From Leptotrichia sp. oral taxon 847 (GTDB taxonomy: Bacteria > Fusobacteriota > Fusobacteriia > Fusobacteriales > Leptotrichiaceae), in contig NZ_CP014231.1 of NCBI RefSeq assembly GCF_001553645.1, positions 868,001-932,000 on the forward strand: a stretch of DNA of 64,000 nucleotides. Direction: 5' to 3'. The translations under genes were made by a program, and so were the position numbers. The notes under the pieces were generated by a model. The model worked only from the letters and a program-made list of their open reading frames with translations, did not search any database and was not told where the DNA came from. Positions 1 to 64,000 of this stretch are shown piece by piece (the first letter of the stretch is position 1; every line of letters starts with the position of its first letter).

Positions 1-2218
1 TTGTTTTTTTCATTTTTTAAAAGCGATATTTTTCTTACTTTTTTATTTTTTTTTAAAGAACTTTCTTTTTGAATCTTGTTATAAATTTCAATATATTTTT
101 TTATTCCTTTGCTATTTTTTATATAATTTTCCCTACTTCTCTTGTATTCTTCCAACTCCTTTTCATCAAATCTTTTGATATTAGCTTCCATCGTTTTTAT
201 TTCACTGTAAATTTTTTTTATATCTTTTTTCATATTTTTTAGTGCAACCTTGTAAGGAATGTAGTTATACGGATAATTTTTATACTTTTTTCGTTGTTTT
301 TCAGAAAGCTTTATATACTGCTTTTCCTTTTCGTAGCAACTTTCCGTGTAAATATATGGAATTTTTGTCAAATCACCGTACTCTTTTTCCTCAAAATAGA
401 CAATTTTATCGCTTTTTATTGGATTTCTTCCCGCAAGTTTAACTATTATTTTATCACTAGGAAATCGTCCGACTTCATCTGGCGTAAGCAAATCCTTTCC
501 CAGAAATTGCTGACTTTCAGATTTTATAATCGTTCCAATTGTTTTATTTGACTGAGTAAACTGCTCCACCGTTTCTTTTCCTAAAAGTTTTGAAACATAA
601 TTTGAAGTAGTTTCATCGTTTGAGGTGTAGAAAACTTGCGTCTGGCAATTTGACAAAAATCCATTTTCCTTCCCATAAATTTTAAATAATTGATCTAACG
701 ACTGAAGAATTATCATCATTTTCATACCGTATCCAGCGACATATCCAATTCCTTTTTCCAAAATTTCCAATTTTCCAATTGCTGGAAACTCGTCCAAAAG
801 CAAAAGCATTCTCCATTTGTGCCCCTTTTTATTGATGTAATCTATTTCTGGAGTAAGAATATTTACCATTTGCAGCAAAAGTATTTTTATTAGTGGTGAA
901 AGCGAAGTTATATCAGCGGGTGGAACAACCAAATAAAGTGATACTGGCTTTTTGTAATTCATCAAGTCAAAAATTCTAAAATCGCTGTGATCTGTATTAC
1001 TTTTTACAATCGGAATTTCAAAAATCGAAAGTTTAACTTTTGCCGAACCAATTACAGAACCTAAGGTCTGCTCTGGCAAATTTCCTTTTTCCATAAGGTA
1101 TCTAGCTGCTTTCGGATGTCTTCCTCCTTTAATTATTTCTGCATCGTTTGGATACATTTGAAATAATTTATTTCTGACATACTCTTTAACTTCTTCATCT
1201 TTTCCAAATTCTTCTATCATATCTTCCTCCTGCGCCTTTTGTAAAATTATTTCTTTTATTGGTGCCGTGTAATTTGGATCTGTTATAAAATCGACCACAT
1301 CTGCCATACTTGCACTAGACACTGGTTTTTTTTCGCCGTTTTCAAAAAGAAATTTTGGATTTTGTAAAAATTTTTTGTACATCACATAAAAAATTATCCC
1401 AATTAACAAATCCGCCGCTGAATTATTCCAATAAGGATCTTTTCCACCACCACTGTCATCCTGCATAATTATATCAACAATAAGTCTCACATCTTCCATT
1501 TCATATTCAGTCAAAAATCTGACTTCTGCAAGTGGATTATATCCACACGAATTTTTTGATTTTGGTGCAAATCTCAAGATTAAATTATCAAATTTTTCTT
1601 TTCTAGCCCCCGAAGTCAACTGATAATTTTCTCCTTTAATATCGAGCACAACAACACTTTCATTCCAAGAATCAATAAGCGTTGGAATTATAATGGAAAC
1701 TCCTTTCCCTGTTCGAGTTGGCGCCGTAACACAAATGTGAGTCTTGTTATTATCCCGTAATGTTATGCCGTTAAATCTCCCCAAAACTACACCTTTATCC
1801 GATTTTAGACTCACACCAAAGTATTTATCTTTTCCTTTTTTAAAGTCAATTTCTTCAATTCCTCCCCATTTTGCTGAACCATGTGAATCATTTATTCTTT
1901 TTTTCTTTTTCAAAATAAAATAAAAAATTAAAATTATTAAATTAAAAATTATAAGATAAAAAATTGCAAAAGCTCTTGTTTTTAAAAAAAATGAACTTTG
2001 AGAAATATCAATTATTTTCCCGTGATAACTTACTTTTTTCCCGACAAGTGCAAAACTTCCTAAAAAATTAATATTTGTTTGCATAGACAACATCTTATAA
2101 ATATGCAAAAAATTTTTTTTTAATATCAAATCAAAAAAGAAAATATATGCTAAAATATTTATAAAAAAATATGTAAAAAAATTACTATAACTTTTAAGTT
2201 AATCTTATTTTTCCTCAT
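1..2218 (-). CDS. virD4: VirD4/TraG-type T4SS coupling ATPase (3' end off window; apparent N-terminal frameshift)
   Basis: Coupling protein that would bring DNA or protein substrates to the secretion channel at the inner membrane. Translating the minus strand gives a TM segment (AFAIFYLIIFNLI...), Walker A (APTRTGKG) and Walker B (MLLLLDEFPAIG). Conserved TraG/VirD4 stretches such as HGSAKWG near the start also appear, so the family is clear. The best start is ATG at 2218: it directly abuts the upstream gene's TAA and has an AAGGGGAA ribosome site. That frame stops after 19 codons. One extra T in either 7-base tract (2163-2169 or 2175-2181 on the plus strand) would join it to the long frame and create a first TM helix, giving the usual two-TM VirD4 N-terminus. 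Without it, translation would have to begin at internal ATGs near 2093 or 2084, losing TM1. The C-terminus lies beyond position 1. Confidence 0.88.
2163..2181 (-). other. Apparent frameshift tracts in virD4 5' end
   Basis: Two 7-base A tracts on the plus strand (2163-2169 and 2175-2181) lie between the well-placed ATG at 2218 and the long virD4 frame. The ATG frame ends at a stop just after the second tract. Adding one base in either tract restores a continuous frame. This may be an assembly error, a true mutation, or a slippage-prone contingency tract. Confidence 0.6.
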
Positions 2219-3352
2219 TTATTCCCCTTTCATATATTCCAAAAATATTTCTTCAACCATTGTAAAAAAAGAATCTATATTACGAAAATCATAAATTTTT
2301 ATTCCAGTATTCATAATCAAAAATTTAATAAATAAATTTTTTTCGCATTTAAAATGATTTCTTTTCAAAAATTCATAAAAAATCTTTTTCACATCACTTT
2401 TTAAAAAAATATTTTCACTTCCAATAAAAAATTTTCCACTAAATTTTTCAGTTAATTGAAAAAAAACTTCTTTTTTTAAATTTTCAATTCCAATTCCATT
2501 TTGAATAGCTGATTTGAAAATAATATTTTTTTCGTTTCCTAAAATTTTAGTAAAAATCATACTGTATAAAATATCACTGTCCAAATAAAAAATCAAAAGT
2601 AAATTATTTTTCAAAAGTTCTTCATCTTTTTCTTTAGATGGAAAAGATAAAAAATCAGGAATTTCAATATCGTAATAATTCAAAATATTTTTTTCTTCGT
2701 AAAAACTCTCAATTTGAAATTTTATAGAAAGAAAATAAAACCTTTCTTTAAAATTTATTTTAAAATCCAAAATTCTAAAATTTGTTATATTTCCCCAAAA
2801 AAATTCACAATTTTGTGAAAAATCATAACCTTGATACAACGAATTATTAAAAGTAAAATCAGAAGTTTCATTTCCATTCATTTCCTCAAAAATTTTATCA
2901 ATTTCAAATTCATAAGCTTCCAATTCTGTAAAAAATCTTTTTGCAATTTTTTTTAATTTTAAATTTTTTCTTATTTCCAAAATTAACTCTTTCAAAATAA
3001 TATTAAAATTTTCATTTTCAAAATAATCAAAATCCCAATTATCCATCTCCTCTTTTTGAAGATTCAGAATTTCAAATAATTCAATTTCAAATTTTTCCCA
3101 CAAAACATATTTTACAAGCTCCCAGCTTTTTTTAAAAATAATTTTATGAACATAATTTTTACTGCAAAATTTTTCACAACTTGCAAACTTTTGTAATTTT
3201 CCATTTTTAATTCCATCTTTTATCCCAATAAAAAGAGTATATTTCTCAGAATTAACTTCATATTTGTATAAAAATCCAAAAGAAAATTTCTCAGAATTTT
3301 TTGTTTCACAGCTATTTATCAAATTTATTAAATTTTTTATTATATTTTCCAA
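2219..3352 (-). CDS. Unknown T4SS-operon protein, 377 aa
   Basis: I do not recognise this protein. It is 377 residues, extremely rich in Phe, Lys, Glu and Asn, with no signal peptide or membrane helix, so a cytoplasmic protein is likely. It lies between the virB8-like gene (9 bases away) and virD4 (stop TAA directly followed by the virD4 ATG), so it is co-transcribed and probably translationally coupled with core T4SS genes. A role as an assembly factor, or as an adaptor for the coupling protein, is inference from position only. The start ATG is at 3352, preceded by an AGGAGAAAATTTTGG-like ribosome site. Confidence 0.75.
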   Translation of the reverse strand: MENIIKNLINLINSCETKNSEKFSFGFLYKYEVNSEKYTLFIGIKDGIKNGKLQKFASCEKFCSKNYVHKIIFKKSWELVKYVLWEKFEIELFEILNLQKEEMDNWDFDYFENENFNIILKELILEIRKNLKLKKIAKRFFTELEAYEFEIDKIFEEMNGNETSDFTFNNSLYQGYDFSQNCEFFWGNITNFRILDFKINFKERFYFLSIKFQIESFYEEKNILNYYDIEIPDFLSFPSKEKDEELLKNNLLLIFYLDSDILYSMIFTKILGNEKNIIFKSAIQNGIGIENLKKEVFFQLTEKFSGKFFIGSENIFLKSDVKKIFYEFLKRNHFKCEKNLFIKFLIMNTGIKIYDFRNIDSFFTMVEEIFLEYMKGE

Positions 3353-3361
3353 AATTTTCTC

Positions 3362-4141
3362 CTACTGCGAATTTTGATTTTCCATCGGTTCCACTTCTAT
3401 ATTTTTAGTGTCTGAATTTTTGTTTAAATTAGAATATGTCCCATTATTCTGCTGAATTGGAATTGGATTTTGTAAAACATTTTGACTCACATTTCCAAAT
3501 TCTACATCTTTTATTATAAGTCCCAATGGATTTAATCTAACCATCGCATTTGAATTAACTGCAACTTTGTCTAAAAAAGCTACCATTGTATATTTAGCTT
3601 CTTTTTCAGGCGTCCCATTTTGTGAATAAGTCGTCTCCTTAAAGTTAACTTGGTATTTGTCCTTGTCAATTTTAACAAAGCTTTCAATCTCAACTGAAAT
3701 TGATTTTTGCATTCTTAAAACTTCATTTGTATTAGTTTTATTGGCGATAAAATCCTCGATTTTAGCTTTTGCAGAATTATTTACAAATGCCATTTTTTCT
3801 TTTGTCTGTTCTTTATAAAACTCGCTGTCCTTGTAAACAGTTCTTATTTTTTTCACAAAATCAACCAAAAAATATTCAATCAATTTTTCATCAACGTTTT
3901 GATTACTAGCGTTCTTAGTATTTAAAACCTGTCCATTGACGGAGTTTTCTTTATCAACTCTTATAACATAAGGAATATACGGATTTTTTACACTTCTATA
4001 AATTAATCCAAGGAGTGTCATAAAGTTTGTTAAAGTTAAGCACACTATTATAAAATATAATATTTTTAAATATTTTTGAATTTTGACAGTTGAATGATAC
4101 ATCATTTCAACTGATGTTCTCATACCTTTGGAGCTACTCAA
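3362..4141 (-). CDS. VirB8/TrbF-like inner-membrane T4SS protein
   Basis: Bitopic inner-membrane assembly factor. A short cytoplasmic N-terminus is followed by a single TM helix (about residues 25-47, YLKILYFIIVCLTLTNFMTLL). A periplasmic domain of about 170 residues then has the VirB8/TrbF pattern (NPYIPYVIRVD after the helix; the family fold is NTF2-like). Position between virB11 and virD4 fits. The coordinates use a TTG at 4141, which lacks a good ribosome site. A better one (AGAGGGGAAAG) precedes a GTG at 4191, but that frame is one base off. An extra A in the 7-base tract at 4168-4174 would fuse the two and add about 17 residues. The C-terminus is Asn/Gln-rich. Confidence 0.72.
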   Translation of the reverse strand: MSSSKGMRTSVEMMYHSTVKIQKYLKILYFIIVCLTLTNFMTLLGLIYRSVKNPYIPYVIRVDKENSVNGQVLNTKNASNQNVDEKLIEYFLVDFVKKIRTVYKDSEFYKEQTKEKMAFVNNSAKAKIEDFIANKTNTNEVLRMQKSISVEIESFVKIDKDKYQVNFKETTYSQNGTPEKEAKYTMVAFLDKVAVNSNAMVRLNPLGLIIKDVEFGNVSQNVLQNPIPIQQNNGTYSNLNKNSDTKNIEVEPMENQNSQ

Positions 4142-4167
4142 ATTCCCAAACTCATATTTCTCACTAA

Positions 4168-4174
4168 TTTTTTT
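4168..4174 (-). other. Possible frameshift tract at virB8-like start
   Basis: Seven T residues on the plus strand lie between a GTG with strong ribosome site (GTG at 4189-4191) and the main virB8-like frame. One additional base would place the GTG in frame. This mirrors the situation at the start of virD4. Confidence 0.45.
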
Positions 4175-4216
4175 ATTTCTTTTATATTCACAACTTTCCC
4201 CTCTAAAATTAAAATT

Positions 4217-5326
4217 TTAATCAATCAAGTTTTCCAAAATATATTTTTTATTTTTGTAGTCATAACCTTTTACTCTCATTATTTCACTCACATAATTACT
4301 GCTGTCCATTTTTTTCTTCACAGTAATTACAATATTTACAGCTTGCACTATTTCTTCAATCTGCGGAACAGAAGTTATTGAGAGCATATATTGTTCCATT
4401 TTTTTTAACGCAGATTGACTGTCATCTGCATGAATTGTATTAAATCCTCCTTTTGAACCAGAATTCCAAATTTTTAGTAAAATATCAACCTCTTCCCCAG
4501 TTCTTGACTCTCCAACAATTACGGTATCTCCATCAAGCCGCATAGAAGTTTTTAATAAATCAGAAAGTTTTACATATTTTGAAGTTGTAAGCTCTACCTT
4601 GTTGTCGCAGTCGCATATAATTTCGGGTGTATCTTCAATTATAATTATCCGTTTTTTTGTCCCTTTCAATTCATTGATGCAAGCATTTGCAAGAGTAGTT
4701 TTTCCAGTTCCAACTCCTCCAGCGATTAAAATATTTGCTCCATTATGTATCTCTTCTACAAGCTTTTTTTTATATGTTTCCGAAAGTTTTCCAGTATTTA
4801 CATAATCAGTCAGCGGAAAAATTCTAGACGGCCTTTTTCGCAGTGAAAAAACAGGTTGACCTTTTACAATATCGCCTATTAAACATTCTATTCTCTCGCC
4901 AGTTGGAAGATTTGTCGATAAAATTGGTGCTTCTTCAGAAATTATGGCGTGATTGTAATCGGCAATTAACTTTATCATATTTTCTGCTTTATCCGCTTCC
5001 AAAATTATATCTGTTTTAAATTTCCCCTTTCCAAACATATCGACTCTTATGAACCCATCTTGATTCAAATTAATTTCATTGATATTTTTATCTCTTAAAA
5101 GCGTCATAATATCTTTTCCAAACTGTGAAAATATGACTTCGCTGTCTTCGCGAACTTTGATAATCTGCTTGTATCTATATGGTAATTTTGAAAAAATCGA
5201 ATCATAAGTTGTAATATAACTTAAATCTTCAAGTCCAATATCGTCTGGACTTTTTTCCAAAACTTCCATTTTAGTTTTTTTATTTTTTTCCTCAATTTCT
5301 TCAATAGAAATTTTTATTGCTTCCAT
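4217..5326 (-). CDS. virB11: VirB11-family T4SS ATPase
   Basis: Hexameric traffic ATPase of the T2SS/T4SS secretion family that would power pilus assembly and substrate transfer from the cytoplasmic face. Visible motifs, in order: an N-terminal domain with NEINLNQDGFIRVD, Walker A (GGVGTGKTT), Asp box (IIIIEDTPEI), Walker B (DTVIVGESRTGEE) and His box (GGFNTIHADD). The length of 369 aa is normal. I start at the ATG at 5326 because AAAGGGGGAGAA sits just upstream. The GTG at 5344 six codons earlier lies in front of that ribosome site and overlaps the pilin stop codon. The operon runs pilin - ATPase - VirB8 - unknown - VirD4. Confidence 0.92.
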   Translation of the reverse strand: MEAIKISIEEIEEKNKKTKMEVLEKSPDDIGLEDLSYITTYDSIFSKLPYRYKQIIKVREDSEVIFSQFGKDIMTLLRDKNINEINLNQDGFIRVDMFGKGKFKTDIILEADKAENMIKLIADYNHAIISEEAPILSTNLPTGERIECLIGDIVKGQPVFSLRKRPSRIFPLTDYVNTGKLSETYKKKLVEEIHNGANILIAGGVGTGKTTLANACINELKGTKKRIIIIEDTPEIICDCDNKVELTTSKYVKLSDLLKTSMRLDGDTVIVGESRTGEEVDILLKIWNSGSKGGFNTIHADDSQSALKKMEQYMLSITSVPQIEEIVQAVNIVITVKKKMDSSNYVSEIMRVKGYDYKNKKYILENLID

Positions 5327-5340
5327 TTCTCCCCCTTTAA

Positions 5341-5682
5341 TCACAAAATTAAATTAAAATCAATATTTGCTCCAAAAATCCAAAAGATAAAATCACCAAT
5401 CGCCCAAGTCAATCCAATAATAAACGCCGCCTGAATAAATTTCATAAAAACAGTTGCCAAATCTGGTGGTTTTCCCGAAGAAAAAATTTCTGGAAAAATT
5501 CCTAAAATTGCGACAATTAGCATAACTCCGGTTATTGTCCACTGTAAAAACTCAATAAATCCAAATAAAATTCCATTTACATCTTTTGTAACTTCCGAAG
5601 CACCTTTATCTATTTCACCTGCAAAAGCTGGAAATATTAACAATATAAACATTATGATTACAAATATTTTTCTACTTTTCAT
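5341..5682 (-). CDS. VirB2/TrbC-like pilin
   Basis: Small protein of 113 aa with a cleavable signal peptide (MKSRKIFVIIMFILLIFPAFAG) followed by two hydrophobic helices, about residues 45-70 and 78-105. This is the layout of VirB2/TrbC major pilins. It is the first gene of the operon that continues into virB11 and has a good ribosome site (CAGGAGAAAAAT). In RP4 the TrbC pilin is cut and cyclised by TraF, and a TraF-like peptidase is encoded at 14382-14909. A cyclic pilin here is therefore possible but inferred. Confidence 0.75.
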   Translation of the reverse strand: MKSRKIFVIIMFILLIFPAFAGEIDKGASEVTKDVNGILFGFIEFLQWTITGVMLIVAILGIFPEIFSSGKPPDLATVFMKFIQAAFIIGLTWAIGDFIFWIFGANIDFNLIL

Positions 5683-5712
5683 ATTTTTCTCCTGATTATT
5701 AATCTTTTTTTA

Positions 5713-5741
5713 ATTATAACTTTATAATCTTTTTTTGTCAA
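5713..5741 (-). promoter_or_regulatory. Sigma70-type promoter of the virB2-virB11-virB8-virD4 operon
   Basis: Read on the minus strand there is TTGACA (5736-5741), a 17-base spacer and TATAAT (5713-5718). This is a perfect consensus match 31 bases upstream of the pilin start codon. Confidence 0.8.
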
Positions 5742-5789
5742 GAAAAAATTAAATAAAAATTAAATTAATTTAGAACAAAAAAATTAATC

Positions 5790-5818
5790 TTGACTTTTCA
5801 TAAAAATAATATTAAAAT
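5790..5818 (+). promoter_or_regulatory. Sigma70-type promoter of the NlpC/P60 gene
   Basis: TTGACT at 5790-5795, a 17-base spacer and TAAAAT at 5813-5818, upstream of the ATG at 5848 with its AAAAAGGGGGAG ribosome site. It is divergent from the T4SS promoter at 5713-5741, with about 50 bases between the two -35 boxes. Shared control is possible. Confidence 0.7.
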
Positions 5819-5847
5819 TAATTAAAATAAAAAAAAGGGGGAGAACA

Positions 5848-6462
5848 ATGAAAAAAACAATTTTTATTTTTTTTATAACAACTAGTCTATCTTTTACAAA
5901 TGGTCTGCGATTTACAATGGAGAAAGATAAAGATAACAATTTGAATAAAAAAAATTCTCGATCTGAAAAAGAAATTTCTGAAATTGGAGATGCTGATATA
6001 AAGTCATTTGAAACAAATATAAATACAGATGTAAAATTAATTGACAAGAAAAAAAATAATAAAATTTTACTAAACAATTTGCTCAATAAAATAATAAAAG
6101 AATCAAATACTTATTTAGGAACCCCGTATTTGTGGGGTGGAACTACAAAAAATGGAATTGATTGCTCAGCTTTTGTTAAAAATGTCTATTTATCAGTAGG
6201 AATAAAACTTCCCAGAGTTTCACGAAACCAAGCAAAAGTTGGAAAAACTGTGCCGTTAGATACAATAAGAAAAGGTGATTTAATTTTTTTTGAAACAGAC
6301 AAAAACCGTCCAAATACAGTTTCACACGTTGGAATTTATTTAGGAAATGGCAAATTAATTCATGCTTCCAGTAAAAACAAAAAAGTTGTCATAGTTCCGC
6401 TTAATCAAGGATATTTTTTATCAAAAATGGTTACAATAAAAAGGATTATAGATGTCTTATAA
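5848..6462 (+). CDS. Secreted NlpC/P60 peptidoglycan hydrolase (likely VirB1 analogue)
   Basis: Signal peptide (MKKTIFIFFITTSLSFTNG), a linker of about 60 residues rich in Asn, Lys and Asp, then an NlpC/P60 (C40) domain from about residue 88. Visible are GTPYLWGGTTKNGIDCSAFV with the catalytic Cys, PRVSRNQ, GDLIFF, and the His in SHVGIYLG. Such enzymes cut peptide cross-links in the cell wall. T4SS loci often carry a wall-opening enzyme (VirB1 lytic transglycosylase, or NlpC/P60 proteins in many Gram-positive systems). Its position divergent from the pilin operon suggests that role here, which is inference. The next gene overlaps its stop by 11 bases. Confidence 0.88.
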   Translation: MKKTIFIFFITTSLSFTNGLRFTMEKDKDNNLNKKNSRSEKEISEIGDADIKSFETNINTDVKLIDKKKNNKILLNNLLNKIIKESNTYLGTPYLWGGTTKNGIDCSAFVKNVYLSVGIKLPRVSRNQAKVGKTVPLDTIRKGDLIFFETDKNRPNTVSHVGIYLGNGKLIHASSKNKKVVIVPLNQGYFLSKMVTIKRIIDVL

Positions 6463-7153
6463 AAATAAAATGGACAAAATATTTGAATATTTAAAAGACA
6501 ATTTTTTTGAAGACGAAGTAATTGATGACTTTGACAATTTAAATTTAAATTATAATTTTGAATCAGAAAAATATTTGAATAAAAATTTTATTTTTCAAAA
6601 TATAAATAGAATGTTTTTACAAAGTAAATTTTCTGAAATAAAAAATTTTGAAAAAAAATTTAATTTTTTGGCAGACGATAATGTAAAAAAAATTTTTAAA
6701 GATAAATTTAGAAACGAATCGGTTAATGATTTTAATGATTTAAAAAAACTTTTTTCTAAAAAGAAAAATATTTCAAAAATATCTTTAAACTCTATCGTTA
6801 ATTTGATAAGCAAAACCAAACTTTACGATTTTTTCGAATTAAATATTTTGGAAAACGAAAATTTTAAAAATTTTAAAGAATATAGAAATGAAAAAAGTAT
6901 ACTAGAAAATGAATATTCCTTTTTTATTTTAAATTTAAAAAATAATTCTTCCAATTTAAAATTTTTACTGAAAGAAAAACAAAAAAATATAAATTTATTA
7001 AATATAAAAAATCAAGAAATTTTGGATGAGAATTTTAAAAATCTTTCAAATAATTTTATTAAATTAAATTTTCTTCGTAAAATAAAAAAAAGTAAAGTTG
7101 ATATCGAAAATATGAAAATAATCAGTCAGTTTCCAAAATATTTAAATAAGTAA
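6452..7153 (+). CDS. Unknown protein coupled to the NlpC/P60 gene, 233 aa
   Basis: Not recognised. The 233-residue product is highly charged and Asn/Lys/Phe-rich, without signal peptide or TM helix, and is predicted largely helical with coiled-coil-like stretches (for example around residues 90-120 and 165-200). It starts inside the end of the NlpC/P60 gene, so translational coupling is likely, and a terminator hairpin follows at 7165-7203. Being paired with the wall hydrolase and divergent from the pilin operon, it may serve the T4SS, but nothing in the sequence proves this. Confidence 0.65.
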   Translation: MSYKNKMDKIFEYLKDNFFEDEVIDDFDNLNLNYNFESEKYLNKNFIFQNINRMFLQSKFSEIKNFEKKFNFLADDNVKKIFKDKFRNESVNDFNDLKKLFSKKKNISKISLNSIVNLISKTKLYDFFELNILENENFKNFKEYRNEKSILENEYSFFILNLKNNSSNLKFLLKEKQKNINLLNIKNQEILDENFKNLSNNFIKLNFLRKIKKSKVDIENMKIISQFPKYLNK

Positions 7154-7164
7154 CTGCATAAAAA

Positions 7165-7203
7165 AAATAACTCTAATAATTTTATTTTGAGTTATTTTTC
7201 TTT
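7165..7203 (+). terminator. Rho-independent terminator after 6452-7153
   Basis: AAATAACTC (7165-7173) pairs with GAGTTATTT starting at 7189, followed by a T-rich stretch. It lies 12 bases after the stop codon. Confidence 0.7.
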
Positions 7204-7515
7204 AATTCTGAACCTCCCACTTCTCGCGTCGCAGGATTCTAAAATCTTTAAAAGTATTTAAAAATTTTCTAAGAAGTTTGATAGCTTTAACACTATCCTT
7301 ATTCTTTTAGGCGTGTTCAGCTCGCCCCTATTGTATAGGACAACATTTAAGTCCACAACTTTACTTTTCTTTAGAATATTTAATACTCCATTACAATCTT
7401 CAATCAAAGATATTATATCATATATTCTACATTTTATCTACTAAAATTTTTCCATATGCTTACTAAATTTTTGTGCAATTCATCTCACAACTAAAGTTGC
7501 GAGTGTTCTTGCACT
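7204..7515 (-). mobile_element. Relic of an IS200/IS605-type element (tnpB 3' end plus end hairpin)
   Basis: The gap 7154-7598 carries no intact gene. On the minus strand, 7440 to 7258 reads as a fragment ending VVDLNVVLYNRGELNTPKRI...KLSNFLENF and a stop, which resembles the C-terminal end of TnpB proteins. It is followed by a GC-richer tail (CGCGAGAAGTGGGAGGTTCAG, to about 7205) like the right end/omega-RNA region of such elements. At 7473-7513 a nested hairpin (outer GTGCAA/TTGCAC, inner CTCACAAC/GTTGCGAG) resembles an IS200/IS605 end structure. Most of the transposase is missing. The TnpB assignment is from memory of the family, so moderate. Confidence 0.5.
7473..7513. repeat. Nested inverted repeat, probable IS200/IS605 end hairpin
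   Basis: Outer arms are GTGCAA (7473-7478) and TTGCAC (7508-7513). Inner arms are CTCACAAC (7484-7491) and GTTGCGAG (7496-7503, one mismatch) around a 4-base loop. The ATTCATCTC motif before the inner stem is typical of imperfect hairpins at the ends of single-strand transposing IS200/IS605 elements. Confidence 0.55.
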
Positions 7516-7598
7516 ATTTCATAAAAGTAAAAAAATTCTGTCATTTTTTAAATTCAAATTTCTTATTTTTTTCTAAAATTTTTATTCTTTTATCAAAA

Positions 7599-8921
7599 TT
7601 ATTTATACACTGATTTATAAACTCTTTTAACCTTATTAAATGGTGTTTCGATTTCTCTAAAAACTTCTGTTCCTTTTACTAAAAACATTTTTCCATAATA
7701 AATTGATTTTCCAATTTCTTTTATTTTTATCAAAAGTAATACTACGATATAAAGTGTCAATATCAGTTCAAATAATTTTGACATATTACTAATTCCACTT
7801 TTTTCAATTTTGTCAGTTAGTGAAAAACTGACTCCAGCTAGTAAAAACATTACAATAACATTTGTCATTGCATAAATTACTGCTCCAACTACTCCAATTC
7901 CAATATTTTTTGTGATTTTCAAAACTAAAAATATAATGATACACATCGAAAAACAGCCAATTATTAAATAATCAATTAAAATTGACATTATTTCAACAGC
8001 TGCCTTAAAAATAAGATATAAAAATAAAATTCCAGAAAATAATAAAATTAACGGCATTATATTGTTGACAACTCCTTGAATGTTAAACATCATTTTTATT
8101 CCTTGCAACATAATCGAAAATGGAATATCAAATAATTTGATTAAATATTCTGAAAATTTTTTCATATCAAAATTTTGTCCAGCTAATATACCACCGACTT
8201 TCATTGAAAAATCAAACAACACTCCTGTATAAAAATTCCAAAAAAAACTATTTGCCAAAAGTGAAAAAACAATTCCCGTAACTATAATTTGTGGAATGAT
8301 ATTTTTTAATATTTCAATTATTGTTTTTGAATGTTTCGTTTCAACATTTAAAATACTTTTAAAAATCCTAATTAAAACTTCTACAGTTCCCATAAACAAA
8401 AGAAAAACGGCTAAAATATTTGAAAGCGTTCTCCCAACATTGTCAGTAATATTTCCTACTACTTTAAACAAATTTGTCACCATTTTACTCCGAATATCTT
8501 TTGTCTCTTCCATTTTTCCAATTGGAGATTTTTCATAATTTGGATTATTTACATAACCATTATTTCCACTATCATTTTTCAATTCTCTCATTTCATTTGC
8601 CATAAATGTTGCCGCAGCTATAATTTCCCAATATTTTAATTCTGTTTTATCCCACAATATTGGACTTGTTTCTGTATCATTTTTAAAATTTAAGCTTGAT
8701 GACTTTATTGCATTCGTAGCTAATCCTATATTATATGCTGAAATGCCTGTCGCAGCAGTTGATAAAATCGTCCCAAAATTAAAGACAGCATTTTCATCAA
8801 AATTTTGATTTTGGCTTTGAAAATCATTTTTTTCAACATTTTGATTTTTTTCCAAAGCATTTGCAACTGTAGAAAAAATTCCAATAATTAAAATTAAAAA
8901 TATTATTTTTTTTATTCTCAT
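7599..8921 (-). CDS. VirB6/TrbL-like polytopic T4SS membrane protein (copy 3)
   Basis: A 440-residue protein with signal peptide (MRIKKIIFLILIIGIFSTVANA), a soluble N-terminal part of about 140 residues, then six or seven TM helices between about residues 150 and 410 and a basic C-terminal tail. This is the pattern of VirB6/TrbL channel proteins of the inner membrane. It is the last gene of the minus-strand operon that begins with the TraF-like peptidase at 14909, and the third polytopic protein in a row. The ribosome site is not strong (AAGAAAGAAAAATG). The exact family is inferred from topology and neighbourhood rather than from conserved motifs. Confidence 0.65.
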   Translation of the reverse strand: MRIKKIIFLILIIGIFSTVANALEKNQNVEKNDFQSQNQNFDENAVFNFGTILSTAATGISAYNIGLATNAIKSSSLNFKNDTETSPILWDKTELKYWEIIAAATFMANEMRELKNDSGNNGYVNNPNYEKSPIGKMEETKDIRSKMVTNLFKVVGNITDNVGRTLSNILAVFLLFMGTVEVLIRIFKSILNVETKHSKTIIEILKNIIPQIIVTGIVFSLLANSFFWNFYTGVLFDFSMKVGGILAGQNFDMKKFSEYLIKLFDIPFSIMLQGIKMMFNIQGVVNNIMPLILLFSGILFLYLIFKAAVEIMSILIDYLIIGCFSMCIIIFLVLKITKNIGIGVVGAVIYAMTNVIVMFLLAGVSFSLTDKIEKSGISNMSKLFELILTLYIVVLLLIKIKEIGKSIYYGKMFLVKGTEVFREIETPFNKVKRVYKSVYK

Positions 8922-8944
8922 TTTTCTTTCTTAATCCTCTTTTT

Positions 8945-10066
8945 CTAAATTTTTTTATCTAAGTTTTTTTCAAATGAATTATTTATATTTTTTCCCTTTT
9001 TCTCTAAATTTTTATCTTGTCTTTCATCTTTTTCATCTATATTTTTCCTTTTAAATTTTAAATTTTCTTCTTTTTCTTGTCCAATTCCCATTCCATCCAA
9101 AATTAAATTTACAACACCACTCACATTCCACATAATTTTTTGCAAAACAAAAATAATAACTGCAAAAGCAACAATTCCATCAATACTGTTAGAAATTGAT
9201 ATAACATTTAAAATTTGATAGATAATTCCCATTATTGCGACTGAAATAAATAGTGTAACCGCTTGTTTTATGATAAGCCTCACACCTTCAAAGCCAATCT
9301 TTTTTGTTGAATCCAAAGTTAAAAAAATTAAATATATTGTTGATACCAAAGAAAGTATTAATGCGGTAAAAATATTTCCCACAAATTTTGATAAAATCCT
9401 AATCACTATCCACATACAAAAAATTAATATTATTATTTTAATAACCATTTCAAATATCCCCGACAAAGTCATTCTTTGCAATACATTTTTTAAAATAGCA
9501 AATGGTTTTGCCAAAAATATTTGCGAAATTTTCCCTGGTGTGGTATTTAAAAAACTAGTATCTCCAAAAAATAAAATTCCAAATTTGTAGAACATCAGAA
9601 AAATGCTTTCTACAAAATATGTCAAAAAAGTTCCAGAAAACATTTTGTTACCATAAAACTGATTTTTTCCAAAGCCAAATTTTAGGGAGTAATGAACTGG
9701 TGTAACAAATATAAACGAAACAAAAAGATTTGTTGTAAAAGTTGGTATTATTATTTTAAATATTCCATAAATATCAATTTGTCCCAAATTTTTTAAAATT
9801 ATTTGCAAAACATTTATAATCATAAAAAAAAGTATAGTATATCCGAAAATTTGACTTATTTTAAATGAAATTCCACGATGTAAAACAATTCCTCCAAAAT
9901 AAATTGAATCAATAAAATTTGAAATTATGTGATCACCTTTTAATGTGTATTCCTTGAATACTTTTCTAAAAGTATCAGATTCAAAATTTGCATACAATGT
10001 TGAATTCACTAAAAACATTGATGCCGTAATAAAATTATTTTTAAAAAACTTTTTTACTCTCATCAT
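8945..10066 (-). CDS. VirB6/TrbL-like polytopic T4SS membrane protein (copy 2)
   Basis: A 373-residue membrane protein with an N-terminal signal-like helix and about six further hydrophobic segments, including FGYTILFFMIINVLQIIL, MVIKIIILIFCMWIVI and IFTALILSLVSTIYLIFL. The tail (about residues 325-373) is hydrophilic and very Lys/Glu-rich. Topology and position between two similar proteins support a VirB6/TrbL-type inner-membrane channel role. The start has AAAAGGGGAAATGATG, so either of two adjacent ATG codons could be used. It lies 8 bases after the upstream gene. Confidence 0.6.
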   Translation of the reverse strand: MMRVKKFFKNNFITASMFLVNSTLYANFESDTFRKVFKEYTLKGDHIISNFIDSIYFGGIVLHRGISFKISQIFGYTILFFMIINVLQIILKNLGQIDIYGIFKIIIPTFTTNLFVSFIFVTPVHYSLKFGFGKNQFYGNKMFSGTFLTYFVESIFLMFYKFGILFFGDTSFLNTTPGKISQIFLAKPFAILKNVLQRMTLSGIFEMVIKIIILIFCMWIVIRILSKFVGNIFTALILSLVSTIYLIFLTLDSTKKIGFEGVRLIIKQAVTLFISVAIMGIIYQILNVISISNSIDGIVAFAVIIFVLQKIMWNVSGVVNLILDGMGIGQEKEENLKFKRKNIDEKDERQDKNLEKKGKNINNSFEKNLDKKI

Positions 10067-10074
10067 TTCCCCTT

Positions 10075-11160
10075 TTAAAAACTATCTGACAAACTTTGTG
10101 CTATTCCCGAAACAATACTTTGCAAAAAACTTATACATAAAAATATTTTTACCATACTTATTAAATTGAAAGGTGTAATAATCACTCCATTTTTTATTAC
10201 AGCTCCTCCCAGATTTTGAATTGCCATCGAGAGCAAAATTACAACTGCAAAATTTATAAGATATTGCAAAAATCCACTTATTATTATTTCCAAAGTATTA
10301 AGTGCTTTATCTCTTGTAATATTGTGCATTCCAAAAATCATATAAAATAATCCGATAGAAGTTGAAATAATAAATGAAAGTGTACTAAAAAACATATTTA
10401 AGACTATTTTTAAAAGCGTTAAAACGGTCATAAGTCCCATACCGACTGTAAGCGGTCTGAAAAACACAGTTTGCACTATTACTCTTGAAATAGAAAATAA
10501 CATTCCTAATGTATTTAACGCATTTTTTGCAACTTCGGAAGGACTTGTAAACCACTGTGAAATCGTTTTCCAAATTGTTTTAAAAAATCCAAATAATCCT
10601 CCAATTGCATGAGGTTGACCTAAAATTCCATTCCCATAACTTGCCACAATCAAAGGAATTCCTTTTTTAAAAACGTGAGCGGCTAAATCTGAATAAGTTA
10701 AATATTTTCCATTTTTCATAAAAATATTACTAGCTTTTATAAAATCGCTGTAAATATAAGTCGGCAATTTATACAAAAAAACTGGCACAATGATTTTTTT
10801 CATAATCGCTGGATACATTGCAACAAACGCAAAATACGGTGATTTCAAACTAATTTCAACCAAAATATTTTTAACAATCTCTTCAATCGAACCACTAAAT
10901 CCATTTTTTAAAATTTTCCACAAAATATTTATGATAAGTAAAAAAATCATAATAGACATAATTATTCTTGAAAGTTCAACTTCGCCATTATTTAAAATTG
11001 TAAAAAAATCTGCTTCGCCAGATGAAATTTTATTTTTAATCAAATCCAAGCCAACTTTTCCTAAACCATTTTCATTTGAAATTTCAACTCCAATTTTCTT
11101 AATCAAAATATATTTTAAAATTACTTCAATATAATAAAAAAAATTTATAGCACAAAACAA
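10075..11160 (-). CDS. VirB6/TrbL-like polytopic T4SS membrane protein (copy 1, TTG start)
   Basis: A 361-residue protein with roughly six TM helices. One segment (IIMSIMIFLLIINILWKIL) follows a periplasmic N-terminal part, and several lie between residues 225 and 355, including VVILLSMAIQNLGG and MVKIFLCISFL. The best start is a TTG at 11160, because AAGGAGGGG sits at ideal spacing in front of it and no in-frame ATG is near. It belongs to the same operon as 8945-10066 and 7599-8921. Three consecutive VirB6-like genes is unusual; many T4SS have one, though some bacteria (for example Rickettsiales) carry several. Confidence 0.6.
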   Translation of the reverse strand: MFCAINFFYYIEVILKYILIKKIGVEISNENGLGKVGLDLIKNKISSGEADFFTILNNGEVELSRIIMSIMIFLLIINILWKILKNGFSGSIEEIVKNILVEISLKSPYFAFVAMYPAIMKKIIVPVFLYKLPTYIYSDFIKASNIFMKNGKYLTYSDLAAHVFKKGIPLIVASYGNGILGQPHAIGGLFGFFKTIWKTISQWFTSPSEVAKNALNTLGMLFSISRVIVQTVFFRPLTVGMGLMTVLTLLKIVLNMFFSTLSFIISTSIGLFYMIFGMHNITRDKALNTLEIIISGFLQYLINFAVVILLSMAIQNLGGAVIKNGVIITPFNLISMVKIFLCISFLQSIVSGIAQSLSDSF

Positions 11161-11195
11161 TTATTTCCCCTCCTTCTTAAAAAAGTTTTCTATTT

Positions 11196-11702
11196 CTATT
11201 CCTCGCTCATTTCTTTTGATTTTTTATGAATAACCTTTAACGTTTTTGTTTCCAAGTCCTTTAAATTTTTAATTTTTTCTTCAGCTTCAAATTGATTCTT
11301 TGGCATATTTTTTAAAAATTCTTTTCTAAAATTTTCAATTTCTGCATCAGAAATATTTAAATTTTGTTCTTTAAATATTTTTTTTATTTCTTCATTTGGA
11401 ATATTTGCAAATTTTTGAATATTTTTTTCATAAGAATCTTCTTTTTCTTCAGGTTCCTCCACAAATAATTCTGATCTTGTTAAATTTTTTTCTTCTTCTT
11501 TTGAAACAACTTTCTTATACTGCGCATTTCTTTTTTCACCAAAAATTGGAGTTTTAGAAAAATTTAGATTAACTAGCAAAATTACAAAATAAATAATTAA
11601 AGCCAAACCTCCCATAAAAATATATTTTTTAGGAATGGCATTTCCCCTTATCACAACTTTATCTTCCATCGACAAAATAAAATCAATAATTTTTTTCTTC
11701 AT
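11196..11702 (-). CDS. Unknown single-TM T4SS-operon protein, 168 aa
   Basis: The N-terminus is cytoplasmic (about 27 residues), followed by one TM helix (YIFMGGLALIIYFVILLV) and a Glu/Lys-rich helical tail probably in the periplasm. This arrangement recalls the N-terminal part of VirB10/TrbI, but the protein is far too short and has no beta-barrel domain, so I do not call it VirB10. It lies in the operon between an unknown membrane-anchored protein and the VirB6-like genes. The ribosome site is GGGGGAAAAATATG. Confidence 0.6.
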   Translation of the reverse strand: MKKKIIDFILSMEDKVVIRGNAIPKKYIFMGGLALIIYFVILLVNLNFSKTPIFGEKRNAQYKKVVSKEEEKNLTRSELFVEEPEEKEDSYEKNIQKFANIPNEEIKKIFKEQNLNISDAEIENFRKEFLKNMPKNQFEAEEKIKNLKDLETKTLKVIHKKSKEMSEE

Positions 11703-12213
11703 ATTTTTCCCCCAATTTCTTAAATTTCAAATACAGCATTTTTTCAAAAAATGTTTTAAAATCACTTTTCTCAATTTCGACTATTTCAAATTCTGCCATT
11801 TCATAAATCAAGCTCTTTAACTCTGTTTCTGGCAAAAAATTAATTGGAATCTTATTCAAAACTGAAATTGGATTTCTTAAAAGAATAATAGCTTTTTTTT
11901 GAAAATCGAAAAATTTAGATGAATTTATTTCTTTTATTATAAAATCTTGATCTTTTAGAGCTACATCAAAATATTCTTTTATTTCGCCAATATTGTTTTT
12001 TCCCCGAATATATTTTATTTCATAAGTTTTCTCCCGCTCAATCAAATGAAAAAGTTTCTTTTTTATTTTTATAAAAATTTTATTTTCTTCACTTAATGAA
12101 ACATCTAAATAATTTCGCACAATAATTTTTTTCCCATAATTTCCAAATCCCATTTTTTTTATAATAAATAAAACTAAAATCAAAAAAATTAATGTCATCA
12201 AATTAAATAACAT
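11683..12213 (-). CDS. Unknown membrane-anchored T4SS-operon protein, 176 aa
   Basis: I start at the ATG at 12213 because AAAAGGTGGGAG stands right before it. The longer open frame upstream (to 12330) would overlap the end of the previous gene and lacks a ribosome site. The product has an N-terminal TM helix (MLFNLMTLIFLILVLFII) and a soluble, basic domain of about 150 residues without recognisable motifs. It overlaps the start of the next gene (11196-11702) by 20 bases, suggesting translational coupling. Function unknown. Confidence 0.65.
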   Translation of the reverse strand: MLFNLMTLIFLILVLFIIKKMGFGNYGKKIIVRNYLDVSLSEENKIFIKIKKKLFHLIEREKTYEIKYIRGKNNIGEIKEYFDVALKDQDFIIKEINSSKFFDFQKKAIILLRNPISVLNKIPINFLPETELKSLIYEMAEFEIVEIEKSDFKTFFEKMLYLKFKKLGEKYEEKNY

Positions 12214-12229
12214 AATCTCCCACCTTTTT

Positions 12230-14335
12230 CTAAAAAATATTTTTAATTTTTTTTGTAAGTGAACAACTTTCTTCACCCTCCAAATAAAAATTTTCAGTTT
12301 TAAAATATTGTTTGTCCAAATAAATATCAAATTTAGAACTTTTTAACCTAAAATTTTTTATTTCAACTTTTTTCCCAAAAGATTTTTTTTCTCCGTATAA
12401 AATAATTTTTTCAAATCCATTCATCAGTTTTAGAAATTCAAAAAAATTTTTAAAAAGTGAGCTTTGCACAAAAATTTCATTTCTTGAATTAATGTTAAAA
12501 AAAATATATTTTATATTTTCATCTAAAATTCTGTGATACTTAAAAAGATTGAAAAATTTATCTATATTATCTTCATTTAACTCAAACGGATTCTTTTTAT
12601 CAATTTTAAAATTTTTTTTATATTTATATTCCAGATATTCTTCGTACAAAACTTCTTTTTTCTCAATTTTTTTCTCATTATTCAAAAAAATTATTTCCCT
12701 TTTAAAATTTTGCCCCCTAAAAAATTTATATTCATCTTGTAAAATATCAAAATCTGAAATTCTAAAAACTACCCCATCTAAAAATAAATTAACACAACTA
12801 ATTTCATCAAAAAAAGCGACTGTCACTAATCTTTCAAAATTTTTATTTCCAAATTTTTGTGAAAACGGAACAACAAAATTAAATTTTTTCAAAAGTAAAA
12901 AATACACTTTAATAAAGATAAATTCTTTGTCAAAATGATAATTTTTATCCTTTAAATTTTTATTTTTATATTCTTCAATAACGCTATAGATATCATTCAA
13001 AAAAATTCCCACAACTTTTTGATTTTTTACTTTTTTTGGCTTTTTCAAATTTTTTATTTTAAAATTAAAAGAAAAATCTTTATTCTTTTTTTCCAACTCA
13101 AACTTTTTTTCTTCACACAACTTTTTGATTTTTTCTTCATTTTCTAAATTTTTTTCCAAAATATCTTTAAACTCAATCTCAATTTGCTTCTTTTGAAAAT
13201 TCATTATTTTTTTAATCAAATTAATGTCATTAAGTTTTACATTCTTTTTTTCAATTATTCCATTTTCATTAGGAACTCCTACAATATATTTTCTAAGTTC
13301 ATCAATCAAATCTTTAAAAACAACACTTTTTGCAATTTCAAAAAAATTAATTTTTTTCATATTTATGTTATAAAATTCAATATTTACTAAATAAAATTTA
13401 ACCCCATTTTTCACAACTAAATTTTTTTTTATAATTTCTTCAAACTTTTCAAATATCAATTTTTTCAATATTTTTTCCTTTGGGAAATTTTTTTTATAAA
13501 AAATTTCTTTTTTATTTTTTAATAAATTTTCAGGAATCAAAATCGACTTTTTTCTTACATCAAAGAATATCCTAGCTTTATAAAATTTTTTTGCTAGTTT
13601 ATAAAAATCTCTATCTTTTTTATTTTTTTCAAAATTAAAATTTAACTTCAAATTTTTTAGAATCGAAATTCCTACTAAAAACTTCTCTTTTTTTAAAATT
13701 TCTTTTCCATTTTCAAAATAAATCTTTTCATATTCAAAATTTTCTTTTATAAAATTATAAATCTTCATAAAAATATAAATTTCATTAATTTTATTTTTTT
13801 TAATTTTATTTCTTAAATTTTCTTTTTCCTCAAAACTCCTTTTTATTTCCTCGTCCACCTCTTCCAGATATTCAAATTCTTCATACCTTTTTTTATAAAT
13901 CCAAAATAATTTTTTTAAAATTTTTTCCGAGGTTTTTAAATAATTTTCTTCCAATTTCTCATCTACAACTTCCATTTTCAAATTTTCATATCCAAAATAA
14001 TTAAAAAAATCCAAAACACTCAATTTATAATCCACGTTTTTATTATCTTTTTTATTTTTTAAAAAACCATCTCTATCTTTTATTGTCGCTTCATAAATTA
14101 TTTTTTTTCTTTTCTGAATTTTTGAAATCTGCTCTACAAAAAATTGATTAATTCCATTTTGCTTTTCAAAATCATTCGTCCCATAAATAATTTTAGGATT
14201 AAAAACTAAATTTTCTTTTTCGAATGAATCTTTTTTTATTTCACAATTTAAAATATTTTTTACATCACTAAAATAAATACTCACATTCCAAAGTTTTTCA
14301 ATATTTTTAAAACTCAATTTATAATTTTCTTTCAT
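12230..14335 (-). CDS. Unknown 701-aa T4SS-operon protein
   Basis: Not recognised. The 701 residues are extremely rich in Lys, Phe, Asn, Glu and Ile, with no signal peptide or TM helix, so probably cytoplasmic. Long charged helices occur around residues 130-200 and 395-425. There is no Walker motif and no HUH relaxase signature that I can see. It is the second gene of the operon after the TraF-like peptidase, with a good ribosome site (AAAGGGGGAAAAATG). As the largest unassigned protein of the locus it is a candidate for a divergent relaxase, DNA-processing or scaffold component. That is speculation from size and position. Confidence 0.7.
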   Translation of the reverse strand: MKENYKLSFKNIEKLWNVSIYFSDVKNILNCEIKKDSFEKENLVFNPKIIYGTNDFEKQNGINQFFVEQISKIQKRKKIIYEATIKDRDGFLKNKKDNKNVDYKLSVLDFFNYFGYENLKMEVVDEKLEENYLKTSEKILKKLFWIYKKRYEEFEYLEEVDEEIKRSFEEKENLRNKIKKNKINEIYIFMKIYNFIKENFEYEKIYFENGKEILKKEKFLVGISILKNLKLNFNFEKNKKDRDFYKLAKKFYKARIFFDVRKKSILIPENLLKNKKEIFYKKNFPKEKILKKLIFEKFEEIIKKNLVVKNGVKFYLVNIEFYNINMKKINFFEIAKSVVFKDLIDELRKYIVGVPNENGIIEKKNVKLNDINLIKKIMNFQKKQIEIEFKDILEKNLENEEKIKKLCEEKKFELEKKNKDFSFNFKIKNLKKPKKVKNQKVVGIFLNDIYSVIEEYKNKNLKDKNYHFDKEFIFIKVYFLLLKKFNFVVPFSQKFGNKNFERLVTVAFFDEISCVNLFLDGVVFRISDFDILQDEYKFFRGQNFKREIIFLNNEKKIEKKEVLYEEYLEYKYKKNFKIDKKNPFELNEDNIDKFFNLFKYHRILDENIKYIFFNINSRNEIFVQSSLFKNFFEFLKLMNGFEKIILYGEKKSFGKKVEIKNFRLKSSKFDIYLDKQYFKTENFYLEGEESCSLTKKIKNIF

Positions 14336-14381
14336 TTTTCCCCCTTTCCCCTCAAAAACTTTAAAATTTTCTATTTTAATT

Positions 14382-14909
14382 TCAAAAATATTTTATTATC
14401 TTTTCCAAATTTTTCTCATCAATCAAAAATTTCATCTCAAATTTAAGATCCTTTTTTTTAAGAATTCCAAAATATCTTGAGTCAAACGAAGTAGGTGTAT
14501 CTCCCATAACAAAAAATTCATCTTTTTTTAAGACATAACTTTCTCCTTTCATATTTTCATTTAGTCCTTTTATTTTAAAAATTTTCCCCTTTTTTATCCC
14601 ATTTATAAGAATTTCCCCACTCCTTTTGATTTCTATTTTATCCCCATAAACTCCTGCAATTCTTTTCATTAAATAAATTTTTCTCATTTTATTTTTATTT
14701 GGAAAATTTTCTAAATACTTCAAATATTTTTTATTTAGTTCAAACAAGACTAAATTATTTTTTTCATACTTTGGAAAAATTTTTTTAAAATAAAACCCTT
14801 TTGGCAAACTATTTGTAACATTATAAGTAAACCTAGTGAAAATAAAAATTATAAGAAAAAAAATAAATACAAAAACTGAAAAAAAATATTTCTTAAAAAT
14901 TTTCTTCAT
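14382..14909 (-). CDS. traF: TraF-type conjugal-transfer S26 signal peptidase
   Basis: A 175-residue serine peptidase of the S26 family, TraF branch. The N-terminal TM helix is followed by NSLPKGFY with the likely catalytic Ser34. LMKRIAGVYGD gives the general-base Lys82, and MGDTPTSFDSRYFG is the C-terminal box of the S26C/TraF group. In RP4, TraF matures and cyclises the TrbC pilin. Here it is the first gene of the second T4SS operon and probably acts in the periplasm on the pilin encoded at 5341-5682. The start has AAAAAGGAGTTAAAATTAAAATG. Confidence 0.85.
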   Translation of the reverse strand: MKKIFKKYFFSVFVFIFFLIIFIFTRFTYNVTNSLPKGFYFKKIFPKYEKNNLVLFELNKKYLKYLENFPNKNKMRKIYLMKRIAGVYGDKIEIKRSGEILINGIKKGKIFKIKGLNENMKGESYVLKKDEFFVMGDTPTSFDSRYFGILKKKDLKFEMKFLIDEKNLEKIIKYF

Positions 14910-14940
14910 TTTAATTTTAACTCCTTTTTAATTCTATTTT

Positions 14941-14969
14941 ATTATAACATTAATTTTAAATTAAAACAA
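14941..14969 (-). promoter_or_regulatory. Promoter of the traF-to-VirB6 operon
   Basis: On the minus strand: TTGTTT (14964-14969), a 17-base spacer and TATAAT (14941-14946), 31 bases upstream of the traF start codon. Confidence 0.65.
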
Positions 14970-15049
14970 GAATTTTTTTAATTTTCAAAAAATTTTTTTG
15001 ATGCACTAAAAATCACAATTCAAAATAATATTAAAATTTCCAAAGACAG

Positions 15050-15250
15050 AATAAAAATATTTAGAGGTAAATAAAAACTTCTGTCTTTAAGTTTCTTATT
15101 TAACCCACGAAATTATTAAAATAAATTTTTTTAAGCAGAGGTGTTCATCATTGCACCCCCGTATCCCAGCGGGTCTTTGTCATTTTTTATGTGCTGCCGA
15201 AAAACTCTTAGACTAGCATGGGGATTATAAGGGAAAATGACAATCCTTTC
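15050..15250 (-). repeat. Degenerate intergenic repeat / possible tnpB-like relic (copy A)
   Basis: The 696-base gap between traF and ahpC holds, in its first half, a GC-richer stretch (15140-15240) with short open fragments on the minus strand (for example QRPAGIRGCNDEHLCLKKF) interrupted by stops. It ends in a block (15057-15100) closely matching one at 61698-61740: both contain ATAAGAAACTTAA followed by AGAAGTTTTT on the minus strand. Both copies also carry an ATTTTCCCTTAT-like box further upstream. I read it as decayed mobile-element DNA, family uncertain. Confidence 0.4.
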
Positions 15251-15367
15251 TCGTTATGTAAAATTACACTAAACAAAATAACATCTTGTAATTACAAATA
15301 AATTAAAAAATATTGAAATTAAAATTTGCCACTAAAATTTTTACACTATCAATTTTAAAAAAAATAT

Positions 15368-15396
15368 TTGACAAATTTTCAATTTGTATGTATAAT
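15368..15396 (+). promoter_or_regulatory. Strong sigma70 promoter of ahpC
   Basis: TTGACA (15368-15373), a 17-base spacer and TATAAT (15391-15396), a perfect consensus. The ATG of ahpC is 210 bases downstream, so the mRNA would have a leader of about 200 bases. Confidence 0.8.
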
Positions 15397-15443
15397 GTAA
15401 CCAAGAAATATTTGTAATTATTTCAATTTAAAAATAATAATCA

Positions 15444-15565
15444 TTTATAGTTAAATAATTAAATCAATTGAAAAAATTTCTCTATGATTGGCAATCATTT
15501 GTCTATTTAATATGAATCAATTTCTCTAAAATAAAAATTTTCAATTTGATTTATTTAACTATAAA
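15444..15565 (+). promoter_or_regulatory. Long paired leader of ahpC (34-bp inverted repeat with inner hairpin)
   Basis: Inside the ahpC leader the arm TTTATAGTTAAATAA... (15444-15479) pairs with ...TTATTTAACTATAAA (15534-15565) over about 32-34 bases with few mismatches. The loop holds a perfect hairpin, ATGATT-GGC-AATCAT (15484-15498). I recognise no riboswitch family. It could be a regulatory or mRNA-stabilising leader, or an inserted MITE-like element that now forms the leader. Confidence 0.6.
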
Positions 15566-15605
15566 TTATAAATTTAAAAAATTAAAATTATAGGAGGAAA
15601 TATAT

Positions 15606-16172
15606 ATGTCATTAATTGGAAAAAAAGTTGAAAACTTTACAGTTCAAGGCTATCAAAACGAAACTTTCAGAGAAGTAAACTTTGAAAAAGATATTTTGGG
15701 AAAATGGAGCATTTTTATGTTCTATCCAGCAGATTTCACATTTGTTTGCCCAACAGAATTAGAAGACTTGGAAGACCATCACAAAGAATTAAACGATTTG
15801 GGATTTGAAGTTTATTCAGTAAGTACTGATACTCATTTCACTCACAAAGCTTGGCACGATCATTCAGAAGCAATTAGCAAAGTAACTTTCACAATGCTAG
15901 GAGATCCAAAAAAAGAATTAGTTAAAATCTTTGATGTTTTAGAAGAAGAATCAGGAATGGCTTTCAGAGGAACTTTCGTTGTAAACCCTGAAGGAAAAAT
16001 TGTTGCTTATGAAGTAAATGACGGAGGAATTGGAAGAGATGCTTCAGAATTAGTAAGAAGAGCAAAAGCTGCAAAATTTGTACACGATAATCCTGGATTA
16101 GTTTGTCCAGCTAAATGGAAAGAAGGAGAAAAAACACTAAAACCTGGATTAGATTTAGTAGGTAAAATCTAA
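15606..16172 (+). CDS. ahpC: Alkyl hydroperoxide reductase subunit C (2-Cys peroxiredoxin)
   Basis: Typical AhpC-type peroxiredoxin of 188 aa that reduces hydrogen peroxide and organic peroxides in the cytoplasm. The peroxidatic Cys is in [13 protein letters not shown], about residue 48. The resolving Cys is in the C-terminal [17 protein letters not shown] and [12 protein letters not shown] are also family hallmarks. The ribosome site TAGGAGGAAATATATATG is strong and codon use is better balanced than in the T4SS region, consistent with high expression. An AhpF N-terminal-domain protein follows at 16283 and would regenerate the enzyme. A terminator-like hairpin separates the two. Confidence 0.96.
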
Positions 16173-16225
16173 TTTATTAAATTAAATAAAAAAATTATCC
16201 ACAATTTAAAAGTATAAAATGACTT

Positions 16226-16248
16226 AAGGGAGTCTTTCTCCCTTATTT
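16226..16248 (+). terminator. Hairpin between ahpC and the ahpF-NTD gene
   Basis: AAGGGAG (16226-16232) pairs with CTCCCTT (16238-16244) around a 5-base loop, followed by ATTTTG. The T run is short, so it may only partly terminate and set the ahpC to downstream ratio. Confidence 0.6.
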
Positions 16249-16282
16249 TGAATAAATAAAAATAAAAAAGGAAGAGGAGAAA

Positions 16283-16915
16283 ATGGCTTTATTAGATAAA
16301 AATATTGTAGAACAATTAAAAGGATATTTTAACAACATAAATGGAAATATCGAAATGGTAGCATTTTTGGACGACAGCGAAAAATCAAAAGAATTAGATA
16401 GCTTTTTAACAGAAGTTGACGCCATTTCAGATAAAGTTAATTATTCAAAAAAAACTTTTGGAGATGATACTGCTTTTGAAAAAGCACACAATATCACAAG
16501 ACCAATTTCATTTACTTTGTTAAAAGATGGAAAAAAATCTGGAATTAACTTTAATGGGATTCCTGGAGGACATGAATTTAACAGTTTTATTTTAGCAATA
16601 CTTGGACTTGCTGAAATGGGGAAAAAATTGGAAGGAGAACAATTAACCAAAGTTAAATCTGTTACAAAACCTTTAAATATCGAAACTTATGTTTCTCTTT
16701 CCTGTACAAAATGTCCTGAAGTAATTCAAGCATTAAATACAATTTCTATGGAAAATGAAAATATCACAACTTCACTAATCGACGGAGGAGTTTTTACCAA
16801 AGAAGTAACGCAAAAAAATATTCAAGGTGTACCAGTTGTTTATATCAATGGTGAAAAGGCTTCTGTTGGAGAAAAAACAATTGAAGAATTGATTGATATT
16901 GTTACAAATGCCTAA
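16283..16915 (+). CDS. Stand-alone AhpF N-terminal-domain-like thioredoxin-fold protein
   Basis: A 210-residue protein matching only the N-terminal part of AhpF, which consists of two fused thioredoxin-like folds. The active-site motif is in YVSLSCTKCPEVIQALN (a Cys-x-x-Cys), the position of the N-terminal redox centre of AhpF. The second half carries GVPVVYINGE, the cis-Pro loop. The FAD/NAD(P)H thioredoxin-reductase domain of full AhpF is absent, so electrons must come from a separate reductase not seen in this window. Gene order after ahpC supports a role in recycling AhpC. The ribosome site is GGAAGAGGAGAAAATG. Confidence 0.85.
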   Translation: MALLDKNIVEQLKGYFNNINGNIEMVAFLDDSEKSKELDSFLTEVDAISDKVNYSKKTFGDDTAFEKAHNITRPISFTLLKDGKKSGINFNGIPGGHEFNSFILAILGLAEMGKKLEGEQLTKVKSVTKPLNIETYVSLSCTKCPEVIQALNTISMENENITTSLIDGGVFTKEVTQKNIQGVPVVYINGEKASVGEKTIEELIDIVTNA

Positions 16916-16942
16916 TAACCTAAAATAATTTATATAATTTAA

Positions 16943-16988
16943 AAAGAAACTATTTCATAAAATTATCTTATGAGATAGTTTCTTTTTT
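16943..16988. terminator. Bidirectional terminator between convergent genes
   Basis: AAAGAAACTATTTCATAA pairs with TTATGAGATAGTTTCTTT around a short loop and is flanked by A and T runs. It serves the plus-strand ahpF-NTD gene and the minus-strand flavodoxin-fold operon. Confidence 0.85.
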
Positions 16989-17623
16989 TATAATTTACCA
17001 CTTTTTCTAAACAAATCTTTTACCCTCAAATTATTTTTTCTCGCTTTTAAAACCCACGAAACCGATCCTTGTACAAAATACAAAATTCTTAGCCAATTTT
17101 GATTTATATAAATATTCTCATCGCTTTTTAAAGTTAAAATATTATCAGAAAATTTTTCTAATGCTTTACCTAAATTTTTCAGAGGTCCTTTCCCAAATTT
17201 ACATTTTTTCAAATATGGCAACAATTCTCCTGCACCCACACCAACTCCTTGTCCCCATTTTGCCTTAACTTTCTCGCACCAGTTTTTCATCTGTAAAATT
17301 GCCAAATGATTTTGTTTTCCTTCATAAAATCCATTATTAACCACACAATAAATTTTACTTCCAGATTTTATAACTTTTTCCTTCTCAAATTCTACAAGTA
17401 ATTTTAGCAGATTGGATGGAATCCCATCAACATATAAAGGAAAAAGAAATATTAAAACATCGCTACTATAGATTTCATTTCTAATTTTATCATTTAGATT
17501 AAAAGAAATTGAATAATATTTTTTTATTTTATTTTCTTTAAGTAAAGACGAAAGATAATTTCCTAATATTTCAGAATTACTTTTAACTGCTTTTGGACTT
17601 CCATTTATTACAGTGATTTTCAT
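16988..17623 (-). CDS. Flavodoxin-fold NAD(P)H-dependent oxidoreductase, 211 aa
   Basis: The N-terminus ITVINGSPK with following Ser/Asn residues is the FMN-phosphate loop of NADPH-dependent FMN reductases and flavodoxin-like proteins. LIFLFPLYVDGIPSNLLKLL matches the second flavin-contact loop, and YCVVNNGFYEGKQ the third. The product is probably a soluble quinone, flavin or nitro-compound reductase; the substrate is unknown. It follows the related gene 17630-18178 by 6 bases and the TetR gene, forming a three-gene operon in which TetR probably controls both reductases. Confidence 0.8.
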   Translation of the reverse strand: MKITVINGSPKAVKSNSEILGNYLSSLLKENKIKKYYSISFNLNDKIRNEIYSSDVLIFLFPLYVDGIPSNLLKLLVEFEKEKVIKSGSKIYCVVNNGFYEGKQNHLAILQMKNWCEKVKAKWGQGVGVGAGELLPYLKKCKFGKGPLKNLGKALEKFSDNILTLKSDENIYINQNWLRILYFVQGSVSWVLKARKNNLRVKDLFRKSGKL

Positions 17624-17629
17624 ATTCCA

Positions 17630-18178
17630 TCATTCTCCTTGATCTTCTAAAAAAGAAACCTTAAAATTTTTTGTATTTAAATTCACACTATTAGCCTTTA
17701 CTATTTCTTTAGCCGCTGTCTTTTCACTTTGTGTCAATTTTTCACCATAAAAATATACATTTAAATCAAATCTCATTTTATTTCGTGCGACATGATGCAT
17801 TTCCTTATTCTTAAATTTAAAAAATGGCAACAAATATGGAATTGTTCTATCCAGTACATTTTTTACGAACGGACTATAAGAACCATAGACACATTGACTT
17901 ATAATCACAACTTTATCTGCCTTGGAATATAATGTTGCTAAATTTTCATATCCATCCCTAATTTTACATCTCCCAGGAGTTTTAATCCAGCATTCAAAAC
18001 ACCCCATGCAGCTTTTAATTCTATTATTATCACAAATTATAAATATATCTTCATCAGCTATTATTTTCTTTTGATTTATACTTTCTTTTATTTTATCTAT
18101 AATTTTTTCTTTTTTTTCAATTTTCCACTTCAAATTTTTCAATTTTTCATTATCTAAATCATGTATAATCAATTCCAT
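17630..18178 (-). CDS. Flavodoxin-family protein with cysteine motif, 182 aa
   Basis: The central part carries SCMGCFECWIKTPGRC followed by KIRD, the Cys-rich insertion found in iron-sulfur or flavin-type flavodoxin-family reductases. YGSYSPFVKNVLDR matches the flavin-binding loop of the NADPH-dependent FMN reductase family. I take the ATG at 18178 because AAGGTGAG precedes it; the GTG three codons earlier is part of that ribosome site. The gene sits in the TetR operon, 6 bases upstream of the second flavodoxin-fold gene. The substrate is unknown, and redox or detoxification of electrophiles is a reasonable inference. Confidence 0.78.
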   Translation of the reverse strand: MELIIHDLDNEKLKNLKWKIEKKEKIIDKIKESINQKKIIADEDIFIICDNNRIKSCMGCFECWIKTPGRCKIRDGYENLATLYSKADKVVIISQCVYGSYSPFVKNVLDRTIPYLLPFFKFKNKEMHHVARNKMRFDLNVYFYGEKLTQSEKTAAKEIVKANSVNLNTKNFKVSFLEDQGE

Positions 18179-18236
18179 ATTTCTCACCTTATTTAAGATT
18201 CAGCCTCATATAGCATAACAAAATTCCATTTTGATA

Positions 18237-18845
18237 TTACTTTACTATACAAACTGATTTTATTATCTCTTCTATTTTTTCTTCCCAAATTTCAGAATGT
18301 TTTAATATTATATCATTCATAATCATTATTGTTACTAATCCCTGTACTAATGCCCACATTGCTATAATTTTATCTTGTATAGCTTGATTTGGTACATCTG
18401 CTTTTTGAAGTACTTTAGTTGCCTCACTTTTTAATATATTAAAAGCACTTTGATTACTATTTTCTATTTCTGAAAACTCTGACAATAAATCTATTTTTGT
18501 ATTACTTCTTGAAATTATAAAATAATAATACTCATGATTTTCACAAAAAAACATAACATATGTTTTTCCTAATTTTACCAATAAATCTTCGTTATTTTCA
18601 TATTTTTTTCTCGTCTTAGCCAATTCCATTGCTAATATTTTCCAAATATAATCACTCATTGCTTCAAGTAAATCACTTTTTTTCTTAAAATATGTATAGG
18701 GAGCCGCATTACTTACTCCACACATTTTAGCTATTCTTCTTAAAGATAATTTTTCTTCCCCCACCTCATTTATCATTTCTATCCCCTTTTCAATCAATTC
18801 TTCTCTCAGATTTCCATGATGATAGCTCTTTTTAGATTTCTCCAT
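18237..18845 (-). CDS. TetR/AcrR-family repressor
   Basis: A 202-residue regulator. The N-terminal HTH (about residues 12-60) shows LRRIAKMCGVSNAAPYTYFKKKSDLLEAM, the classic TetR recognition helix. The C-terminal ligand domain is divergent. It is the first gene of an operon with two flavodoxin-fold reductases. Its own promoter (18881-18909) contains a palindrome over the -10 box and a direct repeat, so autorepression is likely. The inducer is unknown; a quinone or electrophile would fit the target genes. Confidence 0.9.
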   Translation of the reverse strand: MEKSKKSYHHGNLREELIEKGIEMINEVGEEKLSLRRIAKMCGVSNAAPYTYFKKKSDLLEAMSDYIWKILAMELAKTRKKYENNEDLLVKLGKTYVMFFCENHEYYYFIISRSNTKIDLLSEFSEIENSNQSAFNILKSEATKVLQKADVPNQAIQDKIIAMWALVQGLVTIMIMNDIILKHSEIWEEKIEEIIKSVCIVK

Positions 18846-18866
18846 TTTATTGACCTTTCATTTATC

Positions 18867-18910
18867 TTATCACTGTAAAGATTATACAATTTAATCTTAA
18901 CACTGTCAAG
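18867..18910 (-). promoter_or_regulatory. TetR operon promoter with candidate operator
   Basis: On the minus strand: TTGACA (18904-18909), 17 bases, TATAAT (18881-18886). A perfect palindrome AAGATTA-7-TAATCTT (18878-18898) covers the -10 box. A direct repeat TTATCACTGTAAAG / TTAACACTGTCAAG (18867-18880 and 18897-18910) has a 30-base period. Either may be the repressor site. Confidence 0.75.
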
Positions 18911-18948
18911 TTTATTTTGAAAATTTTTTTATTTTTAACTTAAATTTT

Positions 18949-19167
18949 TTAAATATCTTTCGGCACCTCATAAGCCTGATGGCAAATTGGACATTCCAAA
19001 TATTCTTTCCTTGCACTTATCGGAAAAACTGGTATCCAAAACAAAGTAAACCAGTCACGATATTCCATAAAATTCCAATCAGATGTATTGTTGCATCTTG
19101 AACAATGACAGTTTTCTAGTGTTCCTAAATTTTTAAATTTTCTTTTCGTTCCAAATATTAAAATCAT
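18949..19167 (-). CDS. Small zinc-ribbon protein, 72 aa
   Basis: Two Cys pairs, NCHCSRCNN and ECPICHQAYEVP, flank a tryptophan-rich stretch (WNFMEYRDWFTLFWIPVFPIS). This is the layout of small zinc-ribbon domain proteins, in which the hydrophobic centre may touch the membrane. I start at the ATG at 19167, which has AAAGGAGAAG upstream. A longer reading from TTG at 19206 would begin inside the preceding hairpin. The function is unknown. Confidence 0.75.
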   Translation of the reverse strand: MILIFGTKRKFKNLGTLENCHCSRCNNTSDWNFMEYRDWFTLFWIPVFPISARKEYLECPICHQAYEVPKDI

Positions 19168-19203
19168 TCTGGATGCTTCTCCTTTAATTTTTACATTTTT
19201 TGA

Positions 19204-19223
19204 CAAGGGGTCAAGACCCCTTG
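19204..19223. terminator. Strong hairpin between aspS and the zinc-ribbon gene
   Basis: CAAGGGGT (19204-19211) pairs perfectly with ACCCCTTG (19216-19223) around a 4-base loop. On the minus strand, downstream of aspS, it is followed by TCAAAAAATG rather than a T run, so intrinsic termination is uncertain. mRNA processing or stabilisation is also possible. Confidence 0.5.
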
Positions 19224-19255
19224 CTAATCTTTTAATTATAAAATTTTTTTAATTA

Positions 19256-21037
19256 CTAATCTTCTTTTTCAATTTCCAGTAATTTCAATCTCAAGTCATC
19301 TTCAAGCATTTGTTCTTCAATTCTCGCAGGTGCTCCAGTCATCAAGTCTTGTCCTTTATTCGTTTTAGGGAACGGAATTACTTCTTTTATTGAATCTTCC
19401 TTCAACATCGCCATAAGCCATCTGTCTATTCCATAAGCAAGTCCTCCATGTGGCGGAACTCCATATTTTAAGACTTCCAAGAAAAATCCAAATTTATCTT
19501 CCAATTCTTCTTGGCTAAATCCTAATTTTTCAAAAACTTTTGCTTGTAAATCTTCATCGTGAATTCTAATACTTCCTCCACCGATTTCATAACCATTTAA
19601 GACAATATCGTATGAATCTGTCTTAATTTTTGCAAGTTCATTCGTATCAAGATACTTTCTATCTTCTTCCTTAATTGAAGTAAACGGATGGTGTTGTGCT
19701 TTATATCTATTTTCTTCTTCACTCCATTCAAACATAGGAAAATCAACTACCCATAAGAATTTAAACGCATTTTTGTCAATTAATTCCAACTCTTCTCCCA
19801 ATTTCAATCTCAATGCTCCCAATCCATCATGCACAACTTTGTATTTATCAGCCAAAATTAACGCAACTTCATTATTTTTAATTCCCAATTTTTCAATAAT
19901 TTGTGCCAATTTTTCTTCTGAAAAGAATTTTGCAATTGGAGAATTTATTTCCCCATTTTCATTCATTTTAATATACGCCAAACCTTTTGCTTTAAAGTAT
20001 GTTTTCACATAATCTTCCAAATCTTTAATATATTTTCTTGAGAATTTTTTTGCATTTGGTGCAACAATCGCTTTCACATTTCCACCATCTTTCAACGCAT
20101 TTTCAAAAACGCCAAATCCACAATCAGAAGTTTCTCTAGACAAATCAATCAATTTCATATCAAATCTCAAATCTGGTTTATCTGAACCATAAAAATTCAT
20201 AGCATCATCGTAGCTCATTTGAGGAAATTTTTCAGTAATTTCAATTCCTGTTACATCTTTAAATACTGTCTTTGTCAATTCTTCAGCCATTGAAATCACA
20301 TCTTTCTGCTCAACAAACGACATTTCCACATCTAATTGAGTAAATTCAGGCTGTCTGTCAGCTCTCAAATCTTCATCTCTAAAACATTTTGCCAATTGGT
20401 AATATTTGTCAATCCCAGAAACCATAAGTATTTGCTTAAATAATTGTGGTGATTGTGGCAATGCATAAAAATCACCTTTGTTAGTTCTACTTGGCACGAT
20501 AAAATCCCTTGCTCCTTCAGGTGTCGCTTTTGCCAAAATCGGAGTGTCGACATCCAAAAATCCATTTTTATTCATAAATTTTCTAATCGAAAACAGCATA
20601 TCATTTCTTTTAATAATATTATTTAACATTTTCGGTCTTCTAATATCCAAATATCTATAAGTCAATCTCATATTTTCACTAAGATTCCCAGTTTCACTAA
20701 TCTCAAACGGCAGCTGCTTTGCTCGGCTTAAAACCTCAATTTTTTTTGCTTCAATTTCAATATCCCCAGTTGGAATATTTTTATTTTTACTACTTCTTTC
20801 AGCCACAAATCCTGTAACCTTCAAAACCCATTCATTCTTATATTTTCTAGCTTCCTCAAAAAGCTCACTCCCAGAAACTTCCTCATTCAACAAAATCTGG
20901 GTAATCCCATATCTATCCCTCAAATCAATAAACACAAAGTGCCCCAAATCCCTAACTTTAGAAATCCATCCCGACAAAGTTACTTCTTCGCCAATATTTT
21001 CCATTCTTAACTCATTTAATTTATAGTTTCTATACAT
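19256..21037 (-). CDS. aspS: Aspartyl-tRNA synthetase
   Basis: A 593-residue class II synthetase of the bacterial AspRS type. The N-terminal OB-fold anticodon domain ([19 protein letters not shown]) is followed by the catalytic core with [36 protein letters not shown] (motif 2), a GAD insertion domain, and motif 3 in [12 protein letters not shown]. The length matches bacterial AspRS (about 590). It charges tRNA-Asp; whether it also acts on tRNA-Asn cannot be decided here. The ribosome site is AAAGGACAAAAAATG. Confidence 0.97.
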
Positions 21038-21115
21038 TTTTTGTCCTTTCTTTATTTAATAATTTTATATTTTTTCTATAAAATTTAGTACAATCTATTT
21101 TTTTTATAATTTATC

Positions 21116-21748
21116 TTATTTCATTTCATTCCAACTTTTTTCCACAACTTTTTGCATTTCTATCACATCTTTTGGCAATCCTTCAACAGTTATTTCATAA
21201 AGCTTGTCTTTCACAATAACACTATTTTTAATCATTGATTTTCCTTGAAAATCTGTCAATACAAACCGCATTCCTTTATGACCATTCAAAATTACTGGTT
21301 CTAGCGACATTTTATTTTCAGAGACTCCTGCTTTTTTATATTTATCATACACATTTTTTAACATTTTTTCTACTGCCTTTTCTGAATTCATATTTTTGTA
21401 CTCTTTAGCTAAATCATATGACATAAGCGTGTAAATATCACCATTTCCTTTGCTCATTTGCATTGCATATACTGGTAATCTAACATCAGCAAATAATGTC
21501 CAACCTTCTATTTTAGGATATTCGATAAAACCTACTTTTTCATTTCCAAATCTACCTTTTTCAAAATATTTCATCGAATCTATATATATTTTTCTCTTTT
21601 CAGTTTCAACTTTTTTAACTATCTCTTGTCCCTTTTCAGAATTCAAATCTAATAAACATCCAATATGTCCCGCAGGTTTATAACAATTTTCAGAATATAA
21701 ACTTAATGCACTAATCAAAAGTAACGCTGTAAAAAAAATCTTTTTCAT
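21116..21748 (-). CDS. Unknown secreted protein, 210 aa
   Basis: Signal peptide MKKIFFTALLLISALSLYSE, then a 190-residue domain with two Cys near the N-terminus of the mature protein (ENCYKPAGHIGCLLD), which may form a disulfide. No family is recognised. It lies 12 bases after hisS on the same strand, so probably the same transcript, and upstream of aspS. A periplasmic or outer-membrane-associated location is inferred. Confidence 0.75.
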   Translation of the reverse strand: MKKIFFTALLLISALSLYSENCYKPAGHIGCLLDLNSEKGQEIVKKVETEKRKIYIDSMKYFEKGRFGNEKVGFIEYPKIEGWTLFADVRLPVYAMQMSKGNGDIYTLMSYDLAKEYKNMNSEKAVEKMLKNVYDKYKKAGVSENKMSLEPVILNGHKGMRFVLTDFQGKSMIKNSVIVKDKLYEITVEGLPKDVIEMQKVVEKSWNEMK

Positions 21749-21760
21749 CTTAATACTCCT

Positions 21761-23005
21761 TTAAATTTCTTGTTTCAAAATCTCCAAAACTTCCTCAAAG
21801 CTATATTTTTCTTGCTCTCCAGTACTAAACTTCTTAACCGTAATCACGTTTTCATCTCGCTCTTCTTCCCCTAAAATCAAAACATATTCAGCATTTTCAC
21901 GGTTTGCCTTTTTCATTTGTGCTCCAAAGCTTTTTGCATTGTAGTCAAAGTTTACTTTAATACCATTTTTTCTAAGTTCGTTTACTGTTTTCACAAAATA
22001 TTCTTTTGTGTCATCAAAATAAATCACATAAATTTTTTTTTCTTCTTCAGAAATTATAGAATCATCCATTAACATTGCGATTCTTTCCATTCCAGCGGCA
22101 AATCCAATTCCAGGAACTTTCGCATTTCCTAATATTTCAAGCAATCTGTCGTATCGTCCACCCGCTAGAACTGTCGCTTGCGACCCCAATTTATTCGATT
22201 TAATTTCAAAAACTGTGTCCGAATAATAATCAAGCCCTCTAACTAATTTATCATTTACGACATAATTCACGCCCAACAATTCCAAATATTTTTTAGTAGC
22301 TTCAAAATATTTTTTACTTTCTTCATCTAAATAATCGTAAAGTTTTGGTGCATTTTTAAACTCTTCCTGATCGCCTTTATCCTTAGAATCCAAAGCTCTC
22401 AAAGGATTTTTCTCATATCTTTTTTGTGAATCCTCACTCAATTTATCAAGTCTTTCAAACATAAATTTTTTCAAATCTTCAATATATTTTTTTCTCGACT
22501 CAACATTTCCCAAACTGTTAATTTCCACAACCAATTCAGTAATTCCTAGCTCTTCAAGAAAATCACAACCCATTTTAATAATTTCTGCATCCAGATATGC
22601 ACTTCTCACACCAAACATTTCCACTCCTGTTTGATGAAATTCTCTCATTCTCCCTTTTTGAGGCGCTTCATATCTGTACATTGGACCGTTGTAAAACCAT
22701 TTTACAATCGGAGAAGACTTATGAAATCCAGCTTCAAGATACGCTCTTACAACTCCCGCAGTCCCTTCTGGACGCATTGTAACATCTCTTTCTCCCTTAT
22801 CTTTAAAATCGTACATTTCTTTAGAAACAACATCAGTCTCATCTCCAACTCCTCGTTTGAAAAGCTCTGTTTCTTCCAAAATCGGCGTAATTATCCGCTC
22901 AAATCCATATTTTACAAAAACTTTTTTTGAAACACCCACAATCGCATCATATTTTTTCACATCATCTGAATATCTATCTTTCATTCCTTTTAAGGCGGTT
23001 ATCAT
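21761..23005 (-). CDS. hisS: Histidyl-tRNA synthetase
   Basis: A 414-residue class II synthetase. The N-terminal LKGMKDR motif is followed by RIITPILEETELF (motif 1), TMRPEGTAGVVRAYLE, YNGPMYRYEAPQKGRMREFHQTGVEMFG (motif 2 region), LVRGLDYYSDTVFE (histidine A motif) and GIGFAAGMERI (motif 3). The C-terminal anticodon domain starts near residue 325. It charges tRNA-His. A secreted protein and aspS follow on the same strand; the hisS-aspS pairing is common in many bacteria. Confidence 0.97.
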   Translation of the reverse strand: MITALKGMKDRYSDDVKKYDAIVGVSKKVFVKYGFERIITPILEETELFKRGVGDETDVVSKEMYDFKDKGERDVTMRPEGTAGVVRAYLEAGFHKSSPIVKWFYNGPMYRYEAPQKGRMREFHQTGVEMFGVRSAYLDAEIIKMGCDFLEELGITELVVEINSLGNVESRKKYIEDLKKFMFERLDKLSEDSQKRYEKNPLRALDSKDKGDQEEFKNAPKLYDYLDEESKKYFEATKKYLELLGVNYVVNDKLVRGLDYYSDTVFEIKSNKLGSQATVLAGGRYDRLLEILGNAKVPGIGFAAGMERIAMLMDDSIISEEEKKIYVIYFDDTKEYFVKTVNELRKNGIKVNFDYNAKSFGAQMKKANRENAEYVLILGEEERDENVITVKKFSTGEQEKYSFEEVLEILKQEI

Positions 23006-23099
23006 ATTTTTTTCCTTTCTTAATTAATATCGTCAATTTTATTTTATAAATTATTATATCACAATTGACTAAAGATTTTAAGATGTGGGATTTTATAGT

Positions 23100-24611
23100 T
23101 TAATTTATTTTATTTTTCTCATCTTCAATCAAATCTCTTAAATCATTGCTTCCTTCTTCATAAATTATTTTTGCGATAACTCTCAAAATTTTGTACAATT
23201 TTCTTAAACCGTAAAATATCAAAATTGTCAAAAGAAAAGTCTGAGAAAATAGTAGCGAAAATAATAAATTTATATTTTTGTTGATTTTATATAAACTTTT
23301 TTCCAAAAAAAGGCTAAAAACGATATTTCTTAATAAATAAACTTGCAAAGGAATATAAATTGCTGTTGCCATGCGAATTATTTTTAATATTGAAAGCACA
23401 AGTTTTCTCACTTCAAATGGATATTTTTTCTCTCTTTGTAAAATATGGTACATAATCTTTTCTTTTGTAATAAATTCCAAATCATAATATCTATCTTTTA
23501 AAGTCAAAAGTAACACTAAAATTACTGAAATTAAAAACATTACATAATTAATCTTTTTTTTATTTTTCAGCTTTTTATCCACAATAAAAATTTCTTTTCC
23601 CTTACTTTTTCGAAAATAGCGGTAACTACTGTTTAAAGGCAAATAAATTCCATTTGAAAGTTTTATAATTTTTCCTGAAATAATGTTTCCAGTGTAAACT
23701 TTATCTTTTGAAAAAATTTTTACAACATTATTTTTTAAGTCAATATATTCGCCTCTTTGAGATTTTAAATCACTATTTCCTTCGTCAAAATTATTTTTAT
23801 TTTTTTCGTAATAAAGCATTAGGCTGCTATTTTCCTTAACTAATAAATTTTCAACTCTGTAATTTCCTTCTATTTTATTTACAGGACTAATAATTTTCCC
23901 ATTTTTGTCAACTGACCATTTAAAATGATTGTTTTCATTTAAAATTTCAATAGTTGAATTTTTCAGCAAATCTACTTTGTCAATATCATCGCTTTCCAAA
24001 ATTAAAAAACTTTGATTTTTTTTCAAAAGAGTTAACGTATAATTTTTAAAAGTAAAATTTGCTAGACACAACAAAATTATTCCGAAAATTATTTTAACTA
24101 ATTTTATGTGCAGATAAAATGTTCCGATATAGAACTTTTTAGTTATTTGCACAAAAAATAAAGTTATCCATCTAATAATGACAATACTCATCCAAACTAT
24201 GATAAATGTCACCCAACCTACAAAAATTAATAAATAAATGTGATAATTTAAAACTTTAATTTGCCAGGCAATGTTTAAAGAAGTTAGTATTAACATTGTA
24301 TAAACTGATATTTCCAAAAAAAATTGAGATAAATCTATTATTTTAATTTGATTATTTTTTATTTTTAAATATTTTTCCCGCCTGTAATAAAGTTTTTTTA
24401 TATTTTTTTTAGTTTTATTTTTTTCATATCGCTTTTTTAATCCTTTTATTTCATTTTCCGATCTTTTTAACATCGTAAATTTAAAATTTTTTAAACGTAC
24501 ATCATTTTTTAAATACTTATTTTCTTTACGCATAAGATCAACTTTTGTAGAAATAAGATAAGATACGATAATTTTATACAAAACTTGTAAAACTTTTATA
24601 ATTTCTTGCAT
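23100..24611 (-). CDS. Unknown membrane protein, 503 aa
   Basis: Not recognised. A very basic, Lys-rich N-terminal region of about 85 residues is followed by helices at about 95-115, 125-150 and 165-190. A soluble, mostly beta-looking domain (about 200-340) then precedes a helix near 350 and more membrane segments from about 400 to 480. The pattern suggests an inner-membrane protein with an extracytoplasmic domain between membrane blocks. The start has AAAGGAGGAAAAATG. It sits between hisS and the GH57 gene and has no clear operon partner. Confidence 0.65.
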   Translation of the reverse strand: MQEIIKVLQVLYKIIVSYLISTKVDLMRKENKYLKNDVRLKNFKFTMLKRSENEIKGLKKRYEKNKTKKNIKKLYYRREKYLKIKNNQIKIIDLSQFFLEISVYTMLILTSLNIAWQIKVLNYHIYLLIFVGWVTFIIVWMSIVIIRWITLFFVQITKKFYIGTFYLHIKLVKIIFGIILLCLANFTFKNYTLTLLKKNQSFLILESDDIDKVDLLKNSTIEILNENNHFKWSVDKNGKIISPVNKIEGNYRVENLLVKENSSLMLYYEKNKNNFDEGNSDLKSQRGEYIDLKNNVVKIFSKDKVYTGNIISGKIIKLSNGIYLPLNSSYRYFRKSKGKEIFIVDKKLKNKKKINYVMFLISVILVLLLTLKDRYYDLEFITKEKIMYHILQREKKYPFEVRKLVLSILKIIRMATAIYIPLQVYLLRNIVFSLFLEKSLYKINKNINLLFSLLFSQTFLLTILIFYGLRKLYKILRVIAKIIYEEGSNDLRDLIEDEKNKIN

Positions 24612-24660
24612 TTTTCCTCCTTTTTTTAATTTTTTACTTTCTATAATTTTTTATATTATA

Positions 24661-24690
24661 TAAAAAAGACTGGCTCAAGTCCAGTCTTAA
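24661..24690 (-). terminator. Rho-independent terminator after the GH57 gene
   Basis: AAGACTGG (24666-24673) pairs with CCAGTCTT (24681-24688). On the minus strand the hairpin is followed by TTTTTTATAT. It lies 30 bases after the stop of the GH57 gene. Confidence 0.85.
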
Positions 24691-24719
24691 ATATCAGAAT
24701 ATCTTTATTTATCCAATTT

Positions 24720-26312
24720 TTACAGCCAACTGCTTTTATACATTCTGTAATCCATTTCAGGGAAAATATTATCTCTACTTTCTATTTCAGTAAGCCAGCT
24801 TTCGTCAAGTGAACCGCCTTTAAAATCTTCGTAAATTTTAAATAATCTATTTACATGATCGCTTATTTTTTTGTGAGCATAACCTACCATTGTTCCTGTG
24901 TACATTATAAATTCCCAGCAAGAAGTCTGTGCCATAACCAATTCTCTCGCAGCTTGATTTAAAGCTCTGTATTCCAATTCGTTGTATGGTTCTCTTCCGT
25001 TTGCAAGTTCTATCATTTTTGCTGCTGCTTTGTGTAAGTGTCTGTAGACATAGTCATTTGAGCCGTCTATCCAAACGTCATAATATCCATTTGCTCCCCA
25101 GCTTGACATACTTACATCCACAATTTGGTTAGTCGGATATTTTTGTAAATATTTGTATGGTGTAATTGTTGAAAAGTCTGATTCTGCTGCTGCTCTAAAT
25201 ACCCATTCCAAGAAAATAGGACCTTCATACCACCAATGTCCATATAATTCTGCATCGTATGGTGAAATGACGATAGGTTTTCTATATTTCATTTTTGAAG
25301 CTAAAAATTGAATTTGTTTTGAACGGTTAAACACAAAATTGTAAGCGTGTTCTTTAGCTCTGTTATAAGCTAAATCAGGGTCGTAAACTGCTTTATAGCT
25401 TCCTTTTTTATCTGTAATCGCGTGATATTTTATTCCAATATTTCTTCTTACGCCGTCGCTGTGCAAATAAGGTTTTATGTAATCGTAGTCCAATTCATAT
25501 CCTGCATCTTTGTGAAACTCTCTATAAACTCCATCTCCAGGATACCCAATTTCTGAACTCCACACTTGTTCTGACGATTCCAAATCACGTGCAAATGCCG
25601 CAACATAATTTCTTGTATAAACGGGTGAATAAATACCGTAAACTGGTCTTGGATCACTGTGCATTATTCCGTGAGCATCAACTAAAAAGTAACGAAATCC
25701 ATGATTTTCCAAAAATTTATCTTGTCCAGGATAATAAGCACATTCTGCAAGCCATATTCCTTTAGGTTCTCTTCCAAAGTTTTTTATGTAATCTTTTTTT
25801 GCCATATAAACCTGAGCGTTTACTGCTTCTGGATAATCTTTCATAACAGGTAAAAATCCGTGTGTTGCTGTAACAGGAATAATTTCCAAATTTCCCTGAT
25901 CTTGAAATTTTCTAAATGCTCCCACCAAATCTCTTCCATATTTTTTCTCAAAAACATCTTTTGCTCTTTGATTGAACCAAAAATTATGTTTGGCAACTTT
26001 TTCCATATCCGGATAAGGTTTTAATCTCTCCAATTCTTTTTTGCAAAGGTCAATAAGTTTATCAATATGTTTTAAATATCTATTTCTTAATAAATCGTCA
26101 TTCAACATATTTACAAGTGTCCCCGACATTGTTATTGTCATATTCCAAGGAACATTATCTCTCGTTAAATTTTCAAACATTTCCAAAAGTGGAATATATG
26201 TTTCTGTGATCGCTTCATATAACCAATCTTCTTCCAAAAATTCTTCATACTCAGGATGTCTTACGTAAGGTAAATGTGCGTGCAAAACAAAACTTAAATA
26301 TCCATTATTCAT
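24720..26312 (-). CDS. GH57-family 1,4-alpha-glucan branching enzyme-like protein
   Basis: A 530-residue protein of the DUF1957/GH57 group. The N-terminal catalytic barrel starts with FVLHAHLPYVRHPE. WLAECAYYPGQDKF contains the expected nucleophile Glu, and ISPYDAELYGHWWYEGP the acid/base Asp. A C-terminal helical domain follows (SWGANGYYDVW). Characterised members transfer alpha-1,4-glucan chains to alpha-1,6 branches of glycogen. No other glycogen gene lies nearby. The true start is the ATG at 26312, because the ATG five codons upstream overlaps its ribosome site (ATGGAGGAAAAAAGT). The protein is probably cytosolic, as there is no signal peptide. Confidence 0.88.
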   Translation of the reverse strand: MNNGYLSFVLHAHLPYVRHPEYEEFLEEDWLYEAITETYIPLLEMFENLTRDNVPWNMTITMSGTLVNMLNDDLLRNRYLKHIDKLIDLCKKELERLKPYPDMEKVAKHNFWFNQRAKDVFEKKYGRDLVGAFRKFQDQGNLEIIPVTATHGFLPVMKDYPEAVNAQVYMAKKDYIKNFGREPKGIWLAECAYYPGQDKFLENHGFRYFLVDAHGIMHSDPRPVYGIYSPVYTRNYVAAFARDLESSEQVWSSEIGYPGDGVYREFHKDAGYELDYDYIKPYLHSDGVRRNIGIKYHAITDKKGSYKAVYDPDLAYNRAKEHAYNFVFNRSKQIQFLASKMKYRKPIVISPYDAELYGHWWYEGPIFLEWVFRAAAESDFSTITPYKYLQKYPTNQIVDVSMSSWGANGYYDVWIDGSNDYVYRHLHKAAAKMIELANGREPYNELEYRALNQAARELVMAQTSCWEFIMYTGTMVGYAHKKISDHVNRLFKIYEDFKGGSLDESWLTEIESRDNIFPEMDYRMYKSSWL

Positions 26313-26433
26313 ACTTTTTTCCTCCATACTAAAATTTTTTACTATATATTATTTATACCATATTTTTCAACATTTTTAAAGTCTTATTTTAAATATCTTT
26401 TTTATATTTTTTTTTAACTAATGTTTACAAAAA

Positions 26434-27351
26434 TTAATAGAATACTTTTAATTTATTACTTAAAATTTTTATGTTCACATCTTGATTTTCTCCTTTTTCA
26501 CCATCAACACTAACTCCTATTTTTTCTTTAAATTTTTTTATTTTACAACTTTTTGCTTGTAAAATTCTCACATAGTCGTTATTCACCAAATTATTATTTA
26601 ACAAATCAAAAAATATTTTCGAAATATCAACTGGATTTTCGATATTCTTCACAATCACAATGTGCAAAAATCCATCGTTTATATCCGCATCATAAATTAT
26701 ATCATCAAATCCAGCGACACTTTTTCCATTTAAAATGACAAATAAAATTGCTTTTTCCTCAATTTCTTCCCATTTCTCATTTTTTTCATCGGCGAAAATT
26801 TTCATCTTTAAATCAAATTTTTTTATATTCGTCAATTCCGTCAAACCATTTAAATAATAGGCAACTTTTCCAATTGTCTTTTTCAAATTTTTATCTGTGC
26901 TGTAAGAGATTTTTGAAAAAAGTCCACTTGCATATGATGATAAAAAAATTTTTTGTTCATTGATTAATCCAAAATCGACATTTTTTGGATCTTTTTTTAA
27001 AATATTAGAAATCCAGTCCCCTATGTTATTTCCTAAATTTAAGGATTTTCCAAAGTCATTTGAAGTTCCAGTTGGGAAAATAGCAACTTTTGGAAATGTT
27101 ATATTTTGCACATAAATTTCACTTAGTATTCGACTGAGCGTTCCATCTCCACCCGATAAAATCAAAATATCATATTTTTCACTTTTTAAAATATCACAAA
27201 ATTTGTCATAACTTTTATTTATACTGTAAAAAGTTACTATAATTCCCTTTTCTAAAAGTTTTCTTACTATCAAATCAAAATTATTCAAAATCACATTTGA
27301 ATTTCTGGATTTCGGATTGTATATTAAAAGCGCCTTTTTTAACTCTTTCAT
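26434..27351 (-). CDS. Diacylglycerol-kinase-like lipid kinase (YegS/DgkB family)
   Basis: A 305-residue protein with the DAGK catalytic signatures: NPKSRNS near the N-terminus, ILSGGDGTLSRILSE (ATP-binding GGDGT), FPTGTSNDFGKSL, and a C-terminal beta domain with GVSVDGEKGE. Family members phosphorylate diacylglycerol or related lipids at the inner face of the membrane; the exact lipid is not predictable. It follows the M23 peptidase gene on the same strand with a 9-base gap, so the two are probably co-transcribed. Confidence 0.9.
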   Translation of the reverse strand: MKELKKALLIYNPKSRNSNVILNNFDLIVRKLLEKGIIVTFYSINKSYDKFCDILKSEKYDILILSGGDGTLSRILSEIYVQNITFPKVAIFPTGTSNDFGKSLNLGNNIGDWISNILKKDPKNVDFGLINEQKIFLSSYASGLFSKISYSTDKNLKKTIGKVAYYLNGLTELTNIKKFDLKMKIFADEKNEKWEEIEEKAILFVILNGKSVAGFDDIIYDADINDGFLHIVIVKNIENPVDISKIFFDLLNNNLVNNDYVRILQAKSCKIKKFKEKIGVSVDGEKGENQDVNIKILSNKLKVFY

Positions 27352-27360
27352 AATTTTTTT

Positions 27361-28266
27361 CTACTTTCTTTTTGAAATTTTTTGAGATTTTTTTCTATTT
27401 CTTTCTATTTTATGTTCTTCTAAATCTTTTAATTTTTTTTCTTCTTTTTCTTTGTTAAAAAATATACTCTTTGTTCTAAATCCTATGTCGTAACCTTTTG
27501 GTTCAAACCATTGCGTTTTACTTTTTTCCGTCTGGATTCTTTTTTCCTCTTTGGTCAATTTATTTCCATTTTTTATTTTAAAATACATTTCGGGATCGAC
27601 TCTGTTCATAAGTCCTCTTCCTCTCATTTCAAAAGCTATTTCAAAATGTAAATGTGGTGCGTGAGTTCCACTGGCATTTCCTGTCGTACCTGTTTTTGCT
27701 ATAACTTGCCCAGCTTTCACTTTATCCCCTATTTTTACTTTAACTTCACTCAAATGCGCATACCTTATGTATTTTATTGGCATCGAAGGATTGTAGTTAT
27801 CTCCGTAAAGTTCTTCTTTTGCACTTTCTTTTGGCTTATAATTTTTTCTTTTTATTTTTTCCAAATCATTTGGGTTCACTTCTAAATAAAAATTAAGTCC
27901 ATAACCTGTTTTATCGACATACAAATCAACAACTTTTCCGTCAGCAACTGCATATACGTCCGTACCTGGAGGTGCAAAAATGTCAACTCCTTGATGAACT
28001 CTTAGCCCATTACTCCGAACTTTTCCAAACTTTGACCAATCAGGATACTCTTCACCACGAAAATTATAATACGCAAGTTGTGGATTCTTTACTGGATTAA
28101 TTCTAAAAATATGATCGTCTTCCTCTTCAATATCGGCATTTTTTTTTGTATTTTTATTTACACCATTAAATATCAACATCAAAATCACAATTCCTAAAAC
28201 TGCAAGAGATGCTATTCCTACAATTATTCCTTTCTTCTTATCTTTTAAGCTTTTGTTATTATCCAT
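27361..28266 (-). CDS. Membrane-anchored M23 (LytM) metallopeptidase
   Basis: A 301-residue protein with an N-terminal TM anchor (GIIVGIASLAVLGIVILMLIF) and an M23 peptidase domain from about residue 85 to 235. The zinc ligands are visible in HQGVDIFAPPG (His and Asp) and APHLHFEI (HxH). An insertion of about 45 residues lies inside the domain before IKYIRYAHLSE. The C-terminal tail of about 60 residues is Lys/Glu-rich. It is an endopeptidase or regulator of peptidoglycan remodelling in the periplasm. It shares an operon with the lipid-kinase-like gene downstream. Confidence 0.9.
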   Translation of the reverse strand: MDNNKSLKDKKKGIIVGIASLAVLGIVILMLIFNGVNKNTKKNADIEEEDDHIFRINPVKNPQLAYYNFRGEEYPDWSKFGKVRSNGLRVHQGVDIFAPPGTDVYAVADGKVVDLYVDKTGYGLNFYLEVNPNDLEKIKRKNYKPKESAKEELYGDNYNPSMPIKYIRYAHLSEVKVKIGDKVKAGQVIAKTGTTGNASGTHAPHLHFEIAFEMRGRGLMNRVDPEMYFKIKNGNKLTKEEKRIQTEKSKTQWFEPKGYDIGFRTKSIFFNKEKEEKKLKDLEEHKIERNRKKSQKISKRK

Positions 28267-28296
28267 AAATCAATTTAATTCTTTTCTCCTCAATAT

Positions 28297-30297
28297 TTAA
28301 AATGCGGCATTAAAGCCTAATTTTACAGCACTGTTTTTACTATCTTGCAACTCATAAGACAATTTTACTCCAAAATTGTCTGCAATATTATATTTTAAAC
28401 CAGCTTCAGCATTTACTACGCCTCTTGAATAAGTTAACGGTGCAAGTTCATATCTTGTTAAATGTTCTCTTTCTCTGTGATAAGATTTTTTAGAAAATCT
28501 ATGTTCATATTCCACATTACCAAATAAATCAACTTTTCCAAGTGATGTTTCACCATAAATACCAACTGTTCCATTTGGTGAAGTTGTTGAGGTACCTGAG
28601 AAATTAAGTTTATCAATATCACCTTCTTTTACTTTCGTCAATCCAAGTCCAACATATGGTTTTATATAACCGTTACCAAATAAAAATTTGTACCCCAATT
28701 TTGTTGAAAAATCTAAAATTTTTGACTTAAATTCAGCATCACTTATAGCTCCAAGTGTTTTACTTGTCTCAAATTTATGTTTGTTTGCCGAATAAATTAA
28801 ACTTCCCATTAAATCAATATTATCATTAAAATCATATTTCCCATTTAATCCAAGTTGATATGATTTAATTTTTTCTTTTACATCTTCAAATTTTTCTTTG
28901 TAATAAACATTGGAAGTATCATATCCAAAAGTTGTTCCCAAAGTAAACTTTCCAAAATCTTTTGAACCGTTAAGTAAAATTCCATCACTATCTGAATTAT
29001 ATTTCACATTGCTTTCCTTATCACTGTATTTTCCGCCATTATTTCCTAAATATTGTATGTCTAATTTATATTGACCATCTTTTGTCTTTTCAAGATTTTT
29101 TAGCGTTGTATTTCTTGCCGACCTTGTCAAATCTAAATCAACTTTTGAACGAGGCATTTCAACGGTAACTTTTTCCGCCGCCTGATTTTCAGGTGAAAAT
29201 AAAGTTCCTGTTTTTGGAGTAAAGTTATTAATTGTCATCATCAGATCTTCAAAATATGTAGGTAAGTCATCATACCCGTTGGGATAAGCATTCGTATCTG
29301 AAGTAATAAACAAATTTCCTGCATTACGTTCACGAGATAATTTTATAATTTCTTCATATTGTTCTGGCGTTGCATTATAAATTACATGTAAAATATGATT
29401 GGAATTTGCAGGATCCTTTTCAAATTCGGATGTTCTAGCACGATAATTATTCAAATATTCCGTTGCACTAACTTCCTGAGTCATCCAAATATCAGCATAA
29501 GGTGCGATTCCATCTCTAATTCCCCATCCATTATTTGCAATAACGGTCATTTCTGGATATTTAGACTTTATATAATTATAAATTTTAGCCATATAATCAA
29601 TTTGTGCCTGAGTCGCTCCTCCTTCAATTTCATCGATAAAATATCCCGCTATATTTTCTCTTCCATAAAAATTGACAAAATTATCAATATCACCATAAAC
29701 TAAATCAAGATTTCTAGTAGAACCATGTGTATATGTATATCCTATATTTTTTATTCCTGCCGCTTTATTTCTCGCTATCTGTTCCATATCTTCATCTCTT
29801 TTAACCAAATATTGCTGATGAGGATCTCCAGACGGTGCAGCTTTATATGAACCAAAAGCTACATAAGGGATTAATCCGCCTCCAACATCTGTGATTCCTT
29901 TCCAAAAAGAAGCATTGACACCACTCTTTCCAGTCCATCGAAAAGCAGGCATAACAACTTGTTGGCTTTTTATAGTTTTATTGTCAAAATCCTTATGTTT
30001 TTTTGAAAATCCTTCTTTAAATTCTAAATTAATCTGTATTTTATCAGGATCATTATAATTTTCTTTTTTAGAATTAAAATTAGTATTCCGCTTAAAATTA
30101 TATCTTTCTGAAATAGAATCATCCGAAATTAATTCTTTTGAACTATTTCTCATATCTAAATTTTCAGCAATCTCATTTTTATTTTCTGATATTTTTACCA
30201 AATTATCTGTATCATCTATAGAATTTGTATTTCCATAACTTATTCCCGCAATTCCCGCTACAAAGCATGGAATTATCCTTTTTAATTGCTTTTTCAC
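28297..30297 (-). CDS. Autotransporter with Spherulin-4-type (GH114-like) passenger
   Basis: A 666-residue type V secretion protein. The signal peptide is about 22 residues (MKKQLKRIIPCFVAGIAGISYG) and a low-complexity stretch runs to about 105. A Spherulation-specific family 4 domain spans about 110-360, with MPAFRWTGKSG, GYFIDEIEGG and IANNGWGIRDG. A linker leads to a C-terminal outer-membrane beta barrel from about 400 to 666, ending in Phe (LKLGFNAAF). Spherulin-4/GH114-like domains are linked to galactosaminoglycan hydrolysis, so a surface-attached glycosidase acting on biofilm or host-microbe polysaccharide is plausible. Substrate and activity are inference. Confidence 0.85.
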   Translation of the reverse strand: MKKQLKRIIPCFVAGIAGISYGNTNSIDDTDNLVKISENKNEIAENLDMRNSSKELISDDSISERYNFKRNTNFNSKKENYNDPDKIQINLEFKEGFSKKHKDFDNKTIKSQQVVMPAFRWTGKSGVNASFWKGITDVGGGLIPYVAFGSYKAAPSGDPHQQYLVKRDEDMEQIARNKAAGIKNIGYTYTHGSTRNLDLVYGDIDNFVNFYGRENIAGYFIDEIEGGATQAQIDYMAKIYNYIKSKYPEMTVIANNGWGIRDGIAPYADIWMTQEVSATEYLNNYRARTSEFEKDPANSNHILHVIYNATPEQYEEIIKLSRERNAGNLFITSDTNAYPNGYDDLPTYFEDLMMTINNFTPKTGTLFSPENQAAEKVTVEMPRSKVDLDLTRSARNTTLKNLEKTKDGQYKLDIQYLGNNGGKYSDKESNVKYNSDSDGILLNGSKDFGKFTLGTTFGYDTSNVYYKEKFEDVKEKIKSYQLGLNGKYDFNDNIDLMGSLIYSANKHKFETSKTLGAISDAEFKSKILDFSTKLGYKFLFGNGYIKPYVGLGLTKVKEGDIDKLNFSGTSTTSPNGTVGIYGETSLGKVDLFGNVEYEHRFSKKSYHREREHLTRYELAPLTYSRGVVNAEAGLKYNIADNFGVKLSYELQDSKNSAVKLGFNAAF

Positions 30298-30667
30298 ATT
30301 TAATTCTCCTCCTTTTTGTATAATTTTTTTATCTTAAAATTTTTTCAATTATAATATAACATAAATTTTATAAAAAATGAATATTTTTAATTTGGATAAC
30401 GTAAAAATTTTAGGAAAAAATTTTACTTTCAAATTTTTTTCCTTTTTTACTAAAATAAAAAGTTAACACTGTAATTATTTTTTTATCTATAAATTACTCA
30501 ATAAATTTAGCATAATTTTCAATTCTTTTTAAAATACTGGCAACTCAAAAGATTTTTTAAGGAAAAAAACAAAATTTTGACAAAAATATAGTGTATAATA
30601 TGAAAAAATGAATTAACAATAACAAACTGTTTAAATATAAAATATTTAAAGAATAGGAGGTATCGTT
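30298..30667. other. Divergent intergenic region, 370 bases
   Basis: A+T-rich spacer between the minus-strand autotransporter and the plus-strand envelope genes. TTGACA (30577-30582) and TATAAT (30594-30599) occur on the plus strand but only 11 bases apart, too close for a standard promoter. A TATATTATAAT-like -10 candidate lies near 30345 on the minus strand without a clear -35 box. I see no further gene or repeat. Confidence 0.4.
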
Positions 30668-31216
30668 ATGAAAATAAAAACTTTAGGAAATATAGTACTT
30701 GGAGCTTTGATTCTATTAGTTGGATTTGTGATATTGACAGAAAGTAAGGATAATCATATTGATATAAAAATTTCAAATAAAGGAAATTTAAATGTAAATA
30801 ATGTAAAAAATGTAACAGCAGTAACTGAAAAAAAAGGTTCTGGAAAAAAAGTAAAAGCTGTAATTATTGAATTTAACAAGTCAATAAAAAATGAGAAATT
30901 ACCAAAAAATGCAGTTAAAGTAACTCAAAAAAATATTTCTAAAAAAAATACGGAAGATAAAATTGACGAACCAATAGTAAATACAACAGAAACAAAAATA
31001 GACAGAGAAGTTTCTAAGATATATATAAGTGATAAGATGGATGAAAATACAAAAGCAAAAAATGGAAAATACTTGTATTTAGAGTTGGCTGAAGATAAAA
31101 ATTCTGATGACAAAATGTCTCAAAATGATACAGAAGATTTAAAAATATCAGTTTCACAAAACAAAAAAAATTATTTTACAAATACAAAAAGTTTCAATGT
31201 AAGCAGTAAATCATAA
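30668..31216 (+). CDS. Unknown membrane-anchored protein, 182 aa
   Basis: A short basic N-terminus and one hydrophobic helix (LGNIVLGALILLVGFVILT) are followed by a 155-residue hydrophilic domain rich in Lys, Asn, Asp and Thr, probably outside the cytoplasm and partly disordered. I recognise no family. The ribosome site AATAGGAGGTATCGTTATG is strong. A DUF4300-like lipoprotein gene follows 32 bases later on the same strand, so the two are probably one operon. Confidence 0.7.
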   Translation: MKIKTLGNIVLGALILLVGFVILTESKDNHIDIKISNKGNLNVNNVKNVTAVTEKKGSGKKVKAVIIEFNKSIKNEKLPKNAVKVTQKNISKKNTEDKIDEPIVNTTETKIDREVSKIYISDKMDENTKAKNGKYLYLELAEDKNSDDKMSQNDTEDLKISVSQNKKNYFTNTKSFNVSSKS

Positions 31217-31248
31217 AGTAAAAAAATATTTATTAAAATGGTGATTAA

Positions 31249-32214
31249 ATGAAAAATAAAAAGATGTTATTAATTTTTGCAGTAGTTATATCTATGTTAA
31301 ATTGTTCCAATGAAAATATTAGCAAAAACAACAATATGAAAAAACAAAATACTGCTGAAAATACAAAAATAATAAAAAATTCAAAATTGAAAAAAGAAGA
31401 CTTAAAAAGTATTGATTATTCAAATATGGCAGACAAGGATGTGCAAAAGCAGATTAGAGAAAGTTTAGAAAATTCAAAAGTTAATTCTAGTAATATAGAT
31501 CTATTTTTTAAAAGCGTAAATTACTACAATGAAACGACTGAAAATAAAGGATTAATAAAAAAAGGATTTATTAATTCTAAAAACATAAATCCAACTTACG
31601 ATGAAGCAGCTATACAGCAAATTTGGGATAAAAAGAATAAAAATTTTCCAGGATTTAACTGTAGAATAACAGCGTTTACATTGATGAAGGATTATATAAA
31701 AATGGAAAAACCAGCTGTAAATGCCGGGGAAATGCTTTTTATGGACCTGGAATCGCTGAAAAATACGCCATTTGAGTTATTTTCTCAAAATGAAAAAGAG
31801 AAATTTGTCAATTTATTTTCAGAAATTCCGACAAAGGCGACCAAAGATGTGAAAGTTCATGTTGAAAATGTGAAATATATCTGGAAAAAGCGAGGAATCA
31901 AATTTGATAAAAATAGTAAAATATCAATGATTTCTGTATTTTTTCATTTTAATGATGATCCCAAGGAAAATATTCTGTTTATAGGACACGTTGGAATTTT
32001 AGTTCCTCAAAAAGATGGAAAGTTATTGTTTATTGAAAAGTTGGCATTTCAACAACCTTATCAGGTGTTAAAGTTTAATAATCGATTGGAACTGAACGAT
32101 TATTTAATGAATAAATACGATACTGCATGGGGACAGCCTGTCGCTAAGCCATTTATTATGGAAAATGATGAATTGCTAAAAGAATACAGAGCTAATCCCA
32201 ACAATAAAAATTAG
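31249..32214 (+). CDS. DUF4300-like putative lipoprotein
   Basis: A 321-residue protein with a signal sequence ending in MLNCSNE, an imperfect lipobox whose Cys would be lipidated. An Asn/Lys-rich spacer is followed by a domain that resembles DUF4300 (DYSNMADKDVQKQIRESL, then NCRITAFTLMKDYI, and HVGILVPQKDGKLLFIEKLAFQQPYQ). The conserved Cys, His and Gln recall a papain-like layout, but I do not claim peptidase activity. It follows the membrane-anchored unknown gene at 30668. A terminator hairpin follows at 32257-32294. Confidence 0.7.
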   Translation: MKNKKMLLIFAVVISMLNCSNENISKNNNMKKQNTAENTKIIKNSKLKKEDLKSIDYSNMADKDVQKQIRESLENSKVNSSNIDLFFKSVNYYNETTENKGLIKKGFINSKNINPTYDEAAIQQIWDKKNKNFPGFNCRITAFTLMKDYIKMEKPAVNAGEMLFMDLESLKNTPFELFSQNEKEKFVNLFSEIPTKATKDVKVHVENVKYIWKKRGIKFDKNSKISMISVFFHFNDDPKENILFIGHVGILVPQKDGKLLFIEKLAFQQPYQVLKFNNRLELNDYLMNKYDTAWGQPVAKPFIMENDELLKEYRANPNNKN

Positions 32215-32256
32215 TAATTTTTAAAAACTTATAAGTAATATTAATATTTCCTAAAA

Positions 32257-32296
32257 AAAAGAGGTTGTTTCATAATTATGAGATAACCTCTTTAAA
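32257..32296. terminator. Bidirectional terminator between convergent genes
   Basis: AAAGAGGTTGTTTCATAA pairs with TTATGAGATAACCTCTTT, flanked by an A run on the left and TTTAAAATTTTT on the right. It serves both the DUF4300-like gene (plus) and the MetE-like gene (minus). It shares a TTTCATAA/TTATGAGATA core with the terminator at 16943-16988. Confidence 0.85.
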
Positions 32297-32310
32297 ATTT
32301 TTATATTCTA

Positions 32311-33465
32311 TTAATTTTTCCCCCAAACTTCATCCGCAACTTCCTTGATAAATCTAAGTTTTGCCCATTGCTGTTCTTCCGTAAGATGATTTCCCTCCTC
32401 TGTTGAAGCAAATCCACATTGTGGACTCAAATAAAGTCTATCTAGCGGAACATATTTTGAAGCTTCTTTTATACGGGCAATTACAGCCTCTTTTTCCTCC
32501 AAAGTTGGATTTTTAGAAGTTATAAGTCCCAATACAACTTTTTTATCCCCAGAAACTTTTGCAAGTGATTCAAAAGTTCCTGCTCTTTCTGTATCAAATT
32601 CCAAATAATAAGCATTTACATCTTCTTTTCCAAAAAGTTCATCCGCAATTTTGTCATATCCACCTTGTCCAAACCAAGTAGAAGAATAATTTCCACGACA
32701 AACGTGCGTATTAATTACCAAATCTTCTGGATTATTTTGAAATACCCTGTTATTTATATTCAAGAATTTTTCTGCAAATTCACGTCTGATAACTTCCTTA
32801 TCCCTATCACTTTTTTCAATAAACGAAGCAATAAAATCATCATCTACAAGACATCCCCAAGTACAGTCATCAATTTGCAAAGTTCTAAGCCCTTCGTTAT
32901 ACAAATCATTTATTACCGTTTTGTAAGCATTCACAATATCATCTTCCAATCCTTTAAAATCAGGATAAACTTCAAGAAGTGCCTTGACATGCTTATCTTC
33001 CCTTACTAATTCCGCATAAAACTGTGATGGAGCTGGTATTGTAAATCTGGCTTCCACACCTTTTTTATCCTTTACCAAATCTCGCAAAAATGTAAAATGT
33101 TTTACAAATGGATGATTTTCCCCACTAAATTTTCCAGTAACAATCGCACTATCATCACGAGTTACAACTCCATTAAATTCATATCCCTTATCAGCGTGAA
33201 TATGCCCAATTCCATTGAATCCCCAGAAAAAGTCCAAATGCCAGTAACTACGTCTAAACTCTCCATCAGTAACACTTGTATATCCTAGCTCAATTTGCTT
33301 ATCCACAATTTTTTTAATTTCTTCATTCTCAATTTTTGTCAATTCTTCCCTGTCAATTTTCCCTTTTTCAAAATCATTTCTAGCTTTCTTCAATCTTTCA
33401 GGTCTTAAAAAACTTCCTACTACGTCATGTCTATGAGGTGCATTTATTGTACACATATTTATCAA
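32311..33465 (-). CDS. MetE C-terminal-like cobalamin-independent methyltransferase (YxjG/YxjH type)
   Basis: A 384-residue protein corresponding to the catalytic C-terminal half of cobalamin-independent methionine synthase. The N-terminus has PHRHDVVGSFLRP, and the middle carries LQIDDCTWG. The zinc ligands are in NTHVCRGNY (His, Cys) and PQCGFAS (Cys). Stand-alone versions like Bacillus YxjG/YxjH transfer methyl groups to homocysteine from an unsettled donor. No methionine-cycle gene or SAM riboswitch is seen around it; it stands alone behind its own spacer. Confidence 0.88.
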   Translation of the reverse strand: MINMCTINAPHRHDVVGSFLRPERLKKARNDFEKGKIDREELTKIENEEIKKIVDKQIELGYTSVTDGEFRRSYWHLDFFWGFNGIGHIHADKGYEFNGVVTRDDSAIVTGKFSGENHPFVKHFTFLRDLVKDKKGVEARFTIPAPSQFYAELVREDKHVKALLEVYPDFKGLEDDIVNAYKTVINDLYNEGLRTLQIDDCTWGCLVDDDFIASFIEKSDRDKEVIRREFAEKFLNINNRVFQNNPEDLVINTHVCRGNYSSTWFGQGGYDKIADELFGKEDVNAYYLEFDTERAGTFESLAKVSGDKKVVLGLITSKNPTLEEKEAVIARIKEASKYVPLDRLYLSPQCGFASTEEGNHLTEEQQWAKLRFIKEVADEVWGKN

Positions 33466-33632
33466 CTCCTTAATTTATATTATTTAAAAAATAAAATTTT
33501 ATTTTAAATCATTTTGTTATCTTTTATGAAGTTATTATATACAAATATGCGTACTCTGTAAAATACATTTATTTTTTAGTTTGTTATAACTATTAGTTAT
33601 GGAAGATTTCATAATATATTTGAATAAATCTA

Positions 33633-33747
33633 ATACTAAACCCCATTTGAATAACGAATACATTATAAATCTTTTTAGCAGATTAAACCTAATATTTATT
33701 TTCAAATAATTAAAACAAATATTCGCTTTTTAAATGGGAGATAGTAT
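33633..33747. repeat. Short inverted-repeat element (MITE-like), 115 bases
   Basis: The arm ATACTAAACCCCATTTGAAT... (33633-33660) and the reverse complement of the right end (33718-33747) share ATACTA, CCCATTT and CGAATA with about 20 of 28 matches. The centre is A+T-rich with no gene. It lies in the 401-base gap between the transketolase terminator and the MetE-like gene. The size and terminal repeats suggest a non-autonomous insertion element; no clean target duplication is visible. Confidence 0.55.
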
Positions 33748-33797
33748 AAATTTATAAAAATGTCTTTAAAAACTCTATCAACTAAAGATTGGAATAA

Positions 33798-33850
33798 AAA
33801 AATATCGACTCGTTAGTAAATTTCAACTCGATAAATCGATATTTTTTATT
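33798..33850 (-). terminator. Terminator of the PTS-transketolase operon
   Basis: AAAAATATCGA pairs with TCGATATTTTT across a loop of about 25 bases that also contains the repeat ACTCG. It lies directly after the stop of the transketolase C-terminal subunit at 33867. Confidence 0.75.
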
Positions 33851-33866
33851 TTAATTAAAATAAATT

Positions 33867-34829
33867 TTAATCTTTCAGTAATTCCATCGCTGCTCCATAA
33901 ATATGCTCCGCAGTCAATTCATACTCATTCATCAGAAAGTCTAATGTTCCAACTTGCCCAAATCTTTCCTTTATTCCAATTCTTCTTAATTTTGCATTTC
34001 CAGCTTCAGCAATTATCTCGGCAACTGCACTTCCTAAACCATTGTGAATGCTATGATTTTCACAAGTTACTATTTTCCCTGTTTTTTGTATATATTTTTT
34101 GATTAATTCCTTGTCTATTGGATTTAAAGTGAACATATCTATTACAGCAACACTTATTTTTTCTTTTTCTAACTTTTCTGCTGCTTTCAAGGCTTCCGCT
34201 ACCATAATTCCATTAGCAATTAAAGTAATATCAGCCCCATCTTTTAACAAATTTCCTTTTCCAATTTCAAACGTTGAGCCTTTTTCATAAATTGTTGCTG
34301 CATTTTTTCTAATTGTTCTAATCCAGTAGAAACCATCTTTTGTGGCGATTTGTTCGAGAATATTTTCAAACATTACAGCATCTGTCATTTCCATCACAAC
34401 AGTATCAGCAAGACCTCTCATAATTCCCATATCTTCAAAGGACATGTGAGTTCCTCCATTATGGGCGGAAGTTACTCCAGCGTCAGAGGCAATTACTTTT
34501 ATGTTGTTTTTTTGATATGCTCCAGACATAAAGAGCTGATCAAAGCATCTTCGGCTTGCAAAAGCTGTAAAAGTGTGTGCAAATGGATATTTTCCAGCGA
34601 TAGACATTCCAGCCGCAATACCTATCATATTTGCTTCCATTATTCCACAATTTATTACTCTTTCAGGATACTCTTTCTGTACTTTGTCCGTTGTAATTGC
34701 GTTCATTAAATCAGCTTCAAGAGCTACAATTTCATTGTGTTTTCCCATTAATTCACCAAGTTTGGAAGAATAAACTTTTCTCATTTCTATTTCATCTTTT
34801 TTTGGAGTTCCGTTATAAATTTTTATCAT
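33867..34829 (-). CDS. Transketolase, C-terminal subunit
   Basis: A 320-residue subunit carrying the pyrimidine-binding and C-terminal domains of a split transketolase. GIMEANMIGIAAGMSIAGKYPFAHTFTAF contains the conserved Glu that activates thiamine diphosphate, and IASDAGVTSAHNGGTHMSFEDMG is a family hallmark. It starts directly after the TAA of the N-terminal subunit, so the two are translationally coupled. It moves two-carbon units between sugar phosphates. Together with the ascorbate-type PTS upstream it suggests catabolism of an imported sugar through a keto-sugar phosphate. Confidence 0.93.
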   Translation of the reverse strand: MIKIYNGTPKKDEIEMRKVYSSKLGELMGKHNEIVALEADLMNAITTDKVQKEYPERVINCGIMEANMIGIAAGMSIAGKYPFAHTFTAFASRRCFDQLFMSGAYQKNNIKVIASDAGVTSAHNGGTHMSFEDMGIMRGLADTVVMEMTDAVMFENILEQIATKDGFYWIRTIRKNAATIYEKGSTFEIGKGNLLKDGADITLIANGIMVAEALKAAEKLEKEKISVAVIDMFTLNPIDKELIKKYIQKTGKIVTCENHSIHNGLGSAVAEIIAEAGNAKLRRIGIKERFGQVGTLDFLMNEYELTAEHIYGAAMELLKD

Positions 34830-35705
34830 TTATTCCACCTCGCTTTCCAAATCCTTTATAGCCCTTTCAATTTCCTGCTTTAGTTCATCAGTTAATCTTA
34901 GATGATGAGAATTTTTCATTTTTTCGATGTATTCGACACCTTGCCCTTTTATAGTGTCAAGTATTACAAATAGTGGTTTTTCATTGCTTTTACGAGGCAC
35001 TTTCAAAATATCATACATTTTTTCAATATCATTTCCTTTTACAGTAACAGTATCAAAGCCGAATGCTTTCATTTTTTCTTCAAAAGAGAATGGTTTTATT
35101 ATTTCATCTAAAGCACCGTCCAACTGTTTTTTGTTGTAATCGAGGAAGACAGTTAAATTATTTAAGTTATGGTGAGCGATAAACTGAAATGCCTCCCAGC
35201 ACTGCCCTTCATTTATTTCTCCGTCTCCAATAATACAGAAAACCCTGTTATTTTTTTTGTCTATTTGCAGAGCTTTTGCAATTCCTGTGGCAATTGAGAT
35301 TCCTTGCCCTAGAGAACCTGTTGTTGCATCAATTCCTTTTGTTTTAAGTCTATCTGGATGGCTTGGCAAATTTGTTCCATTCTGATTTAATGTGTAAATT
35401 TCTTCAAGCGGGAAAAAATCTTTTAAAGCTAAAGTTGTGTACAATGCAGGGCCTGCATGCCCTTTTGACAGCACAAAGTAATCTCTTTCTTCCCAATGTG
35501 GATTTTTAGCATCAACATTCATAATGCCACCATACAGTACTGCCAATATCTCAACGATTGATAAACTTCCACCATAATGCCCAAAGCCTAGATTAGTAAG
35601 GGATTTTAATGTGTTTATTCTAATATTGGCAGCCAATTTTTTCATTTCTTTCACTTTTTCATTATAATCACTATTCATTTTTGGCTCCTTCCAAATGATA
35701 GTCAA
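34830..35705 (-). CDS. Transketolase, N-terminal subunit
   Basis: A 291-residue subunit with the thiamine-diphosphate-binding domain. FGHYGGSLSIVEILAVLYGG and SKGHAGPALYTTLAL carry conserved substrate-side His residues, and GDGEINEGQCWEAFQF...LDYNKKQLDG is the Mg/ThDP motif. It partners with the next gene. The start used is at 35705; a second ATG eleven codons later (MNSDYNE) has AAGGAGCC upstream and may be the real start, so the first residues are uncertain. It lies 24 bases behind the PTS IIC gene. Confidence 0.93.
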   Translation of the reverse strand: MTIIWKEPKMNSDYNEKVKEMKKLAANIRINTLKSLTNLGFGHYGGSLSIVEILAVLYGGIMNVDAKNPHWEERDYFVLSKGHAGPALYTTLALKDFFPLEEIYTLNQNGTNLPSHPDRLKTKGIDATTGSLGQGISIATGIAKALQIDKKNNRVFCIIGDGEINEGQCWEAFQFIAHHNLNNLTVFLDYNKKQLDGALDEIIKPFSFEEKMKAFGFDTVTVKGNDIEKMYDILKVPRKSNEKPLFVILDTIKGQGVEYIEKMKNSHHLRLTDELKQEIERAIKDLESEVE

Positions 35706-35729
35706 TTGTTATTTAGTTTTAACAATGAT

Positions 35730-37079
35730 TTATTTTGATTTTTTTGAAGGTACAAATCCAAAGGCTACTAAAATAGCAGTTATTCCAACAATTATTCCAG
35801 AAATTACTACTGGAGATATATGTTTTGCCATATTTCCTAATACGATTCCTACTGTTACAAAATCTGCATCAGAGAATGTTGTATTTGCAAATCCTAGATT
35901 TCCTAATACTGGTAATAAAATTACAGGTAAGAATGTTAATAATAATCCATTTGCAAAGGCTCCAATTGAAGCTCCTCTTCTACCACCAGTGGCGTTTCCA
36001 AATACACCTGCTGTCGCTCCACAGAAGAAATGAGGTACTACTCCTGGTAAGATAAGAGTCCATTTTAACATACCAAGCATAAATAATCCAACAATTCCTC
36101 CTAAAAAGCTGCATAAAAATCCGATTAATACAGCATTTGGCGCATAAGGGAATACGATTGGGCAATCTAACGCAGGTTTTGCATTTGGTACAAGCTTTTC
36201 AGAAAATCCTACAAAGGCTGGAACTATTTCTGCAAGGACAAGTCTAACACCTGATAAAATAATATAAACTCCCGCTGCAAATGTTATAGCTTGAATAACT
36301 GCAAATACCAAATAATTATCTCCGCCGCTTAGTTCCTTTTCAACATAGCCTTTTCCTGCAACTAATGCCAAAATTAAGTAAATCATCATCATAGTCAATG
36401 AGATTGAAATAGAGCTGTCTCTTAAAAAACTCAAGTTTTTAGGCAATTTCATTTCTTCTGTTGATTTTGAACCTTTTCCAACTAGAGAACCGACAAATCC
36501 TGATAAAACATATCCTATTGTGCTGAAATGCCCAAATCCAACATCATCACTTCCAGTAATTTTTCTAACATAAGGTTGTGCCAACGCAGGAAATATCGCC
36601 ATTACAAGTCCTAAAGTAAGTGAGCCGATGATTATTAATAAAGGTCCGTTAAATCCTCCAACTTTTAATATTATTCCAATCATACATGCCATATACAAAG
36701 TATGGTGCCCTGTAAGGAAAATATATTTTAATTTTGTAAATCTTGCAATAAATATGTTCCAGAACATTCCAAGAGCCATTATTAGTGCTGTTGCTGTACC
36801 ATATTCTTTTAATGCCATTGACACAATTGCTTCGTTATTAGGAACGATTCCTTGAACGTGAAATCCTTGTTCAAACATACTACCCATAGGCCCTAATGAA
36901 CTTACAACAAGTCCTGCTCCCCCACCTAATACCAAAAATCCTAAAATAGTTTTAATTGTACCTTTTACTATGTCTGTAAATGGTTTTTTCTGAACTAATA
37001 ACCCAATCATTGCTATTAATCCAACTAAAATTGACGGAACTTTTAAAATGTCCACAATAAGAGTTAATAAGCCTTTCAT
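35730..37079 (-). CDS. ulaA: PTS ascorbate-family (SgaT/UlaA) transporter subunit IIC
   Basis: A 449-residue polytopic membrane protein (about ten or more helices) of the PTS-AG ascorbate superfamily. Recognisable stretches are LGFLVLGGGAGLVVSSL, FLTGHHTLYMACMIG, GFGHFSTIGYVLSGFVG and PHFFCGATAGVFGNATGGRRGA. It forms the sugar channel, with IIB (37103) and IIA (37414) supplying phosphate. True ascorbate use is uncertain, because none of the ulaG, ulaD, ulaE or ulaF genes is present and transketolase genes follow instead. Confidence 0.9.
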   Translation of the reverse strand: MKGLLTLIVDILKVPSILVGLIAMIGLLVQKKPFTDIVKGTIKTILGFLVLGGGAGLVVSSLGPMGSMFEQGFHVQGIVPNNEAIVSMALKEYGTATALIMALGMFWNIFIARFTKLKYIFLTGHHTLYMACMIGIILKVGGFNGPLLIIIGSLTLGLVMAIFPALAQPYVRKITGSDDVGFGHFSTIGYVLSGFVGSLVGKGSKSTEEMKLPKNLSFLRDSSISISLTMMMIYLILALVAGKGYVEKELSGGDNYLVFAVIQAITFAAGVYIILSGVRLVLAEIVPAFVGFSEKLVPNAKPALDCPIVFPYAPNAVLIGFLCSFLGGIVGLFMLGMLKWTLILPGVVPHFFCGATAGVFGNATGGRRGASIGAFANGLLLTFLPVILLPVLGNLGFANTTFSDADFVTVGIVLGNMAKHISPVVISGIIVGITAILVAFGFVPSKKSK

Positions 37080-37102
37080 TTTGCCCTCCTAAATTTTATA
37101 TT

Positions 37103-37372
37103 TTATTTTTTGAAATAATCTGTTAATTTTTCTTCCAGTTCAGGCATACTTATAATGCTGTCTAAAACAATTAATTTATCAGCTGGAACTGTTGCGCTTT
37201 CTGCAATATCCTTTCCCATTACAAATACATCTGCCGCTCCAGGAAGTGCTGATGCCAAGTCAGAATGTTCAACTTCAGCTTCTACACCAATTTTTTTAAG
37301 AACCTTTTTAATGTTCATTTCTACCATAAAGCTGCTTCCTAATCCTGATCCACAAACTGCCATAATTTTCAT
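37103..37372 (-). CDS. ulaB: PTS ascorbate-family subunit IIB
   Basis: An 89-residue phosphocarrier. The phosphorylated Cys7 lies in MAVCGSGLGSSFMVE, the P-loop typical of the lactose/ascorbate-type IIB. It passes phosphate from IIA to the sugar bound by IIC. The ribosome site is TTAGGAGGAGATTATTATG. The order IIA-IIB-IIC-transketolase N-transketolase C is all on one strand with short gaps. Confidence 0.93.
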   Translation of the reverse strand: MKIMAVCGSGLGSSFMVEMNIKKVLKKIGVEAEVEHSDLASALPGAADVFVMGKDIAESATVPADKLIVLDSIISMPELEEKLTDYFKK

Positions 37373-37413
37373 AATAATCTCCTCCTAATTTTTTATAAAT
37401 TATTTTTATTTTT

Positions 37414-37848
37414 TTAAGCAATATTTTTTATAATTTCTAATATTTCGTCATAATCTTTTGAATTTATTAATTTTTCAATACTTTCGTCATCTTGAAACAA
37501 TTCCATCAACTCCATAAGAGTTTCCATATGACTATCAGCATCTTTAGTTGCCAGCACAAATACCAGCTGTACTTTAGAATTGCCATAATATACCGGATTA
37601 TTGAGTTTTAAAAGGCTCACTCCAGTTCCCAATGTACCATCTTCAGGCCTTGCATGCGGCATTGCCAGGTTTTCCCTTAAAATGACGTAAAAACCTAGTT
37701 TTTCAATGCTTTCTATCATAGCTGTTATGTAATTTTCTGTTATTATATTTTTTTTTAGCAGAGGTTTTCCTGCGATTTTGATACTTTCTTTCCAGTCAAT
37801 TACGGAATCTGCTATTTGAATGTTGCCATCAAGTATTTTTTCTAACAT
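37414..37848 (-). CDS. PTS fructose/mannitol-type subunit IIA (ascorbate-family system)
   Basis: A 144-residue EIIA of the fructose/mannitol (PTS_EIIA_2) fold. The active-site His65 is in NLAMPHARPEDG. It accepts phosphate from HPr and gives it to the IIB encoded downstream. It overlaps the end of the regulator gene by 7 bases, indicating translational coupling. A second EIIA-like domain is present at the C-terminus of that regulator, allowing phosphorylation-dependent cross-talk. Confidence 0.92.
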   Translation of the reverse strand: MLEKILDGNIQIADSVIDWKESIKIAGKPLLKKNIITENYITAMIESIEKLGFYVILRENLAMPHARPEDGTLGTGVSLLKLNNPVYYGNSKVQLVFVLATKDADSHMETLMELMELFQDDESIEKLINSKDYDEILEIIKNIA

Positions 37849-39899
37849 ATGAGTTCCTTTCTGAAGTATTCTTCTAATTCTTCATATTTAGTTATTTTTG
37901 AGATTTTTTCAATAAAGTTATATTTTGTAATTAATTCAAATAAGTCGTTTAAAATGCCTAGATGCTCTGTCTTGTTGGCAGTTGCAAAACTTAAAAATAT
38001 GTTTGCGCCTTTTCCATTTGGAAATAGAACTTTTTCTTTTATAACTAATAATGAAATCCCCGTTTTTAATACATTTTCTGAAATTGGTGCGTGCGGAATT
38101 GCGATTCCTTCTTCAATAATGATATAAGCGCCGTGCTTTTCAATCATTTTTATCATTTCGCTTATATAGTCATGTCGTATAATTTCATTTTCTTCAAGTA
38201 TATTTCCTGCCTTAGTTATCGCTTCTTTCCAATCTTTAACTTTATTTACAAACTGAAAATTGTTTTTGTTAAGCATTTTTTTTAAAATAATTCCAACTTC
38301 TAATAAATCATCATTAATTTTGTTTTCAAATTTGTTTTTTAGTTCATTCACAAGTTTACTTTTATCTATTATAGTTGTATTATTTTTTATTATTTCCATC
38401 AGCTGTTTTAGTGAAATTTTTGTTATATTTTTTCGTATTCCATATTTTGACAAAAGAATAAAATCTTCCTCTTTAAGCAATGGATTTATTTTTACAACAG
38501 GAATATCATAACTTTCTTCCAAGTCAATAGTAGACAAGATTAAATCAATATTCGCATAATTAGGCATTGAAGTTTTTATCAAGTAGTATGGCAAAACATC
38601 CACAATGTCCAAGTCATAATTTTCCTTTAAACTTTGTTCAAGCACCTTTGAACTGCCATAACCCAGTCCACAAATTAATATAACCTTTTTAGTTTTTTCA
38701 GAAGTGTTTCTTTCAATGGAAGCCTTTATATGAAAGCCCATAAGAGCAATTTCATCTTCTGGAAACTTTACTTCAAAAAGTCCTTCAATTTCCTTTATAG
38801 CTTTATTTACTACATCCAAAATAGGATCTTTTTCTAAAATTAATTCCTGAAAAACCGAATTTTTAATTTGAATATTATTTTTTATTCTGTACATAGCAGG
38901 TTTTATATGGTATAAAAGCCCGTTATATAGTATTTCATCACGTGTCAAGTCAGTTTTTACAATTTTGCTCACTTTGGAAATCATTTTTTTTATAATCAGT
39001 TCCTCGTTTATCCAGTCTTCAAACGAATTATTTTTTAAACTGTTTATATTTATTCCCATTATTAAATCTGTTATTTCAATCAATATCTCAGTCTTTATTT
39101 CATTTTTATTCAAAATATTTTTTAAAATTTTTTCAATTTTTTTGTATTCTTCCGTATTAATTAAAAATTTCTTTGCAGTCAAATCATTGCTGTTTTCATA
39201 AATTTTCTCGAAATTTAATAAAATTAACACATAAGAAAATATTTTATTATAGCTTTCCTTATTTATATTTAAAAACATCACTTTTTCAATTTCTACAATA
39301 AATTTTTTTGTATTTTCAATATTTTTTTGTTTGATATATTTGAAAAAATAACGATAAACCTGTGCCTTTACTAATTTTGAAGAATTTTTATCATTAAGGG
39401 AGTCAAATATTTTCTCCAAAAGTTCAATTTTTTTTATGAGAATGTCTCGAAAGTTACCATTAAGGCGATAACCATTAGCATTTTTATAAACTAGCTCAAT
39501 TTTCTGCATTTTAAATTCTTTTGACATTAATTTTAAATCTTTTTTTATTGTCGTTCTGGAAATTTCAAGCTCCTCACATATTTTAGTAATATTAAGTCCT
39601 TTTTCATCAAAAAATAATATTAGTTTTAAAATACTTATCCTATCTTCCATAGATAATTTATGAATTTTTTCCAAAATCTCAAGTAAATTTTTAAAATCCT
39701 GATTAGTGTCAAGAGAAATGCTATTTTTAGCCTTTTTAGTAATCTTATAGTCAAGTAACCGCAAAATGCTGTCGATGTTATTAATATAATATCTGGCTGC
39801 CCTGTCTGACACTCCATATTTCTCAGATATTAATTTAAAATTATATTTTTTCCCTTTAATAAGGTTATTTAATATTTCAGTTTCCCTATAGTTTAACAT
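37842..39899 (-). CDS. BglG/MtlR-type PTS-controlled transcription activator
   Basis: A 685-residue regulator. Domains, in order: N-terminal HTH (about 1-60), a second HTH with ISRTTIKKDLKLM (about 100-135), two PRD domains (about 190-400; for example LLYHIKPAMYR and MGFHIKASIER with regulatory His), an EIIB-like domain with LICGLGYGSSKVLE, and an EIIA-like domain with IAIPHAPISE. Phosphorylation by HPr and by the cognate PTS tunes activity. I choose the ATG at 39899; the GTG three codons earlier is part of the ribosome site AAAGGTG. It is the first gene of the operon and most likely activates it. Confidence 0.9.
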   Translation of the reverse strand: MLNYRETEILNNLIKGKKYNFKLISEKYGVSDRAARYYINNIDSILRLLDYKITKKAKNSISLDTNQDFKNLLEILEKIHKLSMEDRISILKLILFFDEKGLNITKICEELEISRTTIKKDLKLMSKEFKMQKIELVYKNANGYRLNGNFRDILIKKIELLEKIFDSLNDKNSSKLVKAQVYRYFFKYIKQKNIENTKKFIVEIEKVMFLNINKESYNKIFSYVLILLNFEKIYENSNDLTAKKFLINTEEYKKIEKILKNILNKNEIKTEILIEITDLIMGININSLKNNSFEDWINEELIIKKMISKVSKIVKTDLTRDEILYNGLLYHIKPAMYRIKNNIQIKNSVFQELILEKDPILDVVNKAIKEIEGLFEVKFPEDEIALMGFHIKASIERNTSEKTKKVILICGLGYGSSKVLEQSLKENYDLDIVDVLPYYLIKTSMPNYANIDLILSTIDLEESYDIPVVKINPLLKEEDFILLSKYGIRKNITKISLKQLMEIIKNNTTIIDKSKLVNELKNKFENKINDDLLEVGIILKKMLNKNNFQFVNKVKDWKEAITKAGNILEENEIIRHDYISEMIKMIEKHGAYIIIEEGIAIPHAPISENVLKTGISLLVIKEKVLFPNGKGANIFLSFATANKTEHLGILNDLFELITKYNFIEKISKITKYEELEEYFRKELIC

Positions 39900-40092
39900 A
39901 ATATTCACCTTTCTATAATAAGGATACCTTAATAAATTGGAATAATCAATTTACATTACACTTCAAATATATTTGAAAAAATGTTACCATCTATTTTTAT
40001 TTATACTTTTTCTTTCATAAAAAAATTAAAAATTGTATAATATTTATACGCAAAATTACACAAATTAGTACGCATAATATTGTTTTCAAATT

Positions 40093-41007
40093 TTACAAAA
40101 TTTCCGTATATTTCAAATGCTCTTTCAAAGCCTCAACATAAACTTTTCCATAAACACTAAGTTTGGTATTTTTCTGCATTATAATTCCAACTTTCATATA
40201 TTCGTCAACTTCCAGCGGTCTTGCAATAATATTTTCTCCATTTAATTCTTTACTGATTATCCCAGTACTCACAGTATATCCGTTAAGCCCGACTGCTAAA
40301 TTAAACAAAGTCGCTCTATCTCTAACTTTTATATTTTTATCCCTATCAATCGTGCTAAGTATTTCTTCCGAAAAATAAAACGAATTGTAATCCCCTTGCT
40401 CAAACGATAAATATGGATATTTCTTCAAGTCTTCAAGACTAATGCTTTCCTTTTTTGCCAAAGGATGATTAAAACTGATAAAAACATGCGGCTTTGCAGT
40501 AAATAATTCAATAAATTTCAGATTATTTCTTTTTATCATTTTCTCAATCACAGTTTTATTCGCTCCTGAAGTATACAAAATCCCAATTTCACTTTTTCTC
40601 TTACTCACATCTTCAATAATTTCATTAGTCTGCGTTTCCCTAAGCGTAAAATCGTACTTATTTTCCCCAAACTTCTTAATCACATCCACAAAAGCATTTA
40701 CTGCAAACGAATAATGCTGTGCAGACACTGAAAAATGTCGAGTTATCTTATTTCCCTTCTTATACTCTCCCTCCAATAAATCTGTCTGCTCCAAAACCTG
40801 TCTTGCATACCCTAAAAATCTATCTCCCTCAAGAGAAACAATCACTCCCTTATTTGTTCTGTTAAAAATTGATATATTCATTTCATCTTCCAATTCTTTT
40901 ATAGCCTTAGTCAGTGCTGGTTGAGAAACAAAAAGCTCTTTTGCAGCATCACTCAATGTCCCTTTTTCAGCGACTGTAACTACATACTTTAATTGTTGTA
41001 ATGTCAT
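40093..41007 (-). CDS. LysR-family transcriptional regulator
   Basis: A 304-residue LTTR. The HTH (about residues 1-60) shows LKYVVTVAEKGTLSDAAKELFVSQPALTKAIKELE. The effector domain from about residue 90 is of the periplasmic-binding-protein type. LTTRs usually control a divergent neighbour, but both flanking genes (the PTS regulator and DUF2207) lie on the same strand, so the target is unclear. Sequence features look CysB/CysL-like, hinting at sulfur or oxidative metabolism only weakly. Confidence 0.9.
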   Translation of the reverse strand: MTLQQLKYVVTVAEKGTLSDAAKELFVSQPALTKAIKELEDEMNISIFNRTNKGVIVSLEGDRFLGYARQVLEQTDLLEGEYKKGNKITRHFSVSAQHYSFAVNAFVDVIKKFGENKYDFTLRETQTNEIIEDVSKRKSEIGILYTSGANKTVIEKMIKRNNLKFIELFTAKPHVFISFNHPLAKKESISLEDLKKYPYLSFEQGDYNSFYFSEEILSTIDRDKNIKVRDRATLFNLAVGLNGYTVSTGIISKELNGENIIARPLEVDEYMKVGIIMQKNTKLSVYGKVYVEALKEHLKYTEIL

Positions 41008-41086
41008 TTTATCCCTTTCTTTTTTTATTAAAATAATTGATAATTACTTTAAGCCCTGCTCTGTCGCCTTAGTCCGCATAACAAAA

Positions 41087-41110
41087 AAAGCTGATATTTC
41101 TACCAGCTTC
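41087..41110 (-). terminator. Terminator overlapping the end of the DUF2207 gene
   Basis: On the minus strand AAGCTG, loop GTAGAAATAT, CAGCTT, then a T run. The stop codon of the DUF2207 gene lies within the loop. Confidence 0.7.
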
Positions 41111-43046
41111 CTCCACCTCCCCCGCCGGAACCTCCGCCAGAGAAACCGCCTCCACTTGAGAAGCCTCCGCCGCCAAAACCACTTGAACTTCCAGAATCAT
41201 TCCTCAAGGTGCTAAATCTTTCTTCTCTTATTTTATTATACGCATTATTGTATACTCTTGAAACTGTATTTGCCAAAATGAAACTATCGTATGTATTGAA
41301 ATGAACTCCCCTATTTATGTAAGAATACGTATTTTCATCAAAATTATAGAGCTTTATTGTATTCTTCATAAGTTTTATCGCTTCATTTTTTACTCCAAGA
41401 GCTACTGCATACGGTAGTATCCCTTTAAAATAGGCTACCAGCTCGTCTACATCATTAAATTTCATAATTTGATTAGCTTCGGCAGTCTTTATGTACATTT
41501 TCATTCCATCCAGATATTCTTTTTTTCTCATCCCATCAGCTGTATATCTTCCAATTACTTTTGAATAAATAGTGTACATTGCCATAATTATGCCAATTAC
41601 AATGAAATTTAAAACTCCATATATTGCTGACATAAATAATACTACTAGCCACTTAACAACTTTTAAAAACGTACTTTTACTTCCATAAATATTCTTTAAA
41701 ACTAAAAATACTCTGTTTAAAATTATTCCAAAAACACAGCCAACCATAACTAAATAAGCCACTTCAAAATTGTTGTCAGCTAAGCCTTCTGTTCCACTAT
41801 TTGCATTTGTCGAAATTATAAAAACTATGACTATACCGATAATAAATGCAACATTAAAAATACTGTTATCCCTGTAAACTTTCCTTTTATATTCATTTTC
41901 AAACAATTTCAATATTTTATTTGAAGCTTTATAAAGGCTTCTTTCATTTTTGAATATGTTCCCTGTATCAGAAAGTGCATTAAAGACAATCTTTTCTTCT
42001 TCTGCTAATTTAGGCTTGCTTCTTTTACTGTCAGACAATGTATATTTTACATTTTTTCCATCACCTTTTTTATCGTCAGCTTCAACATAACCTTTAGAAA
42101 GTAAAGAGAGCACTCCGATTGTCAATATTTCCTTAGGTTCCCTTACACCTTTAATGTACGCCGCATACATGGCTGAAATATCCTTAGGTATGTTAAATTC
42201 AGGAACAATTGCCTTTTTACCCACATCTCTTCCAAATATATACCATGTTACAAAGCCATAAATTGCTAGAAATATTATTATAACAGGCCCTGCGGCAAGT
42301 AAAGGGTGAGCATAATAAAGTGTCTGAAGTTTATCTAAAAATGTTGGGTTTATATTATCCGTCTTTAAATTCAGACGGAAACTTAATCCATTATATGATT
42401 GTAAAACCTTGTTTGTTTTAATTTCAATAGTTCCATTATTCAAATTTTCAATATAATCTTTTCCGCTTTGACCGTATTCACCTGTAAAAATATCTAGTTT
42501 ACTAATTTCATTTTCTGTCACAGGCTTCCCATTTCCAAATTTTATATTCACTGTGGCTTTTTCAATAGGAACTTTCCAAAACTGCCCAATTGCATTAAAA
42601 TATACCTGATAAATTCCATCTTTTTCAAATACTGCGTTATATATCACATAGTTAAACTCATATCTGTTTACGCCATTTTCCACAAATCTGTCTGCAGAAC
42701 CTACTCTGTATCTTACTCCTTCATTAAAATTTTTTGTTGAATACTCTTCTGAAAGCGCATTTCTCTTTATCGAATTCATTTTTATGTAAGATTTATAAAT
42801 ATCCACCCCATTTTTCTTTGAACGTAACGGAATATCCCTATAAATCCCATGTTTTGCCGCACCGTCAAATTCATAGTCAATCACTTCATTTACTGTCAAA
42901 GTCCCATTTTTATTTATCTGAACTGTAACGTCATAATTTGTTATTTTTTCAGCAATTAACAATTTTGTATTTAAAAAAAATAACGTGAAAAATACAAAAA
43001 TTATTGAAAAAATATTATTTAATTTTTGTTTGTTAAAACTTTTCAT
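41100..43046 (-). CDS. DUF2207-type membrane protein with glycine-rich tail
   Basis: A 648-residue protein. It has a signal/TM segment, a DUF2207 extracytoplasmic beta domain (about 35-240, with YEFDGAAKHGIYRDIPLR), a TM helix near 250, a cytoplasmic part, two or three TM helices between 400 and 500, and a Gly/Ser-rich C-terminus ending GGGGGGSW. Such tails are typical of the family. Function in the family is unknown; it commonly sits next to LemA, as here (35 bases). It closes the four-gene cluster DUF2339-DUF3999-LemA-DUF2207. Confidence 0.9.
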   Translation of the reverse strand: MKSFNKQKLNNIFSIIFVFFTLFFLNTKLLIAEKITNYDVTVQINKNGTLTVNEVIDYEFDGAAKHGIYRDIPLRSKKNGVDIYKSYIKMNSIKRNALSEEYSTKNFNEGVRYRVGSADRFVENGVNRYEFNYVIYNAVFEKDGIYQVYFNAIGQFWKVPIEKATVNIKFGNGKPVTENEISKLDIFTGEYGQSGKDYIENLNNGTIEIKTNKVLQSYNGLSFRLNLKTDNINPTFLDKLQTLYYAHPLLAAGPVIIIFLAIYGFVTWYIFGRDVGKKAIVPEFNIPKDISAMYAAYIKGVREPKEILTIGVLSLLSKGYVEADDKKGDGKNVKYTLSDSKRSKPKLAEEEKIVFNALSDTGNIFKNERSLYKASNKILKLFENEYKRKVYRDNSIFNVAFIIGIVIVFIISTNANSGTEGLADNNFEVAYLVMVGCVFGIILNRVFLVLKNIYGSKSTFLKVVKWLVVLFMSAIYGVLNFIVIGIIMAMYTIYSKVIGRYTADGMRKKEYLDGMKMYIKTAEANQIMKFNDVDELVAYFKGILPYAVALGVKNEAIKLMKNTIKLYNFDENTYSYINRGVHFNTYDSFILANTVSRVYNNAYNKIREERFSTLRNDSGSSSGFGGGGFSSGGGFSGGGSGGGGGGSW

Positions 43047-43080
43047 AACAATCCCCCTTCTAAAAATTCATTTAAACAAA

Positions 43081-43647
43081 TTAAAATTTAACTTCTGGAA
43101 CTTTTTCCGCCTCTTCCACAGCATTAAAGAACTCAGCCTTTTTGAATCCAAAAATTCCACCAAAAATATTATTTGGAAAAGTTTCCACAAAAGTATTTCT
43201 ATCTCTTGCTGTTCCGTTGTAATATTTTCTTGAACTTTGAATTTCTGTTTCTATTTGAGTTAGTTGAGATTGTAGGCTCAAAAAGTTTTCATTTGCCTTC
43301 AAGTCTGGATAATTTTCCTGTAACATCATTATTGATCTTAATGTTTTTGTCATTTCATTTTCAAGTTTTTGAATTTTTTCAATATTATCAATATCCTTTG
43401 TATCAATCGACATCATTTGACTTCTCAATTTTACCACATTTTCCAGCGTTTCCTTTTCATGTGTCGCATATCCTTTGACAGTATTCACAAGATTAGGTAT
43501 CAAATCCAGCCTTTTTTGCAAATATACGCCTATTCCGCTCCAACCTTCCTCATTCAAATTCTTCAATTTGATATATTTATTGTAAATCCCCATTGCCATC
43601 AGAACCAAAATCACCAAAATTCCTATAAAAACAAATACAATATTCAT
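43081..43647 (-). CDS. lemA: LemA family protein
   Basis: A 188-residue protein with one N-terminal TM helix (IVFVFIGILVILVLMAMGIYN) followed by the LemA helical bundle. Hallmarks are WSGIGVYLQKRLDLIPNLVNTVKGYATHEKETLENVV and YNGTARDRNTFVETFPNNIFGGIFGF. The helical domain is in the extracytoplasmic space in homologues. Role unknown, though frequently linked with DUF2207 membrane proteins. It lies between the DUF3999 and DUF2207 genes. Confidence 0.95.
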   Translation of the reverse strand: MNIVFVFIGILVILVLMAMGIYNKYIKLKNLNEEGWSGIGVYLQKRLDLIPNLVNTVKGYATHEKETLENVVKLRSQMMSIDTKDIDNIEKIQKLENEMTKTLRSIMMLQENYPDLKANENFLSLQSQLTQIETEIQSSRKYYNGTARDRNTFVETFPNNIFGGIFGFKKAEFFNAVEEAEKVPEVKF

Positions 43648-43663
43648 AATTCATTCTCCTCTT

Positions 43664-44836
43664 CTATTTTTTATTTTTATTTATTTTATTTAACATAAAT
43701 CCAATTAATATTACCACAACAGCTCCTATAAAAACATTATAATAAACCGTGTAATCCCTTGGCTTTGAAACTTTCTTTCCATCTGCTTTTTCCAATTTTC
43801 CTACCAAAACTTCATCCCGTTCCTTTATTGAATCGACAAATTCTGCAATATCGTACTCAGGCTTATCTAAACTTTCATCTCCAAAGGTTATTTTATAATC
43901 TTCCCCTTCTGTAGCCCTAAACACAATTCTGTCTGGAACATAATTTCCTGTTACCCTTTTTATTTTGAGCGGTGAATTATCTCCATTCCTTATTTCAATG
44001 ATTATTTCAGACAATTTCGGAACATTTTCTAAATTTATTATCAAATTTGACTTTTCTCCAACTTTGGAAATTATCCCTTCCGCATAAAAATCATCTCCGC
44101 TTCTCACAGCATAATTTCTCTGAAACTCATCATTTACATCTAGAACAATATTTTTTAAAGGCAAAAACTTGCTCTTGATTTTCAAAATTGTACTTTTTCC
44201 TTCCTGCTCAACTTTATAATCCAATTTTGTCCCTACAGTTTTAAGTTTTACAGCCTCATTATTTGACAATTTCAAAATTGCTTCACTAAAGATATTCCCT
44301 TTATCTAATGGCGTTACAATTTTATAAAATTCATATCTTTTTTCCGAAAATTCTATTGTCAAGTTTGCCTTATCAGGTGTTTTGTAAATTTCTCCCGAAG
44401 TTATCTGTTCCCAATCTGTACCGTTATTACTTCCAAGCAAAGTATATTCGCTGTAAAAATTTTTGGAAGAAATCAGCGCAAGCCTATTTCCAATTATATC
44501 CTTTAACGAACTATCAGAATTAAATTTTACAATAAATTCCATTTTATCCTTTTTCATCAATACTTCATCTATTTTTGCCTTTGCAATAACTTTTTCACTG
44601 TGCTTTTCCTGCTCTTTTCCAGTTTCGATAACATAAGGAACTTCCTTCCCATTTTTATCAATTATCCGTATATCTCCAAGATTATTTTTACTGTTCTCAT
44701 AAATATCCTCTGTTAAAAAAAATTGCTTGTATGCAGACTTTCCTGTTATTTTTATAGTTTTAAAATACTGATAGGAAAAAAGTTGAACAATTGTCAATAA
44801 AAATAAAAACAATATTATTTTATTTATTTTCTTCAT
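43664..44836 (-). CDS. DUF3999-like envelope protein
   Basis: A 390-residue protein with a signal peptide (MKKINKIILFLFLLTIVQLFS), a long beta-rich periplasmic region and a single C-terminal TM helix (YYNVFIGAVVVILIGFML). The start YFKTIKITGKSAYKQFFLTED with DIRIIDKNGKEVPYVIE suggests DUF3999. I take the ATG at 44836, which has AAAGGTGAG; the TTG six codons upstream overlaps that site. It overlaps the end of the DUF2339 gene by 17 bases. DUF3999 and DUF2339 genes are known neighbours, and a joint envelope function is inferred. Confidence 0.8.
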   Translation of the reverse strand: MKKINKIILFLFLLTIVQLFSYQYFKTIKITGKSAYKQFFLTEDIYENSKNNLGDIRIIDKNGKEVPYVIETGKEQEKHSEKVIAKAKIDEVLMKKDKMEFIVKFNSDSSLKDIIGNRLALISSKNFYSEYTLLGSNNGTDWEQITSGEIYKTPDKANLTIEFSEKRYEFYKIVTPLDKGNIFSEAILKLSNNEAVKLKTVGTKLDYKVEQEGKSTILKIKSKFLPLKNIVLDVNDEFQRNYAVRSGDDFYAEGIISKVGEKSNLIINLENVPKLSEIIIEIRNGDNSPLKIKRVTGNYVPDRIVFRATEGEDYKITFGDESLDKPEYDIAEFVDSIKERDEVLVGKLEKADGKKVSKPRDYTVYYNVFIGAVVVILIGFMLNKINKNKK

Positions 44837-47423
44837 TTTTCTCACCTTTTCCAAAATCCTTATCCCTCAAACTCTCTTTCACTTCCTGCTCCAACTTCTT
44901 CAAAGCCGTCTGATAAATATAGGAAGTTCCAATCAAAATAGCTCCCATACTAAAGTAAGCAATCAACTTATAGGAATTATCAAATCGTAAGAAATCCCAT
45001 AAAAAACTTTTTGCCACAAAAAATATTCCTATTCCAAGCCCAATTCTTCTAACATTCCTATTCGGCACTCTAAATCCTTTCCAGACTAAATATCCACATA
45101 ATAGCAATCCAACTATATCCAAAGCCAATCCAGCTCCTAAAAATAGCATATTTGACTGTTCGTATATTCGTAAAATAATATTTGCTACAAAAAGAAAATA
45201 TATTGATTCTCCGAGTATCCACAATGGTTTTTTCTCTTTTTCCCTGAAAAAGCATAAATGAATATCATTTTTTGCGACCATAAATAAATATATATTTACA
45301 AAAACTAGCAAAATTAGATATATCTGAAAGTTTATTGGCGGATATCTTGAATACAAATTTTCTTCTACCCATTCTCCGCTTCCAAGAATATATTTTACAC
45401 AATTAAACATATTTATAAATAACAAATAAATTATTTCAATTATTACTAAAAATTTCAAGCTAAAACTATCCTGTAATTTCTTTACTCTATACGTTACTGT
45501 TCTTAAAACAAACAGTGAAACTAATATACAAAATAATGCATCTTTACCATAATTTATCGCTTCGAATGAAGTGACAATATTAAAAACAACTTTATTTACA
45601 AAAAATATTGAATATGTAAAAATCAGATATTTAAATATTCCATTTAAAATCCTAACTTCTGTCTTGTAACTTTTTTGTTTTATCAAAAAGTAAAGCACAA
45701 ATGAAAAAGATATTATCATCAAATCCTGAATATACACAAGTAAATATTTTTCTTCCCGCACAATCAAATTACTTACCAGCGAAACTAGATAAATCGCAAT
45801 TGTCCCATATCGCATTTCTTTATTTTTATATTTTCTATAAAAGAAATATAATAGTGCAGTTTCAGCACCCCACGCAACCACAACAAATTTTTCTGGCACA
45901 ATTAACGGGATAATTAGGATAAAACTTCCTAATGCAACGATATAAAAGATTTTTGCAACTTTGTTGTCCTTGAGCCTGTCGCCAAAAAATCCGTAAATTA
46001 TTCCGACTGTTGCAACTAATACCGCTTTTAGCCAACTTGGCGTTGTCTTGTCAAATAGGCTGTAAATCAATGAAAATTTTATAATCAGATTTAAACTTAG
46101 AAATATATAGTCGATTATGTTGCTTTGACGATTTTCTTTTTTGTGAGAATTTAGGAAAATGAAACTGTATGCTGTTGTGAAGATTACGATGTAGAAAAAT
46201 GCCGTAATCTTGTCGTGAATGCTGTGATTTAAGTAATAAATCAGCCCAGTCATATTCACTACACCCGTAACAAATCCAAAAATCTTGCTGTATATCCAGT
46301 CCTTTTTCCAAGAAACTCCAAGCACAATTCCCTGCAAAATCAAAGAATATGCCAAAACATAATAAATCTGGACATTGCTCCTATTCACCCAAATATACGC
46401 TCCGTAAGGCAAATATCCACCAATCAGCGACAATACTCCAATTATCTGGCTATCATATCGCAATGAAAGAATCACAACCAGCCCTGTCAGTATTACCGAT
46501 ATAAAAAGTCCCGCTGTCATTGAATAAAGTTTGAGATATAACGTAGAAAGAAGCGTAGTCAAATAAAGAATACCAATTCCACCGCCAATCAGCCCAACTG
46601 CAAAATGCTTCTTATTTTTCTGATAAAATTTTTCTCCAGCAAAAAGAAAAAACATCCCAAGCAAATACGAAGCCGAACTTTTTACATAATTATTTGCCAG
46701 AATTTTTGCAAACTGTGTCCGAAATACTAAAAAAACTCCCAAAAAGATTGATATTATCCCTAAAAAGTTAAAACCCTTCAAACCAATAAGTTTTTCAAAT
46801 ACAAATCTTTTTTTCTCTCTTTCAAAAAGAAATTCCCCTTCCTTCAAAGTCGTTTCTTCTTTTATCTTATTATGAAACACCGAAGATTCCTCTTGAAGAA
46901 ATACCTTATTTTCAAAAGTTTTCCTATTACTTTTTTCTAAAAAATTACCAATTTTTCCATTAATTTTTTTGAGTTCATCTCTTAAAGAATCAGCTTCATC
47001 TGAAAATTCACAAGAAAGATTTCTTTCCAGCATTTTGACTTTTCTCTTCATTTCCTCTGCATAATTAGAAAGCCTTCTAGTCACTCCACTTTCCAATTCC
47101 ACATTCATCTTCTCAGCCAAAATATTCTGAAACTTATCAATCTCACCATTTCTCCTAACCTTTTTAGCTTCCTTCAATTCTTCAATCAGCACTGCATTAC
47201 TATTTTTAAGTCTTCCAATTTCCTCTTCCCTAATTTTCACCTTTTCATGAAATGCTTTCAAATCCTTTGCCAGCCTTTCATTATCTTCCAAAAGTTTCTT
47301 TTCCCTGCTTATTCCATCCTCATTTTTTATATTTTCAATTATTGATTCTATCTCCGAATTTAATTTCCCAATTTCCTTATACTTATTCTCAAGATTCTCT
47401 AATTCTTTTAGCTTGTCAATCAT
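44820..47423 (-). CDS. DUF2339-type multi-spanning membrane protein
   Basis: An 867-residue protein. The N-terminal part of about 200 residues is a coiled coil rich in Glu and Lys. About 20 or more TM helices then run from about residue 215 to 845, and a short charged tail follows. This is the DUF2339 architecture. LSLRYDSQIIGVLSLIGGYL and WGAETALLYFFYRKYKN are typical. Function in the family is unknown. It is the first gene of the cluster with DUF3999, LemA and DUF2207, directly downstream of the MITE-like element at 47453-47541. Confidence 0.85.
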   Translation of the reverse strand: MIDKLKELENLENKYKEIGKLNSEIESIIENIKNEDGISREKKLLEDNERLAKDLKAFHEKVKIREEEIGRLKNSNAVLIEELKEAKKVRRNGEIDKFQNILAEKMNVELESGVTRRLSNYAEEMKRKVKMLERNLSCEFSDEADSLRDELKKINGKIGNFLEKSNRKTFENKVFLQEESSVFHNKIKEETTLKEGEFLFEREKKRFVFEKLIGLKGFNFLGIISIFLGVFLVFRTQFAKILANNYVKSSASYLLGMFFLFAGEKFYQKNKKHFAVGLIGGGIGILYLTTLLSTLYLKLYSMTAGLFISVILTGLVVILSLRYDSQIIGVLSLIGGYLPYGAYIWVNRSNVQIYYVLAYSLILQGIVLGVSWKKDWIYSKIFGFVTGVVNMTGLIYYLNHSIHDKITAFFYIVIFTTAYSFIFLNSHKKENRQSNIIDYIFLSLNLIIKFSLIYSLFDKTTPSWLKAVLVATVGIIYGFFGDRLKDNKVAKIFYIVALGSFILIIPLIVPEKFVVVAWGAETALLYFFYRKYKNKEMRYGTIAIYLVSLVSNLIVREEKYLLVYIQDLMIISFSFVLYFLIKQKSYKTEVRILNGIFKYLIFTYSIFFVNKVVFNIVTSFEAINYGKDALFCILVSLFVLRTVTYRVKKLQDSFSLKFLVIIEIIYLLFINMFNCVKYILGSGEWVEENLYSRYPPINFQIYLILLVFVNIYLFMVAKNDIHLCFFREKEKKPLWILGESIYFLFVANIILRIYEQSNMLFLGAGLALDIVGLLLCGYLVWKGFRVPNRNVRRIGLGIGIFFVAKSFLWDFLRFDNSYKLIAYFSMGAILIGTSYIYQTALKKLEQEVKESLRDKDFGKGEKNEENK

Positions 47424-47452
47424 TGTAAAACCACCTCAAAAGTTTCAAAATA

Positions 47453-47541
47453 GAGAGTGTCCAAAATTTTGTATGAATCTCTAGACAAATCCAGTAACAT
47501 AAGGATTTTTTATTTTATTCACACAAAAAATTTACACTCTC
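47453..47541. mobile_element. 89-base MITE-like element with IS256-type ends
   Basis: GAGAGTGTCCAAAATTTTGT at the left end and the reverse complement of the right end, GAGAGTGTAAATTTTTTGTG, form terminal inverted repeats of about 25 bases with a few mismatches. The GAGAGTGTnnAAA terminus resembles IS256-family ends. The 40-base centre has no coding capacity, so the element would need a transposase elsewhere. Flanking bases show no exact target duplication. Confidence 0.6.
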
Positions 47542-47590
47542 TCCAAATTTAGTTAATGGAACTAATTTTATTAGAATTTTCAATGTTTTT

Positions 47591-48427
47591 TTACAAGTTC
47601 TTCAAATACTCAGAAAGCGAAGTCGCTCTACGTCCCAATACTTTTTCAATATCACAAGAAATCCCCGATTGCTCACCTTTATCAATTGCAGTATAAGTCG
47701 AAACCCAAGAATCATATTCCCATTGTTCAGCTTTCCAGATTTTACGGCTTTCATAAGCTTCTTCCACAGTTTCATTAGTATACTTAATTTCTTTGCCAAA
47801 ATGTTCACTCACAATTTTTCCAATTTCATTCATTGTCAATTCCTCAGGCCCTGTCATATTCAAAGTCTGATTTTCCCATTTTTCTGGATTTTCCAAAATT
47901 TTTGCAACAACTTCTGAAACATCTGAACGCACTACAACAAAAACTTTCCCATTCCCAGCAGGCCCTTTTATTTCTCCATATTCTCTACACATATCCACAA
48001 AGAAATCTGCATAAAAATTATCTCTCAAAAATGTATATTTAAACCCATTTTCTTTAATATACTCTTCGGTAGCATAATGATCTCTTCCCAATGTAAACAC
48101 AGAATTTTTTGAAGCATTGTAAAACGAAAGATACACAATGTGCGAAACTTTTGCCATTTTAGCCGCATCAATAAAATCCTTATGTTGTTGAACTCGATTA
48201 GGATTTTCCGAACCCGACACCATAAAAAGTACATCAATTCCCTCTAGCGATTTCACAGTATCTTCTGATTTATCATAACTCGACTTAAAAACATCAGAAA
48301 ATCCCATTTTTTCAGCCTTTTCCTTATTTCTAGCCAAGTTTCTCACTTCTATTCCATTTTTCTTACATAATTTTGAAACAATTCCACCTAAGTGTCCTGT
48401 CACTCCAGTTACCGCTATTTTAGCCAT
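47591..48427 (-). CDS. NmrA/QorB-type NAD(P)-binding oxidoreductase
   Basis: A 278-residue atypical short-chain dehydrogenase. The N-terminal IAVTGVTGHLGGIVSKLC is the GxxGxxG dinucleotide motif, followed by VRNLARNKEKAEKMG, which suggests NADP preference. FMVSGSENPNRVQQHKDFIDAA and YLSFYNAS resemble the NAD(P)H:quinone oxidoreductase QorB and NmrA groups. The full catalytic Tyr-x-x-x-Lys triad is not obvious, as usual for this group. It stands alone between the restriction system and the DUF2339 cluster. Confidence 0.88.
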   Translation of the reverse strand: MAKIAVTGVTGHLGGIVSKLCKKNGIEVRNLARNKEKAEKMGFSDVFKSSYDKSEDTVKSLEGIDVLFMVSGSENPNRVQQHKDFIDAAKMAKVSHIVYLSFYNASKNSVFTLGRDHYATEEYIKENGFKYTFLRDNFYADFFVDMCREYGEIKGPAGNGKVFVVVRSDVSEVVAKILENPEKWENQTLNMTGPEELTMNEIGKIVSEHFGKEIKYTNETVEEAYESRKIWKAEQWEYDSWVSTYTAIDKGEQSGISCDIEKVLGRRATSLSEYLKNL

Positions 48428-48471
48428 TTTAATATTACCTCTTATCTTTTTTTGTTTTTATTCTTTTTATT

Positions 48472-49428
48472 TTACATTTTCCATTTAGAATCTATTGAAA
48501 TTATTGAAGTTGGCATTCCTACAATTTGAATATCAAATTTTAAACTTGTTTCCACTTTAGAAGAAGCATTATGTATTCTAAATGTAAATTGCCAACCATT
48601 ATTTAAATACAGTTCCAAAGTATTTAGACTACCTGGTTTAAAATCCAGACTAACTATTCTATTCGGTAAAAGAACAATCGGTATTTCTATTTTTCTTTTT
48701 TTATGTACCCCTTCTTGATTTAATGTACCATATAAGTTATAACTTTGCACTCTTGTAATTCTTTTAGTATCGATACTAATAACTTTATAAAAATCAAACT
48801 TTCCTAATAAGTATTTTAACATATTTTCTAATAATCCAATTTCTTCTTTATTTTGTTTTAAAATTTCTATTTTAAAAGCTTCCAACAATGGAAAATATAC
48901 ATTCTTATCTTTATTTAGTATTTCTTTCCAAAGAGTTTTCTTTCTTTTTTCTTCTTCTAAAAAATCAAAAATTGGTTTCACTTTTTTCCAGTATTCTTCT
49001 GAACAAGAAATATTGTACCATTTTTTTCCAAAATCTAATTTTTTAGATAATCTGCTGTGCTTTACAGCAAAATGATTATGTTTTAAACTTAACCCTATTT
49101 CCCAATTAATATTTTCTCTCATAATTATTATATCCCTTACATCCCCTTTTTTTCCGTTATCATCAGCTTGAATTTTTAGATTCAATGTATCATTATTTTT
49201 TTCAAGAATTAATGGTTCTAAATCTAAAACAGTATTTACTCCTGTTAAAGCACTTAACTTATATATTTCTTTTTCTTCTTCTGATAAAGTTTCCCAAGCT
49301 TTTTCAGAAGCTGAAAAACTACTATTCTTCTCAATCCAAACTTCCCTAATTTTAGATATTTCATCAAATAAAACATTTAAAAATATATATTCATATGCTC
49401 TTCCCTGATTATTGCTTTTACTACTCAT
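48472..49428 (-). CDS. HaeIII-family type II restriction endonuclease (predicted GGCC)
   Basis: A 318-residue nuclease whose start ([20 protein letters not shown]) and core ([11 protein letters not shown] and [22 protein letters not shown]) match the HaeIII restriction endonuclease family. Asp96, Asp99, Glu110 and Lys116 are candidate metal-site residues. It would cut unmethylated GGCC. It overlaps the 3' end of the methyltransferase gene by 8 bases, so translation is coupled and the methylase is read first. The specificity is inferred from homology of both partners. Confidence 0.9.
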
Positions 49429-50428
49429 TAATTTTACTTCTCTCTTTCTTTTCCAATGCTTCTCTTATCTTTTTAGCAATTTCATAAGCAAGATTAATAG
49501 GTACAGCATTTCCAATCATTTTATAACCATCATTTATATTATCATAATAAAATAAAAAATCATCTGGAAATCCTTGTATCCTAGCACACTCTCTAACTGT
49601 CAATCTTCTATACAAGTGTTCGTAGCCTTTAGCAAAAATATTTTTATCTTTCTCTATTTTAGGCATTACAGGTGCTTGTGGATGTAATTGACATTGTCTT
49701 CCGGAAGCTTGAACAGTAAAAGCTTGTTCATCCCATTGCCGCACCCTATTTCTACTCATAAAAATTGTAGAATATGATCCTAAATAATATTCATGATTAG
49801 GATAAATACATTTTTCCTTATTTGCTTTATTTTTTTCCAAGGCTTTTATTGGAGTTTCTTTTAAATCATATATTACATCCTTTAAAGTCAATTTAAAATC
49901 ATAAGGTTTCGGAAATTCAAAATTTACTTCTAATTCCTTTTTGAATCCAATATAAAAAACCCTTTTTCTATCCTGTGCCACCCCATAATCACTAGCATTT
50001 ACTTGAAATATTTGAACATTATATCCTATTTTTTCAAATTTTCCTATTATTTCCTTAACTGCTTTATTATGCCTTTTTGCCATCATTCCACTTACATTTT
50101 CTGCTAAAAAAAATAATGGCTTTTTATCTTTTAAAATTCGTATATATTCGTAAAACAGTTTTCCTCTAGGGTCATCAATTCCTCTTAATGAACCTCCTAC
50201 ACTCCAAGATTGACAAGGCGGTCCTCCTATAATTCCTTCTATATTGCTAGGAAATTCATCTAAAGAAACTTTTGCAATATCTTTTTTTATCAAATGTGCT
50301 TTATGATTTTTTTCGTATGTCTCCCATATTGTCTTATCGTACTCATTAGCTACTAAAATATCAAATCCTGCTTTTTCAAATCCTAAATCTAAACCTCCAG
50401 CTCCTGAAAAAAGGCTTATCAAATTCAT
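49421..50428 (-). CDS. HaeIII-type cytosine-5 DNA methyltransferase (predicted GGCC)
   Basis: A 335-residue C5 methyltransferase. Motif I is [12 protein letters not shown], motif IV is GGPPCQSWS with catalytic Cys72, motif VI is LAENVSG, motif VIII is [11 protein letters not shown], and motifs IX-X are [14 protein letters not shown] and [13 protein letters not shown]. The target region [14 protein letters not shown] with [17 protein letters not shown] closely matches M.HaeIII as I remember it, so GGCC methylation is predicted. It protects DNA from the nuclease encoded just downstream. The pair is flanked by housekeeping genes (leuS and an oxidoreductase), suggesting insertion. Confidence 0.95.
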
Positions 50429-50520
50429 TTTTTATTTTCTTCCTCCCTTTTATTTTTCACTATAAAAAACCTTTAACCTCCCCAATATTTCAAACTCCCC
50501 CTTCTATTTAAAAATATATT

Positions 50521-53199
50521 CTACCCTTTCACAACAACATTAACCAATTTATTAGGTACAACAATCACTTTCACAATTTCTTTCCCGTCAATAAATTTCT
50601 TAGCCTTTTCTGATTCCAGCGCAAGTTTTTCAGCATCATCTTTTGAAATACCAATTTGAGCTGACACCATGTCTCTTACTTTTCCGTTTACTTGGATTAC
50701 CAAATTGAAAGTATGGTCTTTTGTCAATTCTTCGTCATATTTTGGCCATTCTTCTTCAAAAGTAAATGTTTTATTTCCTAAATAAGCCCACAATTCATCA
50801 GCTACATGCGGTGCAAACGGCGCAATTAACAAGATTGTTTTTTCCAATACTTCACGCCAGATTTTTTTACTTTCTGAAGAAATATTGTCTTTATCAATCA
50901 CTTCTTGCTTGTAAGTCGTCATATCATTCAATAATTCCATGACAGCTGCAATTGCGGTATTGAAGTGAAAATCATCTTCGATACTTTCTGTAACTTTTTT
51001 CACTGTTTGATGCAATTTCTTTTGAATTTCTTCATCTTTTTGATTTCTCTTTTTCAATTCAACTCCGTAATGATTTTCTGATTTCGCATTGTGGTCAGAA
51101 AATTCTGCAGTTCCAGAAACCAATAAATACAATCTATTTATAAATCTATATGCCCCTGCAAGCCCATTCATGTTCCATTCTAATTCTTTTTCAGGCGGTG
51201 CAGCAAATAATGTAAACACTCTTGAAGAGTCAGCTCCGTATTCTTTCACGATTTCTTCAGGATCTACTCCATTATTTTTCGATTTACTCATTTTTTCTAC
51301 TTTTGTAACTAATTCTTCCCCTGTTTTAATCGAAAACGCTTTCCCGTCTTTAAATTCAGCTTCTCTTGGGAACAAGTATCTTCTCTCATTTTGTGAATAG
51401 AATGAAGGCCCTAAAACCATTCCTTGCGTCAACAATTTTTTAAATGGCTCATTTGTGTCAACGTATCCCAAATCTCTAAGTGATTTGTGGAAAAATCTCG
51501 CATAAAGCAAATGCATTACTGCATGTTCAATTCCACCAATATATTGATTTACAGGTGTCCAAGCATCTGCGTCCGCTTTTTCAAATGGTTTTTCCGCATT
51601 GTGAGAATCCAAATATCTCAAATAGTACCAAGACGAATCAACGAAAGTATCCATCGTATCAGTTTCTCTTCTACCTTTTTTCCCATTCGGCAAAATCACA
51701 TTTTTAAACTCTTCCGAAGTTTCAAGCGGATTCCCTTTCCCATTAAATTCAATATCAGTAGGAAGTTTCACAGGCAAGTTTTCTTCTTCCTCCAAGTAAA
51801 TATTCCCATCTTCATCATAAATCACAGGAATCGGAGTTCCCCAATATCTTTGTCTACTAATCAACCAATCATGAAGTCTATAATTTACCGTTTTCTTACC
51901 AAGTCCAATTTTTTCCAATTTTTCAGTAATTTTCTCTTTTGCTTCATTACTATTTAATCCATTAAATTCTTCTGAGTTTACCAGTATTCCTGGAACTGTT
52001 AAAGCATTTTCCAATTTTTCAACAGAAACTTCTTCTAAATTTCCATTTTTATCAACAGGATTTACAACAATTTTCAAATCCAAGTTATATTTCTTAGCAA
52101 ACTGAAAATCTCTTTCATCGTGTGCAGGTACCGCCATTACAGCTCCTGTCCCGTAATCCATCAATACATAGTTTGCAACCCACAACTGCACTTTTTTACC
52201 ATTTACAGGATTAATCACATAAAGTCCAGAAAATACTCCTTCTTTTTCCTTATCTTCCGCTGTACGAGCGATTTTATCCTCATTTCTCATAGCTTCAACT
52301 TTTTCTCTAATGCTAGGATTTTCCTTTAAAATAACTTCTTCAACCAACGGATGTTCTGGTGCAACAGTTGCATAAGTAACTCCATAAAGCGTATCAGGTC
52401 TTGTTGTAAACACAGAAATTACAACTTCTCCCTTGTCATTCAATTTCAAATGTGAATTTCCATTATTTTCAAATTTATAATCTAAAATAAAGTCAACTTC
52501 AGACCCAGTCGATTTTCCAATCCAGTTTTTTTGCATAGTCAAAACTTGTTCAGTCCAGTGTCCTCTAAGTTCCTCATGTCCTGTAAGCAATTCTTCTGCA
52601 TATTCTGTAATTTTAAAATACCATTGCGACAATTCCTTTTGAATAACATCAGTTTTACTATGTCTCCAGCATTTCCCATCTTCGACTTGCTCATTTGCCA
52701 AAACCGTATTACAGTCAGGACACCAGTTTACAAAAGATTTTTTCTTGTAAACCAATCCTTTTTTATACATTTCAATAAAGAATTTTTGATTCCATTTGTA
52801 ATACTCTGGAGTATAGGTACTAAGTTCTCTATCCCAATCATAAGAAAGACCCATAAGTTTCAACTGTCTTCTCATATTGTCAATATTCGCTTTAGTCCAT
52901 TTCCCAGGATGAGCCCCATGGTCAATCGCCGCATTTTCCGCAGGTAATCCAAAACTATCCCATCCAAATGGATGCAGCACATTAAACCCTTTCATCTTCT
53001 TATATCTAGCAATCGCATCACCAATCGCATAATTTCTCAAATGCCCAACATGCAATTTTCCTGACGGATACGCAAACATCTCAAGCACATAATAATTCTC
53101 TTTACCATCGGCTTTATTTTCAGATTTAAATACATCTTTTTGGGCCCATTTGTCTTGCCATTTTTTCTCAATTTCATTAGGATTATATTCCTTAATCAT
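50521..53199 (-). CDS. leuS: Leucyl-tRNA synthetase
   Basis: An 892-residue class I synthetase. HIGH-type motif PSGKLHVGHLRNY, a CP1 editing domain with TTRPDTLYGVTY and GTGAVMAVPAHDERD, a zinc-like WCPDCNTVLANEQV segment, DTFVDSSWYYLRY, KMSKSKNNGVDP (KMSKS), and a C-terminal IQVNGKVRD domain. The length is as expected for bacterial LeuRS. It charges tRNA-Leu; a tRNA-Leu(UAA) gene is at 61431. It separates the HaeIII-type pair from the ATPase/nuclease pair. Confidence 0.98.
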   Translation of the reverse strand: MIKEYNPNEIEKKWQDKWAQKDVFKSENKADGKENYYVLEMFAYPSGKLHVGHLRNYAIGDAIARYKKMKGFNVLHPFGWDSFGLPAENAAIDHGAHPGKWTKANIDNMRRQLKLMGLSYDWDRELSTYTPEYYKWNQKFFIEMYKKGLVYKKKSFVNWCPDCNTVLANEQVEDGKCWRHSKTDVIQKELSQWYFKITEYAEELLTGHEELRGHWTEQVLTMQKNWIGKSTGSEVDFILDYKFENNGNSHLKLNDKGEVVISVFTTRPDTLYGVTYATVAPEHPLVEEVILKENPSIREKVEAMRNEDKIARTAEDKEKEGVFSGLYVINPVNGKKVQLWVANYVLMDYGTGAVMAVPAHDERDFQFAKKYNLDLKIVVNPVDKNGNLEEVSVEKLENALTVPGILVNSEEFNGLNSNEAKEKITEKLEKIGLGKKTVNYRLHDWLISRQRYWGTPIPVIYDEDGNIYLEEEENLPVKLPTDIEFNGKGNPLETSEEFKNVILPNGKKGRRETDTMDTFVDSSWYYLRYLDSHNAEKPFEKADADAWTPVNQYIGGIEHAVMHLLYARFFHKSLRDLGYVDTNEPFKKLLTQGMVLGPSFYSQNERRYLFPREAEFKDGKAFSIKTGEELVTKVEKMSKSKNNGVDPEEIVKEYGADSSRVFTLFAAPPEKELEWNMNGLAGAYRFINRLYLLVSGTAEFSDHNAKSENHYGVELKKRNQKDEEIQKKLHQTVKKVTESIEDDFHFNTAIAAVMELLNDMTTYKQEVIDKDNISSESKKIWREVLEKTILLIAPFAPHVADELWAYLGNKTFTFEEEWPKYDEELTKDHTFNLVIQVNGKVRDMVSAQIGISKDDAEKLALESEKAKKFIDGKEIVKVIVVPNKLVNVVVKG

Positions 53200-53310
53200 T
53201 ATTTTTTCTCCTTCATTTTTCAGTATTTATTTTACAACTTTGGTTTTTAGCTTAACTTATAATATCTATTATTTTATCATATTTAATGGATTTTTCAAAA
53301 AGTAATTTGA

Positions 53311-53976
53311 TTAAAAAAACTCTATTTCATCCAATGAACTCTCAAATGTATTTACTTTATTGCACATCTTTTCAAGAATTATACTTCCTTTTTGTGATTT
53401 CAAACCACAATAACGACAAAGATATTTAAAATTCTGATTATTATAAAAAATGTCCTCTTTATTCCTTACTTTTATTTCTTCAACACCTCCACTACTACTC
53501 TTTGATGCAATTAATACAGGAACGTTATAAATTTTTTTAGGAAAGTCAAAATCTAATATTCTTTTTTCCTTTTCTTTTTCATCTCTATAATTTAAATACA
53601 ACATTTCAAATATAAAGTGCAACAACTTTGCTGATGAATAATATTTTTTTACAAGTTTATTATCTATTGTTTTAGATTTTAATTCAATATGAAATAAAAA
53701 ATATTTATCATCTTTTAATCTTTTTACAAATAATACATTATCAACTGAACTAATTTCTTTTTTTAAAAATGGCAATAACCTTTTTAAATTTTCATCAACA
53801 TTATTTATGTCCAAAGTCAATTTCAAGACTTGATATTTGTCTGGATTAAACAAAACTTTTACTTTATGGAGTCCAGTATTTTTTGTTCTTGTATTCTTTT
53901 TTTCTTCTAAATATAATTCTTCTTTTATTATTTCTGAAAATGAATTATCAAAATTATTATTTATAAAATCAAACAT
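53311..53976 (-). CDS. Putative PD-(D/E)XK-type nuclease partner of the AAA ATPase, 221 aa
   Basis: I do not recognise a named family. A beta-rich core contains Asp79 (SSVDNVLFVKRL) and, 18 residues later, Glu98-Leu-Lys100 (FHIELKSK), followed by a helix with KKYYSSAKLLHFIFEML. D-x18-E-x-K on adjacent strands with a following helix is how PD-(D/E)XK nucleases look, so nuclease activity is a testable inference. The C-terminus holds a CRYC pair plus a further Cys, possibly an incomplete zinc site. The ATG directly follows the stop of the ATPase gene, so the two proteins are made together. This suggests an ATPase-effector defence pair. Confidence 0.7.
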   Translation of the reverse strand: MFDFINNNFDNSFSEIIKEELYLEEKKNTRTKNTGLHKVKVLFNPDKYQVLKLTLDINNVDENLKRLLPFLKKEISSVDNVLFVKRLKDDKYFLFHIELKSKTIDNKLVKKYYSSAKLLHFIFEMLYLNYRDEKEKEKRILDFDFPKKIYNVPVLIASKSSSGGVEEIKVRNKEDIFYNNQNFKYLCRYCGLKSQKGSIILEKMCNKVNTFESSLDEIEFF

Positions 53977-55371
53977 TTATTCTTCCTCCATTGCAAATAA
54001 TAATTCCTGATACAAATTATCTATTTCTCCTAAAACTTCATTAAATGTTTCCGTTATTACCCCATCTTCTCCAAATTCAGCCTGCTCTATCGTTTTATTA
54101 TTTAAAAAATAAATATTAACATCTTCCTGTCTTAATCCATAATTTTGTCTATCAATAGAATATTCTTTTATTATTTCATCATCAATTTTATCCTTACATT
54201 TTTCAAACATAATCATATTATTCATTTCCTGCGTAATTACTGGACTATGCGTACTAATAACAAATTTCAATCCTTGTTTTGATAAATAGTTTATAAGTTT
54301 CATTATTTTTCTCTGATTTTCAGGATGTAAATTCAATTCAATTTCATCAATAAAAATTATATCTCCCTTTTGTGCCTGATATTTTAAATATAAAAAGAAC
54401 CCCGCTAAAGTTTTTACAGTTGAAGAAACTAATCCCATATTTAATTCAACATCATTTTCATTTTTATAAATAATCTGGTTAGATTTTATTATTATTTCTC
54501 CTTCAATTATATTTTGAATATCAATATCTTTTACAAGATTTTTATAAATTTCTGTTTCTTCCCTGTTTTCATATTCTTCCAATTGATTTAATCGTATTAT
54601 ATACTCATTTACAGGTTCAGAATATCTTGAAACATCTTTTAATAAATTCATATCTTGTGATAGTTCCAAATTTCTTAAAATATTATTTCTATTTTCTAAC
54701 AATTGATTATAAAATAAAACAGCACCGCTTCTTTCTGCTGGAAAAAAATATATTTTAAAAAGATTATTGAATAAATATTTGCTAAAAAGATTCTCTAATC
54801 CATACCGTTTCAATTTTTCTTTCTTTAAATGTTTATTTACACTTATTACTGCATCTAATAATACTTCTAATGATGTTACTGACGTAATTGCATCTTCATA
54901 ATTTTTAAAATAATCTTTTATCTCAAAAGTAATTTTATGATTTTTTTTCTTAGTTACTATACTTTTATTTTCTGATATTACCAATATTCTACTTTCAGCG
55001 TCTTTTTCTTTAAATTTTTTCATTTCATCAGTTAAATCTATATTAACTATTTCAAAATTTCTAAAAAAATCATTATGTACATGAAATGTCGTAATTAATT
55101 CTTTTCTCAATTTTATTTTTATTTCTTCTTCATAATTTTTTTGAAACCAATCATAATCAATAATTTTTTTTTCATTTAATACAATGTTATTTAAAAATGT
55201 AAAACTTGTAATGTTAAATTTATCCATAAATTTAAAATAACTATAAATTAAGTAACTCAAATAAGTCTTCCCAGTATTATTCTTCCCAATTATCAAATTA
55301 ATTCCTTTTAAATCATTAAAATCTATTTCCCCATTGTTAATAGGACCTAAATTTTTAAATTTTATTATCAT
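53977..55371 (-). CDS. AAA/SMC-like ATPase of a two-gene (putative defence) operon
   Basis: A 464-residue ABC/SMC-type AAA ATPase (AAA_21/AAA_15, OLD-like). Walker A is IIGKNNTGKT (residues 29-36 in GKNNTGKT). A central helical insertion runs from about residue 80 to 290, with FFPAERSG. The late half has VSSTVKTLAGFFLYLK, Walker B FIDEIELNLHPENQ, and the H-loop STHSPVITQEM. There is no TOPRIM domain after the ATPase, unlike OLD or GajA. Such predicted ATPases paired with a small effector recur in anti-phage systems. The partner starts immediately after the stop. The location 2 kb from a restriction system supports the defence reading, which remains inference. Confidence 0.85.
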   Translation of the reverse strand: MIIKFKNLGPINNGEIDFNDLKGINLIIGKNNTGKTYLSYLIYSYFKFMDKFNITSFTFLNNIVLNEKKIIDYDWFQKNYEEEIKIKLRKELITTFHVHNDFFRNFEIVNIDLTDEMKKFKEKDAESRILVISENKSIVTKKKNHKITFEIKDYFKNYEDAITSVTSLEVLLDAVISVNKHLKKEKLKRYGLENLFSKYLFNNLFKIYFFPAERSGAVLFYNQLLENRNNILRNLELSQDMNLLKDVSRYSEPVNEYIIRLNQLEEYENREETEIYKNLVKDIDIQNIIEGEIIIKSNQIIYKNENDVELNMGLVSSTVKTLAGFFLYLKYQAQKGDIIFIDEIELNLHPENQRKIMKLINYLSKQGLKFVISTHSPVITQEMNNMIMFEKCKDKIDDEIIKEYSIDRQNYGLRQEDVNIYFLNNKTIEQAEFGEDGVITETFNEVLGEIDNLYQELLFAMEEE

Positions 55372-55443
55372 AAACTTTTCCTTTCCTAAATTTCATCCAA
55401 CTTACTTCTTCTTCCTTTTCAACAAATAATCTATTTCAACCTA

Positions 55444-56136
55444 CTAATACCCAAAATTCGGATTTTCAATCACCCATTTCTCATTCTTCTTATTAGCTTC
55501 CAAAATTTCTTTTCTTCCTACATATTTTCCATTTTTCGTCATTTTAGCCATTTCTTCATCCATAATTTCTATTTGAATTTCACCCATTATTTTAAAATAT
55601 TTTTTGATAGCTTTTTCATCATTTTGTGAAATTGATTTTTGATATTCTTCCATTGTCTTTCCTGTTTTTTTCTTAAATGCTTCGTTCATTTTTTTTAACA
55701 TTTCTTCAGATTTTTCAAACATTTTGTCTATGCTCATTTCATCTGTATTTACAGGAAATCCCAATTTAACTTTTACATATGCTTTCTCTCCATTGATATA
55801 GTCAATTTTTTCTATATCAATCTTGTAATATTTATACATCGTATCCATCATTTTAGAAAAATAATCCTCTCCAAAAAAAGAACCCATGATTTCCTTTATC
55901 TGATTTTCTCCATCTTTTTGACTTCCAGCAGAAACTCCTTTCATCATTTTATTCATTATTCCAAACATTTCCTCTTTTGAATAGATTCTACTCACTTCTT
56001 TTTCAATTTGAGAATTGTAATCTGAAAGAATACTTTGGTTAAATTTTACTGCTGGTTCTACTTCCACTTGATATTTTTCTTTTGCAAAAGTTCCTAAACT
56101 TAGTAATACAGATAATCCTAAAATTATTTTTTTCAT
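55444..56136 (-). CDS. Unknown secreted protein, 230 aa
   Basis: Signal peptide MKKIILGLSVLLSLGTFAK, then a 210-residue, mostly helical, charged domain rich in Met, Lys and Glu. No family is recognised; the general pattern is of a small periplasmic protein. It is followed by the ATPase-nuclease pair and preceded by a response regulator gene (47 bases upstream), so it may be in the same transcript as the regulator. The ribosome site is AAGAAGTAAGAATTATG. Confidence 0.7.
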   Translation of the reverse strand: MKKIILGLSVLLSLGTFAKEKYQVEVEPAVKFNQSILSDYNSQIEKEVSRIYSKEEMFGIMNKMMKGVSAGSQKDGENQIKEIMGSFFGEDYFSKMMDTMYKYYKIDIEKIDYINGEKAYVKVKLGFPVNTDEMSIDKMFEKSEEMLKKMNEAFKKKTGKTMEEYQKSISQNDEKAIKKYFKIMGEIQIEIMDEEMAKMTKNGKYVGRKEILEANKKNEKWVIENPNFGY

Positions 56137-56182
56137 AATTCTTACTTCTTTCTTTACTTTTATTTTTATTTTACTTTTTTAT

Positions 56183-56869
56183 TTACTCCAAAATTTCAAA
56201 TTTATATCCGACTCCCCAAATGGTTTTGATATTCCAATTTGAATGATCGTAATTATCTATTTTGGAGCGAAGCCTTTTTATATGAGTATCAACTGTTCTG
56301 CTATCGCCAAAATAATCAAATCCCCACAGTAAATCCAGTAAATTTTCCCTTGTGAAAACTTTGTTTTGATTTGTTGCGAGTGTCCAAAAGATTTCTATTT
56401 CTTTTTTTGTTAGTAAAATTTTCTCATCTTCAATTTTTACAGTAAAATTGTCCAAGTCAATTTCTAAATTATCGTATTTGAATAATTTTTTATCCTGATT
56501 TTCTTTTGGAGACAATCTTCTTAAAATTGCATGTATTCTAGCAATTATTTCTCCCGGTGAAAATGGCTTTACAATGTAATCATCCGCTCCAATTTCCAGT
56601 CCCATTATTTTTTCATAGTCTTCTCCACGAGCAGTAATCATAATAATCGGCACATTTGAAAAACTTCTTATTTCACGACAAACTTCAAAACCATCTTTTT
56701 TAGGCATCATGACATCCAGCAAAACTATATCAAATTTATTATTTCTAACTTCACTTAATGCACTTTCTCCATCAAAGACAGTTGATACAATAAAATTATT
56801 TTTTTTACAATACTGTGAAATTATCGAAACAATTTGTCTATTGTCATCTGCAATTAACACATTATACAT
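56183..56869 (-). CDS. OmpR/PhoB-family response regulator without an adjacent kinase
   Basis: A 228-residue regulator. The receiver domain (1-115) has the acidic pocket ADDN, phospho-acceptor Asp52 in DIVLLDVMMP, Thr in MITARGE, and Lys in DDYIVKPFSP. The winged-helix DNA-binding domain ends DSRTVDTHIKRLRSKID...KTIWGVGYKFE. No sensor kinase gene lies next to it in this window. The downstream gene encodes a secreted protein and the divergent gene (57061) a YoaK-like membrane protein; either could be a target. Confidence 0.95.
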   Translation of the reverse strand: MYNVLIADDNRQIVSIISQYCKKNNFIVSTVFDGESALSEVRNNKFDIVLLDVMMPKKDGFEVCREIRSFSNVPIIMITARGEDYEKIMGLEIGADDYIVKPFSPGEIIARIHAILRRLSPKENQDKKLFKYDNLEIDLDNFTVKIEDEKILLTKKEIEIFWTLATNQNKVFTRENLLDLLWGFDYFGDSRTVDTHIKRLRSKIDNYDHSNWNIKTIWGVGYKFEILE

Positions 56870-57022
56870 TTTTTTACCTCTTTTAATTTCTCTTTTTCAT
56901 ATTTTATCATAAATTTTAAAAATTTCATACTTTAAAAATATACAAAAGTCTGATAAAATATCTTTATACAAGAAGCTTTTTGAAACAGGAAATGAAATAA
57001 ATAGAATTAAAAGAAAGGAGTG

Positions 57023-57076
57023 TATGATGATATTATTATACATTTATCATACAGAAGGAAATGAGAAGAGAACTTA
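57023..57076 (+). CDS. Possible 17-codon leader ORF overlapping the YoaK-like start
   Basis: AGAAAGGAG precedes ATGATG at 57023-57028 at good spacing. The frame reads 17 codons and stops at 57076, overlapping the start of the YoaK-like gene (57061) in another frame. The main gene has its own AGAAGGA very close to its ATG. This arrangement could couple or attenuate translation of the membrane protein. It may also be fortuitous. Confidence 0.4.
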
Positions 57077-57750
57077 AGAAAATTTTTTTTATAAGAAAAA
57101 AAGATTCTGTGCAAACATTTAGGCTTGCTGCGCTGCTTTGCATTGTTGGGGGATTTTTAGACGCTTACACTTTTACTACAAGAGGAAAAGTTTTGGCAAA
57201 TGCACAAACTGGAAATTTAGTTTACCTTGCCATAAATCTTGCCAAAAGAAATTATCAAAAAGTTTTTTCTTATTTTGTCCCAATTTTTGTCTTTGCGCTT
57301 GGAATCTTGTTTTCAGAATATTTAAAACATATATTTACAAAATATGAAAATTTTCGCTGGCAACACACTGCCATTATCATTCAGTTAATCGTAATGTTTT
57401 TTATTTCATTTATTCCATCAAATCACTTAAATATGCTGGTTAATGTGATAATTTCATTCATTGCTGCACTACAATATCAAGGTTTTAGAAGAATTCATGG
57501 AGTAAATGGTGCAACTACAATGTGCACGGGAAATTTGCGTTCTGGTATGGAATTTTTAAGTCTGTTTATAAAAACTAAAGATAAAGTATATTTTTATGAT
57601 TTTTTAGTTTACATAGGACTAATTTCCTTTTTTGTAATCGGCGCAACTTTGTGTGCCGTTCTGGTTCAATTTTTTAAAAATTATGCTTTACTTGTATGCT
57701 GTGTCTTACAGTTTATCGTATTTTTAGTGATGTTCAAACAAAAAATTTAA
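57061..57750 (+). CDS. YoaK-like (DUF1275) membrane protein
   Basis: A 229-residue inner-membrane protein with six predicted helices. LCIVGGFLDAYTFTTRGKVLANAQTGNLVYLAINLA is the DUF1275/YoaK hallmark, and NGATTMCTGNLRSGMEFL the second. The family is widespread with unknown function. It is divergent from the response regulator gene. The start ATG at 57061 overlaps a short leader frame, so the N-terminus is slightly uncertain. Confidence 0.9.
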   Translation: MRRELKKIFFIRKKDSVQTFRLAALLCIVGGFLDAYTFTTRGKVLANAQTGNLVYLAINLAKRNYQKVFSYFVPIFVFALGILFSEYLKHIFTKYENFRWQHTAIIIQLIVMFFISFIPSNHLNMLVNVIISFIAALQYQGFRRIHGVNGATTMCTGNLRSGMEFLSLFIKTKDKVYFYDFLVYIGLISFFVIGATLCAVLVQFFKNYALLVCCVLQFIVFLVMFKQKI

Positions 57751-57839
57751 TTTATAAATTTTACAAAAAATAATTTTTAAATAACAATAAATAAAGGTTA
57801 AAAAGATTTTTTAATACGTTACAAAAAAAATTTTTTTAC

Positions 57840-57868
57840 TTGTAAAAAGATAAAAAAAGTTATATAAT
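57840..57868 (+). promoter_or_regulatory. Promoter of the 57928 gene and FabK-like operon
   Basis: TTGTAA (57840-57845), a 17-base spacer and TATAAT (57863-57868), upstream of the ribosome site AAGGAGG before ATG 57928. Confidence 0.7.
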
Positions 57869-57876
57869 GAGAGCAA

Positions 57877-57890
57877 GTAACACCTGTTAC
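57877..57890 (+). promoter_or_regulatory. Candidate operator GTAACA-CC-TGTTAC
   Basis: A perfect palindrome with 6-base arms lies 8 bases after the -10 box, over the expected transcription start. It is a good position for a repressor site controlling the FabK-like operon. The binding protein is unknown. Confidence 0.55.
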
Positions 57891-57927
57891 ATTGTTAAAA
57901 AAAAGTTAATAATTAAGGAGGTTTCTT

Positions 57928-58392
57928 ATGTTTGAAAAATTTCGTTTTGAAAATCTTTCAAAAATAATTCAATTGTATGTCTTGAATTTATTTAGTCAAA
58001 TTATTAAAAAAGATAATTTGGCAATTTTTTCAAAAATAAATTTTTTTAATGTAGGAAATATTTCCTTACTGTATGAAAAAAATAAAAAAATCTTAATTAA
58101 TAAAAGTACTAATTTTTTAAAATTATTAGACGAACATATTCTAAATTCAGAAATAGATTTATCTTTTATCGAAAATGTCGATGTTAAAAAGTTAATTCAG
58201 AATTTTGAAAAACTTTGTGCCAACGGATATAAAAATTTTATTGAAAAAGACATTAGGAAAAAAATAATTGAAAAATTTACAAATTGTCTAAAAAATCAAA
58301 TTGTAATTTACTTATTTTCAAATATAAAAATTAACTATATTTCTGAAAATGCAAGAGTAAAAATAAGCCGTGCCCCACCTTTCATAAAATAA
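57928..58392 (+). CDS. Unknown protein upstream of the FabK-like gene, 154 aa
   Basis: Not recognised. A soluble, helical, Asn/Lys/Ile-rich protein of 154 residues with no signal peptide or TM helix. The ribosome site TTAAGGAGGTTTCTTATG is strong, and the gene is the first of a two-gene operon with the FabK/nitronate monooxygenase-like enzyme (start at 58432, 39 bases after its stop). It shows no motif that would reveal a function. Its position behind a candidate operator suggests regulated expression. Confidence 0.65.
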   Translation: MFEKFRFENLSKIIQLYVLNLFSQIIKKDNLAIFSKINFFNVGNISLLYEKNKKILINKSTNFLKLLDEHILNSEIDLSFIENVDVKKLIQNFEKLCANGYKNFIEKDIRKKIIEKFTNCLKNQIVIYLFSNIKINYISENARVKISRAPPFIK

Positions 58393-58431
58393 CTTAAAAA
58401 ATTTACAAAAAATATCGTGGAGGAATTAAAA

Positions 58432-59544
58432 ATGGCTAAAAAAGAATTAAAAGGAATTAAAATAGGAAAATATGAAATTGAAAAACCGATTGTTCAAGGT
58501 GGAATGGGAGTTGGAATTAGCTGGGACAGACTTGCTGGAAATGTAGCCAAAAATGGCTGTCTTGGCACGATAAGTTCAATTTGTACAGGATATTACCAGA
58601 ATATGAGATTTGTAAAAAGACAAGTAGATGGAAGACCAGTTGGGACAGAAAATACTTACAACAGAGAAGCTCTTATCGAAATATTTAAGAATGCAAGAAA
58701 AATTTGTGGCGATAGGCCTCTAGCTTGTAACATTTTACACGCAATCAACGACTACGCAAGAGTTGTAGGTGACGCACTGGAAGCTGGAGCAAATATTATT
58801 GTAACGGGAGCAGGACTTCCGCTAGAGCTTCCAAAACTTGTAAAAGATTATCCAGACGTAGAAATAGTGCCGATAGTCTCATCAGCAAGAGCGCTAAAAA
58901 TAATCTGTAAAAAATGGAAAGCTGCTGGAAAAATGCCTGGAGCAGTAATCGCAGAAGGTCCTAAAAGTGGAGGACACCAAGGAGCTAAATATTCCGAATT
59001 ATTTGCACCAGAACATCAATTAGAAGCAATTTTACCACCAATAAAAGAAGAAAGAGACAAATGGGGTGATTTTCCAATAATTGCAGCAGGCGGAATTTGG
59101 AACAACGAAGATATTCATAAAGTGATGGAATTAGGAGCAGATGCTGTTCAAATGGGTACAAGATTTATAGGTACATACGAATGCGATGCAAGTGAAAATT
59201 TTAAGCAAAATTTAATTAATGCAAACGAAGAAGACATCGTAATTGTAAGCTCTCCTGTTGGTTATCCTGGAAGAGCAGTAAAAACAAACTTGATAAAAAC
59301 TTTGGAACCTAATACTAACAAAATAAAATGTATAAGTAATTGTATCTTTCCTTGTGAACATGGAAAAGGTGCAAACAAAGTGGGGTACTGTATTGCAAAC
59401 AGCTTAGGAGATGCTTACTTAGGTAAACTTCAAAGCGGACTATTTTTTACAGGAGCAAATGGATATAGATTAAAAGAGATAGTTCATGTTAAAGATTTAA
59501 TTGAAGAATTGATGACAGGTATTCAGACTTCTAAAAATATTTAA
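58432..59544 (+). CDS. FabK / nitronate monooxygenase-family flavoprotein
   Basis: A 370-residue FMN-dependent TIM-barrel enzyme. PIVQGGMGVGISWDRLAGNVAKNG is the N-terminal flavin loop. AEGPKSGGHQG carries the conserved His of the family, and IAAGGIWNNEDIHKVMELGADAVQMGTRF the phosphate-binding region. The C-terminal part has a Cys-rich segment, CISNCIFPCEHGKGANKVGYC, found in one subgroup of these proteins. It may act as enoyl-ACP reductase II (FabK) or oxidise nitronates; the sequence alone does not decide. The start at 58432 is used because GTGGAGGAATTAAAA forms the ribosome site. Confidence 0.88.
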   Translation: MAKKELKGIKIGKYEIEKPIVQGGMGVGISWDRLAGNVAKNGCLGTISSICTGYYQNMRFVKRQVDGRPVGTENTYNREALIEIFKNARKICGDRPLACNILHAINDYARVVGDALEAGANIIVTGAGLPLELPKLVKDYPDVEIVPIVSSARALKIICKKWKAAGKMPGAVIAEGPKSGGHQGAKYSELFAPEHQLEAILPPIKEERDKWGDFPIIAAGGIWNNEDIHKVMELGADAVQMGTRFIGTYECDASENFKQNLINANEEDIVIVSSPVGYPGRAVKTNLIKTLEPNTNKIKCISNCIFPCEHGKGANKVGYCIANSLGDAYLGKLQSGLFFTGANGYRLKEIVHVKDLIEELMTGIQTSKNI

Positions 59545-59564
59545 AAAATGAAAAATAAAAAAAT

Positions 59565-59600
59565 AACCGGAGTATGAAAAATACTTCGGTTTATATTTTT
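59565..59600 (+). terminator. Rho-independent terminator after the FabK-like gene
   Basis: AACCGGAGTAT (59565-59575) pairs with ATACTTCGGTT (59581-59591), with one G-T pair, followed by TATATTTTT. Confidence 0.85.
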
Positions 59601-59619
59601 ATTAAAAAATCCAGTCTAC

Positions 59620-59765
59620 CGTTCTAATTTGATTTTTGGTTGCCTGTAAATGTTACAGGTGGTAGTCATATTTACAAAAGTACAGGATCCGTGCTAAGTT
59701 TTCTTACCGCCGTGATTTTTCTGAAACAATTTATAAAGAGATGACCCCATTAAAAAAGGAGTAAA
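59620..59765 (-). pseudogene. Possible tnpB-like 3' relic with small hairpin
   Basis: Within the 323-base gap after the FabK-like gene, a GC-richer stretch on the minus strand reads fragments such as FVNMTTTCNIYRQPKIK and, in another frame, VRKLSTDPVLL. These recall the end of TnpB proteins broken by stops and shifts. A perfect inverted repeat CCTGTAA-ATG-TTACAGG lies at about 59642-59658. The assignment is weak. The rest of the gap up to the Crp-like gene shows nothing further. Confidence 0.3.
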
Positions 59766-59867
59766 GCCCAAAAACAATTAATTAGTAACGAATAGACCAG
59801 AAATTTATTCTTAAATTATTTAAAAATTTCCTTTACTTAAACAGTATAACTTTTATCACTAAAAATG

Positions 59868-60545
59868 TCAAATATTTTTTTGAGAAAATTTATCAAAATT
59901 TACAAGATAAGTATTTTTATCCACTTTTTTTAATATATTTTTTTTGCATAAATTAGAAATTTCTCTCGACAAAGCTGGACGTGTTACATCAAACTTTTTT
60001 GCAAGTGAAGAAATATTAGGAGAAAATTTTATTTTATTGTTTTTAGAATTTTTTTTAATATAGCTTAAAACTTTTTCACCAATCGTCTTATTTACAAAAT
60101 TAAACCAAATTCTTTTAGATAGATACTGACTCTTATTTGAAATTTCATCAATAAAATTCAAAAGTAACTTTTCATTTTTTTGAATCAAAGTAAAAAATTT
60201 ATCTCGATCAATCATTAATAATTTTACTTCTTCCAATGTTATTAAATCAACAGGAAAAGTGTTGTCTTCTCCAAAAATAAACGCTGGCGCCAAAATTTCG
60301 CTCGTTTTGATATGACTAATTACAATTGAATTACCATTAAATTTCTGCATTTCAGCTATGAGTGTTCCTTTTATTAAAATATTTACATTCGTAATAAAAT
60401 CGCCACGAAAAAATACAGTTTCATTTTTTTTATAAGTTTTTATTTGATATTCAGTTTCTTTTAAAAATAAAGTGACAGATGAAATACTGTAACCATTAAA
60501 TAGTGGAACTTTTACAAGCAATTGTGAAATATCTTCAATATTCAT
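59868..60545 (-). CDS. Crp/Fnr-family transcriptional regulator
   Basis: A 225-residue regulator. The N-terminal cyclic-nucleotide-type beta-roll (about 15-120) has VFFRGDFITNVNILIKGTL. The C-terminal HTH reads ISSLAKKFDVTRPALSREISNLCKK. There is no Fnr-like N-terminal Cys cluster, so an oxygen-sensing iron-sulfur centre is unlikely. I choose the ATG at 60545 (GGTGATGAT upstream); the GTG at 60581 lies only 5 bases from the -10 box. The gene precedes no obvious target. Confidence 0.9.
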   Translation of the reverse strand: MNIEDISQLLVKVPLFNGYSISSVTLFLKETEYQIKTYKKNETVFFRGDFITNVNILIKGTLIAEMQKFNGNSIVISHIKTSEILAPAFIFGEDNTFPVDLITLEEVKLLMIDRDKFFTLIQKNEKLLLNFIDEISNKSQYLSKRIWFNFVNKTIGEKVLSYIKKNSKNNKIKFSPNISSLAKKFDVTRPALSREISNLCKKNILKKVDKNTYLVNFDKFSQKNI

Positions 60546-60586
60546 ATCATCACCAATTTCTTTTAAAAAATTTTTTATCACAAATA

Positions 60587-60615
60587 ATTTTACTATAATA
60601 TTATTATTTTGTCAA
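60587..60615 (-). promoter_or_regulatory. Promoter of the Crp/Fnr-like gene
   Basis: Minus strand: TTGACA (60610-60615), a 17-base spacer and TAAAAT (60587-60592). The position shows that a start codon at 60581 would be nearly leaderless, supporting the internal ATG at 60545. Confidence 0.75.
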
Positions 60616-60720
60616 ACTATTTATTTTGAATGTATAGGACAAAATATTTATTCATCTCAAACAAAAAAAGTTGTTTCTAAATAATACAATGTATCAGATT
60701 ATAAACATAAAATTAAATAT

Positions 60721-60750
60721 ATAAAAAAAAACGACCTATTTAGTCGTTAC
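60721..60750 (-). terminator. Terminator of the tRNA operon
   Basis: AACGAC pairs with GTCGTT (60730-60735 and 60743-60748). On the minus strand it is followed by a run of nine T, just after tRNA-Phe. Confidence 0.85.
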
Positions 60751-60754
60751 AAAA

Positions 60755-60830
60755 TGGTGCCCAGACGCGGAATCGAACCACGGACACAGGGATTTTCAGT
60801 CCCTTGCTCTACCGACTGAGCTATCTGGGC
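60755..60830 (-). tRNA. tRNA-Phe(GAA)
   Basis: Full cloverleaf on the minus strand. Acceptor GCCCAGA/TCTGGGC, anticodon loop CTGAAAA with GAA, GTTCGATTC T-arm, and the CCA end encoded. Last gene of an eight-tRNA operon. Confidence 0.95.
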
Positions 60831-60834
60831 ATAA

Positions 60835-60920
60835 TGGCGGGTGAACTGGGATTCGAACCCAGACATCTTGCGATTTCGCCGGTTTTCAAGACCGGTCCCT
60901 TGCCGTTCGGACATCCACCC
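60835..60920 (-). tRNA. tRNA-Ser(TGA)
   Basis: Class II tRNA with a long variable arm. Acceptor GGGTGGA, anticodon loop CTTGAAA (TGA) between CCGGT/ACCGG stems, CCA encoded. Confidence 0.93.
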
Positions 60921-61004
60921 AAAACTTTAATTTAATTCAATAAAGTAAATATATTGTAGTTATTTTAAAAAAAATACCACATTTTAATATGGTTTCAAAA
61001 AAAA

Positions 61005-61079
61005 TGGTACGGTCTAGGGGAGTCGAACCCCTGTTGCCAGGATGAAAACCTGGAGTCCTAACCACTAGACGAAGACCGC
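61005..61079 (-). tRNA. tRNA-Glu(TTC)
   Basis: Acceptor GCGGTCT/AGACCGT, anticodon loop TTTTCAT (TTC) between CCAGG/CCTGG stems, CCA encoded. Confidence 0.94.
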
Positions 61080-61091
61080 ACAAATTCAAAA

Positions 61092-61168
61092 TGGTGGATC
61101 CAGCTGGACTTGAACCAGCGACCGCTCGGTTATGAGCCGAGTGCTCTAACCAGCTGAGCTATGGATCC
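61092..61168 (-). tRNA. tRNA-Met(CAT), elongator type (or Ile2)
   Basis: Acceptor GGATCCA, anticodon loop CTCATAA (CAT) between CTCGG/CCGAG stems, CCA encoded. The sequence looks like an elongator tRNA-Met, but a CAT-anticodon tRNA-Ile modified to lysidine cannot be excluded by eye. Confidence 0.88.
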
Positions 61169-61171
61169 ATA

Positions 61172-61248
61172 TGGCGTGCCTGAAGAGATTCGAACTCCTG
61201 GCCCACGGCTTAGAAGGCCGTTGCTCTATCCAACTGAGCTACAGGCAC
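61172..61248 (-). tRNA. tRNA-Arg(TCT)
   Basis: Acceptor GTGCCTG/CAGGCAC, anticodon loop CTTCTAA (TCT) between ACGGC/GCCGT stems, CCA encoded. TCT reads the AGA codon, common in A+T-rich genomes. Confidence 0.94.
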
Positions 61249-61259
61249 ATATGGTAAAA

Positions 61260-61335
61260 TGGTGAGCCATACTGGGATTGAACCAGTGACACCTTGATTA
61301 AAAGTCAAGTGCTCTACCGACTGAGCTAATGGCTC
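61260..61335 (-). tRNA. tRNA-Lys(TTT)
   Basis: Acceptor GAGCCAT/ATGGCTC, anticodon loop CTTTTAA (TTT) between CTTGA/TCAAG stems, CCA encoded. Confidence 0.95.
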
Positions 61336-61340
61336 ATATT

Positions 61341-61416
61341 TGGAGCGGGAGACGAGGGTCGAACTCGCGACATTCAGCTTGGAAGGCTGACGCTCTACCA
61401 ACTGAGCTACTCCCGC
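61341..61416 (-). tRNA. tRNA-Gly(TCC)
   Basis: Acceptor GCGGGAG/CTCCCGC, anticodon loop CTTCCAA (TCC) between TCAGC/GCTGA stems, CCA encoded. Confidence 0.95.
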
Positions 61417-61430
61417 ACAAAATATAGTTG

Positions 61431-61518
61431 TGGTGCCTCGGGCCGGACTTGAACCGGCACGGAATAATATTCCACAGGATTTTAAGTCCTGTGCGTCTAC
61501 CGATTTCGCCACCAAGGC
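61431..61518 (-). tRNA. tRNA-Leu(TAA)
   Basis: Class II tRNA with long variable arm. Acceptor GCCTTGG/CCGAGGC, anticodon loop CTTAAAA (TAA) between CAGGA/TCCTG stems, CCA encoded. First gene of the tRNA operon. Confidence 0.94.
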
Positions 61519-61554
61519 ACAATCTAACTTTCTTAAAATTTGAACTACTTGATT

Positions 61555-61583
61555 AGTATATCATACATTTTTTATATTGTCAA
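61555..61583 (-). promoter_or_regulatory. Promoter of the eight-tRNA operon
   Basis: Minus strand: TTGACA (61578-61583), a 17-base spacer and TATACT (61555-61560), 36 bases before tRNA-Leu. Confidence 0.8.
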
Positions 61584-61619
61584 CAACTTTTTTCTAACTT
61601 TTCAGTAAAAGGTGAATTG

Positions 61620-61870
61620 CAACTGTAAATGTCACTTTTTATGAAATACACTGTTTTAATTCGACACCACATGGATGTACTAGAATATTTTGGAACAAAT
61701 AAAAAACTTCTATCTTAAGTTTCTTATCTATTCCATAAACTTCTATAATAACCATTTTTCTGTTCTTTTTAACAAAAATATTATCCTGTATAAAAAATGC
61801 TTAAATGGTCATAAAAATAAGGGAAAAATAATGGTCTATTTCCTTTAGAAAATAATACAAAATTTGTCTT
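61620..61870 (-). repeat. Degenerate intergenic repeat (copy B) in the spacer before the tRNA operon
   Basis: The 360-base spacer holds the tRNA promoter and, from about 61640 to 61850, decayed sequence. On the minus strand a 40-codon fragment reads VIIEVYGIDKKLKIEVFYLFQN and ends at a stop at about 61640. Its DNA matches copy A at 15057-15100 (ATAAGAAACTTAA...AGAAGTTTTT). The copies diverge elsewhere. I take it for transposon debris of unknown family. Confidence 0.4.
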
Positions 61871-61878
61871 TAAAATTT

Positions 61879-63462
61879 TTATTTTCTTTTGACTTTCTTC
61901 TGAAAATTCATCCATTCAAACACGTTTTTAAATATTTTTCCATGTAAACTAGCTTTCTTGTTTCCACCTTTTCCAGCGTTACTTGGCTCAAATCCAAAAG
62001 TTTTGGTATCTTTAGAATTTTTTATTTTATCTCTATTTTGCACTCCTTCTACTTGATTATTTAAAAAATATATCCACGAAAAATGCCCTGGAAATCTAGA
62101 ATTTGGCTCATCTGTTCCTATCACATTTTCATAGTATGAATACCACGCATTATCCGCTCCGGCCTTCAATAAATCTCTGTATGTTGGAAGTGAGAACTTT
62201 TGTGGCGTTACAATTCTATCATCTGCCGTTGCAATAAACCAAACTGGTGTTTTTTTCATTTTTTGAATTTTTTCCTTTGTTACCCATAATTTCTTTGTTT
62301 CTTTAAATTTTGAAACTGCACTATTTTCCCCGCCTGCAGAAACTTCAATATCATTTATTTTATAAGTTCCGTCAGTATTTCTCGCATATTCATAATAAGC
62401 ATACGCCTCACAAATTGGTACAGCCGCTGCAAAATAGTCTGGATAATTAATTATCATATTTACTGTCATATATCCGCCGTTTGAATCTCCAGCAAGATAA
62501 ATTCTTTCTGTATCAACAGAAGGATTATGTTTCACATATTCTTTAATCGTATCCATCAAAATTTGTGTATATCGTGAAATTCCACTTCCATTACCATTTG
62601 TCCCGTCACCTTCATCCATCCAGTAAGTAGGCGACTGCACAGCTAGCACAAATGCCCCCTTCGTATCACTTCCACTCGTAGTAAAATATTTCTGAATTTC
62701 CTCTTTTGCAAGTGCCGAAGTTTCTGTTCCCAAAATATCAATATCAGGATCATCTCCACCTTCACCTTGTCCATGAAGCCAAATAATTAATGGTTTTTTC
62801 TCACCTTTTTTCAAATTTTCAGGCTCATATGCAGCCATTTCCAATTTCAAATTTTCCATCTTTTTAGTAATCGGATTTTTGTAATTTCCACTAAATGAAC
62901 TTCTGTAATTAAATAATGCTGTATCATTTGAAATACGATTATTAATTACATCTTCCTTTTTATTAATCGCATAATCTTTCCTATCAACAGTAACTTTTCC
63001 ATCAATTTCTACAACATATTCTTTCGCCCATTCATTAAAAAATTTCTTAATATTATATGAAAACGGCGATCCTTCATATTTCAAAGTCTTCTGATTAAAT
63101 ACATTTTCCAATTCAAGCGTAACAATTCCAGTATCAAAGGCTTTTTCCCCCTTACCATCTGAAATATATACATTAGTTACCTTTCTCTCAACTCCATTAG
63201 TCTTGACCTTCCAATTATTTTTATCAAGCCCAGTAATTCGATAATCATCCATTTGCAAAATAATTTTACTCACGGTAGGCCCACTTTCAAAACCTTTTAC
63301 AAAAATACTGATTTTCTTTACTCCATCATAATTCGGTAATTTCACGGACTTTTCACTTACCTTCCTAAAATTTCTTGTTTTCGCATCGATCTTTTTAGCA
63401 CTATTCCCGACTACTCCAATCGCTAAGAGAAAAAATATTGCAGTCATTAAGCTTTTTTTCAT
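61879..63462 (-). CDS. Secreted alpha/beta-hydrolase, esterase/peptidase-like, 527 aa
   Basis: Signal peptide MKKSLMTAIFFLLAIGVVG. An N-terminal beta-rich domain (about 45-190) of unknown type follows, then an alpha/beta-hydrolase domain (about 195-500). The oxyanion-hole motif is in LIIWLHGQGEGGDD and the nucleophile Ser in LAGDSNGGYMTVN. A catalytic Asp (TADDRIVTP) and a late His (FPGHFSWIY) are in the expected order. This resembles carbohydrate esterase CE1/polyhydroxybutyrate-depolymerase-like or prolyl oligopeptidase-like secreted enzymes. The substrate cannot be told. The C-terminal 60 residues are basic. Confidence 0.85.
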   Translation of the reverse strand: MKKSLMTAIFFLLAIGVVGNSAKKIDAKTRNFRKVSEKSVKLPNYDGVKKISIFVKGFESGPTVSKIILQMDDYRITGLDKNNWKVKTNGVERKVTNVYISDGKGEKAFDTGIVTLELENVFNQKTLKYEGSPFSYNIKKFFNEWAKEYVVEIDGKVTVDRKDYAINKKEDVINNRISNDTALFNYRSSFSGNYKNPITKKMENLKLEMAAYEPENLKKGEKKPLIIWLHGQGEGGDDPDIDILGTETSALAKEEIQKYFTTSGSDTKGAFVLAVQSPTYWMDEGDGTNGNGSGISRYTQILMDTIKEYVKHNPSVDTERIYLAGDSNGGYMTVNMIINYPDYFAAAVPICEAYAYYEYARNTDGTYKINDIEVSAGGENSAVSKFKETKKLWVTKEKIQKMKKTPVWFIATADDRIVTPQKFSLPTYRDLLKAGADNAWYSYYENVIGTDEPNSRFPGHFSWIYFLNNQVEGVQNRDKIKNSKDTKTFGFEPSNAGKGGNKKASLHGKIFKNVFEWMNFQKKVKRK

Positions 63463-63491
63463 AATTTTCTCACTTTCTCTATTTTAATTTT

Positions 63492-64000
63492 TTACAATCG
63501 ATATTTCCTAGCTTCCAAAACTCTATCCAAAATTACAATCGCCGTAGCCGCCTCCAATACTGGCACTGCTCTCGGTACTATTATTGGATCATGTCTTCCA
63601 TGAACTTCCAAAATATCATTTTTCTTAGTTTCAAGATTCACAGTTTTTTGTGCTTTTTCAATTGAAGCCGTCGGTTTTATCGCCACTTTAAATGAAATTG
63701 GCATTCCAGTCGTTATTCCACCTATAATTCCACCGTTATTATTTGTAAATGATTTTATTTCTCCATTTTCATCAAAATACATCTCATCATTTGCTTCGTA
63801 CCCTGTCATTTCTGTAATTCCAAAGCCTGCCCCAAACTCTATTCCTTTTGTAGCCGGCACCGAGAAAATCATTCTCGAAAGCTCACTTTCCATTGACTCA
63901 AAATATGGATCTCCTATTCCCGCAGGAAGTCCTGTAACCATAAGTTCCACAATTCCACCAAGTGAATTTTTTTCTTCCCTAGTTTTTTCTACAGCCTTCT
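63492..64000 (-). CDS. aroC: Chorismate synthase, C-terminal part (5' end off window)
   Basis: The minus strand is open from the window edge down to 63492. It encodes the C-terminal half of chorismate synthase: LMVTGLPAGIGDPYFESMESELSRM, FSVPATKGIEFGAGF, NNNGGIIGGITTGMPISF and GRHDPIIVPRAVPVLEA are conserved FMN/EPSP-site segments. The enzyme makes chorismate from EPSP, the last step of the shikimate pathway. The start codon lies beyond 64000. It is followed by the secreted hydrolase gene after 29 bases. Confidence 0.97.
   Translation of the reverse strand, partial: KAVEKTREEKNSLGGIVELMVTGLPAGIGDPYFESMESELSRMIFSVPATKGIEFGAGFGITEMTGYEANDEMYFDENGEIKSFTNNNGGIIGGITTGMPISFKVAIKPTASIEKAQKTVNLETKKNDILEVHGRHDPIIVPRAVPVLEAATAIVILDRVLEARKYRL

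What the first reader, a model, noticed from the sequence alone, without database searches (positions are those of the whole stretch)
1..14909. Divergent T4SS with two operons, three VirB6-like proteins and several orphan proteins
Recognisable parts are VirD4, VirB11, VirB8-like, VirB2-like, TraF and an NlpC/P60 hydrolase. Five proteins (377, 701, 176, 168 and 233 aa) match nothing I know. Three consecutive polytopic VirB6/TrbL-like genes is unusual. The locus may represent a poorly described fusobacterial conjugation or effector-delivery system.
Basis: partly seen in the sequence, partly recalled or inferred. Interest (0 to 1): 0.72.

Follow-up and report, generated by a model that had tools for sequence, protein, structure and literature searches.

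The report
Relaxase-free type IV secretion locus
A Leptotrichia-type mouth bacterium carries, fixed at one chromosomal site, a complete but divergent DNA/protein injection machine with no DNA-nicking partner gene, which suggests that it now exports proteins, possibly cell-wall-cutting enzymes, instead of carrying out mating.

Summary
The locus runs about 27 kb (contig 855.97-882.91 kb). The missing virB3, virB4, virB9, virB10, a second virB2-like gene and two more virB6-like genes lie just left of the window. So there are three structural operons, interleaved with two opposite-strand peptidoglycan-hydrolase cassettes, up to five VirB6-like proteins, and nine orphan families, not five.

No relaxase lies in the locus. 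Two complete relatives (G074, G077) carry the same locus at the same site and have no MOBQ/MOBP/MOBF match genome-wide. Every component, orphans included, is under purifying selection. VirB4 orthologues (80-94%) occur in 5 of 98 Fusobacteriota genomes; the next is about 42% identical.

Best reading: an MPF_T/VirB-type T4SS exapted from conjugation for protein export. The best cargo candidate is a signal-peptide-less NlpC/P60-GH108 hydrolase. In two relatives a GH108 gene precedes a secreted LprI-type lysozyme inhibitor, resembling an effector-immunity pair.

Against this: no LprI sits in the window's own locus, its hydrolase/virB6e cassette is damaged (N-terminal frameshift, nonsense), and an apparatus role for the hydrolase is not excluded. 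New variant of a known kind.

The parts
1..2129 (-). VirD4 coupling ATPase (stop codon about 110 nt left of the window; 746 aa in all)
   Evidence: PF02534 E 1.2e-97; w=0.11-0.13 versus G074/G077
2219..3352 (-). Orphan 377 aa, soluble, between virB8 and virD4
   Evidence: No Pfam/NCBIfam match; orthologues in G074, G077 (1-nt A-run deletion), G085 (40%); w 0.38-0.45
3362..4141 (-). VirB8
   Evidence: PF04335 E 2.1e-27
4217..5344 (-). VirB11 ATPase
   Evidence: PF00437 E 1.4e-26; 80% identical in G085; w=0.08
5341..5682 (-). VirB2-like pilin a (113 aa)
   Evidence: PF04956 only E 0.043; profile link to the second VirB2-like protein outside the window, prob 91%, E 9.3e-7
5848..6462 (+). Secreted NlpC/P60 hydrolase, VirB1-like candidate
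   Evidence: PF00877 E 6.6e-32; N-terminal signal-like stretch by inspection; similar NlpC genes in the T4SS elements of G094, G087 and G088
6452..7153 (+). Orphan 233 aa, overlaps the NlpC gene; 1164 aa in G085
   Evidence: Start overlaps NlpC stop; profile match to the 1164-aa protein next to NlpC in G085, prob 94%, E 1.4e-7
7599..8921 (-). VirB6c (440 aa)
   Evidence: PF04610 TrbL E 2.8e-4, and 2.5e-5 for the G085 orthologue, both just below cut-off
8945..10066 (-). VirB6b (373 aa), 6 TM-like segments
   Evidence: Paralogue of VirB6d outside the window (45% over 292 aa; prob 100%) and weakly like VirB6c (E 5e-5)
10075..11160 (-). VirB6a-like polytopic protein (361 aa; 663 aa in G085)
   Evidence: 7 TM-like segments; weakly like VirB6e (E 1.3e-4); no TrbL match, so VirB6 assignment tentative
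11196..11702 (-). Orphan 168 aa, one TM-like segment then soluble domain
   Evidence: orthologues in all five carriers; w 0.36-0.39
11683..12213 (-). Orphan 176 aa, N-terminal TM-like segment
   Evidence: orthologues in all five carriers; w 0.23-0.28
12230..14335 (-). Orphan 701 aa, soluble, basic
   Evidence: No family; only in the 5 carriers among 98 Fusobacteriota; no plasmid match
14382..14909 (-). TraF-type S26 signal peptidase
   Evidence: PF10502 E 1.5e-16

Best explanation
This is the right half of a complete, chromosomally fixed VirB/VirD4-type (MPF_T) T4SS that descends from a conjugation machine and has become a relaxase-free protein exporter in one Leptotrichia clade and in a neighbouring genus. 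Shown: VirD4, VirB3, VirB4, VirB8, VirB9, VirB10, VirB11 homologues, two VirB2-like proteins and several VirB6-like proteins; no relaxase in the locus, and none of the MOBQ/P/F families anywhere in two complete carrier genomes; same site and gene order in three species; purifying selection on every part. Inferred: VirD4 recruits proteins, not a relaxase-DNA complex; the nine orphan families are lineage-specific apparatus, chaperone or substrate proteins; the secreted NlpC/P60 opens peptidoglycan for assembly (VirB1 role). The best cargo candidate is the NlpC/P60-GH108 double hydrolase, which has no signal peptide, carries a C-terminal tail ending in Arg that the solitary GH108 relatives compared lack, and is linked in two relatives to a secreted LprI lysozyme inhibitor. 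That would fit delivery of a wall-cutting enzyme into neighbouring bacteria, with LprI as immunity, but this last step is a hypothesis.
For: Complete set of T4SS components. Relaxase searches: PF03389, PF03432 and PF08751 give no match in G074 and G077 (single-contig, 99% complete); the only one in G000 lies at 2.17 Mb beside a second T4SS; G085 has two elsewhere. Same site between nrdD and ahpC in three species, with T4SS dS mostly 0.3-0.65 against 0.28-0.42 for nrdD/ffh of the flank, so vertical; w 0.01-0.49 for all genes including all orphans, repeated in the G085/G086 pair. VirB4 tree: the clade sits on a long stem (1.10) apart from the other Fusobacteriota T4SSs, several of them relaxase-bearing. 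The NlpC-GH108 fusion is found only in carriers of this T4SS among 98 genomes; no signal peptide and tails ending FTR/IVR/KVR, unlike the solitary GH108 proteins compared. LprI directly after a GH108 gene in G086 (65 nt), after a GH108 remnant next to the intact gene in G085, and a third LprI next to virB6e in G085.
Against: No substrate, translocation or activity is shown. No LprI in the window's own locus (nearest copies at 684 and 1003 kb), and LprI genes are common in Leptotrichia, so adjacency could partly be chance. In this genome the GH108 gene has a 7-nt deletion that puts its N-terminal extension out of frame and virB6e has a stop; G074 and G077 have lesions in other parts. In a related mobile element (G088) an NlpC-like domain is fused to a polytopic VirB6-like protein (by inspection), which favours an apparatus role for such hydrolases. 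MOBH, MOBC, MOBT and MOBB relaxases were not searched; the MOBV search had no positive control.
Confidence: 0.52

Rival explanations
1. Immobilised conjugative element: a former ICE that lost its relaxase and integrase and is slowly decaying in place.
For: Derived from conjugative relatives; each Leptotrichia carrier shows one or a few lesions; lower G+C than the rest of the window.
Against: Purifying selection on every gene, core VirB4 w=0.06-0.07 and VirB11 0.08; conserved in two genera (VirB4 80%) with the gene set kept even where split into two clusters; no relic of relaxase or integrase among the locus ORFs scanned.
Confidence: 0.22
2. The system still moves DNA in trans: it mobilises plasmids or the second element, whose relaxase docks on this VirD4.
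For: VirD4 is retained and constrained; the window's genome has a MobA/L relaxase at 2.17 Mb.
Against: That relaxase lies with its own VirD4 and VirB4; G074 and G077 have the locus but no MOBQ/P/F relaxase at all.
Confidence: 0.14
3. DNA release or uptake machine (as ComB or the gonococcal island), with hydrolases for envelope passage.
For: T4SSs with such roles are known (own knowledge; also stated in PMC4793230); two hydrolases in the locus.
Against: ComB-type uptake is known to need no VirD4 (own knowledge), whereas VirD4 is constrained here; no competence gene among the locus ORFs.
Confidence: 0.07
4. The NlpC-GH108 protein is not cargo but the machine's own muralytic enzyme (or a TtsA-like, endolysin-type export factor), so the only candidate effector disappears although protein export may remain. 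This rival concerns the cargo, not the class of machine.
For: GH108 half is mostly 47-61% identical to solitary endolysin-like proteins across Leptotrichiaceae; NlpC-like domain fused to a VirB6-like protein in G088; in Leptotrichia the gene sits directly before virB6e.
Against: A second, secreted NlpC is already present; an apparatus enzyme would be expected to have a signal peptide; GH108 diverges fast (58% between G085 and G086 against 97% for VirB4) and has an LprI neighbour.
Confidence: 0.35

Closest known systems
IncP/Trb-like MPF_T conjugation systems of Fusobacteriota (pILYOP02 of Ilyobacter polytropus; integrated elements of G094; second T4SS of this genome)
   Same: VirB3, B4 (TrbE-like), B8, B9, B10, B11, D4 and in several a TraF-type peptidase; VirB4 34-42% identical
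   Different: They have a MobA/L-type relaxase and several have integrase or topoisomerase genes; this locus has no relaxase, and has extra VirB6-like proteins, nine orphan families and a GH108 fusion
X-T4SS, the bacteria-killing T4SS of Xanthomonadales (PMC6536674)
   Same: Chromosomal, no relaxase in the locus, peptidoglycan hydrolases and secreted inhibitors as neighbours (the latter only in G085/G086)
   Different: No VirB7 with N0 domain, no XVIPCD, VirB5/VirB7 not recognised, different phylum, multiple VirB6-like proteins
Rickettsiales vir homolog (rvh) T4SS (PMC2653234)
   Same: Five VirB6-like proteins, vertical inheritance, scattered clusters (as in G085)
   Different: No duplicate VirB4, VirB8 or VirB9; signal peptidase and hydrolase cassettes present; host-associated but not intracellular lineage (inferred)
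pT4SS_T class of TXSScan (PMC4793230)
   Same: MPF_T components without a relaxase
   Different: The main text of that survey names no fusobacterial pT4SS; nine unassigned families here

Membership tests
VirB/VirD4 (MPF_T, class A) T4SS | VirB4 ATPase and VirD4 coupling protein | tested here: met
   VirB4: TIGR00929 2.6e-110, TrbE model 1.5e-165 (below their strict equivalog cut-offs); VirD4 PF02534 1.2e-97, above cut-off
VirB/VirD4 (MPF_T, class A) T4SS | VirB8, VirB9, VirB10, VirB3, VirB11 | tested here: met
   PF04335, PF03524, PF03743, PF05101, PF00437, all above cut-off
VirB/VirD4 (MPF_T, class A) T4SS | VirB2 pilin and VirB6 | tested here: inconclusive
   VirB2 E 0.043; TrbL 2.8e-4 and 2.5e-5, below cut-offs; internal profile links
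VirB/VirD4 (MPF_T, class A) T4SS | VirB5 and lipoprotein VirB7 | tested here: not met
   No match to the locus ORFs scanned; a secreted 124-aa protein before virB4 is an unproven candidate
Conjugative T4SS / ICE | Relaxase in or near the locus | tested here: not met
   Locus ORFs scanned with Pfam; genome searches PF03389, PF03432, PF08751
Conjugative T4SS / ICE | Integrase and attachment site | tested here: inconclusive
   No integrase among the scanned locus ORFs and no flanking tRNA on either side; att repeats not searched
X-T4SS | Chromosomal location | tested here: met
   Single 2.19-Mb contig, same site in three species
X-T4SS | VirB7 with N0 domain and all twelve subunits | tested here: not met
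   VirB5 and VirB7 not recognised
X-T4SS | Effectors with C-terminal XVIPCD | tested here: not met
   No such Pfam hit in the locus proteins scanned; whole genome not scanned
rvh T4SS | Duplicated VirB4, VirB8, VirB9 | tested here: not met
   Single copies in the locus
pT4SS (protein-secreting T4SS) | MPF_T machine without relaxase | tested here: met
   four minor MOB families not searched
pT4SS (protein-secreting T4SS) | Translocates a protein | not testable with these tools
   Needs an experiment

The most novel reading that the evidence does not exclude
A bacteria-killing T4SS outside the Proteobacteria: an oral Fusobacteriota machine with an enlarged VirB6 set and nine private protein families that injects an endolysin-derived NlpC-GH108 double hydrolase into competitors, with LprI proteins as immunity.
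Probability: 0.2. Interest if true: 0.8.

Novelty: new variant of a known kind. Interest (0 to 1): 0.5.

Why it matters
Protein-delivering T4SSs are known for two MPF types in the TXSScan survey (PMC4793230), and the bacteria-killing ones in the review read here are proteobacterial (PMC6536674). A vertically kept, relaxase-free T4SS in oral Leptotrichia relatives would be an independent case of conjugation machinery being re-used, would give a handle on contact competition in dental biofilm, and offers nine unassigned protein families tied to a defined machine.

Tried and rejected
NCBIfam and Pfam on the orphans: nothing. Profile comparison of the orphans with one another and with ORFs of five other Fusobacteriota T4SSs: no convincing match (one search timed out). 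Viral-contig scans with the 701-aa alignment and VirB8: nothing. Plasmid tblastn with the 701-aa protein: nothing. Empty-site test: in the other ten Leptotrichia species nrdD and ahpC are not adjacent, so no clean empty site could be shown. LprI immunity in the window's own locus: absent.
Full report
What was checked. The window is bases 868001-932000 of a single-contig genome of 2,194,935 bases. I read the genome to the left.

Anatomy of the whole locus, 855.97-882.91 kb, most genes on the minus strand. Operon 1 (right, in the window): traF, 701, 176, 168, virB6a, virB6b, virB6c. Operon 2: virB2a, virB11, virB8, 377, virD4, 124, virB4, virB2b; it crosses the window edge inside virD4. Operon 3 (left of the window): 136, 258, 93, 242, virB3, virB9, virB10, virB6d. 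Between operons 1 and 2, on the plus strand, lies a secreted NlpC/P60 gene overlapping the 233-aa orphan. Between operons 2 and 3, on the plus strand, lie the NlpC/P60-GH108 gene and virB6e. Operons are inferred from strand and spacing. Orphan families: 377, 701, 176, 168, 233 in the window and 136, 258, 93, 242 outside; the secreted 124-aa protein before virB4 is a tenth unassigned protein. VirB6b and VirB6d are clear paralogues (45% over 292 aa); VirB6c touches the TrbL model just below its cut-off; VirB6a and VirB6e resemble each other only weakly and are called VirB6-like by topology and position.

Distribution and evolution. Among 98 Fusobacteriota genomes the 701-aa orphan is in five, the same five that carry close VirB4 orthologues (93-94% in G074 and G077, 80% in G085 and G086); the next VirB4 is 42%. 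In G000, G074 and G077 the locus lies at the same place, between nrdD and ahpC, with the same gene order, and its synonymous divergence resembles that of nrdD and ffh in the flank. In G085 the same gene set is split between two chromosomal regions, contigs C2 and C6. Pairwise dN/dS is 0.01-0.49 for all locus genes, 0.04-0.17 for VirB4, VirB11 and VirD4; the G085/G086 pair gives 0.03-0.34. This is a simple pairwise estimate, but it speaks against a dead element. The VirB4 tree puts the clade on a long stem of 1.10 substitutions per site, apart from the other T4SSs of Fusobacteriota, several of which carry relaxases.

Relaxase. None of the locus ORFs scanned is a relaxase. Genome-wide, PF03389, PF03432 and PF08751 give nothing in the complete genomes G074 and G077. 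The window's genome has one MobA/L protein at 2.17 Mb, beside a second, complete T4SS (VirB4 35% identical). G085 has relaxases at C3 48.6 kb, some 13 kb from another T4SS, and at C6 57.9 kb, 32 kb beyond the locus. By the convention of PMC4793230 a T4SS without relaxase is filed as a candidate protein-secretion system (pT4SS). MOBH, MOBC, MOBT and MOBB were not searched, and the MOBV search had no positive control.

The hydrolases. The NlpC/P60 protein (204 aa) has a secretion-signal-like N-terminus and resembles NlpC genes in T4SS elements of the family, so a VirB1-like role is likely. The other hydrolase joins NlpC/P60 and GH108 with a peptidoglycan-binding domain. It has no signal peptide; its NlpC Cys and His and the GH108 Glu region are kept by inspection. 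The full fusion was found only in carriers of this T4SS. Its GH108 half is mostly 47-61% identical to solitary proteins spread over Leptotrichiaceae genomes, but the T4SS-linked versions have an extra C-terminal tail ending in Arg (FTR in three species, IVR in G085, KVR in G086), absent from the solitary ones compared. In G086 a secreted LprI-family protein starts 65 nt after the GH108 gene and is followed by virB2a; in G085 LprI lies between a decayed second GH108 copy, next to the intact one, and virB2a; another LprI lipoprotein follows virB6e in G085. An LprI-type protein has been proposed as immunity to a T6SS peptidoglycan hydrolase in Salmonella Dublin (PMC8867033), and X-T4SS effectors are mostly wall or membrane hydrolases with lipoprotein inhibitors (PMC6536674). 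This is why bacterial targets come first among the possible ones, but it is an analogy.

Caution. In the window's own genome the GH108 gene has a 7-nt deletion relative to G077 and G074 in the N-terminal extension; a downstream ATG would still give both enzyme domains (345 aa). virB6e has an in-frame stop. So the cassette I propose as cargo is damaged exactly here. G074 has a one-base deletion in an A-run of the 701 gene; G077 has one in the 377 gene and another near the end of the 701 gene, and its virB6d is cut short by unrelated sequence. Sequencing error, phase variation and early decay cannot be told apart. An NlpC-like domain fused to a VirB6-like membrane protein in an element of G088 (by inspection) argues that such hydrolases can be part of the machine.

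Verdict. Observation confirmed and extended. The interpretation 'poorly described fusobacterial conjugation or effector-delivery system' is narrowed to a relaxase-free, vertically inherited T4SS, probably a protein exporter (0.52). An antibacterial function is the most interesting open reading (0.2). It is a new variant of the VirB/VirD4 kind: it meets the core membership features, fails those of conjugative elements (relaxase) and of X-T4SS (VirB7 N0, XVIPCD), and resembles rvh in its number of VirB6-like proteins without sharing its other duplications.

Noticed in passing
L005 (G000:C1:2170000-2189000): A second T4SS of the same genome with a MobA/MobL relaxase, VirB8/9/10/D4/11/4, a VirB5-like protein and at least two polytopic genes, next to an IS256-type transposase: probably a conjugative element.
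   Followed up: partly
L003:15514-16347 (+): virB6e, intact 277 aa in G074, G077 and G085, is interrupted by an in-frame stop in the window's genome.
   Followed up: yes
L099:7329-8690 (+) (G088:C54): A signal-peptide-bearing NlpC/P60-like domain fused to a polytopic VirB6-like protein in a mobile element with topoisomerase: a domain fusion linking wall hydrolysis and the VirB6 channel.
   Followed up: no
L021:13936-17430 (-) (G085:C2): 1164-aa protein next to the NlpC gene, parts of which resemble the 233-aa orphan of the window; several locus proteins are much longer in this genus (258 to 766 aa, virB6a 361 to 663 aa).
   Followed up: partly
G000 and 12 congeners: LprI-family (PF07007) genes are numerous (1-10 per genome) in Leptotrichia, as are solitary GH108 endolysin-like genes.
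   Followed up: no
window 60755-61518: Cluster of eight tRNA genes on the minus strand.
   Followed up: no

Follow-up and report, generated by a model that had tools for sequence, protein, structure and literature searches.

The PD-T4-4/WonAB class of two-gene systems has an anti-phage function shown in E. coli and Vibrio cholerae. PD-T4-4 was found by anti-phage selection (Vassallo et al. 2022, PMC9519451). WonAB consists of an OLD-type ABC ATPase and a partner with a PD-(D/E)xK variant, both of which are required, and its protection is abolished by mutants of the ATPase or by a mutant of the WonB lysine (PMC12137116). The system protects by abortive infection once the replication of phage DNA has started, and when WonB was overproduced with an active ATPase, translation stopped and genomic DNA stayed intact (PMC12137116). 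WonB was not toxic without WonA, and on this ground its authors rejected simple sequestration; they also related WonAB to PD-T4-4 and to the 'OLD-ABC ATPase + novel REase' operons (PMC12137116; Krishnan et al. 2020 cited there). Herein, we compare with this class a pair of genes, A and B, located in the window, which is the whole 64,000-nucleotide stretch of Leptotrichia sp. oral taxon 847 DNA that was analysed. The initial annotation had proposed the pair as a candidate new two-gene defence system.

Gene A lies at positions 53977-55371 on the reverse strand (ORF 55371-53977(-), the same coordinates as in the initial annotation). It encodes an OLD/ABC-type ATPase of 464 aa, which was assigned to the PD-T4-4_A family by PADLOC, Pfam and a set of motif residues (K35, R214, D342-E343 and H375) that are invariant in its relatives. 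K35 is inside the Walker A motif GKNNTGKT (residues 29-36), R214 belongs to FPAERSG, D342-E343 form the Walker B motif, FIDEIELNLHPENQ corresponds to residues 340-353, and H375 belongs to STHSPV (residues 373-378). The Pfam scan gave AAA_15 (2e-21) and AAA_21 (3e-19) above the cut-off and nothing else, and neither TOPRIM nor another effector domain was found in it, in line with the earlier view of an ATPase lacking its own effector. In PADLOC, which represents PD-T4-4 by the models PDLC04032-04037, the PD-T4-4_A model PDLC04033 matched gene A almost from end to end (E=3.2e-66, residues 1-462 of 464 on model positions 1-459 of 460). Lower scores were obtained for AriA (1e-45), PDC-M47A (1.6e-43) and a second PD-T4-4_A model (3e-40). 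The full-length match places the ATPase in a known class, and the proposal of a new system was therefore dropped. When solved structures were searched by sequence, only local matches to PtuA, the OLD nuclease and AriA were obtained, and those to PtuA and OLD clustered around Walker B and the H-loop. No match to gene A was found in the phage and plasmid collections at 1e-20.

Some of these matches bring up a toxin-antitoxin module, in which the ATPase would neutralise a toxic partner and the pair would be kept mainly for its own maintenance (cf. AbiEii and AriA/AriB of PARIS). AAA_21 is named 'putative AbiEii toxin', AriA models match gene A, and the two genes are closely coupled and move together, as described below. 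However, PD-T4-4_A, which covers gene A in full length, far outscores AriA, and WonB of the related WonAB is harmless without WonA (PMC12137116). We consider this explanation very unlikely, and gene A is presumed to be an infection sensor and regulator.

The two genes adjoin on the same strand. At the A/B junction GGAGGAAGAATAAATG (positions 53961-54000, reverse strand), the ATG of gene B begins at the base right after the TAA of gene A, confirming that the partner starts at the ATPase stop, and a strong ribosome-binding site for gene B sits in the last codons of gene A. Translational coupling of the two genes is likely from this arrangement.

Gene B lies at positions 53311-53976 on the reverse strand (ORF 53976-53311(-)) and encodes 221 aa, in which D79, E98, K100 and C187-RY-C190 were confirmed at these positions. 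Its PD-(D/E)XK-like core comprises E25, D79 and E98-L-K100-S101. No meaningful direct match for gene B was obtained in the Pfam, PADLOC, NCBIfam and PHROGs libraries, and a PD-T4-4_B model missed gene B when searched against its own genome. As the sole query, gene B retrieved nothing from phages, plasmids, viral contigs or genome contigs, and its relatives were reachable only via the ATPase. With the PD-T4-4_A profile searched against 98 genomes of Fusobacteriota, full-length ATPase relatives were found in three other genera of the phylum, each immediately followed by a small gene. These small genes matched PD-T4-4_B models (6e-23, 7e-12 and 2e-6), and D79, E98, K100 and S101 were invariant in the alignment of gene B with them. 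The intermediates tying gene B to PD-T4-4_B were L018 and L020.

When genome contigs were searched with the alignment of the ATPases, 80 loci from many phyla were obtained. In 66 of these, a closed ORF of 165-215 aa has its start near the stop codon of the ATPase; among the rest, several are truncated by contig ends. A profile was built from the 66 linked partners, leaving out gene B and its Fusobacteriota relatives. Among the 223 ORFs of the window, this profile retrieved gene B with 33.6 bits (E=5e-10), the next ORF having a value of 0.06, whereas the best of 2000 shuffled versions of gene B reached 10.7 bits. PD-T4-4_B models matched 59 of the 71 aligned partners and a PDC-M47B model matched 40. 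Since gene B itself has no direct PD-T4-4_B match, its family membership rests on intermediates; through these linked relatives, its sequence identifies it as a diverged member of the PD-T4-4_B/PDC-M47B family, and the earlier statement that the partner could not be matched to a named family has been superseded. K100 was conserved in all 71 linked partners, and D79, E/D98 and E25 in 69 each. The proposed D79/E98/K100 motif, kept in 69, 69 and 71 of the 71 partners, respectively, is thus judged from the alignment to go beyond chance. Position 111 is Gln in 61 of the 71 partners and Lys in gene B. The CRYC pair had been thought noteworthy, but as a zinc or active-site motif it was rejected and carries no weight, being kept only in one near-identical copy. 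Gene B is the presumed effector of the pair.

The structure of gene B was predicted from the 71-member alignment (pLDDT 76.5, pTM 0.78), and that of its relative L030 with AlphaFold (pLDDT 91.4, pTM 0.89). In the gene B model, D79 precedes the strand 80-86, E98 and K100 end the strand 91-100, and a long helix (106-137), which contains position 111, follows. The order of these elements is that of PD-(D/E)XK enzymes, and the L030 model has the same order. However, no significant Foldseek match was found for the gene B model against solved and viral structures (best 0.036) or for the L030 model (best 0.023), and the search of the partner profile against the sequences of solved structures gave nothing. 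The weak matches included McrC, HamA, DdmD, Shedu, BamHI, FokI, RecBCD and a hantavirus cap-snatching endonuclease as well as unrelated folds, and PD-(D/E)XK enzymes recurred among these non-significant matches. The nuclease assignment made earlier is supported by the residues and the secondary-structure order, but not by a significant structural match. Because even the better L030 model gave none, we infer the fold indirectly, and the residues together with the predicted order of elements make a PD-(D/E)XK fold likely for gene B.

A nuclease of this kind might cut phage or plasmid DNA directly, the pair acting as a restriction-like complex as in Septu and Gabija rather than on RNA or translation. 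The PD-(D/E)XK-like core is compatible with such an activity, the DNA enzymes McrC, HamA, DdmD, Shedu, BamHI and FokI are among the weak structural matches, and PtuA and OLD are among the solved relatives of the ATPase. On the other hand, RNA-cutting viral endonucleases also occur among the weak matches, and overproduced WonB stopped translation and spared genomic DNA (PMC12137116). Direct attack on DNA is possible, but we regard it as rather unlikely.

The location of the pair was analysed by comparing sister genomes. The leuS gene (positions 50521-53199 in the window) was found in all 13 genomes of the genus, and what lies immediately upstream of it varies. This variable slot (positions 53200-55443, no strand assigned) is bounded by leuS and by a 230-aa gene (positions 55444-56136). 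The pair is intact in 2 of the 13 genomes, the window genome and G005, and is directly upstream of leuS in both. In G011 (L153), a decayed pair with both genes broken is located beside leuS, and in G009 (L152) a gene B remnant of about 40 residues is found there. In G015, G012, G014 and G008 (L145-L148, respectively), a three-gene Shango-type cassette occupies the slot, flanked by the 230-aa gene and leuS; representative cassette genes match SngA (1e-13), SngB (4e-140) and SngC (7e-182). The slots of G013 and G016 (L143 and L144) contain a 321-aa gene, which had no match in PADLOC, and that of G010 spans about 490 bp and contains no large gene. Several details of these slots were also recorded. 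The SngB-like gene of G012 (L146) is split into two ORFs, and a 294-aa gene similar to the 321-aa gene adjoins the Shango cassette of G014 (L147). In the G010 slot (L111 bases 1012-1500), two very short ORFs, each preceded by a plausible ribosome-binding site, would encode basic, hydrophobic peptides that recall the small membrane peptides known from type I toxin-antitoxin loci.

In the two genomes with an intact pair, the DNA of the pair was 96-97% identical between species, with 4-8% of four-fold sites differing. The adjacent leuS, by comparison, was only 87-89% identical, and 30-36% of its four-fold sites differed. Given this difference in identity, the two genes were most likely transferred together between species. 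Within gene A (window 53977-55371 compared with L149 of G005), one central block of the ATPase was about 78% identical, and most of the remainder was 94-100% identical. The low-identity block points to a segment that has recombined or is changing fast, and which is perhaps the sensor.

Considering that the pair is directly upstream of leuS in both the window and G005 and that its relatives elsewhere are located among ordinary genes, a non-defence housekeeping pair for repair or regulation, tied to leuS, might be proposed. However, the pair is intact in so few genomes of the genus, the slot is occupied by Shango in four, the pair has been exchanged between species separately from leuS, and it has no recurrent neighbour in other phyla. 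We regard a housekeeping role as extremely unlikely.

The surroundings of the pair in the window include a HaeIII-type restriction-modification pair directly downstream of leuS (positions 48472-50428; nuclease 1e-131, C5 methylase 5e-101). The restriction-modification system reported earlier at 3 kb was thus found again, ending about 2.9 kb from the pair and beyond leuS; with leuS in between, it was not counted as a component of the system. The survey of other phyla covered 131 neighbours at 41 loci; most were ordinary genes, and no neighbour recurred. Only a handful were defence-like, matching type I methylase, type III nuclease, AbiD and mad2 models. The initial annotation had suggested a genomic survey of linkage and of location in defence islands; the ATPase and its partner were indeed linked in 66 of 80 loci, but the mostly ordinary neighbours mean that a defence-island argument is not general. 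The general defence-island context of the pair is weak, and it is the slot in the genus that counts. This slot exchanges whole defence modules, namely the pair and Shango, and is a place to seek further systems.

The PD-T4-4_A match, the slot shared with Shango and the mobility of the pair make a defence function very likely, as the initial annotation had held. Specifically, we conclude that the pair is with high probability an anti-phage abortive-infection module of the PD-T4-4/WonAB class, with an ATPase sensor and a nuclease partner. The computations show that the pair belongs to this family, that its genes are linked, that the core is conserved, that the two genes move together and that they occupy a slot used in sister genomes by a known defence system. 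That the window pair acts against phage and that gene B is a nuclease, as well as what it cuts and what triggers it, is inferred. In the proposed mechanism, gene A, which carries no effector domain itself, would be an ABC-type protein of the OLD family and probably dimeric. It would sense a phage-induced change, and the binding and hydrolysis of ATP would control gene B. Gene B would be a metal-dependent nuclease whose PD-(D/E)XK core (E25, D79, E98 and K100) has diverged strongly. Once activated, it would stop the infected cell before phage assembly, resulting in abortive infection. Judging by WonB, it more probably cuts an RNA used in translation than the chromosome.

The Fusobacteriota branch, comprising the pairs of the window, G005, L019 and L020, is marked by a longer C-terminal region, by Lys at position 111 and, in the window type, by CRYC. 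That this branch is a functionally distinct subtype with an RNA-cutting effector seems doubtful, although it is a conceivable reading. If true, an OLD-ABC ATPase sensor would be coupled in this subtype to translation arrest and not to DNA restriction. The PADLOC models used see only the ATPase in this branch, so that such systems would be scored as incomplete or missed.

Compared with known systems, gene A shares its ATPase superfamily with Septu PtuA, OLD/Gabija and PARIS AriA, but these match it more weakly than PD-T4-4_A does. The partners or fused effectors of Septu, OLD/Gabija and PARIS belong to other families (HNH, TOPRIM). None of HNH PtuB, UvrD-like GajB, TOPRIM (GajA) or TOPRIM AriB was found in either gene or adjoining them. 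The PADLOC candidate defence system PDC-M47, for which no paper naming the candidate was found in the literature searched, resembles the pair in that gene A matches PDC-M47A at 1.6e-43 and 40 of the 71 partners match PDC-M47B, but gene A scores below its PD-T4-4_A match. WonAB, judged by its published description, has the same combination of an effector-less ATPase and a small PD-(D/E)XK-variant partner, and the Walker A Lys, the Arg, the Walker B Glu and the His motifs of the two can be paired by their order; unlike the window pair in its chromosomal slot, WonAB is carried on a prophage. With PD-T4-4, the pair shares the two-gene build with the small partner directly downstream on the same strand, the full-length match of gene A at 3e-66, the D...(E/D)-x-K core and, via linked relatives, the gene B family. 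It differs from PD-T4-4 in that gene B is too diverged for the PD-T4-4_B models, is longer (221 aa versus 190-206 in the models), has Lys for Gln at position 111 and carries the lineage-specific CRYC. Thus, by sequence comparison, the pair is a strongly diverged member of the known PD-T4-4/WonAB class and no new kind of system. It extends this class to a Fusobacteriota branch, and its conserved residues name the mutants for testing the nuclease in a class that is still poorly understood.
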